This document shows positions 1-64,000 of a DNA stretch of 64,000 bases, one piece after another. The notes below the pieces were generated by a model, which saw only the letters and a list, made by a program, of their open reading frames with translations, was not told the DNA's origin and ran no database searches. A program made the translations under genes and the position numbers. The DNA comes from Escallonia rubra (lineage: Eukaryota > Streptophyta > Magnoliopsida > Escalloniales > Escalloniaceae). Numbering within the stretch: position 1 is the first letter of the stretch; each line of letters begins with the position of its first letter. The stretch spans positions 53,501 through 117,500 of the forward strand of contig JAVXUO010002945.1 of assembly GCA_033065855.1 (NCBI GenBank), in the 5' to 3' direction.

Positions 1-1116
1 AATTATAATCGAGGTTACGTAGCATTGCGTAGCGTGAATCGAGGTAAGGAAATTCTATCCGAACCCCATTTCATTATTCTGTTTTCAAATGTTTAAAATA
101 ACAATTTTACAGAATACATTGATTGTTGACTTCTATGATTGATATAAAAATGTTTTTTTTAAATTGCCCATGAAACCCTAAATTGAGCCTTATAGCGATC
201 GTTTGGAATTCTTAAATTGTTTATTCTCATCTGTTTTATTGATTCAATTATCATAAAATGTTTTGAAATTTATTTATTGTTTCTCAATGTTGACATGAGT
301 TAGTAACTTGGGAGCCATAAGGATGGTCTGTATTGTTGGCGTTATAAGGATGGTCTGTTGGATGGGTTTAACTAGTACCTAGATGGACTAGTCAGCGTAC
401 ATATGCATATGTAAGTGTATCGAGCACTGCCGGGGTGGCTTTGCTTCTGTACTGCTCATGTTCAACGTTTCCTGTTTATGTTTTATTACACTTGAACTGT
501 TTTGAATAGTATCCATTCATGCTTTATTATATCCAAAGTGTTTCAAATGCCTATTATTTAAGGGATTGAGTTGAATACTCATCCCTATGTTTATATCGTA
601 TTGTAGTGATTTTATCGAAAGCTAAATTCCTCAAAAAGTTGTCATTGGACTTGAATGTAAAATTGTTCGTTTCGTTCATCTTTGTCTAAGTGTTGTATTT
701 CATTGAAAATACTTTTCAAAAGTTTTATATGAAAAAAAAAAAAATATCGTCCGAATCGTTTTGTGATTTTAAATCTTTGTGCGACCTTACTGGGCTCTCA
801 AAAGCTCACTCCCCTTTGACTTCCTTTCTGCAGGTAGTGAACATCGTTAGATTACTTGAAACTGGACTAGAGACAAGCGGACAAGTGAATCTAAGTTTAG
901 TATTAATCATTAGAACCCCTGCGCGGGTAAAGAGTATTGTTTAAATTTTGTAGGATATCAGTTTGGTATTTTATTTATGAAATAAATTGAGAGTATGATT
1001 ATTTTGAAGGTTAGTTGCTCTGATGATGGTTGTCCATTTGGATAATGAGGACATATTCTCTTAGTGTATCTAATTGATTGAGCGTTAACATTTCGGAAAA
1101 GTTCCGGGATGTTACA
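1..1116 (+). mobile_element. 3' part of a Ty3/gypsy-type LTR
   Basis: AT-rich sequence that ends in TTCCGGGATGTTACA, a terminus typical of plant Ty3/gypsy (chromovirus) LTRs that run TGT...ACA. Internally it has two ~15-bp direct copies of ATAAGGATGGTCTGT (near 320 and 348). A CTGCAGGTAG stretch near 830 also fits such LTRs by general appearance. The boundary at 1116 is supported because the next bases belong to a different LTR family cut off in its 3' end. The left end lies outside the window, so 3' LTR and solo LTR cannot be told apart. No coding sequence was recognised. Confidence 0.45.
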
Positions 1117-1356
1117 TGCCAAGTATGTTGATGTAGGATAGAGCAAGGGTGGAACAAGGGCAAATACCAAGGGCTTCCCAGATAGAGCTTGAGGGTGGCA
1201 GTGCTGCGAGGGCGATGGCGCAGGATGAATAGACGACGACAGTCACAGTCCGATGCTTAGGTCCAGAGTCAGGGTGTTGTATGTTTCTCTCTCTAGGATT
1301 CTAGAGTGAGAAAGTGAAAATGTGAGAGTCCTTCCTAAATGAATTCTTAAGACCTC

Positions 1357-1364
1357 TATTTATA
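1357..1364 (-). promoter_or_regulatory. LTR TATA box
   Basis: TATAAATA on the minus strand, at the same relative place as the TATA box of the plus-strand LTR at 7031. The GAGAGAAACATACAAC-like start of the R/U5 region follows downstream (lower coordinates). Confidence 0.5.
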
Positions 1365-1689
1365 GAGATTGAGATGATGATGTCATTAACCGACACGTGG
1401 CGCTCCCCGGGAGTGACACGTCACCGGGGGGGTCCACGGGTGCCGGTGCTCCACGGACTGTCGGATCGCATATTCACTCGGCCTGGCCCGTACAGTGTCG
1501 CTATGTCTGTCTGGCAAGACTGGCTCCCACAGCATCGGTGGGGAAGACCCGACGCCCAACTGCCAGGTAAACTAGGCGCGATGCCCTCCGGAGACCTGCT
1601 CCCGTCTCGGAGTGACCCGGAGGTCATAGTCCCTAGGGGTGCCGACGCAAGCCCCCAGTTCCGGACCACGTAGGCCAGTCACGCAGACA

Positions 1690-2125
1690 CCCTGGCGGAG
1701 ATAGTGTCCCGGAGGAGTCGCCTATTCCACAGGCCGAGGTAGCATCCCGGAGGAGCTGTCTACCTAGCGGAAGGGGAGTCTTCGTGCCGGAGCACTTAGA
1801 GCTCCCTGGCGGAGATAGTGTCCCCGAAGAGTCGCTTATCCCCGCGGGTGAGTCCTTGTGCCAGAGCACTCAGAGCGCGTCAAGGTAGCATCCCGGAGGA
1901 TCCGCCTACCAGACTGGCTGAGGTAGCATCCGGAGGAGCCGTCTACCTGGCGGAAGAGGAGTTAAAGAGCTCCCTGGCGGAGATAGTGTCCCGGAGGAGT
2001 CGCCTATCCCCGCGGGTGAGTCCTTTTGCCGGACCACTCAGAGCACGTCAAGGTAGCATCCCGGAGGAGCCGTTTACCTGGCAGAAGGGGATTTGAAGAA
2101 CTCCCTGGCAGATATAGTGTCCTGG
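1690..2125 (-). repeat. Tandem array in LTR U3 (type 1)
   Basis: The phrase CTGGCGGAGATAGTGTCC recurs at about 1692, 1805, 1974 and 2105. It alternates with blocks containing GGTAGCATCCCGGAGGA and GAGTCCTTnTGCC. Spacing is about 110-170 bp. The same unit, inverted, fills 26935-27480. Confidence 0.65.
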
Positions 2126-2639
2126 AGGAGTCGCCTATCCCCGCAGGATGTTGCACACTCCGGAGAGTGGGTCGAAGCATGTTCCACGACCAAGGCAAGG
2201 TGCGCATGGTGTGGTGAATGAGTGTGGTGCCCGGGGGGCATGTAACATGATTGTGGCACATGGGTGCGATGAAGTGAGTAAGGTGCCGGGGGCACGTCTG
2301 TGTTAGTGGCGCGGCGCATGTGCGTGACGGAGTGCGTATGGTGCCGGGAGCACGGTAGTGTGACAAAGAGCCTGGGGGCACGACTGTATCAGCGGCGCAG
2401 CGCACGGGGACGGAGGAGTGTTGGAGTGCGGCACCCGGATGCCGGCGACGGGGGTCGCGGAGACGACGTCGGGGCGACAGATGACGAGCGTCGCAGAGTT
2501 GGCGCACGACATCTGGACGTCCGGCGACGGGGTCGCAGAGTGACGTCCGGGCGACTGGGTCACGAAGTGACGTCCGGGCGACGTGGTCGCGGAGTGATGT
2601 ATGGTCCCTTGAAGAGAAGTGAAAATGCTAAGTATGGAA

Positions 2640-2760
2640 GCCAAAGGCCAACCCCAGGGGAAGGCCGAGGCCGACCCCCAAGGGGAGGCCGAGGCCGACC
2701 CCAAGGGGGAGGCCAAGGCCGAGGCCGACCCCAAGGGGAAGGCCAAGGCCGACCTCCTTC
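2640..2760 (-). repeat. GC-rich minisatellite in LTR
   Basis: At least five copies of a 24-30 bp unit with core GAGGCCGACCCCAAGGGG. Related GGGGGTCGGC units occur at the matching place in the LTR at 26040-26170. Confidence 0.7.
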
Positions 2761-2993
2761 GGCAAGCGCCAAGGTGCGCCGACAGGCGACTGTCGGAGCG
2801 TGATGAGCAGTCGCGCAAGGATGAGTTTCTTGGTGACGAAGTCACGTAGAAGAAGTAAGAAGTGCACCTGACTTGAGCGTGCACGCTTTGACCGGTTGTG
2901 AGTGTTGAATATTGACTGTTGCTTATGCGGATGTGTCATGCAAAATAGGACCCCCAGTGGGCCTTTGGGTCCAACCAGAATAGGTTGGGAACA

Positions 2994-3743
2994 AACTTTA
3001 AATCATCCTAATATTAAGATAAGCCGTCTAACTCTTAAATTGCCATTAGACTACAAGCAAGGCATTGAAAAGAGATAGATAGATAGATAGATACCTTCAT
3101 GGGATGGACGCAATAAATCAAATTGAACACCACACTTCGAAACTACTATTTTGTCAAGTCATTACAAGATAAAAATTTGTGTAGGATCAACAGTGTCCAT
3201 ATCCTGCGACAGAGCTATTTACATAAGAGAAATAGCATGTTGGGAAATAACCGCTATAGTTTTGTCGACGGTTGTGAAGAGAGTTGCGTGTTATGTTTCT
3301 TTTGGCTTTTATACTTGGGCAGTCAAGAAACCTCGGTCTCTCTTCCTCTGATTCCACGTACTTGATTTTAATCTGAATTCCTGCTCGCGCTTTTGTAGAT
3401 TTATTGTGCTTGATCAACTGATACCTATTAATGCCATGCTCATGTTTACTTGTCGCTTTCTTCATTTCTATTGCGATGGTGATTGTTCGCAAGTGTCATG
3501 ATGCCTCATTGATACGTGGATGACACTCGTCCTGCGTGGAGCTTCAGCGTAAGATTATATATCTTAGACTAATTGATTTTCTCTTTGCTGAGATGGCAAT
3601 AATCTTTGTACTGACTGGTATCTTTGATTGTATCAGCCTCCATTTGGCCGAATCAGTTTACTGATCCTAGTTGGTGAAATACTAGCTCAAATGAGGAGTC
3701 TCAGAACCCGGTCTTATCTCCTTCTTATGGACCAGTAACCAAT
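2994..3743. other. Unassigned spacer with (TAGA)n
   Basis: Sequence between two LTRs of the same family in opposite orientation. It holds a short (TAGA)n microsatellite at 3073-3093. I recognise no gene or transposon end in the rest. Confidence 0.5.
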
Positions 3744-6239
3744 TGTTACCGACCCATATTGGTTGAATCCTTCTTATGGACCATGGACGATAGTAACCAA
3801 TAGTAAAAGTTTAACGCTTTTAAACTGGTCAAACCAAAGCGAAAGCTTAAGTCACCTGTGTTTCGGCTTTTCTCCGTACTTTAGTGTGGGTTTTAGCGTG
3901 TCTCGCCTCGTGGCCAAAGGATTCGAGGGCTCGCCCTCGTCCCTCAAAGTTGCCAGCCCCAGGCCCTACCATCATTCGCTCCTGTTCCCACAGGGTCAAT
4001 CTTCATCCTTTCCCCGATGGGGTCGGCCATGGGAAGGTTAACTAGGGTTTCCCCTTTGGGGATCCTTGCCCTTTTGGGTTGGGGGGAAGGGGGTCCAATC
4101 ATCATTAACGGACTCTTTCCTTGCTATGTGACCTATGTCGCCATGCTTGAGTGTCATGACAACTAACTACACCTAAGCCTCGTCTCCACGTAACATTTTC
4201 AAAACATAATGCCTGTTGTCTCGCCTGAGCATCTCTCTTTTGTTATACGTTTCCTTCTTACTCCTACATCTTGACCATACCCGAGCGCTGACTCTGCATT
4301 ACATGCCCTAACACAATGCCCAACACTACGCACGAGCGCTGTGACGTCTGGCTACAGTCGAGCACCACCTCCCATCATACGTGCCCCATGCACTCTTTCC
4401 CTTGGTCGGGCTCTTATGTTGCTTCTGGCGCACGTGCCCCGCACAACACTTATTCATCGCCCTAACATCATCTCCATTGAGTGTGCTCCTATCACCACAC
4501 ACATGTTGTAGCAGCACAGCGCATCACTACTTATATAGTTGTGCCCTCGGCACCCCGTCACACCACCACGCCCCTGATATATGTTCATCTATTCACCACA
4601 CTATGCGTGCTTGGCCGTTTACATGGAACATGCTTCGACCCACTCTTAGGTGTGTGTAGTATCTTGAGACGCTCCACTCTTAGTGCTCGAATATGAGGGC
4701 CCTTCTTAGCAGGATAGTTCATCATTCGAGACACTATCTCTGCCTGGGGTGACTCGCATGACACTAGGCACGCCTGAGCAATGAAACCGTCTCTCTCATG
4801 CTACCGGTCGACATCCCCCAAGATGATGACCCCAGGCTCACTTCAAGCATCGTGCCTAGTCCGCCTGACAGCTTGGCATTGGGACCCTCACCACCACTGC
4901 CAGGTTCTCTACATCTCTTGACGCCCCCCGTGAGAATTAATAATGGCTTTGGACCGATATCTAGACTAAGGGAATCTCTGGCCCCACCAGCATTGTGTGA
5001 CTTAGTCTTCTCAAACAGACAAAGCAAAGTTGTGCGAGGCAGCTCAGGGAGAGTCCAATCTGGCAGTTCGAGGAGCACTAGTATTTGCACCCCCCGTGCC
5101 TCGACCCTGTTAAGATCACACTCTCGGAGGTACCACATGTCTCCTCATGACACATGCATATCTTTAGCTATGAATAGCTAACTATGGATCGTATTTTGGA
5201 TACTTAAAATCATTTATAGAATTCACTTTCACACTATGTAATTCAAGAACTAGAGATTCTAGAAAGAGAAAGCTCTGGACGTGGACTCTAACTCATTGTT
5301 CCTAATCTATCTTGGCTACACCTATAGGCCCACTGGGGGTCCCAACTTTCATGACATGTCGACGATTTCAACGGTCAACTTTTCAACGCTCATAAGCCGG
5401 TCAAAGCGACACATACTCAAGTCACGTGAATTGCTCGTGAAACAACCTTGGCGTGTCTTCCCCCTTAGAGGGGTCACCACCTTGGCGGGTCGGCCACCTT
5501 AGGGGGCTCAGCCACCTACCTTGACGACCGATGACCGTCGCTAGAGGTCACGCACCGTAGTCGCAATGACAGTCACTCGCCTCCGCGCTCTGTCGCCGTG
5601 ACGATAGTCACTCGTCGCCACACACCCTTCCCTGCGACGACCGTCGCTCTCGGTCACTCACCGCCATGACAACCGTCACTCGTCGCCGCGCGCCGTCCAT
5701 GCAATGCTTGCCGTCACCTGCGCACCGACTTCGCGGTGCTCATCACCCGTTGTCGCGCGACGTCCGCCGTCGCTCGCGCGCCGACCTCGACCTCACGCGC
5801 CTATGGCCACGCGCCATCTCCGCGACTCCCGCCGTCACCCAAGCGCCTACTCAACGGTGCCCCTCATGCCCACCATTGCCTGTGTGCCGACCTCACGGCG
5901 CCCATCATCGTCGCTTGCACGCCGGCTTCACTGCGCCCATCGACGTCGTCCACGCGCTGACTCCACGGCGCCCATCGCCCGCGCCCGCTATCCGTCTCCA
6001 ACACTCTAACGCGCCCATGAGCCACGCCGCTGATACAACCGCGCCCCCAGGCTCTCTGTCACACTATCGTGCCCCCAGCACCTCATTCATTCACAACACC
6101 ATGTGCACCTTGCCTTGGTTGTGGAACATGCTTCGACCCACTCTACGAAGTGTGCAGCATTCCGGGGCGCTCTACTCGTAGTGCTCCGGCACAAGGACCC
6201 TTCACAGCGGGATAGGCTCGTTACCACAAAGCTATCATC

Positions 6240-6600
6240 GTCTTCATTTCGGGGGGCTCCGCTCGTAGTGCTCCGGTATGAGGACCCTTCGCAATGGGAT
6301 AGGCTCATTACCAGAAAGTTATTGCCGTCTACATTCTAGGGGGCTCCGCTCGTAGTGCTCCGGCACGAGGACCCTTCACAACAGGATAGGCTCGTTACCA
6401 CAAAGCTATCACCGTCTACATTCTAGGGGGCTCCGCTCATAGTGCTTCGGCACGAGGACCCTTCGCAGGGGGATAGGCTCGTTACCACAAAGTTACCACA
6501 GTTTTCATTCTGGGGGGGCTCCGCTCGTAGTGCTCCGGCACGACGAACCTTCGCAGCAGGATAGGCTCGTTACCACAAAGCTATCGCCGTCTGGGGTGAC
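6240..6600 (+). repeat. ~88-bp tandem array in U3 (type 2)
   Basis: GGGGGCTCCGCTCGTAGTGC recurs near 6250, 6338, 6425 and 6515. Each copy is followed by GGATAGGCTCGTTACCACAAAG-like sequence. The same array is in the 3' LTR at about 9175-9510. The unit differs from the ~170-bp array of the LTRs at 1690-2125 and 26935-27480. Confidence 0.75.
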
Positions 6601-7030
6601 TTGCATGACACTTGACACTGAGTTGTGACCGTGTCAACTCATGTTACCAGTGATCGTCAGCGCCCCCAGGACGATGACCCCCGGGTCACTCCGGGACGGG
6701 AAAAGGTCTTTAGAGTGCATCGCGCCTAATCTGCCTGGCAGTTGGTGACAAGGGCAACCTTCACCACTGTCAGGTTCTCTACGCGTCTCTTGACGCACCT
6801 TGTGAGATTCAGTAATGGCTTGGACCGGTGGCTGAGGCAACGGGCTTACTATGATCATGCTGTCATGGTGTTCAGTCTTCTTAGACAGGTAAAGCGACGC
6901 TGTGTGGGGCAGGCAACACGAATTCAGGAACCGGCAGTCCAACAGAGAACCAGTATTTTTGGACCCCTTGGTGACGTGTCACTCCCAGGGGACGACATGT
7001 TGCACTTTATGACACATGCACACTGTTTCC

Positions 7031-7038
7031 TATAAATA
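7031..7038 (+). promoter_or_regulatory. LTR TATA box
   Basis: TATAAATA within the 5' LTR. The matching site in the 3' LTR reads TATAAACA (9950-9957). Transcription would begin about 30 bases downstream, ahead of the family's GAGAGAAACACAACTTGG block. Confidence 0.6.
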
Positions 7039-7393
7039 GTGGACTTTATGACTCAAAAAGGGACTTTTGGCTCATTCTTACAAAAATCACTTTCTCACTC
7101 TAGAATTTGGGAGCTCTTGGATCCTAGTGAGAGAAACACAACTTGGACATAACTTTGCACCGTAGCATTGGACCCTGACTCGGACCTTGACTTGGACTGT
7201 TGATTACCGGCCCTGTTCGTCTCAGCCTAGCCTTCGCAGCGCTGCCACTCCTCACGGCCTGCCTGGGAAGCATTGCTCTTTGTCCTTACTCCGCCCTCAT
7301 TGTCTCTCACTTTGCATACTTGGAAGCTGACTCGGGCTGCAGCCTTTGTGGCACCCCCACGTAGGTACAAACCCACTTTCCTTGGCATCATTT

Positions 7394-7411
7394 TGGCGAC
7401 TCTGCTGGGGA
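7394..7411 (+). other. Primer-binding site, probably tRNA-Arg type
   Basis: TGGCGACTCTGCTGGGGA begins three bases after the LTR end and starts with TGG, as a complement to a tRNA 3' CCA must. From memory this sequence is the tRNA-Arg type used by plant Tat/Ogre-lineage gypsy elements. I could not check the tRNA sequence. Confidence 0.65.
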
Positions 7412-9171
7412 GGTGAGCATCGTATTGCAACCTGCCTACCTTCCATACTTAGGCGCCATGCCTGTGCAATTAAGAGTGACAAGGGCTACCAGCCAGAGCC
7501 TTATCCATACTGTACAAGAAGAAGCCCACCTCGGCGACCAAGAGGAGCATCATGTGTCATCCGTCTTTAAGACCAACCCCATGATAACCATCTGACGCCA
7601 TGCCTCCGACTTGCTTCGGTCTGCCTTTCCTCACTACTGGCCTCCCGCCTGCTGACACTACCCCTGTGCAAACCACACCTCAAGAAGCTGCCCACCACCA
7701 CCAACCCTTATTTACCATTGTCATCCCCACAATGCCTCGGGTTATCCCGTCCAGTGGCTCAGGTGCAAGGATCATTCCGACCGGGCACAAAACTTCGCCT
7801 GCTTCGTATGTCACCATGACATGTTGCCTCCCTATGGTTTCAATGGAGTTGTATTTTTCCAGACTTAGAAAATTTTCAGGCAATATTGATCTACTGGAAC
7901 CACCTTTGATGCCATCACCCACTCCCTTGGAGGATTTACCCATTCCCAACCCCTTCTACATGCCTCTCGTTACAGTGACTTCATACGTGGTGTGCGGGGT
8001 GGCTCGAGCCATGCTACTAAGTCAGGACACCAGGCCCCCGCCTCTACTACTCAGCCAGTCATCCATGCCAGCCCACCACCCTAAGTGCCCCCTCCCTCTC
8101 ATCTCAACCCCTAGCGGTCGCGGTCGCATCACCACCCTATATCCTTTTTATTTAATTTCAACACTTAGAAAAAAATTCTTCATTTTTCGCAATCGGGTCA
8201 CCACCCTCCGTAGCTTCCCTCGGCACCCTTGCCCTAGCTTAACACTTAGAAAAAAAAATTCAACAAAAAAACTTGGGACTTAGAAAAAAAATTGCAAATT
8301 TTTTTTTCTCTCTGATGTAACCACCATCCCCCTCACCCTCTCTCCGACACTTAAAAAAAAATTTGCAAACTTTTTTCTGCCCCCCTCATTCTCTTCCTTT
8401 CACTTTGAAAATTTTCTTCATCAAAAAAATTTCATACCCCTCTCATGCTCTTTATATACATGTTGAAAATTTTCTTTGGGGTTTACAAAAAAAAAAATAT
8501 TCGAAATTCAAATTCATTTCATATTCAACATTCAAGAACAAACCAGATGGGCAGAACCCACCCGCGAGGGACTGACCTGCGCCTGCCTCGACCTATTACC
8601 CTTCATTTCCATCCATTCCCACGGGTTAACCCGCACCAACCCATGACCTGTATGACCCGACCCGTATCCAAGAAATCCTAATTTCTTCTTTATCTTCCTC
8701 CCATGCGCCGCGCCTCACTTGCGCCACCACCAACCACCTTTGGTCCCCCTGCCGTGCCTCCGCATCGCTGGCAGCCACCCTTCCCGTCGACCCCCCATTC
8801 CCGCCGACCACCCTCCTCTCGCGACCATCTCTCCCCTGCCGAACCCACCTCAATAGCCCCACAACCACACTACCCTCTTTCCAATCTTCTTTTATTCCTT
8901 CACCCCACAACTCGCTGACCCCTCCTCCCTCTCTTCTCTCCCCCCCGACCCTTGCCAACCCGCAGCAGCCGCGCGCCGCCGACACCCTTTCTTCCTTTCA
9001 TTTTTTTTCAATCTTCTACCACGGCCGAACCCATACACCCAACCCCATCTGACCTTTCTCCATATGGCCGACCCCCCCTCCCCCCAACCCCCTGGTCGGT
9101 CGACCCCCCACCCTCACCGACCCCACCCTTCTGCCGGTACCATCTCCCGCACCACCCTTCGGCCCACCACC
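7412..9171 (+). other. Internal region without recognisable gag/pol
   Basis: Contains a 227-codon open frame (7600-8283) rich in Pro, Ser and Thr with no gag, zinc-knuckle, protease or polymerase motif. From about 8155 to 8480 the phrase ACACTTAGAAAAAAAATTC recurs every 35-80 bp. Between 8560 and 9170 the sequence is C/T-rich. I see no polypurine tract before the shortened 3' LTR. Confidence 0.6.
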
Positions 9172-10335
9172 TTTCGGGGGCTTCGCTCGTAGTGCTCCGG
9201 CACGAGGACCCTTTGCAGTGGGATAGGTCGTTACCACAAAGCTATCACCGTCTTCATTCCGGGGGATCCGCTCGTAGTGCTCCGGCACAAGGACCCATCG
9301 CAGCAGGATAGGTCGTTACCACAAAGCTATCGCCGTCTTTATTCCGGGGGGATCCGCTCGTAGTGCTCCGGCACGAGGACCCATCGCAGCGGGATAGGCT
9401 CAGCCATAAAGCTATCGTCGTCTTCATTCCGGGGGCTCCTCTCGTAGTGATCCGGCACGAGGACCCTTCACAGTGGGATAGGCTCATTACCACAAAGTTA
9501 TTACCGTCTGGGGTGACTTGCTTGACACTTGGCACTGAGCTGTGACCATGTCCACTCATGTTACTCGTGATCGTCGGCGCCCCCAGGACGATGACCCCCG
9601 GGTCACTCCAGGACGGGAACATGTCTTTAGAGGGCATCGCGCCTAGTCCGCCTGGCAGTTGGCTACAAGGGAAACCCTCACCGCTATCCGGTTCTCTACG
9701 CGTCTCTTGACGCACCTTGTGAGATTCAGTAATGGCTTGGATCGGTGGCTGAGGCAACGGGCTTACTCTGATCATGTTGTCATGGTGTGTTCAGTCTTCT
9801 CAAATAGGTAGAGCGACACTGTGTGGGGCAGGCAACACGAATTTGAGAACCATCAGTCCAATGAAGAATCCGTGTTTTGGGACCCCTTGGCGACGTGTCA
9901 CTCCTAGGGGATGACATGTGGCACTTTATGACACATGCACGCTGTTTCCTATAAACAGTGGACTTTATGACTCAAAAAGGGACTTTTGGCTCATTCTTAC
10001 AAAAATCACTTTCTCACTCTAAAATTTGGGAGCTCTTAGATCCTAGTGAGAGAAACACAACTTGGACATAACTTTGGACCGTAACTTTGGACCGTGACTT
10101 TTGATCGTAGCATTGGACCCCGACTCAGACCTTGACTTGAACTGTCGACTGTCGCCCTTGTTCGTCTCAGCCTAGCCTCCGCAGTACTGCCACTCCTCAC
10201 AGCCTGCCTGGGAAGCCTTATTCTCTGTCCTTACTCCTCCCTCACTGTCTCTCACTTTGCATACTTGGAAGCTGACTCGGACTGCTGCCTTTGTGGTACC
10301 TCCACGTAGGTACGAACCCGCTTTCCATGGCATCA
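9172..10335 (+). repeat. 3' LTR, 5'-truncated
   Basis: Aligns with 6245-7390 of the 5' LTR: the 88-bp array, the CGCCCCCAGGACGATGACC block, the TATA region and the U5 end GGCATCA. About 950 bp of U3 is missing, including the TG start. Confidence 0.8.
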
Positions 10336-10388
10336 CTCATGATCTTAGCTTGGACCTTGATATCCAGATTATGACTCTCGAACCTAAG

Positions 10389-11376
10389 TAGACCTAGAAA
10401 TTTTCTACCCGTACCCGCGGGTCGAACCGTACCCGGCCAAAAATCCCAGGTACGGGTACTAATATATGCTACCCGTTGAAAATAGACCCGTACCCGAACC
10501 GACTCGTAATTTTCAGGTTGGTCCGAGTCGGTTGACGGGTTACCCGTTTTTCAAAGGATATATAAACAAACAAGTGTGGCCTAAGCCAGCAACCCATCAC
10601 TTTCATTTTTCTGCTTCACTCAAACCCTTCTCTGCCTCTGCGCCTCCGCCGTCTCCCCTTCTTTTCTACCTCTGCGCCCCCGCCGTCCCTCTTGCAAAGA
10701 TCTATCACCTCCCATCACTTCGTCTTCCCCCTCACTGTCATGGATCTATTGAAACTTTACCCTTTGTCAATTTATTATCGTTCGAGTAAGTGACTGTCAG
10801 ACCGACCGCAGTGGTGCCGTTCTTCTCTCCGTCGCCGACCAGATCTGCGTTGTCCGTCGCCGACCAGATCTGCATTGTCCGTCTCCACATCCGTCGCTGA
10901 CCAGATCCATGTTTGTCCCGATCTGAAGTTCACCGTCGCCGCCCATATCTGAAGTTTACCGTCGCCGGCCAGTTCTAAAGATCTTGAAATTTCAGTCAGT
11001 TTTTTAGATCTTATAAATTCTTGTATTTTATTTTGTTTATTGAAGAATCTTGATCTTCAGCCTTGGGTGATTGTTATGTAGTGGATCTTAATCTCGTGGT
11101 GATTGTTGTGTGATGGATCTTCATGGGACATTGTTATGTGAAATTTTGAGGTTCTGTTTGTGTGACTGAAGAAACGAGAAAGGAAGAACATCTGTTAAAA
11201 AACAATTATAAAAATTAATTTATTACCCGCGGGTAATACCCTACCCGCAAGGGTAGGGTACGGATCCTCAAAAAGTCTACCCGAAAAAATTCGGGTAAAA
11301 TATACCCGACCCGTCTTTACCCGGACCCGAACGGATTTTACCCGTACCCGACGGGTATACCCGTTTGCCAGGTCTA
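10389..11376. mobile_element. Non-autonomous hAT element, 988 bp
   Basis: Ends are TAGACCTAG... (left) and, inverted from the right, TAGACCTGGCAAACGGGT, so they share TAGACCTrG. The flanks are 8-bp near-duplicates AACCTAAG (10381-10388) and GACCTAAG (11377-11384), 7 of 8 matching. Subterminal regions are packed with ACCCGTACCCG-type repeats, typical of hAT ends. A TATA-like ATATATAAAC lies near 10558. C/T-rich 5'UTR-like sequence and repeated CCGTCGCCGACCAGATCT blocks follow, so it may be the 5' end of a larger hAT gene kept in a deletion derivative. No transposase motif is present. Confidence 0.75.
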
Positions 11377-11591
11377 GACCTAAGCTTAGATTATTGAAGT
11401 TCGAATCCTATTCACCTTAGCCCCCGCCCTCACAAAGATCCACTCCTCAAGCTCTATCTGGGAAGCCTTGGTCTCTGCCTTTGCTCTAACCTTGCTCTGT
11501 CCCACTACTATCCACTTGGTAGCTGACTTGGACTGTATCCTTTGTGGCATCTCCATGTATACTGCGAACCCACTTCCTTAACATCAACAAT

Positions 11592-14342
11592 AACCACAAA
11601 AGAGGAAAATATCTAAATTTTCACTAAGCCCTTGTCTTTAGTACGAATGACGACGACAAAAATACAAAACAAGGAACCTCACAAAAACACGACTCTCTAT
11701 CTTCTCTAAAAACCACACACCTTGCAAACCCCTAACTGTGCCACCCTTGCCACACAACTGTGCGTTGGCGCGGGGGGGGGGGGGGAGGGGGCGACCACGG
11801 GTCTCTGATTTAGTTGATCGTATAGTAATCGAGTAATTTAGGTTGGATAAGTGGTCTCATGTGATGAGAAATCCTATAGCAGTAACTAACGAGGTTAAGG
11901 TCGGCTACAAAAATGTCACCCGGTTATAGTCACGGCTACCGACTGAGCATCCAGCGGCGGCGAGGTAGATCTAGTGCAAAAAACTCTACCCTGATGAAAA
12001 CACGAGATATCCTCTGTCAGAACCTTGATCAGCGACAGCGGTGGCCTATCAGTGATGGAATTGGTGTAGATCTACCCTTACCCGACCTTGGAAGTGTAAA
12101 TTGGCTATAATTTAGGACTGGGTAAACCTTGCTGGACTGGTCGTTAATGGCCGAAATATATGCTGACAGTCATCGAAGAGTATAGGTCTTTGCTTGGCGG
12201 TGATCTTTGCTCAAAAAAATATAGCAACATAGAATATTTCTAGGTCCCAATCTGTTCCCCGCAACACCTCGTATCAGTTGACACATTTTTTTTCCATTTT
12301 TTTTTCTAGGACGTCACTTTAGAAATAGATAGGGCTTGTTTCACTACTAGACACGGATTTTTCAATATGCTTGGTTAGACTGGTTTTTACTATTATGTTC
12401 GGATGAGGGATCCTATCTATGTGCTGTCAGGAAGAGTTCAGGGAGGTTCCATCTAAGTGTCAAGGACTTTTCATTGGCTTTTGGTACTAATGCCTTATTG
12501 ATTGAAGTAAGGGACGGTTTTGTATAATTCATGCTTTTATACCTTCACCTTTTTTCCAACTAGGTGGAAAATGTTTTGGGGTCCTTTTTGGTTTTTGTGT
12601 TGTGGGGGGAGAGGAAATTAATAGATGATGGAAAGTGCTAGAATGGAGGTTGGGTTTTATTTTCCAGCTTGCGGAGTGGGGTGGGGAAAGGGGTAGGGTT
12701 TCCAGGAAGGGAGGTGGTGGTGGTTTAATTTGTTTGTCCTACTTCAACTGTGAATTCTTCATTTGCTAAAGAATTGATCTTATTGAGAAATCGATGTCTT
12801 CTTACTGCCGTATTTATGTTAATGCACAATGGAATTCGAGAGGTGGCAAGTCCATCCAACATAGTATCTATTTAGATACGCTCAAATGACCCCTTCCCCC
12901 TTTCTTCCGTTTTTGAGGTTTCTTTCAGTTTCTAAGTGATAAAAGAAAGAAGAACTCATCCAAACGTCTAGCATTCCCTCATGCTTGGCGCCCATGAGGC
13001 TTTATTGTTTAGGCAGGTTGGCCTCGTTTTAATTTCTTAGTCATGGCTAGGTTTGTAAGATTTGAACTTGGATCGTTAGTATCTTTGTGCTGGTATTCTC
13101 CTTTGAGCTCTTTTCTAATGGCATTTCTTTTAGGTACCTGACCGTATTTCCATAGTAGGAGCTACCTATGTAAGTGTAATTCTAAGATCGGGTTATCTAT
13201 TGTTGGCCTCTTTGTTACGAGATGGCACAACTACACGCAATCATATATGTTCCTAAATGTTTTTTGTCTTGCTTCAAGGATTATATCGAGTATTACTCTA
13301 AGTCAACTGTGAGCTATGAATGCACAATTAAAATGAGCAGTGAGCTTCAAATATACAACTGGAATGGGTTCCAAGTGTCTGCTAACTGGGATTGCCGAGA
13401 TTCAAGATATGCAATCGAGGGGCTTTGGAGGATACATGGGACTGCTTACATGTATGTCATTTAACATTTTCGTTTTTGTTGTTGTAATAGTGGAAAAAAA
13501 ACAAAGAGAAAAAAAAAATGAGAGAACCTATGTGAGATTTTATATTGTATTATGGATTCATCTGGGTGAGTTATCCATATTTTACTTCTATACGTATGCA
13601 TAGCTTAGTATCCAACAATTTAAAGGCACTAGGTTTAGTTATGCAGGGTTAGGATAGGGAGTTTGTTTCCTTTGGTGTAGCAACATGTGGGACAACCTAC
13701 TCTTGTAACTGATCCTTATGTTTTGAAATGCAATTTTGCAATTAAAAACTATAGGATCTCCACCATCATCCGTTAAGTTTACTACTCCAATCAACAACGC
13801 CGATTCACCATTATCATCTCAACATGCAAACTTACTCTCATGGATGAGAAATATACAAACCATTGCCTTAACGCCTTAATCGTCAAGTGGGGTTTGACAT
13901 GGGAAATTATTTCACGAACGCGCTATAGAAAAACTCTACCACCTTCGCCTTCAAGTATTTTTGTTTTCAATTCATATCCTTCCTTCTCATAAACAATAAA
14001 AATGCCCGGAGATTTCTTGATTTAAGCCAAATAATATAATTTGGGGACCACTATACACTCAAAAGAAATGTTTATGCTATCAAGACAATTTCCAAAAAAT
14101 TTACATTTTACAGAAGTAAGACACCACGAGGCAAGAGTCAGACTAACCAATACCATAGCTCTTCCATGTGTAATCCTGCTGCTTAATTAATAGTTAAAAG
14201 TTGATATGAAAAATGATATTTCACTCGACCATTTAACCCTCTTTGACGTGTGTCATGTACAAGTTGCATTAAAAGTCATTTGGCATAAGAACGTCTAGAT
14301 TTGGAGTGGGATCATAAATTATTATAAACATTTATACTCTAC
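11592..14342. other. Unassigned AT-rich stretch
   Basis: No gene is recognised. A G-rich run lies at 11772-11791. A short coding-like frame near 12415-12525 (residues such as VRKSSGRFHLSVKDF) ends in a stop. Open frames of about 80 codons at 13222-13603 have no motif I know. These could be remnants of one decayed gene or of a retroelement. Confidence 0.3.
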
Positions 14343-14750
14343 GGTAGCATTTAGTAATACTTCCAGTTTTGGTTTTCTGTTTTAGAAAACAAAAAACCAA
14401 AACCAAATTTATTTTTTTTACAAAAACAAATGAGTGTTTGATTATCCAGTTTTTATTTTGAATTTTTTCTTTGGTGGTGGTTTGCGGTGGCGGTGGTGGG
14501 GCGTGGCAATCGCCGACGGTGATGGTGGTCAGCCGCCGGCCACCGGTGGTGGGCAATGGCGGTGGGAGGGTGGTGTTGGTGGCGGTCTCAAAATAAAAAT
14601 CAAAACTGAAAATCGAAAACTCATTTTTGGAGTTTTAAAAAACAACCCTGTTTTAAAAACTGAAGAAAAAAAAACGAAAACTATGTGCCGAACGCTTTTA
14701 TTTTTTCCAATTTATAAAACTGGAAAAATAAGTGTACCAAACGGAACCTA
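14343..14750. mobile_element. MITE copy A
   Basis: Imperfect inverted ends (GCATTTAGTAATACTTCCAG against, inverted, CCGTTTGGTACACTTA) surround a GGTGG-rich core. Its right half (TCTCAAAATAAAAATC, AAAACTCATTTTTGG and following) is shared with the copy at 16450-16897. No target duplication was clear. Confidence 0.6.
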
Positions 14751-15673
14751 CATCTAGCCATTAGGGCTCCACTTGTAGTTTTAGATGTTTCTTGATATAT
14801 ATGAAACGCCAAATTTTTTTATCTGAGTTTGGTATATTCTAAGCAAAAATTAATACCTCGCTTCATACAAAATTTGCGTCAGTGACAACGAAAAGAGAAC
14901 TCAAAGGACTAGAAATTCAACGACGACATGTCATTTCAATAAAGTTACCGACCATGTCTAACTTCCGGTAGATGTTGGTTAAAAACCAAATAGTAAGGGA
15001 AGCTACAACTCCCATTTAAGTGATAATTTTTAGTAGTATTTTCGGGCATCACTTATTGAAATACTACTATGCAACAATCATTATGTGAAAAGTATTAACC
15101 AACTTCTACAGCACGGCTGCAACCAAAAAATTTCATCAACCTGGGGGACCACTTTGCCGACGTTATCTTGCTAGCGACAGGAAAACTAACTATCGGATAA
15201 GGTGGTGCTCTCCAAAAACTTGGAGGCTCCCACACAATTTCGTCTGTATTTGCATTTAGTTGAAGTCTGAAGTTCTGAAATGACAGTCCGGTGAAGTCAA
15301 GGGAAAGGGAGAGAGATAAAGATCAGGTCCTTGTGGAAAAATTGGAGGACAGGTTGTAGGGTTTCTGAGGCAAATTATTCTGGTCCATGCATTTCCGTGA
15401 TAAGGCAAGTGAGAATGTGGCCATATATGCTGCCAATAATGGACAGGGACTTCCTCGTTGAAACTCCAATACAAACAGACCGTGAAGATGTTGTACATCC
15501 ATCAGTATCCTATCAACCCATGCACGTGTGTGTCATAAACTATAAACTCCAAGAAAAGGACGCCCCCTCACGAAAAGTATTCAAAGTAACCCATTCCTCC
15601 TATATGTTAAGATACTGGATATATGTTCTGACTTTTGAAGACATAAGATAAGATGTGTATGTGTGTATGTAGC

Positions 15674-15714
<41 letters not shown>

Positions 15715-16449
15715 TACACATGCATATAACGAAAAACTTAACCATATTGGAATGTGCAAATTTATACCCTAACAAATAACGTAACCTGAGTTCTAAGCTT
15801 GTAAAATGAGTGCAGGTGTATAAAGTGTTATTGGGCACAATTTTAAATTTCAATTTGCATCGTGAACTTACATTATTCTCAATAAAAATGACGGGTTGGG
15901 AACACTCGCTCAAAAATCACCCCCTGCATAGTATATGCCAAAATATCTTATTGTCGTAATTGGTTGGCAGCAAATCATGACGAGACCTTGTGTTTGTTTT
16001 AAAATTGTGTACGACATAAAGCTGGTTTAGATTGATACAAGTCATTGATTGTATTCAAACAAGAGTAATTTGTATTACTGGTATAGTTCCTTAAGCACGT
16101 TACGAGTTTACTTATGTGGCCAGCTTCATATATCTTTCTCTCTATCTCCCTCTTGTTGTCTCTCTCGTGCCCGTATGAACATCTATACTATTTCACTTCA
16201 ATCACAGTCAGGTAGTCGCTAGGGTGCCATTGACCACTTTAAAGTGTCCACCATTGTCCACTCATGCCAGGAAGTTTGAAAACGGACCAGAACTGTCAAC
16301 ATACATTGATGCACAGCCATATAAATGGTCATAGACAAGACTGGTCACTTAACAACCACAGTTTCTACTGTATCTATCGTGGAAGAATGATTCAGTGAGA
16401 CGAATGGTCCCAATTATGGAGCTGATGAGCATTGAACTTAAAACCTTAC
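14751..16449. other. Unassigned stretch with TA/CA microsatellite
   Basis: Non-coding AT-rich sequence. A compound (TA)n(CA)n microsatellite occupies 15671-15722. No gene or transposon termini were recognised. Confidence 0.5.
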
Positions 16450-16897
16450 GAAGTGTTTGAAATTACTTTCAATTTTAGTTTTTTGTTCTTAAAAAAATTA
16501 AAATTAAAATCAGTTTAGTATTTTTTTTACAAAAATAAATGGGTGTTTGATTACTCAATTCTTATTTTGAGTTTTTTTTTTTATTACTCAGTTTTTATTT
16601 TGAGTTTTTTATTTGGTGGTGCTTTGTGGTGGCGATGGTGGGCGTGTTGGTGGCCGGCCGGCAGTGGCCGATGGTCGCCGGCGGTCGTGGGCAGTGGGAA
16701 TGGGTGGTGGTGGTCTCAAAATAAAAATCAAAACTGAAAACCGAAAACTCATTTTTGGAATTTTCAAAAACAGTCCCGTTTTAAAAACTGTTTTTCAAAA
16801 CTGAAGAAAAAAAACGAAAACTGTGTGCCTAACGCGTTTATTTTCTTTAGTTTACAAAATTGGAGAAAAACTGAAAAAATAAACATTACCAAACTGG
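16450..16897. mobile_element. MITE copy B
   Basis: Second copy of the 14343 element in the same orientation. It has the same GGTGGTG-rich core and TCTCAAAATAAAAATC / AAAACTCATTTTTGG blocks, and inverted ends GTGTTTGAAATTAC and, inverted, CCAGTTTGGTAATG. It carries a short internal duplication near 16540-16610. Confidence 0.6.
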
Positions 16898-17051
16898 AAT
16901 AATAATGGAAGGTTTTTTTGTTCATTTTAGGTTTGCTGAGTGACTTTGAGGCATTTTGAAAGCCAATAAATCGATCTGAGTTGTTAAAAAAATTCTGAAT
17001 TTTGTGCAAGTGTTATTGATACTTAACTTGGAAGAGACAGAAAGAAATGAA

Positions 17052-18419
17052 TTGGGCTAATTACACCTATGTCCCTGAGATTTGGAAGTAATTACAGTCA
17101 AGGACAATAGTTTGGACAAATTACACTTATGTCCGTTGACCAAACGGAATCTTAAAAACCCTAACGATTTTAATGAAAAGACTTTATTGCCCTTGAGTTT
17201 GAAGGTTATTTTTTTTAAAATGCCATTATCCCATTATTGCCCTTTTCTCTTCTCTTCTATCTTTTCCTTTTCCTTTTGGACAACCCACCACCGCAGGATC
17301 AATGGTGGACTGAGCCTAGTTAGGTCGAATGGTTCCAACTCCAGATTAACCCGCTATCTTGTTAATCACAGTGGTTAATTGCGAACATGATGTCCCAAAG
17401 GACTTGTTCAGGCAAAAAGGGATATGCCCTCTCTTTAATTTGTGCATCGCAAGTGATCAATACCTGCTGGGTTTGTGAATTATTACAGGATGGTTGCAAC
17501 AATTTGAAGCAGCTTGAGACCGATGGTGCTCGTCATAGTAGGAAAAGCTAGGTTTGTGAGTTGGGAAGCGAGCAACAGATATGCCCATATTTCACAAAGC
17601 TGGGTTTGCGAAGGGATTGCCGACGGGGTGAAATAGGGTTTGCGAAGGGTTTCGAAGTTCAATAATAGAGAGAGAGTTGACGTCGGCGTGGGTGTGGGAC
17701 GGGCTTGCCAGCGTGTGGTGGGGGTGGTGTGGGGAGAGGCTGCTAGCGTGGTGGGGCGAGGGAGGCTGTCGGGGGCGAGGGGCGAGGGAGGGGGGCTGCC
17801 GGCGGCGATTTTAGATTTAGGGTTTCTAAAAAAATTGGGGGAAGAGAAACTCAGTAGTTTTGAGGTTGCCGGTGTGGTGGGGTGGTGCGGGGAGAGGCTG
17901 CCGGCGTGGTGGGTGGTGCGGGGAGAGGCTGTCGGCGTGGTGGGGTGGTGTGGACAAGGGCTGCCGGCGGCAGGGGGCTGGGGAAGGAGGGACTGCCGAC
18001 GGCAGGGGGCGAGGGAGGGAGGCGACGGCCGGCGTCGACTTCAGATTCACTGTAAATTAATTTTGAAATTAGGGTTTTGGAACCCTAATTTGAAAATTAG
18101 GGCTCTTATAAACCCTAATTTTTGAAATCAGGTGTATAAGGACATATAATGTGGGGTATTCTTAATTTTGTTAAAAAAAAAAAGAAAAAGAAAGACTTTA
18201 AAAATTATTCGGTATATACAGTATAAGGGCATTGTTGTCATTTTAAAAATACATAATGATGACATCAGCCAAAAAGTACATTTTTTTAACGGAACCCTAA
18301 CAGATGGATACGGCTGTTATATTTTTAAAGTTTTTTGTCACGGTATGTTACATTTTGAAACTTAGTGTCCTTGACTGTAATTACCCCCAAACTTCAGGGA
18401 CATGGGTGTAATTAGCCAA
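17052..18419. mobile_element. 1.37-kb TIR element
   Basis: The left end TTGGGCTAATTACACCTATG matches the inverted right end TTGGCTAATTACACCCATG, and similarity continues for about 55 bp. Flanking AATGAA occurs at 17046-17051 and 18420-18425; it could be read as 7 bp (AAATGAA) if the right end is one base shorter. The interior is GC-rich and holds a minisatellite, then AAACCCTAATTT-rich sequence. The class is uncertain; the TIR style suggests a Mutator-type non-autonomous element. The long open frames in it are low-complexity GGTGGGG sequence. Confidence 0.65.
17865..17975 (+). repeat. GGCGTGGTGGGGTGGTGCGG minisatellite
   Basis: About three imperfect 35-40 bp units with core GCGGGGAGAGGCTGnCGGCG inside the 17052-18419 element. 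Looser copies occur near 17715-17760. Confidence 0.6.
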
Positions 18420-18425
18420 AATGAA

Positions 18426-19719
18426 TTTCATTTCAACAAGGTATAGAACTTTTGGCGACAACCTATATTCTGCATGGGATTTAATCAGTATGGCTGGAAC
18501 TTGTATAATTAATATTAAAATAAAATGCTTAGAGCGGAAGATATTTGAAATGATTGACTAGTGATAACGACATCTTTTCTTACTCAATTCGTCAAGGGAC
18601 GGCTATTTGTAAGAGATGACAACAAAAAGATGTAATAGAACTCGTACAATTATATGGTAGAAGAGAACGTTTTTTCTCGTTCAAGAAAAAGAAGTTACAT
18701 GAATGAGAAAAGCACATGTGAAATATCAATTTTTGTCTTGGTTAATCACATTGCTACGAGTACATTCCTGATTCTATACATGATTGCTTTATAAATCATT
18801 AAAGCACTACGAAGAAAAGGCTACAACCATATTTTACGATTGTTGCTGCTAAAAACATGCTCAACCCTAGTTAGGAACGATGACATGAAAGACAGAAAAT
18901 GAGTGACCGCTAGGTGTGTTCGCGGCGGAGAACTCTCTGATACTTAAGTCATAGGCCAACAACAAGGTGTGGATCCTTTTTTGCGCACCTGATGTAGTTC
19001 CTTTTATATAGTTATAAGTAGGAGAATCTTAGTATGTCAAAATTTTGACGGCTGGTCCTAAGCCAGATCCATTAGGATCGTATTAGAATCATTGAAGATC
19101 ACGTCGCTCAATAAGTTAATTACTAACTTTGTAATTTGACTCAGTTTGACCGAAAATATTATGTGCTTGGGAATTTATATTTGAATTATATTAAAAAAAT
19201 AATAATAAGTACGATAGGCTTTATTAGTGAGACCTCTTTTGATATAGTTTCTCTGGACTATCTTTACATCTTGTTCAAAATAGTTGCTGTATAAAGAGGC
19301 TGTTTAACTTTTTTTGCTTATGCTAAATCAAGAAGAAGTCCACAAGATTAGATAATTTGCCTACTTATAACTATGCATATGAGGTGAACCAATAGGCTAG
19401 CTTTCTCACCCAACCGTTAAGAAACAACCACGTAGCCCTACGAGGCTATTAGACAATCTGTTCGTCGTGGAAACTTTTTGTTCGCTCTCATAGACTGAGA
19501 GTCAATCTACGCATGTTTCATATTTTATGATCACATGAATGAGTCAGCGCTTGATTGATGGATTGGATGATTGATTGATCGTCTTTCAAGACATAAAAGA
19601 ATTTTTTTGACACGATTCTTCTTAAAAAGTGGAAAAAAAAAATTAAAAATGGGGTAAGACTGTTTGCCTTCTTGGTATTTTAGATATAGACTTCCAAAGT
19701 GTCTAATCACTTCGGTGCG
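18426..19719. other. Unassigned AT-rich stretch
   Basis: No gene recognised. A segment near 18900-19020 (CTCTCTGATACTTAAGTCA) resembles phrases seen in decayed plant LTRs, but I could not find paired ends. Confidence 0.35.
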
Positions 19720-22700
19720 AAGACCTATTTGATATTGATTTTATAAAATAATATTTATTTTAAATTGTAATTACTTATCAAAATCAGTTATAAGTTAGGG
19801 AAAATTAGGTTTTGAGAATAAAACTTAGTGGAAGGGGGTTTGTTTTTAAAAGTTAGGGATAATACCATTTTATTCCCCTGAACTATCCCCGTTTTCTTAT
19901 TTTGGTCCTTAAACTTTAAAATTCGTTAAATCAATCCATGTACGTTGCATCGTCATTAATTTAGTCCATTCGTTAGCATTTCTGTTAAAACTCGGGGGTA
20001 TTTTAGTCAAATAATGAAAAAATATGGGATAATACCATTTTAGTCCCCTGAACTATCCTCGATTTTTTATTTTAGTCCCTGTACTTTAAAATTCGTTAAA
20101 TCAGTCCATGTACTTTGCATCGTCATTAATTTAGTCCCTCCGTTAGCATTTTTGTTAAAACTCGGGGGTATTTTAGTCAAACAATGAAAAAATATTTCAT
20201 ATCTCTTCCCTTTCTACCTTCCCCAACCCACACCACCCCCCCCCCCCCCCCCCCCCCCCGCCTTTCCACCATTGCTACCACCACCATAAATCAACCATCA
20301 CCACCAGCCGTTCGATCACTACCATTCTCAGCCACAAGAAGACATGTTCATCATACCTGCCATTAACCCCCCACTCTCCTCCATTCTTCTTCCCCCATAT
20401 CTGCTGCGACCACTGTAAATCAACCATCACCGCTTCCGCCTTTTCTCTAGCAATTGGTGGAATGCATAAGCCTTCCATAGAGATGGGTGACCTTCCTGGG
20501 TTTCCTTTGCAGATTCTTGTCATTATTCGTTGCAGATCTGAGAATGGAAGGAATTGGGTGGGCTTCCTAGTTTCCTTTGCTGTAATTGGGGTGTTGGTGT
20601 TGGGAGGGAGGAGGAAGGATATGTTAAATCAGGTAAGGGATGTTCCATGTGGTGAGTCATATGTAATTGTAGTGGAAGATGATTGATGGGTTTAGTTTTA
20701 AAGGGATGAAATTTGGAGTTCATGATTTTGGTGATGGCTGCTAGGATGGAGAAGAGAGGGAGGAAAGGAAGACGGGGAAGGGAGAAGAGAGAGAAAGGTA
20801 AGGGGGAGAGGTTGAGGACTATAAGGCTAGGGCTTGGCTGAAATATCCCTAAATTTATAACAGAAATGCCAACGGGGGGACTAAATTAATGACGATGCAA
20901 AGTACAGGGACTGATTTAACGAATTTTAAAGTACATGGACCAAACTAAAAAAGCGGGGATAGTTCAGGGAACTAAAATGGTATTATCCCATATTTTTCAT
21001 TATTTGACTAAAATACCCCCGAGTTTTAACAGAAATGCTAACGGATGGACTAAATTGATGACGGCACAAAGTACAGGGACTGATTTAACGAATTTTAAAG
21101 TTCAGGGACCAAAATAACAAAACGGGGATAGTTCAGGGGAGTAAAATGGTATTATCCCTAAAAGTTATGAAAAAATGGTGTGACTTTTCAAAATTTCTGA
21201 AAAATGAGTAGAATGAGTAGACTTTAAAAAAAGGGGTTTTTTTTTTAAGCAGTTAGTTTAGTCTTCCCAAATTACCGCTCTCCCTAAAATTGTTGACCCC
21301 TATTCTGTTATAAGTAATTTTCTGCAAGAATGCAAGTATGGTTATGCGAAGATACTTATCAGTTTGTGTAGAAATTTTCTAAGTCCACTAAACTTGTTGC
21401 TATTTTTTTTCAATCCAATAATTTCTCTTTTCACTTCATGACTTCTTGCTAAGCTTCTTCACGTGCCGTTGTTGTTATTTCAGAGATTATCACACGGAAA
21501 TTCTCATGAGGAATCTCGGGCTATTTGTTTACATAGGAAGGTAACCAATTATCGCATCGATTTTTAAAGAGTTTGGAGCTATTAGTTCATTAAATTAAAT
21601 TTCTACGTATATCTGATGCCTCGCTCTGTTTTGTGGAAGTTCTTTTTAATATTGTTGGTAATGGCATTATTGTATGGATGTATTGCTCCGTTTTTCTTCA
21701 TGCTTCACAAACTCGTGCAAGAACTGAAGTCATAAATTTGCTGATGATCTTCATTTTCTTGCATAGGAAGAAACTCATAAAGAAGGGGAATCGAAATAAA
21801 ATCTGATTTCTTTTTAGGGTTTTGTTTCAAACGATAGTTTATCTCACGGATAACTTTTTCTTTTTTTAACAAGGGTTGAGATTGATTCTCCTTTTTTGTA
21901 ATCTATACTATTATTAGTAAGAGAGAGTACTTTTTCAATAAAACTTTTCTTGAGCTTTTAATATTTTTCGTGTATTACATTTCAACTTCTCTTCATTAAT
22001 AGCCAATAAAACGCTAACAACAGTGTTTTACGTGTTAGATACTTTTGAATTATTTTGTCTCCATGTTTTCACAAAATAACAACAAGTTATCGATTGGTTA
22101 CAATTTTAGATCTGGTAACTTCTCTCTATTTGCAGACCATGTATCATTGTTATTAAAAAATCACTTCCATCTTCTATCTTTAGTTGTAAGGTGGATGAAA
22201 GCGGCCGAAAGCATATTCGTGTGTGCAAGTACAATTTTAGATGTGGTAATTTCTCTCGATTGTTAGACTGTTGTTGTTGGACGTATTTGGTAGCCTGCAA
22301 AATACTAAAAAATGCTCAAGTCACCTTCTGACCCTGCGCCACTTACCTCCCTCAGATGGACTGAAGTAACCCCTTTTATGGAGCACGTGTACTACTAGCT
22401 TTTCCCTTTTGTCAATCCCCCTTCTGCCATAGTGCCTGCTAGCAATTTTCAAAATCAGTTGTGCCGTATAACCGGAGATCCCTGATGTAACGTGATGTAT
22501 CTCAACCTAGTAATAATAAGTTTTTATGATAATCAGTTGTTTAACAAGCAATTGAGTCAGATCATTATCAAATCCTGTTATGGAGACTCACATTGAGATA
22601 CCAATTATGTTTTTCACTTTGTAACTTTTTCATCTTAAATTAAACTACGTCCTATGCAATAAACGAACCATCAGATATCGAGCGACGTGACTTTAAAACT

Positions 22701-23870
22701 CCATGCTCGAGACTAAAAGGTTGAAAAACCATTCCCGATCTACATTACCAAATTTTTTACTTTAAGTATTTCATAGAAGATGTAAACCTCTACAGGCATT
22801 TAGTATAAATAGAGGAGCTGACACAAAATAAAAGAAAAAAATAGCCTACAAATATATTACCCCATTACCCAACAATCTCAACCTATATAAGCTTGAGAAA
22901 GAGCAGACATCAACTCGATCACTAGTCAAAGTTGATAGGGTACTCATAAGAGAATTTAGCACTTTTACATAACCGTACTTGCATTATTATATAACACGAC
23001 TTGTGTCAAGCCTTCAGCATTCACATCCAGGAATTTTTCATCATCGGCAAACAAAGATTTGTCCATTACTTTTGCATTGGATCTAGCGATTAAAAAAGAA
23101 TGAATGCACTCCATTAGCTTATTTAAAAAAAAAAACTCTCCTTATAGAGTGAACAAATTTGCCTCCATGAGTCCCCCAGCACCTCTTACATAAAAGGAGG
23201 ACGGGGGGGAAACCAAAATAGGCATTACAAACTGAATCCCAGAATCTGATCTCAAATATTACAATTTCAATTCTAGAAGCTTTTTATTTTCCAGAGAGGA
23301 TGAGGAATATATTCGAACCACAGATAACTTTACCCACGAGGACAGTAACTTGTGAACTTCATATTCAGAGAGTTGCGACATTATACGAATTCAATTTCAG
23401 CTATGTAAATTGCTATTAGACCAAAATGGATACAACAACAATTTATCAAGGAAAGGAAAAGTTGAAGTTAAGATATTTTTGCACACTTGACGTGCTTGGA
23501 ATTTTTGGCATTGAAAATTATAACAGGTAGGTGGGTGGGTGGGTGGGGGCGGGGTGGAGGGTGGGAAGGGGAGAGGAGAAGAGGGGGGGGGGGGGGGCAT
23601 GTAGTTTTGAAGAAAATCTAATTAGGAGGGGAAGATGGAGAAGGGGTAATTTGGGTAGTTAAAAACTAAAGTTATGAAAAAACACAATTTTTTTTAAGCC
23701 CTCCCATTGTTCAGAAATTTTCAAAACAAAAATCATTTTTTCTTAAGTTTACAAAAAAAAAAAAAAAAACCACCTTCCACTAACTTCTAACCTTAAAACT
23801 CACTTTTTTCAAATTTTCCCTATAAGTTAACTTTGTCAAAATCAGCTTTAAGATATCAAGATGTTGTACT
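19720..23870. mobile_element. Possible larger TIR element containing the 19856 insertion
   Basis: Once the 19856-21158 insertion is removed, the sequence from about 19720 to 21290 is an imperfect inverted match to about 23640-23870. Shared phrases include GGTAATTTGGG, TCAGAAATTTT, CCTTCCACTAA and GGGAAAA. This suggests ends of ~230 bp enclosing 2.3 kb that holds G-runs (23527-23597) and a ~130-bp duplication near 22100/22230. Termini and target duplication could not be fixed. Confidence 0.35.
19856..21158. mobile_element. Mutator-type non-autonomous element, copy 1 (1303 bp)
   Basis: Starts GGGATAATACC and ends GGTATTATCCC, with perfect 9-bp target duplications TAAAAGTTA at 19847-19855 and 21159-21167. 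Nine-base duplications plus long TIRs mark a Mutator-like element. Each TIR (~330 bp) consists of two tandem ~170-bp units containing AAAATTCGTTAAATC and AACTCGGGGGTATTTTAG. The centre has a 24-base C run (20236-20259) and G/A-rich sequence. A 74-codon frame at 20462-20686 is shared with copy 2 but shows no sign of selection. Confidence 0.9.
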
Positions 23871-24386
23871 AAAGTCAGCTTTAACATGGCAAAATGTAAA
23901 GATTTCACTGGCTCAGTAGAAGATGCTAAAAAGGTCATTGCAATTAATAGAAAAAATTTGGGACTTCACTTGGTCAAACCTGATATTGAAAAGTGATTAA
24001 TCAAAATCAGTTCTTGATTATGCTTTAATCAGTTACTTAACTTTTGATAGCTCATTTGATCAGTTTTGTATCTTTGTCAAACGTTTTTAATCAAGATATA
24101 ATTAGGTTGACCATCCCATAATCAATTCCAAACAGACTGTAAGGCGTCCCAACTTTTGGAATGAGTAAGAACGTATGACATATAAAAAATATTGTAATTA
24201 ACAATATCTTTATAAGTCTTGTGAGTTCCTTTTCTCGATGTTACATGGATTTTGCACATTGTTAGCATAAATGGATTTGAGTTGGATATGTTTACATAAT
24301 ATAAGAGCGGACAATCCGGATCCAACATGTAATTGAAACTTAATCACGATGACCTAGTTTAAGTCATTTACTTGTTTGATACAAGT
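23871..24386. other. AT-rich sequence with one half of a direct repeat
   Basis: About 24040-24290 (TTAGGTTGACCATCC, CCCAACTTTTGGAA, TTAACAATAT, TTCTCGATGTT) is repeated in the same orientation at about 25650-25873. No gene is recognised. Confidence 0.5.
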
Positions 24387-24394
24387 CTCGGATG

Positions 24395-25394
24395 TACAGA
24401 TGTCAAAAGGGTCGGGCCGTCCTGGCCCTAAATAGGCTCGGACTGGCTCGGCCCTAAAGATGAATAGTGCTGGCCCTAACCCATAGGGCCTTCGGCCAGG
24501 CCTAATATTTTTCAAATTTGGCCCGGCTCGGTTCTGGCCCTCTTTTTGGCCCGATTTTAGCCCGGGCCTAAAATTGGCCCTAAACCATTTTGAGTTACTT
24601 TTTTTGTCTTTTCCCTTCTTTCTCGCGCCTCATTCTCTCTCTACTTCATATTTTTTTCTTTTTAGTTAATTTTTTGGATATGCACATTTCTTTTCAGCTC
24701 ATGATGATGGTTCCTACTTATTTATCTACTTTTACTTGCAAGGCTCCTCTGTATTAGTTTCATGGAATTATGAAGAGAAAATATATGTTTGTTTATCTAG
24801 GAACTAGAAACAACACAATTTAGGCAATGAAAATGGGAACATAACTCTAGAAGGCACGGGAAATTTATGGTAAAAGTGGTCTAATGATGCATGCTTCTAA
24901 TGAGATACACAATACTACGTGAAATGCAAATGTAGAGGTATGTTTGAGTGAAATTTTTTAGAGATATCATTGAAAAAAGTTTTGTAGGTATGCATTGTTG
25001 AGTTTAGATAGCAAAAAACTTCATGACTAAAAGTTATATTTTCTCCTGTAAAAAGATTATCTTTTTGCGAACAAAATTACTCTTTATTGCAAATCAATAT
25101 TCTCAAATAGAGTAAAAGTAAAGCTCTTAGGCACTTCATTAGCCATGAGAGAGATATTGAATGGTTTAGGGCCTATCAATTGCATTTATTTCGTGAATTA
25201 ATATTTTCACAACACAAAAAAGGGAATTAAACAAAAAAAAGGGCTGGGCCCGGCCCTAAAGTTAAAGCCTAGGCTTGGGCCTGGACAGGGCCTTCATTTC
25301 CTAGAATTGGGCCCGGCCCGGATTTTAAGGCCCAAAGCCCTAAATGGCCCAACCCATTTTTTGGCCCTCTGCGCCCGGCCCTTTGACACCTTTA
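24395..25394. mobile_element. Non-autonomous hAT element, 1000 bp
   Basis: The left end TACAGATGTCAAAAGGG matches the inverted right end TAAAGGTGTCAAAGGG. The flanks are 8-bp near-duplicates CTCGGATG (24387-24394) and CTCGAATG (25395-25402), 7 of 8 matching. Subterminal zones are dense with GGCCC/GGGCC repeats (24415-24590, 25245-25385), a hAT-like arrangement. The core is AT-rich and has no transposase motif. Confidence 0.8.
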
Positions 25395-25649
25395 CTCGAA
25401 TGCTTGGACAGTGAGATGCAAAGAACTTCAATTTGGGTGACAAGCGACTTAGCTAATAGTTTTTTGGTTGTATAATGGTTTCTTACTTAACTCAACCTTG
25501 GGATTTTATACAAAAAAAAGTGCTTTATACATTTCTCAAAACTTAATGTTTAAGTCGTGAATGATGTTTGATGTATTAACATCATTTTTAACCGTACCTT
25601 GGCTAATTATATTTCTTGTTGTCTTGGATTATATTTTTAATTAATTTTT

Positions 25650-25873
25650 TGGATTGTTATAGCTGATTTAATCGGTTTTCTATCTATGCTAAATATCCAT
25701 ATTTAATCAAGTTGACCATCCTATTTTCAATCCCAAACAGGCTCTAAGACATCCCAACTTTTGAAATTATTAAAGAATGTGTAATTAACAATATATTATA
25801 TACGTTTTGCGAGTCTATTTTCTCGTTGTTCATATATTTTGTTCATTGTTAACATAATAGGATTGGAGTTAGA
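25650..25873 (+). repeat. Second half of a ~220-bp direct repeat
   Basis: Degenerate copy of about 24040-24290. It ends where the LTR at 25874 begins. Possibly parts of two copies of one old transposon. Confidence 0.5.
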
Positions 25874-27482
25874 TGTGGTACCCAACCAACTTTGGTCGCA
25901 TCCAAGGGCCCACGGCTGCTCCCGTTTTGCGCAACACGTCACATGGTCAACGATCAATTTTTCAACGCTCCCAAGCCCGTCAAAACGACACATGCTCATG
26001 TCACGTGCATTTTCTCCTTATGAAACAACCTTGGCGCGACTGCCCCCTTGGGGGTCGGCCGCCTTCCCTTCAAAGACATTGGTCTCCCTCCTCTCATGGG
26101 GGTCGGCCGCCTTTCCCCTTGGGGGTCGGCTACTTTCCCCTTAAAGGGGTCGGCGGGCCTTCCCCCTTAGGGGGTCGTCATTTCTTCCGCCTCTCATTCA
26201 ACACATGATCTCCCTTGGCCTTGCGCCGTCTGCGGCACCCGTCGTGGTCCGCGCTCCCACTCCGCAGCCCCCGTCACTCGCGATCGTGCGTGGTCTCCAC
26301 GACGCCCATCGTCACCTGCACGCTGACTTCACGACTCCCGTCGCCCGCCACCCGAGCGCCAACTCCGTGACCCATGTTGCCCGCGCCCGCACTAGCGCAC
26401 TGACTCCACCACATCCGTCGCCCGGGCCTGTGGTTGTGCCCGTACGCCATTTCCATGTCACGTGCCCTGACACAGTACACACTCCGCCCCGCCCATGCAT
26501 CGGTGTCCTTGATATAGCCGCGCTCTTAGGCTCTTTGTCTCACTACCGTGCCCCTGTACCATACACACTCCGCTGCGCCCATACGCCAATACATTAGTAC
26601 CCCCTAGCTCTCTGTCACACTACCATGCCCCTGGCACCTCACACATTCCAACATGCACAAGTGTCGCGCTACTGATACAGTTGTGCCTCATGGCTCTCTA
26701 TCACACTACCATGTTGCTGGTACCTCACCTACTCCGCCATGCCTATGCGCCAGACTGCTGATACAGTCGCGCCCCGTGGCACTTTGTCACACTAACACGC
26801 CCCCACATTGGTTTGTTCTTTTACCACACCATGCGCATCTTGCCTTGGTCATGGAACATGCTTCGACCCACTCTCCAGACTGTGCAGCATGCCGCGAGGA
26901 TATGCGACTCCTTCGAAACACAATCTTTGCCAGGGAGCTCCAAGTGCTCCGGCATGAAGACTTCCCCCCTTTCACCAGGTAGACGGCTCATCCAGGATGG
27001 TACTTCAGCCCGTTGGGTAGGTGACTCCTCTGAGACACTACCTTGGTGCGCTCTGAGTGCTCAGCCACAAGGACTCACCCACTAGGATAAGCGACTCCTT
27101 TGGGGACACTATCTTTGCCAGGGAGCTTCAAGTCCCCTTCCACTAGGCAGACGGCTCAACTGGGATGCTACCTCGGCCTGTTGTGTATGCGTCTCCTCAG
27201 GGACACTACCTTGGCACGCTCTAAGTGCTTTGGCACAAGGACTCACCAGCGGAGAGAGGCGATTCCTCCTGGACACTATCTCTTCAAGGGAGTTTCAACT
27301 CCCCTTCTGCTAGGTAGACAGCTCATTCGGGATGCTACCTCGGCCAGTCAGGTAGACGACTCCTCCGGTACACTACCTTGGCGCGCTCCAAGTGCTGTGG
27401 CACAAGGACTCACCGACGAGGATGGGCAATTCCTCTGGGACGCTATCTCTACTAGGGAGCTTTAAGTCCCCTTCCGCCAGCT
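25874..27482 (+). mobile_element. 5' part of an array-bearing LTR
   Basis: Starts TGTGGTACCCAACC and follows the order of the other family members: GGGCCCAC, GTCAACGATCAATTTTTCAACGCTC-like block, a GGGGGTCGGC minisatellite (26040-26170), the TGGAACATGCTTCGACCCAC block (26850), then a ~170-bp array. It stops before the TATA box and U5, just before a (TG)n run. It is therefore truncated, probably by the repeat that follows. Confidence 0.75.
26935..27480 (+). repeat. ~170-bp tandem array (type 1)
   Basis: GGGAGCTTCAAGTCCCC-like blocks recur near 26937, 27119, 27289 and 27456. GCACAAGGACTCACC and GACACTATC blocks lie between them. This is the inverse of the array at 1690-2125. Confidence 0.7.
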
Positions 27483-27489
27483 TCAATAT

Positions 27490-28540
27490 ATGTGTGTGTG
27501 TGTGTGTGTAGAGCTGATCCGTTGACTGCGCGAGCAAAATGGGCTAACTTGCCCGCTCGATCTGGCCGTCCACATGCGATCTGTGGATGGTCCAGATCTT
27601 TTTTTTGCTTTTTTTTAAGTTCATCCGCTACATTATGTAGCAGATCACTTTTTGACAAAAATACCCCTATCCGCTACATTATGTAGCGGACTAGTCATAT
27701 GACCTTTCCTCTCTTTCTTTCTCTTTTCTCTAATTAATGTTTTGACTTTTTTTTCTCTCTCTCATCTTCTTTCTGACTTGTCTCTTGCTCTCTTTTCTCT
27801 CATGTATGTGTGTGTGGATAGAGAACAGACTGTCCAATGAGAGAAAGCAAAATCATTAATGTTCAGACCTTTTTTTTCTCTCTCTCTCTCTCCTTTATCT
27901 TCTTTTTGACCTCTCTCTCTCTCTTTCTCGCTCTATGTGTGTAGCAAGGCAATTTCCCATTAAATTATTTGACTGCAGCCAGCTGCAAAACAACAACAAA
28001 CGTATCAATCTTCTTCCATTCGATGTTGATATTCTTACTTGTAAGCGTTCTTTTGAGAAACTTACAAAAATTTAAGATGCTTCAATTTTCCAAGCCCTTC
28101 TCGAAGCTGACCAGAGAGTTGATTCTCTTCCAAGCTCCTTTCATTTGGAAAGAGAAAAAGATGAGCATCAAATCTGATTCATGGGTACTAGCTTCCCTCT
28201 GTTTTTATAACATATATAGTGTATATTGTAGTGTCACCAAAATCTAAGGCAAATTCGATAAACCTATAAGACGCAAAGTGCTAACAAACCACTTTCAACC
28301 AAATTCAAAGGCACAAACAAGAAAGGGAGAGAGAAAGAAGAAAGGAGGGGAGAGGAGGATGAGAGAGAAGGAAAAAAGTGGTGAGAGAAAAGAAAGAGAA
28401 AGGAGAGAGAATGAGTCAAAAATTGATGAGAGAAAGAAGAGAGAGAGAGAGAGAGAAACATGTCATAAAATTAATGAGAGAAAGGAGAGAGAAAGAAAGG
28501 AAAAAAGTAGTGGCTACTCATTCGTTACATAATGTTGCGA

Positions 28541-28575
<35 letters not shown>
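27490..28575. mobile_element. Foldback/MITE-like element with CT-rich arms
   Basis: Two hairpin palindromes of GCTACATTATGTAGC type (27628, 27671) open an arm that continues CTTTCTTTCTCTTTTCTCT then AATTAATG (to about 27760). It is inverted at about 28430-28545, ending CGTTACATAATGTTGCG. A (TG)n run (27490-27509) and a (TA)n(GA)n run (28541-28577) lie at the two edges. The central ~350 bp has a 92-codon frame without a motif. The outer limits are uncertain. Confidence 0.45.
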
Positions 28576-28576
<1 letters not shown>

Positions 28577-29579
28577 GATACTTGCAGAAATAGTTCTCCT
28601 ACTGAAGCATGAAATAAAAAAGATTCATCGTACAACAATCACAGTTCAAATCACCAATTCGGTATGTTGCGGTCAGCGTACATAACCCCACTTATTAGGG
28701 CCCAAAATCATTCCTCCACCTCGGGATAGATATCTCGTGGAAGCAAGGGCGACCACATTCAAGGGTAATGCGCATTGCGTCAATGTACAAGTCTCGTTGA
28801 CTAGGGCCTGAAATCCAACATTCCCCCATTGGATACCCACTGCAACCAATAAAAGCTACATCTCATTCAACATAAACTTGATTTAAAATAACTAGTAATA
28901 TATATAAGCATCCATGGTACTTTTATTTCAATTTTTCTTCAGACAATTTAACGCAAAAGAAGTATCCTATCAAAAGATTTTAAAGCTTCTATTTTGTAAA
29001 ATCACGTATACATACACATATAATGGAAAGTAGGGTTTATGGAGGGATATGGGAGGATTACTTACATGATTTACTAACCAATTCTTGTAGTTGCTCGAAT
29101 GCCGGTCATAGCACTCGTCTATCGAAACCATAATGATAAATCGCAAAGGTATTCATTCTTGACACTCAATCATGTACACCCACTAAATTTCTCTTCCAAG
29201 ATTGTGTCAACTCACCATGTCTTTCATGGGCATTTCATCGACAGTTGTCGAGCTTCTCCGAACTCACCTAATTGAACTAACCTAACATGCAAACCTTATG
29301 CAAAATAGTACCGAGTCAAACTCAACACATGAGAGTCGAAGGCTTATCAAGGTTCCATATTATTAAGGATCTTAGAGAACGGATTGACAATGGATCTTCT
29401 TTAGGAAGGCGAACGGAGGTAATATGCAGTCCAAGAACAACAAATTTCTGCCCTAACCAACATTGTTTAAAAACAATTTTGACCAAGAAATATAAGTATA
29501 CTAAAAAACTACAAAACTTAAGCGTTATAGAGGATTCCCAAAGGTTTTCAGAATGTACAAGTTCATTTAAAACAAAGGA
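28576..29579. other. Unassigned stretch
   Basis: Contains sequence such as ACCTCGGGATAGATATCTCG and CCCCCATTGGATACCC that looks like old LTR or intergenic repeat. No termini, duplication or gene found. Confidence 0.3.
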
Positions 29580-30381
29580 GAAACAATTAATTTAGAAAAA
29601 ATCGAAGTGGACTGATTTGTAATTCCAGAAACAACATTTTTCAGCAAAAACTAGTTTTGTACATTGACAATTTTGAAGCCGAATTATATAAAATCTCAGA
29701 AAAATCAAAACTAAAAAGTTGAAATACACTTGATGAGGTTTTTCAAAAAATAAGAATCGCTAGAAACCAATGAATAATGAATATTTTATAGCAAATCAAA
29801 ATTACTGATGGAAACAGCACATCTCTGTGCAGACCAGTTTTGTTCGGTGGTTATTTTGAAGCAATGAATCTCAGAAAACTTAAAACTAAAAAGTTAAAGT
29901 AGATTTTATGAGGTTTTTATAAATATAAGAATCACAAAGAAACTAGCGATTAATGAATTTTCTGTGAAAAATCGAACTGGTTGCTGGAAACATCACATTT
30001 TTGCAGAAACAAGCTTTGTTCAATGGTTATTTTGAAGCATAAATATTAGGAATCTCAAAAAACATAAAACTACAACATTAAGATAGACTTTGTAACGTTT
30101 TTAGAAATATATGAATTACAAAAAATCAATCAATAATATATTATCTAAGGCAAATCGAAGTGCCTGCTACAAACTGAAAAACTCTTGGCTTCTACGGGGC
30201 ATTGACTTTAAGGTCATTTTACAATATGCAAATGTGAGATTATGAGAAAACATAAAACTAAATTTTGAGTCAGACATAATAAGATTTTAAGAAAGTGTAA
30301 AAACACATTAATAGGACAAGTAACAAGTAAAGCATGGATTGTTCAAGCTTACAACACAATCGCCAAAATTATCTCTGTCTC

Positions 30382-30454
<73 letters not shown>

Positions 30455-30817
30455 ACAGTAAGGGAAGAGAATAAGATGGACAATTAATGCAGAAATATTA
30501 GGAATCTCAAAAAACATAACACTGCAACGTTAACGTAGACTTTCTAACGTTTCTAGAAATATATGAATTACAAAAAACCAATCAGTAATAAATTATCTAT
30601 GGCAAATCAAAGTGGCTGCTACAAACTAAAAAATTCTGGACTTTTACGGGGCATTGACTTTAAGGTCATTTTTCAATATGCAAATGTGAGATTATGTGAA
30701 AACATAAAACTAAAATTTGAGTCAGACATAACAAGATTTTAAGAAAGTGCAAGAACACATTAATCGAACAAGTAACGAGTAAGACATGGACTGTTAAAGC
30801 TTACAACACAATCGCCA

Positions 30818-30872
<55 letters not shown>

Positions 30873-32580
30873 GAGCCGTAAGGGAAGAGAATAAGATGGA
30901 CAAATAACGCAGAAATATTAGGAATCTCAAAAAACATAAAACTACAACGTTAAGGTAGACTTTCTAACGTTTCTAGAAATATATGAATTACAAAAAACCA
31001 ATCAGTAATAAATTTTCTATGGCAAATCGAAGTGGCTGCTAGAAACTGAAAAATTCTGGGTTCTATGGGCCATTGACTTTAGGGATAATACCATTTTACT
31101 CCCCTGAACTATCCCCGTTTTCTTATTTTGGTCCCTGACCTTTAAAATTCGTTAAATCAATCCCTGTACTTTGCATCATCATCAATTTAGTCAATCCGTT
31201 AGCATTTATGTTAAAACTCGGGGGTATTTTAGTCAAATAATGAAAAAATATGGGATAATATCTTTTTAGTCCCCTGAACTATCCCCGCTTTTTTATTTTG
31301 GTCCATGTACTTTAAAATTCGTTAAATCAGTCCCTGTACTTTGCATCGTCATTAATTTAGTCCCTCTGTTAGCATTTCTGTTAAAACTCGCGGGTATTTT
31401 AGTCAAATAATGAAAAAATATTTCATATCTCTTCCCTTTCTGCCTTCCCCCAACCCACACCACCCCCCCCCCCCCCCCCCCCGCCTTTCCACCATTGCTA
31501 CCACCACCATAAATCAACCATCACCACCAGCCGTTCGATCACCAGCATTCTCAGCCACAAGAAGACCTAGTCATCATACCTGCCATTAATCCCCCACTCT
31601 CCCCTATTCTTCTTCCCCCACATCTACTGCGACCACCGTAAATCAACCATCACCGCTTCCGCCTTTTCTCTAGCAATTGGTGGAATGTATAAGCCCTCCA
31701 TAGAGATGGTTGACCTTCCTGGGTTTCCTTTGCAGATTCTTGTCATTTTTCGTTGCAGATCTGAGAATGGAAGGAATTGGATGGGCTTCCTAGTTTCCTT
31801 TGCTGTAATTGGGGTGTTGGTGTTGGGAGGGAGGAGGAAGGGTATGTTAAATCAGGTAAGCGATGTTCCATGTGGTGAGTCATATGTAATTGTAGTGGAA
31901 GATGATTGATGGGTTTAGTTTTAAAGGGATGCAATTTGGAGTTCATGATTTTGGTGGTGGCTGCTAGGATGGAGAAGAGAGGGAGGAAAGGAAGACGGGG
32001 AAGGGAGAAGAGAGAAAAAGGTAAGGGGGAGAGGTTGAGGACTATAAGGCTAGGGCTTGACTGAAATATCCCTAAATTTATAACAGAAATGCTAACGGAG
32101 GGACTAAATTAATGACGATGCAAAGTACAGGGACTGATTTAACGAATTTTAAGGTACATGGACCAAACTAAAAAAGCGGGGATAGTTCAGGGGACTAAAA
32201 TGGTATTATCCCATATTTTTCATTATTTGACTAAAATATCCCCGAGTTTTAACAGAAATGCTAACGGAGGGACTAAATTGATGACGGCACAAAGTACAGG
32301 GACTGATTTAACGAATTTTAAAGTTCAGGGACCAAAATAACAAAACGGCGATAGTTCAGGGGAGTAAAATTGTATTATCCCTTGACTTTAAGGTCATTTT
32401 TCAATATGCAAACGTGAGATTCTGAGAAAACATAAAACTGAAATTTGAGTCAGACATAACAATATTTTAAGAAAGTGCAAGAACACATTAATCAGACAAG
32501 CAAAGAATAAGACATGGACTGTTAAAGCTTACAACACAATCTCCAGATTTCTGTATGTATCTCTCTCTCTCTCTCTCTGG
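29580..32580. repeat. Satellite-like array, ~180-bp unit growing into ~430-bp units
   Basis: The block AATCTCAnAAAA...AAAACTA occurs near 29691, 29869 and 30049 (~180-bp spacing). It recurs near 30502 and 30921 in larger ~420-445 bp units that include a (CT)n(CA)n microsatellite (30373-30453, 30823-30872). The block CATTGACTTTAaGGTCATTTTTC occurs near 30209, 30652 and 31072. The third copy is split by the element at 31082-32381 and resumes to 32580. Confidence 0.75.
31082..32381. mobile_element. Mutator-type non-autonomous element, copy 2 (1300 bp)
   Basis: Same family and orientation as 19856-21158: starts GGGATAATACC, ends TATTATCCC, with ~330-bp double-unit TIRs and a 20-base C run (31463-31482). 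Perfect 9-bp target duplications TTGACTTTA lie at 31073-31081 and 32382-32390. It interrupts the third unit of the local tandem repeat, and the first two units show the empty site CATTGACTTTAAGGTCA. In the shared 225-bp frame the two copies differ at about 7 sites. Confidence 0.92.
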
Positions 32581-32599
32581 TAGCATAGCACCAAAAAAA

Positions 32600-33966
32600 T
32601 TTCATCCTTGATTCTGATAGTACTTAGAAGTGTTTTTCATCATTTATCTTTTGTGCTAAGTTTTGCCTAGTTCGCCCTTTTTCGGTTTTAATCTAGCGGG
32701 TTTTTTCCATGGCTTTTTTTTAAAAACTGATTAGGTAATCAAAGTCGTTTTACTGGAAAAAAAAGGTTTTATGTTAAAAATTTGACCGCGCCCGATATAT
32801 CTTTATGGGTTGCCTATGTAACTCCATCTTATCCGTTATATCAAAATGTGAATTCCATGTAGTGTTTCTAAGGAGGATCATGTCATTCATAGTTCATTTA
32901 TAACTTTCATGTTAAAATGATATTTCTTTAGTGGGTTCAAATTCACAGACTGAGACAGTTCAATTCCATCCATTTTAACTAATTAGAAGGTACCTCATTT
33001 CAAGATTTTCTTGATCGCCCAGGACCATAACCAATTGGGCTCGATGTTTTACTCGAGATTTCCAGACTTGACCAATGATTTCCTTTAACACCAAATCTCT
33101 TTCTATCAAGCCGCGTTCAATTACGTGTTTATTAAATGGTCTGGAAAATTGACGTTGATAGCCTTGCGTGAGTTATAGGGCTATCATCCATTTCTCATAT
33201 GTTAATTCCTCAAATCGATTTTCAAAATGACTGCGAACCTAATCTTCTTTGGCCACGTGATTTTCGAGTAAAACTCGAAGGGAAGCCACCTTTAACTCTA
33301 CTAATAGAACGACTTCCATTATGAAAACAAAATAGGAGGGTGTAGTCCCTGTGCATGGTCAAATACATGTCCTATGGCCTTAAAAGGCGTAGGTAAACTT
33401 TGTCTGGCAGCTACAAAAGAAACCAACGATTTTCCTCAAAATGTTCTTAATATTCTTTTTGGCAGCCACTATAGTTTCATTGGCCTACGGGAAGTAAGGG
33501 ATAGATCGTCGTCTGATAATGCTATACTCATCCATCAAATATGTCACCTCACATCCGAAGTGCAATCCATTGTAAAAAATTAGCTCATATGGAGCACCAT
33601 ATTGACATATAAATGTGGTTCTGATGAACTGCACCACTTTCCTAGCATTCAGGACTGAACGAGAGGCAAGTATGCACTTCATGAAATAATCAATCACGAT
33701 GAGTATGAACTCATGCCCGTTGGATACCTTCGGGCTGATTTTTATATTTATTATCTATGCTAAAAATGACCAAGGTGATATCATATTATACAACACCAGA
33801 AAGGGGGAATCTTGCAGATAGGCATATATCTGACATCTATGACACTTCTGCACATGTCTCGCATAGTCCTGCTCCATGGTACTCCAATAGTAACCTTCAC
33901 AAATGAGTTTTTTTGCTACCATTCGGCTGGTCATATGACATCACTACTCCTCAGAATGTAAGCTTC
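32600..33966 (-). pseudogene. Decayed Ty3/gypsy integrase (Tat-like)
   Basis: Read on the minus strand, a broken frame gives the order of a retroviral-type integrase. First is a zinc-finger part with HVQKCHRCQ (near 33835). Then comes the core DYFMKC (near 33690), where the first catalytic Asp is kept. Next is YNGLHF (near 33575), where the usual second Asp is replaced by Tyr, then RRRSIPYFP and a stop. After further stops and shifts it continues with SYFVFIMEVVLLVELKVASL (near 33290), the conserved stretch after the core in Tat-type elements, and ends near RGLIERDLVLKE (about 33090). The functional role would be DNA integration of a retrotransposon, but it is clearly dead. The upstream part of pol is cut away by the LTR that begins at 33967. 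Confidence 0.75.
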
Positions 33967-36834
33967 TGTAATATCCTTGATAAAAAAATAAAAATAAAAA
34001 GTTTAGTTTTAATAGTAGTGATTAAAAAATTCAGAAATTGCATGGTTTCATTGCTATCTTAGGAAACCACAAACTCCTAAACTTTCCCCCTAAAATTCCT
34101 TTTCGATTGAATGTGTGCATGTGAAGAAATGTGGAATGTGAGGTGTCCTTGAGGGGGTATTTAAGGGGAGTTTGGGGTGGGGTTGGGGGGAGGGGTGGGG
34201 GGTGGGGGGTGTAATTGACAGAGATTTGAGAGGAAAAATTGAAGAAGAAGAAGAGAATTCGACAGCAGTGAGAGAGAAGAGCGACTTAGAGAAATTAGGA
34301 CATAATTTCGTGGAAATTTTGAAGAGGGTTTAGACCTTGTAAAGTAATGTGAAGTTTCAGCTTATGTTAGTGTGTGTCTTGGTGTTTTTGTGTGAGGCTC
34401 CAATCTTAATTAACTTCAAATTATTTTGTTAATTCTGAACACTTTTAAATTTGAAGAAAATATTTTATTTGTGTTACATTAGTCGTCTACATAAAATAAA
34501 TGTTCAAATTTAGTTATGGGCAAAAATGTATTTATATAAAACTTTGGGGTTATAATGTAATTACGCAAAACTTTGGGGTCAATTTCAAAATACCATAACT
34601 TAGCTATAAGAGGTTAGTGGTAAGTGCACGTGTGAGAGTGTGGCTTATACTCTTGGGGGACTTGCCACCTCTTGCTTAAATGGTGAGTAACCAAATAAAT
34701 AATGAATGGAATATTAAAGGAGGAGGTGGATTTTGGAAGGCAGTAAGGATAAGGAGAAAGAATAGAAATAGAAGAGAAAGAAAGTAAACCGTGAGGAGCT
34801 GGAGGTCTGCCGAAATAGGTGGGAAGGAAAAAAAAAGATAAGAAAGAGGGAGAAGGAAGGAAAGAAAAGAGAGAAAGGGAGGAAGAGAAGAAAGAACAAA
34901 AGAGAGAGATTTGCATCAACTTTATTGAATTAGCTTGGGCTTGATTTGCTTGGAGGTAGGTTATCTTATCTTTTTAGGTTTTAAAGCATGTTTGAGAAGT
35001 ATTATGAGTAGTGAAATACTTATAAACTTGCTTGTAATGATCTTAAGTGAGATATGTTACAAAACCTGCAGAACAGTCATAAAAATGAAGTAATTTTGGT
35101 GCCTAGAAATGTATAGTTTTAGTTACGATATGAGTTTGGTTATTTTATATGTCGTACTACTACATGTTTAGAGTATACACACCAAATTTTAGATTATTTC
35201 AAGTACTATTACTATGGTCATGTCCTGTGAAACTGTACAATCATGAAATTAAAGTAATTTTGGTGCTCAGAAAGGTATACTTTTAGTTGATATATGGACT
35301 TGGTTATTTGATATGTTATACTAATAGATATATAGAGTATACACACCAAATTTCAGATTATTTTAAGTACTATTACTATGGTTTACAATTCGTGGCTTGA
35401 AACCTGTACTACAAAACTGCTGTTGGACAGATTCTAAAGTCTGTCGTTGGAAGGGATTAACATGACTTTAAAATGATATTTTCGAGTTAAATAAAATACT
35501 GGGTTCTAGATCTTTCAGTCTAATTTTCAGAAATATATAGGTTGACTGTAGAGACCTTGTAATAAAATTGTTATGATTTTTTGGAGTGTAGACTACTCCT
35601 ACTACCAATAGAAATACTGGACAGATTATGTTACCTAAACTAGTAGTTCTTTGTGTTGGGCTTAAGGGTGGATAACTAGGTAAATTGTAGGTCTTAAATG
35701 GTCACTCAAATATCTACATGCTAATATAAGTATGCGTATGTGTAGGGTACTTAAGGAAGAACATCAAATTATTTCTTGTTTGATTACCGAATTAGTTCAT
35801 GCATTTAGAGATTAGTCTACATGTTTGACATGTATTTTGTGATATAAGGCAAACATGACTTGAGAGATATTAAATCTCTTTTGATGTACTTGATGACATT
35901 TTTGTTGACATATATACATAATTATGGAGGAAAAAAGTGAGTTGAGGGTGTTATTTGCCGGGGATGGGAGTTATCCGGCCATGGTTCTCGTTCTCGCTCA
36001 TGTCTCGATAATACGTAATAGCTATGCGTACTACTTCCCGAAAGGAATTATTGGCATTCCTATGATGATGTTGGAATTCTTCTATCAAACTCGCTCTATC
36101 AGTTGATTCCGATACAAAAAGTCTCTCGCACTCAGGGAAGGTTGGCTTGTGCATGAGGGACATATTTGCATATTGATATTCTTTGTACTTGGCTCATATT
36201 TGTCTTGAACTTGTTTATACTATTTTGTTATACTTATTAAGATCAAGTCAGTATTTAGGTCTTGCTTACCATTCTTGTGTATGATTTACAATATTTCAAA
36301 TCTTACTCGATATGTTAATCCCATTTCTTTTGAAGGCAAGTGTTAGCAAATGTTTGTAAGTGATACTCGATATGTTAAAATTATTCTTAAGTACGTGTGT
36401 ATCATCTGTTCAAGTGACTTGCATGTTTGTACTAACCATCCAGAATATAATCAATTCATCTTTGGATTTAGAATCACCGGATACCCTACTGAGCCATCAG
36501 GCTGACCCATTCCCGATACTTTTTTTTTTCTAGGTTCAGAGTGAGAATATTTGCCATGGGGCGAAGAGGATTACCTTGGGGAGAATCAAGAGTATTACGC
36601 TGGGTGAGCAGAGTTTTAGTTCTTCTTCTTTTGTTTTGGAGTGTTGCACTTGTATAGGAGAGAGGTGGTCTGTAATATAATGTTATGTTCAGCCATTTCA
36701 TTTATGGACGACTATAATGTTTAAGCCATACTTCCGCTAGTTCTTTTGAGGTTTGTAGTAAAGCTCTGTTTATCTTTGAGGTATATATGTTAACTAGCTA
36801 GTTTAGCGTTGCATCCCTTCTGGGGGGTGTGACA
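33967..36834 (+). repeat. 5' LTR of gypsy element (2868 bp)
   Basis: Begins TGTAATATCC and ends GGGGGGTGTGACA, followed by a Met-type primer site. It contains purine-rich blocks (34140-34290, 34700-34910). About 950 bp (35219-36170) is repeated at 39143-40095. Confidence 0.75.
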
Positions 36835-36839
36835 TTTAG

Positions 36840-36852
36840 TGGTATTAGAGCT
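36840..36852 (+). other. Primer-binding site, initiator-Met tRNA type
   Basis: TGGTATTAGAGCT lies six bases after the LTR end. It matches the usual plant TGGTATCAGAGCC site for initiator tRNA-Met with two or three changes. Confidence 0.7.
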
Positions 36853-36960
36853 ATAGTTGCTTAAAAGCCAGCCTAAGATCTTCGAAATTGACCAGTTTAT
36901 TTGATTTTGAAATTCAGTGTGGCCTTAACATATTTGTTTCACCTGTTTAGGTGTGATATA

Positions 36961-38060
36961 TGGCGGGTCAGACAGAGGAAAGTACTATGGGTAGGGTACA
37001 CAAGAAACTTATCCTAATTTACGGGAGATCATTGGGTGAGTTGGACGTATAGCCAATGCCCTAGAATCTTTGCAAAACAATCAGCACCACAGTCAAGTTG
37101 GTGAGACTTCTCAGGTGAGGTACGCTATAGCTACTGACGATCTGACCTTTCTTGAAATATTTGTTAAGCTTAAGCCTACTATATTTGCGGGTGGTGCTAA
37201 CTCGAATGAGGCAGAGGAATGGACAAGCAAGAAGGATAAATTATTTGAGAGAATGCAATTAACTCCTGTACAGAAAGTTTCTTTGGCTACTTTTTATTTG
37301 AGTGAGGATACAGGGTTTTGGTTGAAGACAATTGATGCGAAGAGGACAGCCGGTTATGTTATAAGAACTTGGGACCTTTTTACTACTGAGTTTAATAATA
37401 AATATATTCCGACAAGTGTTAGAAGAGATAGGAAATTGGCTTTCCTACAACTTGAACAGAAAAACAAGACTGTACAAGAATATGAAAAAGAATTTACTAC
37501 TTTAGCTCGACATGCATCTTATTTGGTTGAGGGTGGTGATAGGAAAGATAGAAAGTTTGAGACTGGCTTGAATCCTGACATAAAAGAAGCTATAGAACCT
37601 CTTAATATCTTTGATTATCATGAGATTTTAGATTTTAGATCGGGCACTTAATATTGAGAGGACTTTGGGGTTTACACGGGCAAAGATGGCACATATTAGT
37701 TTATCTAGGCCTCCGATGCCACAGTGGCAGGCGGGAAGATTTCCTTCTAAATCTGGTGGTAGGAAATTTCTGAGAATAGATATAAGGTGTATAGGGTATG
37801 CATCTAGACCCCAGACATAGGGATTTATGCCATGAGCATTTATAACTAGACCACGACCTCAGCCTAGGCCTGCAGTGAGGCCTACTCAGTATATACCACC
37901 TCAATAGCAGCATGCACCTGCAGTTAGTCGATATTGTACTTGTTGTGGTATGACTGGGCATACATAAGAGGTTTGTAGGAAGAGAAAGAGGACATGTTTT
38001 GCATGTGGCTCACAGGGGCATCAGATGAAGGATTGTCCTAAGAATAGAGGATATGTGGCT
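36961..38060 (+). pseudogene. gag: gag (capsid and zinc knuckles), broken
   Basis: An ATG at 36961 opens a short frame; a shift near 37050 leads into the main gag frame (37070-37651). That frame holds the retrotransposon-gag domain: EEWTSKKDKLFERM, ATFYLSEDTGFWLK, TWDLFTTEFNNKYIP, QLEQKNKTVQEYEKEF. A small duplication (GATTTTAGATTTTAG, near 37625) shifts the frame, after which LDRALNIERTLGFTRAKM continues. Two CCHC knuckles follow near 37930-38040. The first is CTCCGMTGHT-stop-EVC and the second, CFACGSQGHQMKDC, is intact. The product would form the virus-like particle and bind the element RNA. Several shifts and stops make it non-functional. Confidence 0.85.
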
Positions 38061-38149
38061 ACCACTGCTGGGGTCACACCTGCTACTGGCATTAGTACAG
38101 GTAGAAGAGTGAATAAGCCGACGATAAAGGCTAAAGCATTTGTACTGGG

Positions 38150-38800
38150 ACAGGATGAGGTACGGGGATCGCATGCTGTTGTTGGAGGTACTAGTTTAGT
38201 TTCTGGTACTTTGGCTAGAATATTGATTGATCTTGGCTCTACACATTCATACATCATTTGCCTATGCTGTCGGAGTCTTTACCTTTTGTGGTTAAAGTCA
38301 ATACCCCTGTGGGTGATTATTTATATACAGATATAGTGTACAAAGCCTGTGAGATTAACATGAATAACCAAGTATGGCATGCCAATTTGATTGAACTGCC
38401 TATGAGGGAGTTGGATGTTATTCAGGTTATGGATTGTTTATCCCACAATTATGCTAGCGTTGACTGATACTTTTACCTTACATGGTCAGCCAGTGTTTAT
38501 GTACGTGGGTAATGGGTGATAAAAGTCCAATTGTTATCCCTATTATTTCTGTATTACGTGCTCAGAACTTACTTGATAAGGGTTGTGTGGGATATATTGT
38601 GTATGCTATTGACTATTCAGAGACAGTGACTAGGCTGGAGGACAACCCTGTTGTTCAGGAATATTCAGATGTATTTTCTCAGGATTTGATTGATCTAACT
38701 CTTGATATGGAGATAAAATTCATTTTTGAACTTGTTCCAGGCACTGCACCTATATCTAAAGCTCCCTACAGAATGCTCCTGCCGAATTCAAGGAGTTAAA
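38150..38800 (+). pseudogene. pol: Aspartic protease region, broken
   Basis: After the zinc knuckles the frame reads GGTSLVSGTLARILIDLGSTHSYI, in which IDLGSTHS stands where active enzymes have a DSG/DTG active site. A shift follows, then PFVVKVNTPVGDYLYTD and MRELDVIQVMDCLSHNYA. These match the rest of the gypsy protease and linker. EYSDVFSQDLIDL and [17 protein letters not shown] introduce the reverse transcriptase. Confidence 0.75.
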
Positions 38801-39128
38801 GGTACAATTACAAGATTTACTTGATAAAGGCTTTACTAGACCAAGTACTTCACCTTGGGGTTCGCCTGTACTATTTGTTAAGAAAAAGTATGGTACCTTA
38901 TGTTTATGTATTGATTACAGATAGTTAAATCGGGTAACCATAAAGAATAAATACCCATTACCCATATCGAGGATTTGTTTGATCAGTTGCAAGGAGCTAT
39001 GATATTTTCTAAATTGGATTTGAGGTCAAGTTATCATCAATTAAAGGTAAGGGTGGAGGATGTCCCTAAGACTGCTTTCAGGACTAGGTATGGTCATTAC
39101 GAATTTCTAGTTATGCCATTTAGTGAAA
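38801..39128 (+). pseudogene. pol: Reverse transcriptase N-terminal part, truncated
   Basis: Reads [20 protein letters not shown], then [14 protein letters not shown] and a stop where gypsy RT has RQLN, then a one-base shift. After it come [20 protein letters not shown] and SSYHQLKVR (motif A with catalytic Asp in KLDLR) and [10 protein letters not shown]. The sequence then changes to LTR, so the YxDD motif, RNase H and integrase are absent. Confidence 0.85.
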
Positions 39129-39142
39129 TTTGTGGTTTAAAA

Positions 39143-40095
39143 CATGTCCTGTGAAACTCTACAATCATGAAATTAGAGTAATTTTGGTGCTAAAAAAGGT
39201 ATACTTTTAGTTGATATACGGACTTGGTTATTTGATATCTTATACTAATAGATATATAGAGTATACACACCAAATTGCATATTATTTCAAGTATTATTAC
39301 TCTGGTTTACAATTCGTGGCTTGAAACATGTACTGCAAAACTGCTGTTGGACAGATTCTAAAGTCTGTCGTTGGAAGGGCTTAACATGACTTTAATGAAT
39401 TAAATAAAATACTGGGTTGTAGCTCTTTAAGTCTAATTTTCAGAAATATATAGTTTTACTGTAGACACCTTGTAATAAAATTGTTATGATTTTTTGGAGT
39501 GTAGACTACTCCTAATACCCTTAGAAATACTGGGCAGATTAGGTTACCTAAATTACTAGTTCTTTGTGTTGGGCTTAAGGGTGGATAACTAGGTCAATTG
39601 TAGGTCTTAAATGGTCACTCAAATATCTACATGCTAATTTAAGTATGCATGTGTGTAGTAGGGTACTTAAGGAAGAGCATCAAATTATTTCTTGCTTGAT
39701 TACCGAATTAGTTCATGCATTTAGAGATTAGTCTACATGTTTGAAATGTATTTTGTGATATATGGAAAATGTGACTTAAGAGGGATTAAACCTCTTTTGA
39801 TGTACTTGATGAAATTTTTGTTGACATCTATACATAATTATGCATGTCATGCGAAGGAGAAGGAAAAAACTGAACTGAGGGTGTTATTTGCCGGGGTTAG
39901 GAGTTATCCGGCTAGGGTTCTCCTTCTCGCTCATGTCTCGATAGTACATACTAGCTATGTGTACTACTTCCCCAAAGGAATTATTTGCGTGCCTGTGATG
40001 ACGTTGAACTTCATCTATCGAACTCGCTATATCAGTTGATTGCGATAAGAAAAGTCTCTAGCACTAAGGGAAGGTTGGCTCATGCATGAGGGGAA
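39143..40095 (+). repeat. LTR fragment (partial 3' LTR)
   Basis: Co-linear copy of 35219-36170 from the 5' LTR, from CATGTCCTGTGAAACT to GGTTGGCTCATGCATGAGGG, with scattered substitutions and a short deletion near 39400. Neither LTR end is present. Confidence 0.8.
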
Positions 40096-40789
40096 TATTT
40101 ACACTAAGCGAATTTTGGGAAAAATATGCCCGTTCTCTCGCTACTGCAGTAAAGAATTGCCTCACAAGGGATCCGGCAGCAACCATGGCATGTTTTTCAA
40201 CAAGTACTCCGTTCAGCAGTGTTGCACCCGTGCCGAAAAATGCCTCATCCTCGACGGTAAGACAGCACTATGACCTATCCAGTTCAACCCGAATTAATGT
40301 TCAAAGTTCATGATGATGATGATGAAACCCATTAAAAACTCTGATTGATTGCTTTCTTGCTCACCCACAGTATTGGATTTGGCTACATGAACCAGAAAAT
40401 TATGGCAAGAAGATGGGTAACAGTGGGTGTGATTGTGGCCGGCGCAGAAAGGTTGGGGCAGTGGGTTGCGAGGGCGTGCGATAGAGAAACGGGGAGGGGA
40501 AGAAAGTTTTTGGGGCCGGTGCTGGAAGGTGCAACGGTGATTGGAGACGGTAGCCGGCGCAAGAAGGTTGGGCGGTGGGTTGCTTGTACTGTTGCGGCAG
40601 GATGATGGGTGACGGTGGGTGTGAAGGTGGCCGGAGTGAGAAGGTTGGGGCGGTGACTGGGGAAGTTGGGCATCACTGGAAGGTTGGGCAGTGGTTGCTA
40701 AGGTCTGCAACAGAGAAACAAGGAAGAGAAAAGGGGAGAGAGAGAGAGAGAAAAAAAAAGAAAGAGAATATATATATAAATATATAGGG
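40096..40789. other. Unassigned spacer with GC repeat
   Basis: 40096-40313 has an open frame with Ser-rich residues and no known motif. 40395-40690 is a GTGGCCGGnG / AAGGTTGGGGCAGTG repeat with ~190-bp spacing. (GA)n and (TA)n runs lie at 40738-40786. No gene recognised. Confidence 0.4.
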
Positions 40790-40827
40790 GGCCGATCAGG
40801 ATCGACCGGGGGATAATATCCACCCAA

Positions 40828-41182
40828 CCGCAACACTTTCTTGCGGTTGGGTACCATTGGCTTTTTGTTTTCTTTTCTTCCAACTTTTTTTGGCCCCCAC
40901 CCCCCTCACCCCCCAACCGTCCTTTACACCAAACCGCAACACTTTGTTGCGGTTCCGCCCTTCCCCTACCTGCCATGTGGCATGCGGGCGGTCACCCTAG
41001 TCCCCCCTTCCCTGCCTGCCACGTGGCAGGCGGTCACCCCTTCCCCTGTCTGCCACGTGGCATGCGGGCGGTCCCCCTAGTCCCCCCTTCCCTGCCTGCC
41101 ACGTGGCAGGCGGTCCCCCCAGTCCCCCTTCCCCTGCCTGCCACGTGGCCCCCCCTGCCCAAACCGCAACAAGGTGTTGCAG
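40828..41182. repeat. Hairpin motifs ACCGCAACAnnnTGTTGCGGT, left
   Basis: Near-perfect palindromes at about 40830-40850 (AACCGCAAC...TTGCGGTT), 40931-40954 and 41161-41180, with a half site near 41262. Further copies lie at 43088-43115 and 43256-43282 inside the arm. Mirror copies are in the right arm. They may be transposase-binding or foldback sites; that role is inference. Confidence 0.65.
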
Positions 41183-41257
41183 TCCCCCCCCCCACAATCC
41201 GCGACCCAATTTTGTGGCCCCCCCTGCCACGTGCCCCTTTCCCCCCTGCCACGTGCC
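41017..41257 (+). promoter_or_regulatory. CACGTG (G-box) cluster, left promoter
   Basis: Six CACGTG cores at 41020, 41054, 41100, 41142, 41228 and 41250. The first three sit in TGCCACGTGGCA palindromes, or nearly so. The cluster lies 80-310 bp upstream of the TATA box. G-boxes are bound by plant bZIP and bHLH factors, so light or stress control is possible but untested. Confidence 0.6.
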
Positions 41258-41332
41258 CGTTGTTGCGGTTCCCCCCGTCCTTTTTCCGACCTTTCTCTGT
41301 TTTCTTTCATCTCTCTCCCTCACTTTTCCCTC

Positions 41333-41340
41333 TTTATAAG
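41333..41340 (+). promoter_or_regulatory. TATA box of the left arm promoter
   Basis: TTTATAAG after a C/T-rich stretch. Downstream lies an exon-like segment ending at a donor GTAAGT (41502-41507). It has an exact mirror at 60203-60210. It would drive the plus-strand PMD-C48 gene. Confidence 0.55.
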
Positions 41341-42971
41341 CCCTTCTCCCCGAACCCTTTCTTCCACTCCCCATCATCTTTACCAACACAGACTTCATAC
41401 TCCATATCTCACTTACATAATCTCCACAACAATACAAACAAAATTTTTTTACGTTAGAAGATCGGAGGATTTTTCTTGAGCAATATATCAAGTTAAAACA
41501 AGTAAGTATTTTGAATTTTCTTATAATTCAATGTTAATTTCAAATTGTTCTTACCAATGATTTGTTTAAATTGTGTTTAGCTTAAATTGTTCTTACCATA
41601 GTCTAAAATTCGTGTTTTTTGAGAGTTTGAAATTAGGGATTGAACTAGCGTTTATTAGCGAATATTCATTCGAAGTCCAAAAATAGTCATTGTAGACTCA
41701 AATTGAAGATAACGAAAATACAAATGGAACGAAACAAAAATCAGATCAATCGGAGATCGGATGAGCGGTTTTTTAGGGCGTCAAAATTAGGTTTATACAA
41801 ATCAGGGTATTACATTTATATATTCCAAAATACCCATTTTTTAGGGCATCAAAATTTGGATTTTTCATGAATTTATAAAAAATAGCTAGAGCTAGATTTT
41901 CCCAAAGTACAAACAAGAGACCCTAGTTATTTTTAAAAGATCTATATTAGGGAAAACTTTCAGATTTTTCCCTGGACTGGAAAGGGGTCAACTGATACGG
42001 GGAACCTTGTAACTTCGCAGTGTAATTTAAAATATCAAACTAGCGTGATTTTGTGTGAAACTTTTATGAGAACCCTAGGATGTTGGGAAGTTCCGTTTCC
42101 CCTGAATTTGTGCCATTCCGATGTTGTTAGCTATTTTTTTGGCCGAAAGGGTTTTAAGCGCTCGATCCGGACACCGGTTCGGGATTTTTGGGCGAAAAAT
42201 CCCGAAAAGTACTTTTTAGATCAAGAATGAATTCAGGAAGCTTAAAATAGTATTTCAAAGCACTTTTGAGATTTTTCGATGCCAGGGGGCATTTCGGTAA
42301 TTTGCCACCCCGAGAGGGGTATTTTAGTAATTCTACAATGTTAAGTCTACAAATGACTTTTTTGTCCAGAAACCTAAGTAAAACACTTGAAAGGCTGTTT
42401 TGAAGCTGATTTGGGGTTCGGAGTGGGTGATAATGAACCCCCGAGGGCATTTCGGTAATTTGCCGCTCATCAGGGGTATTTTTGTAATTTTCCTGTCAAA
42501 ATTTTCCGAATGCCCTTTAGTTCGGGAAGGGGTGTAAGACACCCGAAAAGTTATTTTAAAGTTGTTCTGAGATATTTCTAAAGATTGGAAAAGGGTCAAC
42601 TGATACGGGGAACCTTGTAACTTTGTAGTGTAATTTAAAATATCAAACTAGCGCGATTTCGCGTGAAACTTTTATGAGAACCCTAGGATGTTGGGAAGTT
42701 CCGTTTCCCCGGAATTTGCGCCATTCCGATGTCGTTAGCTATTTTTTTGGCCGAACGGGCTTTTAAGCGCTCGATCCGGACACCGGTTCAGAATTTTTGG
42801 GCCAAAAATACTTTTTAGATCAAGAATGAATTCAAGAAGCTTAAAATAGCATTTCAAAGCACTTTTGAGATTTTCCGATGCCAGGGGGTATTTCGGTAAT
42901 TTGACACCCCGAGAGGGGTATTTTGAAAATTCTACAATGTTAAGTCTAGAATGTTAATTCTACAATGTTAA

Positions 42972-43321
42972 GTCACCCAAGGTGTTGCGGTTCCTTTTTT
43001 TTTTTCTTTTTTTCGTGGGCCCCCCACCCCCTGACCTTTTTTCTTCTCTTTCTTTCGTGGCCCCCACCCCCTTCCTCCCCCACCCCCGAACCGCAACAAG
43101 GAGTTGCAGTTCTCTGTCCTTCCTACTTTTTTCTTCGTGGCCCCAACCCGCCGTGCCCCCCCCCCCCCCCCCGGTTCCTTTTTTTTCTTCTTTTGCGTTT
43201 CTTGTTTTCTTTTGCGTGTCCTTTTTTGTTTTCTCTTGAGTGGCCCCCCACCCCCGAACCGCAACAAGGAGTTGCGGTTCTCTGTGGCCTTCCACTTTTT
43301 TCTTCGTGGCCCCACGGGCCA
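42972..43321. repeat. GC-rich hairpin module within the left arm
   Basis: C/T-rich, GTGGCCCC-rich sequence with two full and one half ACCGCAAC hairpins and a C run (about 43156-43173). It replaces ~400 bp of a 600-bp unit. The open frames across it on both strands are low-complexity and not genes. Confidence 0.6.
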
Positions 43322-44773
43322 TTCCAAAGTCGTTAGCTATTTTTTTGACCGAACGGGCTTTTAAATGCTCGATCCGGACACCGGTTCGGGATTTTTGGGC
43401 GAAACTTTTGTAAAATACTTTTTAGATCAATAATGATTTCAGGAAGCTTAAAATAACATTTTAAAGCACTTTTGAGATTTTCTGAAGCCAGGTGGCATTT
43501 TGGTAATTTGCCACCCCCAAAGGGATGTTTTAGTAATTTTTCCGGTAAAGTTTTTCAAAGGACTTTTTAGTCCAGAACTGTAAGTAAGACACCTAAAATG
43601 TTGTTTTGAAGCTGATTGCGGGGCGTAATTGTCGCTAAAGGTGAAAACTTAATTAGACAGTTTTTCACGAATTTATAAAACATAGCTAGAGCTAGATTTT
43701 GCCAAACTGTAAAAAAGATACCCTAGTTATTTGTAAAAGATCTGTATCGGGGGAAAATTTCAGATTTTTCTAAAGACTGGAAAGGGGTTAATTGATACGT
43801 GGAACCTTGTAACTTTACAGTGTAATTTAAAATATCAGGCTAGTGCGATTTCACACGAAACTTTAATGAGAATCCTAGGATGTTGGGAAGTTCCATTTCC
43901 CAGGAATTCGGGCCCTTCCGAAGCCGTTAGCTATTTTTTTCGCCGAACGGGCTTTTAAGCCCTCGATCCGAACACTGGTTCGGGATTTTTGGGCGAAACT
44001 TTTGTAAAATACTTTTTAGATCAAGAATGATTTCAGGAAGCTTAAAATAGCATTTTAAAGCACTTTTGAGATTTTCTGAAGCCAGGGGGCATTTTGGTAA
44101 TTTGCCACCCCGAGAGGGGTGTTTTGGTAATTTTCCCGGTAAAGTTTTTCAAAGGACTTCTTAGTCCAAAAATGTCAGTAAAACACCTGAAATGTTGTTT
44201 TGAAGCTGATTGCGGGGCGTTAGGGTGATATTGAATCCCCGGGGGCATTTCGATAATTTGTCGCTCAACGGGGGTATTTATGTAATTTAACATTGTAAAA
44301 TTTTCTAACTTACTTTTAGTTCGGGAAGGGGTGTAAGATACCCGGAAATTTATTTTTTCCAGTTGTTCTGAGATGTTTGTTGGGGCGATGGCTGTCAGGG
44401 GGTATTTTGCATAAGTTGGGGGTGTTTTGGTAACTTTCCCCCTTAGAATACCCTGAGAAAATATTTGGTATATAATTACGTAATACATTTAAAAAGTGGT
44501 TTTAAAGCGGTTTTCTGGTGTTGGTGGTGTAGCGGCCATCCGGGGGTATATTGGTAAATTGCCACGTTGGCTCTAAATTTTAGGGAAGTAGAGTAATTAA
44601 GCGTTCGGAGTGGTGGGAAGTGATGAATTGTTTTAATACATTGAAATAATGAGATAATGACTGTTGCTAACGCGTTGGTAAGCTAGGTTTAAGATCCAGT
44701 TATATTTTTGGAATGTAAATATTATGGACGTTAAGTTGGTTTACGATTATATTTTGTTCTTAGAGATATGTAA

Positions 44774-46704
44774 TTCAACCCCGGACCTCATGATACATCA
44801 ATCCTATACGATGACGATGACCAGGTCGCGAGGTACGTATTTGACGGTGTCGATAGGGGTGTTTTGGAAACAATTCAAAACACAGGTCACCTCGAAGAGT
44901 GGGGACTGAACGAGGAACAAATACAACTATTACACCGTCAAAATTTGACCATGTTCACCGATTGCGGGATTTGGTCTCGGCACGACGATTGCCTTATATT
45001 CGCTCTAGTTGAACGATGGAGGGGCGAGACGAACTCATTTCACTTCCGGTTTGGTGAAATGACTATTACATTAGAGGACGTCGGATTTATACTTGGAATC
45101 CCATGTCACAGCAAACCCATTACTTCGAGCAAAACGTCTGCATCCATAGCGAAGATGGCTAGGCAGTATTTCCCGGGAAGTCCGAGGGAAGCTCTTACGT
45201 CTAACGACATCAAACTTAAATGGCGGAGAGAGCAGTACGGAGTGCTACCGGATGAATACACTCCTCATGATTTGGTGACGTATACGAAGGCATTCCTATG
45301 TATATTATTGGAGCCATATTACTTCCGACGCATTCAAAAAACACTGTGCATCCGAAGTATATGGTGTTCTTGGAGGATCTTGAGGAGGTATACTCGTATT
45401 CGTGGGGTTCAGCTGTTCTTGCGCACCTATATCGAGCACTGCATAAGGCTACGAGATTGGATGCCAAGTCTATTGCCGCCTGCCTGACTCTATTACAGGT
45501 ACGAGCATTTACATTCTTGTTTTGACATGTCAAAATATTCGTGATTAATTACTAATTCCATATAATGTTTGCATTCACAGGTTTGGTCTTACTAGAGGCT
45601 ACCGACGGGACGTCCATAACCGCGGGAATATTCCAATGAGACGTGGCCTAGGGTGTGGGCCTGGGGGCCTACGACCAACCGGAGGAGACGGGTAGACCCT
45701 CACCACCATCTAAAGTTCTATCAGGGGGAACTAGAGATACTGGATGCATCCCAGGTGACGTGGCAGCCATATGGCAAGGTGATGCATCGGTTGGATGAGT
45801 GGTGTTGGCAACTTTCGGTGTCGTACGTGCTGGCAGGTTTGGTTCGGGTGCCGCTTATTCACTTCAAAGTATGTGAGTTTCAGATGCCCGATCGAGCTAT
45901 GAAATAAGTTGGCTGTCTACAAGGGATACCAAAACCCGCTGTAGACATGCGGCCATACAGGAGTGGTTGCCTGGCAAAATTCGAGGTGTCTGATGCCTTG
46001 AATTTGTTGAGCGACGAGGTTCAACAGTGGAATACCTAGCAAGAAACATATGGTAGCCTTGTATCACTCAAGGACGACGACATCAGTATCGAGGAGTACC
46101 TTCAATGGTTTCTCAAGGTGACGCGCACGAGGGTGAATCGCCCTTCCCAGGTGAGGAAGCCATCGTATGCGCCACGTGAGGTCTATGACCAGTTCTGGGC
46201 ATTGAGCATTGTAAGTTCTCCATCCAGCGAACAGAGCGGTCCACATATACGATAGCCTAAGGGAGGACGGACCTGGATGGCTGCTGGCACAGATGTACAG
46301 CAAGTACATCACTGCAGTGGTTAGTTTTTATTTTTTGGCATTGGCTGATAGTATATTCTTTCTTCTTGTTACATAGGCTTGATGACCTTTTTTATTGTTG
46401 GATGCAGACTACTATCCTATTGCTAGCGTGCCAAGATTATTCGGGGGAAACAATCACCAGGAATTTGACGGTGGAGCCTTGGACGGTCGTGATGATACAT
46501 GACTGACCAAAGCAATATAACAGTCACGATTGCGGGATTTACGTCCTCAAGTACATGGACTACATTGCTCGCTCGGAGGTGCTAAAATATACGTCGTGGA
46601 TGAGGAAAAATGCCTTGACGTTTAGGTATAGGATAGCCTGGGAGCTGAAAAAGAATGAAGCTAGACGCCTTCATTACTATTATCATAACCATTATCCTAA
46701 CTAG
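44774..46704 (+). pseudogene. PMD protein joined to C48 (Ulp1-like) protease, broken
   Basis: Plant mobile domain (PF10536): NPGPHDTSIL (44777) opens it, then DCGIWSRHDDCLIFALVERW, HFRFGEMTITLEDVGFILGI and, after a one-base shift near 45296, YIIGAILLP, SWGSAVLAHLYRALHKAT and a splice donor (45499). Intron 45499-45580 ends TTCACAG. Exon 2 begins VWSY-stop-RLPTGRP (a stop where the family has Glu) and has VTWQPYGKV, LIHFKVCEFQMPDRAMK-stop and GCLQGIPKPAVDMRPY. It ends YDQFWAL (46204). From 46221 the frame is C48: HPANRAVHIYDSL (Asp region), an intron (46320-46407), then PKQYNSHDCGIYVLKYMDYI with catalytic Gln and Cys. The catalytic His segment is missing. PMD proteins act in nuclear silencing and development (MAIN/MAIL1), and C48 enzymes cut SUMO-like modifiers. 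The TAA at 44771 directly after an ATG leaves the true start open. Confidence 0.8.
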
Positions 46705-47570
46705 CGTGGCTAAGGTGCAATGAGCAAAGAGCACTGCACAAAAAAGAAATGTACATAATTTTTCGCAAGTTATGAAATTGGCACTAAAGTGTGTGCGAAT
46801 AGCCCTTCATAGGAAAATCCTGAAAAATATTTTGTCTCGTTTTTTGCCGAAATTCATAGAAATGGGCTAAGTAGCGTGCATGAGGTGCAATGAGCGAAAA
46901 AAAAACTGACAAAAAAAATTACAACATTTTTCGCAAGCTAAGCATTGGGCGTTAAAGTGTGCCCGAATAGGCCCTTCATAGGAAAACTTGAAAAAATAAT
47001 TTGTCTAGTTTTTCGCCGAAATTCATAGAAATGGGCTAAGTAGCGTGCATGAGGTGCAATGAGCGAAAAAAAACTGACAAAATAAATTACAACATTTTTC
47101 GCAAGCTAAGCGGTGCCGCTAAAGTGTGCCCGAATAAGCCCTTCATAGGAAAACCAAAAAAAATATTTGTCTCAAATTTCGCCGAAATTCATAGAAATAG
47201 GCTACTTAGCGTGCCTAAGGTATATTGAGCAAAAAAAAACTGACAAAAAACTATACAAGATTTTTTTTAAGTTATGAATTGGGCGAGAAAGTGTACGCGA
47301 ATAAGCCCTTCATAGGAAAACCAAAAAAATTATTTGTTTATGAATTTCGCCGAAATTCATAAAAATGGGCTACCTAGCGTGCCTACGGTGCAATGAGCAA
47401 AAAAGGAAGTGACAAAAAAAATTACAAGATTTTTCGGAAGTTATGAATTGGGCGCTAAAGTGTGCGCGAATAGACCCTTCATAGGAAAACCAAAAAAATT
47501 ATTTGTCTCGATTTAAGCCGAAATTCATAGAAATGGGCTAATTAGCGTGCCTAAGGTGCAATTTAAAAAA
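46699..47570 (+). repeat. 168-bp tandem array between the convergent genes
   Basis: Five units. GCCGAAATTCATAGAAATGG-type sequence is at 46846, 47015, 47181, 47349 and 47517 (spacings 169, 166, 168, 168). Each unit also has GTGCAATGAGCAAAAAA, CTAAAGTGTGnGCGAATA and CCCTTCATAGGAAAA. It begins directly after the protease stop and ends ~200 bp before the transposase stop, the place of a shared 3' region or terminator. Confidence 0.9.
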
Positions 47571-47787
47571 AAACTGGCAAGAATCCACAAACCAAATCAC
47601 AAATTTAAACATTATAAAAGTTCAATTTAAACAACTGAAACACCCTAACACTCTTCCTCATCATCGTCCTTCTCGACCATACTGCCAGGTTCGATACCTA
47701 GCACTTTATAATGGTTTCTCTTGTCATGATCAGTCATCCTATTTCACAACGCACACTTTCACAATATTTTTTTTACCCGTTGCTTCT

Positions 47788-49947
47788 TCAATCGGATTCT
47801 TCATACGTATTGCACGTTTTCGCCCTTTTGTTTGAGAAAATAATTGGATCAAAAATGTCGTCCTCCTCACCTTGCAGGCTAGTGATGTCAATGACTGGCT
47901 GTGAAGCTCGAGTGAATCTACCGGCTGGAGTCGCCCGAGTAGTCGGATTGTCCCGACTTTCTGGTAATGCCATCCTAAAATGTGCAAGGTTAGCCTTATC
48001 CCGTGCAGCTGCTTCAACTTGATACCTGTACCCATCAAATGTTGACATTGCATCCAATGATAAACCGTGCATGATGTTACAAAGGTGATTATATCGCAGC
48101 GTCTCAGATTGCTCAAAATCAACTGAAACATTGGGCACGTAAGGAATGTGACCGTGGACTCTATTGGCTTCCTTCGTCCACCGATCCAAGATATACTTTG
48201 GAGGGATTTCACGAGCATTCTTGGCGCTAAAAAACCTCAACGCGTGTCGACAGAGTATACCTTTATGCTCAAACAGTTGACACTTGCAATTAACACCCCC
48301 GGTCTCCATACACACTGCTACGGTAAAATGTCTTTTGCTCTTCAGAGCCGACGAAGAGCACGGATTGGCAAAATTCGTCACATTTGTCAAAGCATAAACC
48401 TTGAGATATCTGTTGCATAGCTCATGCAACTTTGTCATGCTATATTGATTCGACTTTAGTAGTTCATCCTGAAACTGTCTAAACATTTTCTTGGTATAGA
48501 CTTGAGCCGCATGAGCCTCCAAAGGTGAAAAAACTACTATTTGTCTTTCTCTGTAAACTGTAGCCGCGTCGGCTTCTCTCTCAAGGAAAAATTGTCTGTC
48601 AAGGGCTTTCTGCATCTCTAGTACGAACTCTGTTATACTTGAAGAAGAGCGTACGTACCCATCAAAGAATGCATTCATACCTTCGCTTCTCGAGGTCGTA
48701 GTCATTCTGGCTGCAAAAAACTTTTTGGTGTAGGCACCGATCCACTGTGTCCTGATCTCATACAACGCTTGCAACCATTCATGACTGTGCAAATAGTAGT
48801 CATCCATTAACTTGGCCCACCTCTCCTCAAACACGTCTACCGTCAACGATTTCTTCACACATGTATTAAAGTCACTCTTAAATGTCGGATGGTTTGCATA
48901 TACATTGTGAAGCCGTTCGGGATATTTGTTGCTTATGTGCCATGTGCACAGGCCATGGTGAGTATCTGGAAGGACCTTAGCGATTGCATTTTTCATTGCC
49001 AGATCTTGGTCGGTGATGATGGTCTTTGGAGGAATATGATACATTGCTTCAAGCCACGTTTCAAATAACCACGTAAATGACTCCTCCGTCTCATCCCTAA
49101 GCAAGGCAAAGCCAAACAAGATTGACTGATAGTGGTGGTTCACCCCAGTGAACGGAGCAAAAGGCATAGAGTACTTATTTGTGCGGTATGTGGTGTCAAA
49201 CGTCACAACATCGCCAAAATTTTGGTAAGCAGCTCTAGAACGGGCATCCGACCAAAATATATTAGTAATGCGGTTCTCGTCATCCAGTTGGAGACTATAG
49301 AAAAAGCTAGAATTCTCACTCTGAAGGCGCTTGAAGATATCAAGTGTAGCTTAAGAATCACTCGTACAGGAAGACTCTCTCTTATGAGCACGAAGTTCAT
49401 TTCGGAGGTCTACTTCGTTGAAGCTCAACTTGTCAACCCCCCCAGCCTGACTTGAGAAAACACCCATCATTCTAGAAGGTGGAATTTTAGCCTCGGCCAT
49501 TGTAAATATCAGTTGTCTGTGTGCCGCGCTTATTTCTCGATGCTGATGAATTTGACCAATCTTACTAGGGGTCATCAACTGATGGTTATGGCTCAACTCC
49601 ACTCCCGTCACAACCCAATGGTTTTCATTTTTTTGGTGTACTGCATACACATGGGCCTTGCAGCTGGTACCCAGAAATGTGTCCCGTTTTCTTTGTCTTG
49701 ATGGCCCTTCGTCACAGATCCGAACAACCGGGGGTACATGCGGTGCTCCTCTATGACACTCAAATAGTCTTCCACAAATTTGATCTGTATTGGCCCATTT
49801 TCTAGTCGTCTTAATTCTAATACCAAAACCTATCGTTTTTTAATATGCTCTATAGTATGCTTCAACTTCGTCCAGTGTTTGATAAACTTGACCCAAGTAA
49901 GGTGGATCAGAATCTTCACAAAACTTATTTCCTCCAGTTGCATCCAT
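47788..49947 (-). pseudogene. FAR1-type Mutator transposase, two nonsense codons
   Basis: One 720-codon frame from ATG at 49947, interrupted only by TAA at codon 36 (49840-49842) and codon 199 (49351-49353). Residues ~25-130 form the FAR1 DNA-binding zinc finger (GFGIRI, CGRLFECHRG, TSCKAHVYAV, GVELSHNHQL). Residues ~251-430 are the MULE transposase core: FDTTYRTNKY (Asp251), IITDQD (Asp313), CTWHI and TSRSEGMN (Glu422), so the DDE triad is complete. A SWIM finger lies at 554-568 (CKCQ...GILCRH, CxC-x9-CxH), followed by IPPKYILDRWTKEA. The acidic tail ends EESD. The protein would bind the arms and cut the element out in the nucleus. The frame is otherwise clean, so the stops look recent. The promoter is in the right arm, with a long leader intron inferred. 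Confidence 0.9.
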
Positions 49948-50044
49948 ACTTATACGGAAATCTAAAAAATAAAATTATATAATTCTCAACAAGTCATAGA
50001 ATTAAATAAAATATGTATAAAAATTATTTTCTCTAGTTGTGTGG

Positions 50045-51795
50045 AAACTTTTGACAGGAAAATTACCAAAATACCCCCGATGAGCGGCAAATTACCGAAA
50101 TGCCTCCGGGGGTTCATTATCACCCACTCTGAACCCCAAATCAGCTTCAAAACAGCCTTTCAGGTGTTTTACTTAGGTTTCTGGACAAAAAAAAAAACTT
50201 AACATTGTAGAATTACCAAAGTACCCCTCACGGGGTGACAAATTACCGAAATGCCCCCTGGCATCAGAAAATCTCAAAAGTGCTTTGAAATGCTATTTTA
50301 AGCTTCCTGAATTCATTCTTCATCTAAAAAGTATTTTTTGGATTTTTCGCCCAAAAATCCCGAACCGCTGTTCGGATTAAGCGCTTAAAAGCCCGTTCGG
50401 CCAAAAAAATAGCTAACGACATCGAAATGGCGCAAATTCCTGGGAAACGGAACTTCCCAACATCCTAAGGTTCTCATAAAAGTTTCACGCGAAATCGCGC
50501 TAGCTTGATATTTTAAATTACACTGCAAAGTTACAAGATTCCCCGTATCAGTTGACCCATTTCCAATCTATGGAAACATCTCAGAACAACTTTAAAATAA
50601 CTTCCGGGTGTCTTACACCCCTTCCCGAACTAAAGGCCATTCAGAAAATTTTGACAGGAAAATTATCGAAATGCCCCCGATGGGCGGCGCCCCCGGGGTT
50701 TCAATATCACCCTAACGCCCCCAACTCAGCTTCAAAACAGCCTTTTTAAGGTGTTTTACTTACATTTCTGGAAAAAAAAGTCGTTGGAAAAATTTAACAT
50801 TGTAGAATTACCAAAATACCCTCTTGGGGTGGCAAATTACCGAAAAATGCCCCCTGGCATCAGAAAATCTCAAAAGTGTTTTGAAATGCTATTTTAAGCT
50901 TCCTGGATTCATTCTTCATCTAAAAAGTATTTTTTGGATTTTTCGCCCAAAAATCCCGAACCGCTGTTCGGATTAAGCGCTTAAAAGCCCGTTCGGCCAA
51001 AAAAATAGCTAACGACATCGAAATGGCGCAAATTCCTGGGAAACGGAACTTCCCAACATCCTAAGGTTCTCATAAAAGTTTCACGCGAAATCGCGCTAGC
51101 TTGATATTTTAAATTACACTGCAAAGTTACAAGATTCCCCGTATCAGTTGACCCATTTCCAATCTATGGAAACATCTCAGAACAACTTTAAAATAACTTC
51201 CGGGTGTCTTACACCCCTTCCCGAACTAAAGGCCATTCAGAAAATTTTGACAGGAAAATTATCGAAATGCCCCCGATGGGCGGCGCCCCCGGGGTTTCAA
51301 TATCACCCTAACGCCCCATAATTAGCTTCAAAACACCCTTTCAGGTGTTTTACTTACATTTCTGGAAAAAAAAAAGTCATTGGAAAAACTTAACATTGTA
51401 GAATTACCAAAATACCCTCTTGGGGTGGCAAATTACCGAAAAATGCCCCCTGGCATCAGAAAATCTCAAAAGTGTTTTGAAATGCTATTTTAAGCTTCCT
51501 GGATTCATTCTTGATCTAAAAAGTATTTTTCGGGATTTTTCGCCCAAAAATCCCGAACCGGTGTCCGGATCGAGAACTTAAAAGCCCGTTCGGCGAAAAA
51601 AATAGCTAACAACTCCGGAATGCTGCAAATTCTGGGGAGATGAAACTTCCCAACATCCTAGGGTTCTCATAAAAGTTTCGCACGAAATCGCGCTTGCTTG
51701 ATATCTTAAATTACACTGCGAAGTTACGAGGTTCCCCGTATCAGTTGGCCACTTTCCAGTCTTTGGAAACCTCTGAAATTTTTCCCTGATATAAA
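50045..51795 (-). repeat. Right inverted arm, inner part
   Basis: About three ~600-bp units in inverse orientation to the left arm, with CCCGTATCAGTTGnCC at about 50543, 51139 and 51736. Two consecutive copies (about 50310-50718 and 50906-51315) are identical by eye over ~395 bp while their flanks differ, so that piece was duplicated or converted recently. The arm breaks at 51795, where the Helitron begins. Confidence 0.85.
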
Positions 51796-52036
51796 TCTCT
51801 CTACTTAAAAAGTCTAATGTGTTTAAACATGTTTCTACACATTTTCATGACCAAAATACCCTTTGATCTACTCCATATTACCAGTTACCCCATGTTCTCA
51901 AACCAGTCAACCCCGTGCCAATCGCTCAGGCCATCACCAAGCGGTGCCATACAACTAAAAAAGAAAAGAACCGCTGCTTCTCTTATGTCAACCTCCATCC
52001 CTCCCTCCTCATACACACACCTGTGTTGCCTCAACA

Positions 52037-52162
52037 ATGGCATGTGAAGACCCATCCGCACATAAGATATACCAGACTGTTAAAGCAGCAAATCTCACAT
52101 CAAATGATTCTTGCTTTCTGGGGTTCGAACTCGAACTTCGTCCTACAAGACTTCACCTGCAG
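52037..52162 (+). pseudogene. Exon-like fragment in Helitron, 42 codons
   Basis: CAACAATGG start context, 42 open codons (MACEDPSAHKIYQTV... ending TRLHLQ), then CTGCAG|GTCAGT, a good splice donor. It looks like the first coding exon of a captured host gene. I do not recognise the protein. The evidence is only codon-phase and splice context, so it could be chance. Confidence 0.3.
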
Positions 52163-55100
52163 GTCAGTTTTTGAATTGATAGAATCGCAAATAATCTATT
52201 CTCCCTTTTGATTCTTCTGCGCATACATTTTGTTCTTCCGTATCATGTTTATCAATGACGCATTCGATCAATCTATCGCACATCCTATTGCTTCATTTGC
52301 GACCACCGCAGCCCCTCAAGCACAAAATGTTGACGTACTTTAAATCCAATGTTTTTAATTGTATCCATAGCCATATTAGTTTTGGTTACCATATGCAGTT
52401 CTCTCCTTTTGTGCCTCCTTCACCCATTTCCTCCCTTAATCTTAATCAAAGAGCTTCATGGTATATTTCCCTTAACCATTGCACGGAAGGTGTTTGAAGA
52501 TATGCAATTGCACAAAACGTTACCTTGCGCCGTCTAAGCACCTCGCACGTGTCTTGACTGGGTTCCAAGTTACCAAACTGTCTTACCCAGTGCTCAGGAC
52601 ATTTGCTAATTAGTTTTCATTCTTAGCATTGACGTAGTAAAAAGAAAATCTAAGAACCATGTGGAAAATTACAAAGGCTTAGGGAAAATGTTGTTTCCCA
52701 TTATGCCTTGGGTGGACAAGAAACAGGGAATTTGCTGATATCTTTTTTTTTTGGTTCGAGGATTTGCGTAGGAAAAAGAGGATTTAAGTACCTTTATTAA
52801 ACTGTCTTACCCAGTGCTTGAGGAATTTGCTAATTAGTCTTGGTTTTGAGGATTCACATATGAAGATGTCAGGTGTTTGGCAAAATGCCATTTTCGTGTG
52901 AATTTCTTAGGCCAAGGACATGCCAATAAACGGGTGATGTTTAGTAGGGAATGGAGAAGATAATAATGGCTTGCCAATAACTGTGTTAAGAGGGGATCCA
53001 GATCGCATTAATATGGTCAAAGGCACAAAACTCTTAGATGCAAATGATATACGAAGGTGGAGATGAACGCTACAAAAGTGGAGATTGCGTTAGTTATGAG
53101 CTCTCACTGTTGGGTTTCGTGACCATCCCATTCTTAGGCATTAAAGGTTATACATGGTTGAATTTGCAACTAGATGTAATTTATGGTAGCAAGTGACTTG
53201 CACCATGACTTTCAGCAGTAAGCATTTTGTACCTTTTCTCCATTAGTCAGCAAATTCTCCAGTTCCATTTACCTTATGTAAATCTAAACTTCATCATATT
53301 CATTACACTTGGCACGTCCATATGCTCTACCTACATACTTGTTATCATTAAAACTTTGGTGTTTCATAATCCAGAAAAGAGAGAGTTAAATTACCATACT
53401 TTTTTGGTTACTCTTATAGTTGGTGATTAATGTCATCATGCTTGGTGGTTATGAGGCACCATGTTCAAAAATGGTTTGCAACTTATAGTATCAGCGATTG
53501 AGTGATAGGTATATAGAGAATGGTTTTGTAAAATGTCTTATTAGCGAATGGTGAGTGGGGCTGAGATCTGGTACCATGGTTAGATACTTGTGGGAGAGAG
53601 GTGGAAGCGTCGGAGGGTACAAAACCATTTTAAAGTATCGTGATATGGGGTAACATCATCCAATACGCTACTTATCATGCTACTCACAGTCATGCCCCGA
53701 ATCTGAAAGCATGTGAATTGGTGTGGCACGTGACTTATAGTGCTCTCTCAAAAGCAATTCCTGCTTTGGATGCTTATATGACATGCTTTTGCCAACCAAC
53801 ATGTTACTCTGGCAAAACTTGAGCTATTGCAAGAACCTTTCTTTAGCCAACATAATACTTTAGCATAACTTGGGTTATTGCAAGAAACTTTCTTTTAATG
53901 GTTCAGTAAGGAAAGCTATTGAATGTAAAGATATTAAACGTATTTTCTCATGGTTTTGTAATCGCAAGAACACTGTCCACTTTTGGTATTTTTGACTCAC
54001 CGTATGTTTACAGATTTTTCAAATACCAACTTCTTCTATTACTACATTTCAAAAACTTTGGTTCCATCATTATGACAGTTACCACGATTTTTTGAAATTT
54101 GTTGCACTATTTGTGAAAAGTTTAACAAGCAATGTGAAAAGATTCAAAAAGGCCAATACTCAGTTATTTTATGACTACCAAACTTGAATCTATAGGGTTT
54201 GGAACATAACTGCAAGAGAGAAAATACTGAAAATTGTCCTAAGTGATGTTTGATATCGATTTTCTAATGTTGTAATTCGATTGACTACTTTGGAGAATCA
54301 TAGCTTACATTAATGACATTGAAGTCCTGTTGTTATTATATGCTGTCAATTCGACATATTTTTTAATACTTTTTGTGACTTGTCATGTGTCTACAGTTGC
54401 AGTAGAAATTTGTGTGCTTGGCTGCTGGCAATTCTCTATCACATATTAAGAATTGCAGGTTTGGACACAGCTGTACAGAGGAACGCAATGGTATGTGGCA
54501 TCGTAGACTTTCTTCTACTGTAGCATCTTTGTTGGAAAATTTAAAAATGCCAAGAATTCTCCTTAAATGATTATATATAGTTGCAAGAGAGCTGAAAAAA
54601 CCATGACCTGGTGTATATTACAAGGCTGGTACATATAATCTTATGATTCCTTTGTTTAGTTTTTAACCTCTTATAATTCTCACTCTGCTTGCATAAAGCA
54701 TCTATTTTCGTAAAAGACCGACAACTGGAAGTTCATATTATTGTTTTCCTTAATGGATTATGTTCCCCTAATTATATCAGTCACAAGGTTACCTCCCTGA
54801 GGCAATGCAGGTTATGAGATAGTAAAATTGATAGGACATAAAAGATAGCTTATAGGTGCATGGAAATAGTCTTTAGTGTAGATTTTATGGAGCACGACTT
54901 TGACTTAGCTTGCTGCAATAAACTTGCCCCCGCTTGCGAGGGGGAGGGAGGAGTGAACAAGACGGATAGCCCTGGCTGCTGGTTTTGGAGACCTTGAAAA
55001 GTAACAACACATCATAAAGTTACCTTTGTCAATTAGAACAAGTTTTAAGAGTTGTTTACTCCTGAATGAATAGTTAGCTCAAAGAGAACTCTCACTTGAC

Positions 55101-56518
55101 ATGTCAGACCACTTAGTTCCCTTTGTCATTGTCAGTCCCAATGGAACTAATTGGGCTAGAATCCTAGATTATGTTTGGATGTTAGCCTACTAATAAGATT
55201 ATGCTTGGATGTTTGCTTACAGTGGCGTGAATCTGGTTACTTGGTATAAAATAGATCCAACTTAGTGTATATGCGAATTGCTTTCTCAATTATTGTCGAT
55301 GATTTGGGGTTTAAGTATAGTCTTGTTTAAGTTTGGTGGGACAAAAAATTACTTTTTTTGATGCGGTTAGTTTGTTACGATTTTATACGAAACTACTTAA
55401 GATTATTTCACCGCAGATTATTTGAACTATTGCAGATTCAACAGCTTATGATTTTCTCCTACATTTGGCAATGAGGAAGTTGTAGACCATCGAAAATCTT
55501 GTGCCTGCTAAGGAAATGGTGCAAGGTAGCTTAGAGGAACTGACAAGAGGCTTTAGAAAATAAAAAAAAGTGTCTAAAGACTAGAGATTTATTAACCATC
55601 GATTGTCATTGATGCTTTGAAGGCAGAAGTCAAACCAAATAACAAAAGAAAAGAAAATGGTTCTATGATTGTTTAGCCTTATTTATCAAAGAAGTGATAT
55701 GTTAGACTCATTACTATAAAAAGAAATAAACCGCTATCAAAATAATCGCTTAACAGCTTGGCCGCTATCAAAATGGTTCTAGGTGTTCATCTTAATCGAC
55801 CAACAGCCCCAATCGGCGATCATCAATGCACGATACTTTAGTTTGAGATTTGGCAATAGCTTGATAGGAGAAAATAACTTTCTTTGTCAACCATATTCGT
55901 CTATCCCGTTTACACAGGACATTCTATGGGGCCAAGCGGTGTATTTAGAAGCTTAGGCATCACAGCCGGAGAGCAATTTTTCTATGTCTCTGGTGGTGTC
56001 CCGACATCTTTGCTGCATCTCTATGTCAAAAGGTGTGGGTAGAAGCCATGGCGTCACCTGTGGACTGATCCTCCTTTCTTTCTATGCTTTTTTTTTTTCT
56101 GCATCTTTGCTGCATCCAAATCCTTATTTTTCATCTCATTCTAGATAATTTATTAGGAAATTGCAGACTAGAAGAATTGAGATACCTTTGCAAACGGTCA
56201 TTTGACTTACGTAAGCCTAAAAAATTGTAATGTCTAAAGCTATCCATTTCATTGATCTCAAATATTTTGTGGTGTTTTTCTGCTTGTAGTATCATTATAG
56301 ATTTGAAAAAAAAGTGATGTCTCTTGGAGGATTATGTGATTTCTATGCAGAGAGTTATACTATAGCTAATGTTTGAATTGAATGCTTTATAAAGAAAATG
56401 GTGTCATTTTGGATTGACAATATTCGTAGTCGTTGTGTGAGTGTGTATGCATGCACACATCATCTGATTTTCTTGCAATTGTTTTACATAATAGCCATTC
56501 TTAGCAATTTTGTAAAAG

Positions 56519-56608
56519 CAAGCACACTGCCCACTTCTGGTTCCGCAACTTGCTTTGAATATCCAAGCACTTGACCAAAGGTATGCCTCCATTTCAGCCA
56601 TCAAGTAG
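56519..56608 (+). pseudogene. Possible last exon in Helitron
   Basis: After AAAAG, a frame with residues LLVPQLALNIQALDQRYAS runs into TAG (56606-56608). It is helix-like and not low-complexity, but I cannot assign it. A 32-bp acceptor/donor-bounded piece lies at 54459-54490. These may come from the same captured gene as 52037-52162. Confidence 0.2.
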
Positions 56609-59551
56609 CTTTAATCTTTTTAGGGGACTTCGAGAATTTTCAGCATTAGCATTACATCTCTCTAGATATGGGTGAGTCTACATGGTTTGGTAAGAAAATT
56701 TAGGCATCTTGAATTACATATTACAAGGGTGATTACAACATCCATTTCTGGGATTGCATTTCAGAAGCTATTCGATCATGCTAAAATAAAATGCCTAACC
56801 TGGGACTAAAAAAATTTATGCGGAGTGGCTATACAAATTAGAAGAAAATGGAGAATAAGGCGAGAAAGAGTGTTTCTTTTTTCTTTTTTCTCCCTTAAGT
56901 AAATAGAAGAACTCCCATCTAAAAAAGCTCTTTATCGAGCCAAAATAAAGCAGGGTTAGTAGCAAATAAAAAAGGGAGTCTTCTTATAAGGACCCTCTTG
57001 TGCTTAGGTGCTTTTATTGCTTTCTGTTTATGGCTTCGGTTATCCTTCCTTGGACCTTCAAGTTTGTTTAACCGCTAAGAAATCACAAACTGATCTTAAC
57101 ATCATGCTTTGCATACCAAAATAGCTAAGGAAACATGTTGCATATCTTGCTGATGAATTGAGAAGTCTTACAGCTCTCCTACCATAGGCATCATAAACTT
57201 GTTGGGGCTTGGCACTTCTGCTCTAAAGTGGGGACCTTGAATGCTCAATATTTCTTTCACACATGTTCTGATTGACGGACTGATGGTTGTTTTACATCTC
57301 TAATATTTCTTTCTATATCATGTTTTGACTTTTATGGCTTCCATCTAAGATTTTGCATGCCGTAATTAGATACTACACCACCTGTTTACATGTATGTCTC
57401 AGAGATTAGCCTTTTTTTTTTTTCCTATTCATGTTTCTTGCTTATACCATGTTACAATTTGTGCGTAGGAGTTCTCTAGCATGAGATATTGGCCGTGGTT
57501 GGACTTGGGCGGAGAAGGGCATACGTAGGGATCTGAGTGGTTTAGTTTGAGCATTAAAAAACACATGATGATTTGTTTGTTTGTATGCCCACAGTGTAGC
57601 CTTTTTGCCTATTCCATTTTCTTGCAACATTTTCCATGTATTGGTTCTCTAGCGTCACATATTGCATATGTTTTTTTAGGGACAACGTCGTGGTTTTTAG
57701 TGAGGCCGGTGAATTCCTTTTTCATTATTACAAAATGCAACCTATGGTTTGAACATGAGATAATTAGTCATTGGTATCTCGCTGAAAACTGAAATTGGGA
57801 CATGAATAGGGAATTCATTTTTCATTACAAAATGCTACCTATCTGTTTGCACACGTAATTATTACTTACAAAACTGCCTCTGTTTTCCATATATAGGGAG
57901 ATTGGGTAACACAAATCTCCCATAGATTTAATTTGTTTAGGCCATCTATAACTTCTAACGACAAACCTCTTCCAAACTTTTTTAGAATCCAAAAATTCTT
58001 CCATAGAGTCATAGTACATGTAATGGCGAACCTTTAAGAAATGCGATTGAAATAACACGTAACGCGCTTTATTTCTTTTCTAATGTTATTCAGTTTTTTG
58101 CTGAATTTAATTTGCTGCATTTTAACGTTTTTCCTTCTTGATCATGGCTATTGTGTAGCCAAAAATAGCAAAAACAATGTGCATGCGACAGCTGTTGACA
58201 GGGTACAACTTTAGAACATGCCCAACATGTTATGTGTGGAATGCAACGGAAAAGTCTTGGACCAAAGCGAAGAGACAATTTTGTTAGACCAAAGAAGAGA
58301 GGCACAAATAGGTTGAGAGAAGCATTCTAACCCGCTTTTCTAATGAAGCAGAACAATGTTCCAAGAAACCCTCTAATTTGTGAGGCTCAGCTATCCAATT
58401 CTTCATGAAGATATTCATGAAATCATGATGGCATTTCATATGGAAGTCTCGAACTCAAATTTTTGGGTGGTTTTCAAGACGAAATCAAATGTTCCGAATA
58501 AGTATAATGTTCAATCAACCCATTAGCAAAAATATTTGCATCATTCGGTTTGTCAAAATTAATCCGACTGAATTACATGCATTCATTAAGGTTTCGAACA
58601 GGGGTAACATAGACTTCTTTTTCCTGTCATATAGTTGTTCATTTTTTTATATCCTTCTTAAATCTAACACAATTATTCGCATGAATACAGGATTGTCAAG
58701 AGCATTGTATGACATCTTTTCGATGTCTTGAAGCAATTTTAAACCTCGTGTATGACATCCAAGCTTGAGATATGAGCACCTCTCAAATATGGAATACAAG
58801 TTTTATGCATTTCATAAAGATCTTGCATCCATGTGTGGGTGCAATGGCTCTACATTCTTATGATATAATTTCTTTTCCATTAATAGTTTTTGTTTTGATA
58901 TATGTAGGACGTTTGCTCTATTTAAATTAATGAGCATCATTGTGTATTCCTACATCTTACTGAAATTAGTTCATAGTTGGTTTCTTATTTTTATGCGCCT
59001 CCTTGGTATAAATGGTGTTGCTCTTACTTCTTATCATGATGGATTGCACTTTGCTGGAAATATTTTTCTCCCATTTTCTATTTGTAACTTTTGATACTTC
59101 TGATTTTGACATATGATTTGACAACAACGCATATATAAGAACCTTTTTCCATTAGATATGCAATCATGTTTGCACATGCTTGTGTTAGAGAATTTGTCAA
59201 CGGTGATACTCATCATTTTATTATTAAATCTCAAATGAAGTTGTGCGAGACTAAGTGCTGACTTTGGTTTGTGTTTTTCAAATTGATAAAAGAAAATGTT
59301 ATATGTTCGATAAGAAATGTTGCTATTTATCAAGGAGAAGTAACGTGATAACAGATTTTTCCTAAAGAGATTTGGATATTGATCTTTGCAGTACAATTGG
59401 CTGGTTTTTCTCATTCACGTGTTCAGTTACTTTTATCCATGATCCTAACCAAGTGTTCAGCTTGTAAACATATAATGTAGTTTAGTAAAATTGAATATAG
59501 ATGACTCTATGCCTTTTTAGGAAATATAGACCACTGCATATATAAACTATC

Positions 59552-59580
59552 TACGTGCATTGCACGTACACCACGACTAG
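59552..59580 (+). terminator. Helitron 3' hairpin and CTAG
   Basis: An 8-bp stem (TACGTGCA / TGCACGTA) with a one-base loop, eight spacer bases, then CTAG and the host T. In Helitrons this signals the end of strand transfer. Confidence 0.85.
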
Positions 59581-60780
59581 TCTTATAAAAAGAACTGGGG
59601 TCTATTTTTTACACTTTGGCAAAATCTAGCTCTAGCTCTTTTTTATAAATTCGTGAAAAATCCAAATTTTGGCGCTCTAAAAAATGGGTATTTTGGAATC
59701 TATAAATGTAATACCCTGATTTGTATAAACCTAATTTTGACGCCCTAAAAAACCGCTCATCCGATCTCCGATTGATCTGATTTTTGTTTCGTTCCATTTG
59801 TATTTTCGTTAGCTTCGATTTGAGTCTACAATGACTATTTTGGGATTTCGAATGAATATTCGCTAATAAACGCTAGTTCAATCCCTAATTTCAAACTCTC
59901 AAAAAACACGAATTTTAGACTATGGTAAGAACAATTTAAGCTAAACACAATTTAAACAAATCTTTGGTAAGAACAATTTGAAATTAACATTGAATTATAA
60001 GAAAATTCAAAATACTTACTTGTTTTAACTTGATATATTGCTCAAGAAAAATTCACCGATCTTCTAGCGGTCTATCCACCGATCTTCTAGCGTAAAAATT
60101 TTTTGTTTGTATTGTTGTGGAGATTATGTAAGTGAGATATGGAGTATGAAGTCTGTGTTGGTAAAGATGATGGGGAGTGGAAGAACGGTTTGGGGAGAAG
60201 GGCTTATAAAGAGGGAAAAGTGAGGGAGAGAGATGAAAGAAAATAGAGAAAGGTTGGAAAAAGGACGGGGGGAACCACAACAAGGGGCACGTGGCAGGGG
60301 GGACCGTAAAATTGCGTCGCGGATTGGGGGGGGAACTGCAACACCTTGTTGCGGTTTGGGCAGGGGGGACCGCAGGGGGGGCCACGTGACAGGCTGGGAA
60401 TGGGGGGACTGAGGGGACCGCCTGCCATGTGGCAGGCAGGGAAGGGGGGACTGGGGGACCGCCCGCATGCCACGTGGCTGGCAGGGAAGGGGGGACCGCA
60501 TGCCACGTGGCAGGTAGGGGAAGGGGGAACCACAACAAAGTGTTGCGGTTTGGGGTAAAGGACGGTTGGGGGTGGGGGCCACAAAAAGTTGGAAGAAAAG
60601 AAAAAAAAAAGCCAATGATATCCAACCGCAACAAAGTGTTGCGGTTGGCGAGGGGGGGTGGGGGGGTGGGTGGGTGTAAAAAAAAGGCAACACTTTGTTG
60701 CGGTTCCCCCTCCTTTTCCCCTGCCTGCCACGTGGGTGTGTGTATATATATATATATATATGTATATGGGGACCGATCAA
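59581..60780 (-). repeat. Right inverted arm, outer part with promoter
   Basis: Continues the arm after the Helitron. It holds the AT-rich segment (59581-60013), the mirrored splice donor (60014-60019), an exon-like zone, the TATA box (60203-60210), CACGTG sites (60288, 60383, 60471, 60504), and ACCGCAAC hairpins (about 60330, 60527, 60623). The last stretch (60687-60736) turns back into left-arm orientation, then (TG)n(TA)n and CCGATCAAGATCG. Long open frames here are proline-rich artefacts. Confidence 0.8.
60203..60210 (-). promoter_or_regulatory. TATA box of the right arm promoter
   Basis: TTTATAAG on the minus strand, mirror of 41333-41340. The same exon-like stretch and donor GTAAGT (60014-60019) follow downstream on the minus strand. 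It would drive the FAR1-type transposase; the Helitron now lies within the inferred leader intron. Confidence 0.55.
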
Positions 60781-61656
60781 GATCGATCGGGGGTGGCAAA
60801 TTACCAAAATTTAACATTGTAGAATTACCAAAATACCCCTCTCGGGGTGGCAAATTACCGAAATGCCCCCTAGCATCGGAAAATCTCAAAAGTGCTTTGA
60901 AATGCTATTTTAAGCTTCCTGAATTCATTCTTGATCTAATAAGTATTTTTCGGGATTTTTGGCCCAAAAATCCTGAACCGGTATCCGGATCGAGCGCTTA
61001 AAAGTTCGTTCGGCCAAAAAAATAGCTAACAACATCGGAATGGCACAAATTCCGGGGAAACAGAACTTCCCAACATCCTAGGGTTCTCATAAAATTTTCG
61101 CGCGAAATTGCGATACTTTGATATTTAAAATGAAACTACAAAGTTAAAAGGTTCCCCGTATCAGTTGACCCCTTTCCAGTCTTTGGAAACATCTCAGAAC
61201 AACTTTAAATAACTTTTCAGGTGTCTTACACCCGTTCCCGAACTAAAGGCTATTCGGAAAATTTTGACAGGAAAATTACCAAAATACCTCTGATGAGCGG
61301 CAAATTACCGAAATGCCCTCAAGGGTTCATTATCACCCACTCCGAAGCCCAAATCAGCTTCAAAACAGCCTTTCAGGTGTTTTACTTAGGTTTCTGGACA
61401 AAAAATTCGTTTGTAGACTTAACATTGTAGAATTACCAAAATACCCCTCTCGGGGTGACAAATTACCGAAATGCCCCTGGCATCGGAAAATCTCAAAAGT
61501 GCTTTGAAATGCTATTTTAAGCTTCCTGAATTCATTCTTGATCTAAAAAGTATTTTAAGCTTCCTGAATTCATTCCAGATGAAGCGCTTAAAAGCCCGTT
61601 CGACCAAAAAAATAGCTAACGACATCGGAATGGCGCTAGTTTGATATTTTAAATTA

Positions 61657-62341
61657 GGGTAAATTACACTAAACCCTCTGAGATTTACACTCAAGTCTCA
61701 CAAATGACCCTAAGGTTTCAATTTCAACAACTAACACCCCAAGTTTGCATTTTCGATCCAATTGGACCCAAAATTGATTTTCCATTACAAAAGTCGTGGA
61801 TGGCCGTCACCCATGAGGGCATTTTTGGTAACCAACAAAAAGAAAGCATTTGGAGGGAAAAATGGTTGTTCTCACCACTCTCTCTTCTGCACACACACAC
61901 ACACACACTGAAACATAGATCCAACCACACACGGTGGTGCCCCCCTCCCCTCTAATCATGCACCCCCCAGCATCTTCCCTAATCACAAAGTGCACATACA
62001 CACACTACACACAGAGGCATACACAGTCACGCACACAACCCATTCACACACAGAGTCACGCGCACATAATCTGGTGGCACGGGGCACCAGCGAAGCTCCG
62101 TGACAACGCCTCCACAACACAAGGTCATCAGAAGACGACCGGAGGAATTGGATGGAAGAAAACGAACTGCCGTGAGTGGGTGTACACGGGTGGACTGTCG
62201 TGAAAGTGGGTTTGGGATGTGGAATAGGGCTGCAATGCAGCCATTAGTGTGAGTGTATAATAAATGAAGAGACGAGAATGGTTTTAGTATGTGCTGTGGG
62301 TGATTGTATGGGTGGCTATGTATGTGTGGGTGCTTGGAAGA

Positions 62342-62376
<35 letters not shown>

Positions 62377-63530
62377 TGAAACCATTTGTCGTGGGTGTAT
62401 TGTGGTTGTGTTTGTGTGTGCTGTGTGCGTGCATTTATGTATATATAAGTGTGTGCGTGAAGCTGCCAATATGCAGGTGTGTGAGTTTGTGAGTTGTGTG
62501 CTCGATTGTGTATATATGTGTGTGATTCCATGAAAATTTTGTTTGTGGGAGCAGGGACGGCAGTGGGTTCAATTGGGTGACTGCCGTGAGTTAGTTTAGG
62601 TGTGTGTTGAGTGCCTGTGTGTGTATATAGGTGTGTTTGCATGACTCCGTGTGTGACTGATAGGTGCACGAGTTTGTGTGAGTGTGAGTATGTGTTTGTG
62701 TGTTTATATATATGTGCATAAGTGTGTGTAAAGTGTGTTCATGAAGTAAAAGGAAGCCATGAATTGGTCTACATCTCACTGCAATATTCATGGATCTTTG
62801 ACAACGAGAGGCTCATACCATTGAGGTCCAAACCCAGCGGCTTTTCTTGCTGCCTCATTGAAAGGAGGTTTCAGTGGTCCCCTGAAGTATGCCCTAACAG
62901 TCGTGTGGAACTTCTGGATAACTTCATCATTTTCTTCCACTGTATTTTCTTGAGATAAAGGGATCTGACCACCTAAATCTGAATATCTAGATCTTAAGCA
63001 AAGATACTTGAACCACTTTACTCTAGCAACACAATGGGTTATTTCTTCTGGGTAAACCACTTTCTCCAACAAATCAGCTGTCTGCTAGCTTATCACCTCC
63101 CTTGCGAAAACGAGAGATGATGTGGGTGTGGGAGGGATGAGTTGTGTACAAATGGGTGTGTGCGTGTGTTTATATATGTGTTGTGTGTGTATCACTGTGT
63201 GTCGTGAGACTGTACATTTGTGTGTATGTGTGTGTGCTTGTGTGTGAGTGAAATGTGCAGTGGTGTGTGTTGTGTAGAGATGAAGAACGAGTGAAGTGGG
63301 TTCATGGAAGAAAAGGGTAGAAGATGGAGAGAGGGAGAGACCACCAAATATTGGTTACCCAAAATGCCCCTCAAGGTGAATGGCCATCCACAGCTCTTGT
63401 AACGGAAAATCGATTTTGGGTCCAATTGGATCGAAAATGCAAAGTTGGGGTGTTAGTTGTTGAAATTGAAACCTTAGGGTCCTTTGTGAGACTCGAGTGT
63501 AAATCTCAGGAGGTTTAGTGAAATTCACCC
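61657..63530. mobile_element. Pack-MULE with captured gene fragment, 1874 bp
   Basis: Starts GGGTAAATTACACTAAACC; its right end inverted is GGGTGAATTTCACTAAACC. TIRs match for ~165 bp (TTTACACTCnAGTCTCACAAA, CAACTAACACCCCAA, CCAATTGGACCCAAAAT). Perfect 9-bp target duplications TTTAAATTA lie at 61648-61656 and 63531-63539; the uninterrupted arm reads ATTTTAAATTACACTGC at this place. The interior is (TG)n-rich, with (CA)n at 61888-61909 and (GA)n at 62350-62375, plus a coding fragment at 62788-63081 on the minus strand. It has no transposase. Confidence 0.92.
62788..63081 (-). pseudogene. Captured last exon of a DUF455 (ferritin-like) gene
   Basis: A 97-residue frame ending in TGA starts right after an AG acceptor (AGCAG|ACAGC). 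It reads TADLLEKVVYPEEITHC, VKWFKYLC, then FHTTVRAYFRGPLKPPFNEA and ARKAAGFGPQWYEPLV. The EE(I)tHc...W(F)..lC and PPFNxxARxxAGF signatures are those I know from DUF455 (PF04305), a ferritin-like family found in bacteria and plants. The match is from memory, not a search. The frame is unbroken, but the 5' exons are absent and it lies inside a transposon, so it is a fragment, not a gene. An antisense or chimeric transcript is possible. Confidence 0.7.
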
Positions 63531-64000
63531 TTTAAATTACACTGCGAAGTTACAAGGTTCCCCGTATTAGTTGACCCCCTTCCAGTCCAGGAAAAAATCT
63601 ATAGATCTTTTAAAAATAACTAAGGTCTCTTTTTTGCACTTTAGCAAAATCTAGCTCTAGATATTTTTTATAAATTCGTGAAAAATCCAAATTTTGACGC
63701 CCTAAAAAATGGGTATTTTGGAATCTATAAACGTAATACCCTGATTTGTATAAACCTAATTTTGACGCCCAAAAAACCTCTCATCCAAGCTCCGATTGAT
63801 CTGATTTTTGTTTCGTTCCATTTGTATTTTCGTTATCTTCGATTTGACTCTACAATGACTATTTTTGGACTTCGAATGAATATTCGCTAATAAACGCTAG
63901 TTCAATCCCTAATTTCAAACTCTAAAAAAACACGAATTTTAGACTATGGTAAGAACAATTTAAGCTAAACACAATTTAAACAAATCATTGGTAAGAATAA

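What the first reader, a model, noticed from the sequence alone, without database searches (positions are those of the whole stretch)
40790..60780. MuDR-like giant element pairing a FAR1-type transposase with a PMD-C48 gene
Both genes run inward from near-identical promoters inside the arms and meet at a tandem array, the two-gene layout of maize MuDR. Here the second gene is a plant mobile domain joined to a C48 protease. MULEs with Ulp1-like genes (Arabidopsis KAONASHI type) and PMD genes in transposons are known separately. A convergent FAR1-transposase plus PMD-C48 element with multi-kb repeat-built arms is not one I can place in a described family. PMD proteins act in silencing, so a transposon-borne copy could counter host silencing; that last step is inference.
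Basis: partly seen in the sequence, partly recalled or inferred. Interest (0 to 1): 0.88.

Follow-up and report, generated by a model that had tools for sequence, protein, structure and literature searches.

The report
Two-gene jumping gene with VANC-like protein
A decayed plant jumping gene carries, besides its cutting enzyme, a second gene whose close relatives are predicted to fold like VANC21, the DNA-binding protein with which another plant jumping gene removes silencing marks from itself, which suggests how this one may have escaped its host's control.

Summary
The core observation holds. A FAR1-type MULE transposase gene (minus strand, 49947-47788) and a plant-mobile-domain (PMD) gene ending in C48 protease sequence (plus strand, 44768-~46700) converge on a 168-bp tandem array between inverted arms. 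Each outer arm carries the same TATA box, ATG-free leader and splice donor; each gene has a splice acceptor just before its ATG. Both genes are broken here.

Corrections: a 7,785-bp Helitron (51796-59580) splits the right arm, so 40787-60793 holds about 12 kb of element, not 20. Arm repeats continue past 60,793 to the window end, so the right end is unproven. No 9-bp duplication was found.

The parts
40787..41938 (+). Left outer arm block T: CCGCAAC hairpins and CACGTGGC repeats, then promoter-like region, leader exon and start of intron 1
   Evidence: Inverted match to 60648-59581; alignment; hairpin pattern 11 matches in window, 0 expected
41335..41501 (+). TATA box (41335-41339), ATG-free predicted 5' leader and splice donor (exon ends 41501, GTAAGTATT follows) for the PMD gene
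   Evidence: Same TATA and donor letters in both arms, no ATG in the leader. Prediction only, no transcript
41938..44378 (+). Left inner arm: ~600-bp repeat units U, with a partial T block at about 42951-43318
   Evidence: Self-comparison, unit identities
41502..44763 (+). Predicted intron 1 of the PMD gene (3,262 bp), running through the arm repeats
   Evidence: Donor and acceptor TTTTGTTCTTAG|AGATATG read; prediction
44768..46210 (+). PMD coding region (ATG then stop; frame changes; small predicted intron 45499-45580)
   Evidence: PF10536, frames
46215..46701 (+). C48 (Ulp1-like) remnant with NSHDCG; stretch with the catalytic His not found
   Evidence: PF02902 E 2.7e-6 at 46507-46701; frames
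46697..47583 (.). Tandem array between the two gene ends, 168-bp unit, 5.3 copies
47788..49947 (-). FAR1-type MULE transposase gene (FAR1, MULE, SWIM), two internal stops at 49842-49840 and 49353-49351
49962..60019 (-). Predicted intron 1 of the transposase gene, enlarged by the Helitron
   Evidence: Donor TAAAACAA|GTAAGTATT and acceptor TTTTTTAG|ATTTCC; prediction
50043..51795 (-). Right inner arm, three U units of about 600 bp, inverted to the left arm
51796..59580 (+). Nested Helitron (7,785 bp), inserted between A and T; not part of the element
   Evidence: 5' TC, 3' hairpin and CTAG, uninterrupted site in left arm; no Pfam hit in 10 of its ORFs scanned
59581..60793 (-). Right block T1 with TATA (60208-60204), leader and donor of the transposase gene
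60794..61656 (-).
   Evidence: 84-90% to 50194-51029 and 42112-42943
61657..63530 (.). Nested 1,874-bp MULE-like element, inverted ends of about 180 bp, 9-bp duplication TTTAAATTA
63531..64000 (-). Start of a further T block, cut off by the window end
   Evidence: 94% to 59581-59976 and 92% to 41545-42031
40787..40812 (+). 26-bp motif after (TA)n at the outer edge of the left T block; second copy at 60768-60793 on the same strand
   Evidence: 2 matches, 0 in 100 shuffles

Best explanation
It is a decayed, roughly 12-kb or longer Mutator-like element of the FAR1 transposase lineage that carries a second gene for a VANC-like DNA-binding protein (plant mobile domain) joined to a SUMO-protease-like C48 domain. 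Predicted working of an intact copy: the inverted outer arms each give a promoter, a non-coding leader exon and a splice donor; each transcript splices through the repeat-built arm to an acceptor just before the ATG. One arm makes the transposase, the other the PMD-C48 protein. The PMD protein binds short motifs repeated in the element's own non-coding arms and recruits loss of silencing marks there, as VANC21 does in VANDAL21, so that both promoters stay active; C48 may remove SUMO from silencing proteins at the bound site. Shown: the anatomy, the broken state, the Helitron, the domain identities, the fold match of PMD relatives to VANC21. Inferred: pairing on outside contigs, transcripts, splicing, DNA binding, anti-silencing, desumoylation.
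Against: A shared fold does not show shared function, and host PMD proteins MAIN and MAIL1 promote silencing (PMC5418596, PMC7156037, passages). Foldseek TM-scores are modest (0.35 by query, 0.48 by target) and profiles of the family do not reach VANC21 by sequence. The window's own PMD was not modelled, only relatives (50% identity over 327 columns to P0121). Weak DUF1985 hits are no commoner in this clade (11 of 19) than outside it (10 of 24). No motif is shared by the arms and the 168-bp array above shuffles, and known VANC motifs are absent from the element. Only 1 of 19 clade members shows C48, and the nearest kin P0121 has none; many rows are ORF fragments. Co-location rests on equal contig lengths; contigs and gene order were not seen.
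Confidence: 0.6

Rival explanations
1. A real two-gene MULE in which PMD-C48 serves transposition itself (a MURB-like helper, for example in integration or in processing SUMO on transposase) and not silencing.
For: Two convergent genes each started from an inverted arm is the MuDR plan (recalled; MuDR anatomy was not tested here). A protease domain suggests an enzymatic role.
Against: The PMD relatives' fold matches a DNA-binding anti-silencing factor and nothing else clearly.
Confidence: 0.17
2. A passenger: the MULE captured a host PMD-C48 gene by transduplication, with no selected role.
For: MULEs often capture genes (PMC13317346, PMC2528002, passages); genic PMDs fused to a protease are mentioned (PMC7156037, passages); the copy here is dead.
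Against: Relatives of both genes are inferred together on two further contigs, in ORFs of 475-775 residues without stops, which suggests long joint upkeep.
Confidence: 0.13
3. Chance nesting: a PMD-C48 gene or element and a separate FAR1-MULE lie together only in this window.
For: The locus is full of nested insertions (Helitron, small MULE, duplicated arms). Other copies in the own genome could not be searched.
Against: Same promoter, leader and donor block feeds both genes; the two contig ties; no insertion edge was seen between the two genes.
Confidence: 0.1

Closest known systems
VANDAL elements with VANC, and KAONASHI/KIU MULEs (Arabidopsis and other eudicots)
   Same: MULE with a transposase plus a second protein; VANC21 fold matches PMD relatives here; KIU adds Ulp1; in KI-MULEs the ULP domain lies in reverse orientation to mudrA (PMC2528002; PMC13317346; passages)
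   Different: Those are described as non-TIR MULEs, in part with three coding genes, and VANCs carry DUF1985; here long inverted arms, a FAR1-type transposase and a PMD that Pfam scores far above DUF1985
MULEs with PMD-C fused to transposase (grasses, Amborella)
   Same: PMD carried by a MULE; anti-silencing role already suggested (PMC5418596, passages)
   Different: Here PMD is a separate convergent gene joined to C48. P0217 of Dendrobium shows the fused kind with a MuDR-type DNA-binding domain
MuDR (maize)
   Same: Two convergent genes, each started from an inverted terminal repeat (recalled)
   Different: Second gene unrelated by content; arms of kilobases instead of about 200 bp; FAR1-type transposase
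Jittery (maize) and FAR1/FHY3 kin
   Same: FAR1, MULE and SWIM domains; in Jittery the 5' UTR reaches into the TIR and has an extra intron (PMC9569675, passages)
   Different: Jittery has 200-bp TIRs and no mudrB-like gene (same passages)
ULP1-bearing MULEs and CACTAs (melon, rice, grapevine)
   Same: Protease domain inside a DNA transposon (PMC2528002, passages)
   Different: No PMD is mentioned: 'mobile domain' occurs 0 times in that paper

Membership tests
Mutator-like element (MULE) | MULE transposase domain | tested here: met
   PF10551 E 2.6e-33
Mutator-like element (MULE) | 9-bp target site duplication | tested here: inconclusive
   Only (TA)n matches in the ranges scanned; right end unproven
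Mutator-like element (MULE) | Terminal inverted repeats | tested here: met
   40824-41940 against 60648-59581, 85%; exact ends uncertain
FAR1/Jittery-type transposase | FAR1 DNA-binding, MULE and SWIM domains | tested here: met
   hits named FAR1-RELATED SEQUENCE
MuDR two-gene plan | Two convergent genes, each started in an inverted arm | tested here: met
   By sequence only: TATA, donors, acceptors; no transcript
MuDR proper | mudrB-like second gene | not tested
   No mudrB sequence was compared; the second gene is PMD-C48
VANDAL/VANC or KIU | VANC DNA-binding fold | tested here: met
   Relatives P0123 and P0121; window's own copy not modelled
VANDAL/VANC or KIU | DUF1985 above cut-off | tested here: not met
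   P0127: 17.2 bits against a cut-off of 35.1; best E in the clade 2e-4
VANDAL/VANC or KIU | No terminal inverted repeats | tested here: not met
   Long inverted arms. So it is not filed as a VANDAL
VANDAL/VANC or KIU | Ulp1 domain in the second gene (KIU) | tested here: met
   Remnant in window; full domain in celery P0127
VANDAL/VANC or KIU | Sequence-specific hypomethylation | not testable with these tools
   Needs plants
Helitron (51796-59580) | 5' TC, 3' hairpin plus CTRR, insertion between A and T | tested here: met
   no helicase found in 10 ORFs scanned, so probably non-autonomous

The most novel reading that the evidence does not exclude
Plant mobile domain proteins, including the host silencing factors MAIN and MAIL1, are one superfamily with the VANC anti-silencing proteins, built on one DNA-binding fold; FAR1-type MULEs with long inverted arms run their own VANC/KIU-like system, PMD-C48 against self-repeated arm motifs, independent of the VANDAL lineage. 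Hosts and transposons would then use the same fold on opposite sides of silencing.
Probability: 0.42. Interest if true: 0.88.

Novelty: new variant of a known kind. Interest (0 to 1): 0.74.

Why it matters
PMD proteins silence transposons in Arabidopsis through a mechanism that the papers seen here call unresolved. If PMD is the VANC fold, a DNA-binding mode with a solved structure becomes a direct template for MAIN and MAIL1. The element would also be a second MULE lineage with its own anti-silencing gene, so that one can compare how such systems arise and how arm repeats and protein evolve together.

Tried and rejected
Rejected: the 40,790-60,780 extent as one 20-kb element (Helitron inside, arm repeats outside). 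Rejected: near-chance nesting as the favoured reading (contig ties, shared promoter block). Rejected as support: weak DUF1985 hits, since controls outside the clade show them as often (10 of 24 against 11 of 19); DUF7745 hits are commoner in the clade (17 of 19 against 2 of 24) but mostly weak, and their meaning is open.

Led nowhere: a shared motif of arms and array; known VANC motifs; 9-bp duplication of the main element; profile search for PMD in PDB sequences (no VANC21, chance-level hits only); viral contigs (304 pattern matches, none confirmed); Pfam on 10 Helitron ORFs (none). Agreement of branching order of the three pairs in the two gene trees is noted but would arise by chance one time in three. 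A third-block comparison of T copies (shared states 11, 14 and 7) does not say which is the true end.

Not done: the window's own genome (16 unanswered calls, the same request each time). Papers: 10 searches used, 4 answered and 6 timed out; so whether a PMD-VANC likeness or the VANC21 structure paper is in print was not checked. One search (plant mobile domain, transposable element, C48) found 0 papers; one search found 33, 30 listed, of which I opened two (PMC13317346 and PMC2528002) and a third, PMC9569675, also listed there. Babu et al. 2006 is not held.
Full report
What is in the window. The PMD gene lies on + (PF10536), its C48 remnant follows (PF02902), a 168-bp array of 5.3 copies comes next, and the FAR1/MULE/SWIM transposase gene runs against them on -. 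All parts are degraded: two internal stops in the transposase frame; in the PMD gene TAA follows the first ATG, the frame changes, and no His-bearing stretch of C48 is seen between the end of the PMD exon (46210) and the C48 remnant (46215).

Arms. Self-comparison shows two block types. U is a roughly 600-bp unit, repeated at 82-94% identity. T is an outer block of about 1.1 kb with CCGCAAC hairpins (11 pattern matches in the window, 0 expected), CACGTGGC repeats and a promoter-like stretch. Left arm, outside to inside: T, U, U, partial T, U. Right arm, inside to outside: U, U, U, T1, then further U and the start of another T at the window end. Right arm U/T1 is split by an insertion from 51796 to 59580 with 5' TC, a 3' hairpin and CTAG, between host A and T; the left arm shows the unbroken site. 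That is a Helitron. The outer right repeats are split by a small MULE-like element, 61657-63530, whose 9-bp duplication TTTAAATTA is perfect.

Promoters. In both arms the letters CTCTTTATAAGCCCTT, then a nearly identical leader without ATG, then TAAAACAA|GTAAGTATT occur. In front of the PMD ATG stands TTTTGTTCTTAG|AGATATG, in front of the transposase ATG TTTTATTTTTTAG|ATTTCCGTATAAGTATG. So both genes look as if they start in the inverted repeat and splice through the arm. This is prediction; no transcript was seen. Jittery is reported to have a 5' UTR reaching into its TIR and an additional upstream intron (PMC9569675, passages).

Is the pair real? The protein searches returned 120 listed rows of 1,851 for the transposase and 120 of 162 for the stitched PMD-C48 read. 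Among metagenome contigs of 4 kb or more (18 and 7 in those rows) two lengths occur in both: 7,311 bp (P0001, the best transposase hit, 53%; P0123, PMD, 37%) and 11,583 bp (P0024; P0128). Drawn at random from 4-44 kb, two or more ties happen in 4.5e-5 of simulations. The contigs themselves could not be fetched, so order and arms there are unknown. Trees: 44 PMD rows (window plus 43 of the 120 listed, my choice) place the window with three Escallonia proteins (98) within a 20-row clade (100) that holds both paired contigs and celery P0127; MAIN-LIKE and PP7-long-form proteins lie outside. 52 transposase rows (of 120 listed, plus the window) place it in a 27-row clade (100) with both paired contigs and carrot and celery rows. 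Support values are SH-aLRT from quick searches.

PMD-C48 fusion. Celery P0127 (888 aa) holds PMD 66-407 and C48 678-860; the C48 aligns with human SENP1 over 680-869, including the HW, D, Q and DCG regions (His752 and Cys829). Cinnamomum P0190 also has both domains but lies outside the clade on a long branch. Against a general fusion: 1 of 19 clade members shows C48, and the nearest kin, P0121, shows none; most metagenome rows are ORFs that end at the PMD exon.

How it would work. VANC21 binds a 9-base motif in non-coding parts of VANDAL21, and such motifs spread by tandem duplication (PMC5735166, passages); KIU proteins add Ulp1 and act on their own families (PMC13317346, passages). An element with repeat-built arms, promoters inside those arms and a PMD-C48 gene fits the same plan. 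Candidate targets exist, e.g. GGCAAATTACCGAAATGCC with up to 3 mismatches, 15 places in the window, all in U repeats, but these follow from the repeats themselves, no shuffled control was run for them, and the array shares no such motif with the arms. So target choice is open.

What is known. PMD in a rice MULE, and PMD-C fused to MULE transposases in grasses and Amborella, with a suggested anti-silencing role (PMC5418596, passages); PMD joined to protease, kinase or phosphatase in host genes (PMC7156037, passages); Ulp1 in MULEs and CACTAs (PMC2528002, passages). I know of no described element that joins a FAR1-type transposase with a convergent PMD-C48 gene, but the literature check was small. 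Verdict: new variant of a known kind.

Noticed in passing
window 51796-59580: 7,785-bp Helitron nested in the right arm; 10 of its ORFs scanned have no Pfam match, so probably non-autonomous.
   Followed up: yes
window 61657-63530: 1,874-bp non-autonomous MULE-like element, ~180-bp inverted ends starting GGGTAAATTACAC, perfect 9-bp duplication TTTAAATTA.
   Followed up: partly
window 40787-40812 and 60768-60793: 26-bp motif after (TA)n at the outer edge of both T blocks, on the same strand although the arms are inverted; unexplained.
   Followed up: partly
window 42340-42353 and 61410-61423: A 14-base stretch (GTTAAGTCTACAAA) occurs only in the left outer U repeats and in the repeats beyond 60,793, hinting that these are true counterparts and that the right arm ends beyond the window.
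   Followed up: partly
window 6158-6592 and 9175-9509: Two arrays of a similar 85-87-bp GC-rich unit.
   Followed up: no
window 19856-20195, 31082-31421, 32057-32381: Three pairs of ~170-bp tandem units of one kind.
   Followed up: no
P0121 model against the viral library: One unnamed viral-library protein, A0A890CAY5, matches with E 9.3e-6, prob 1.00, but rmsd 29.5; perhaps a PMD-like protein in a record classed as viral.
   Followed up: no
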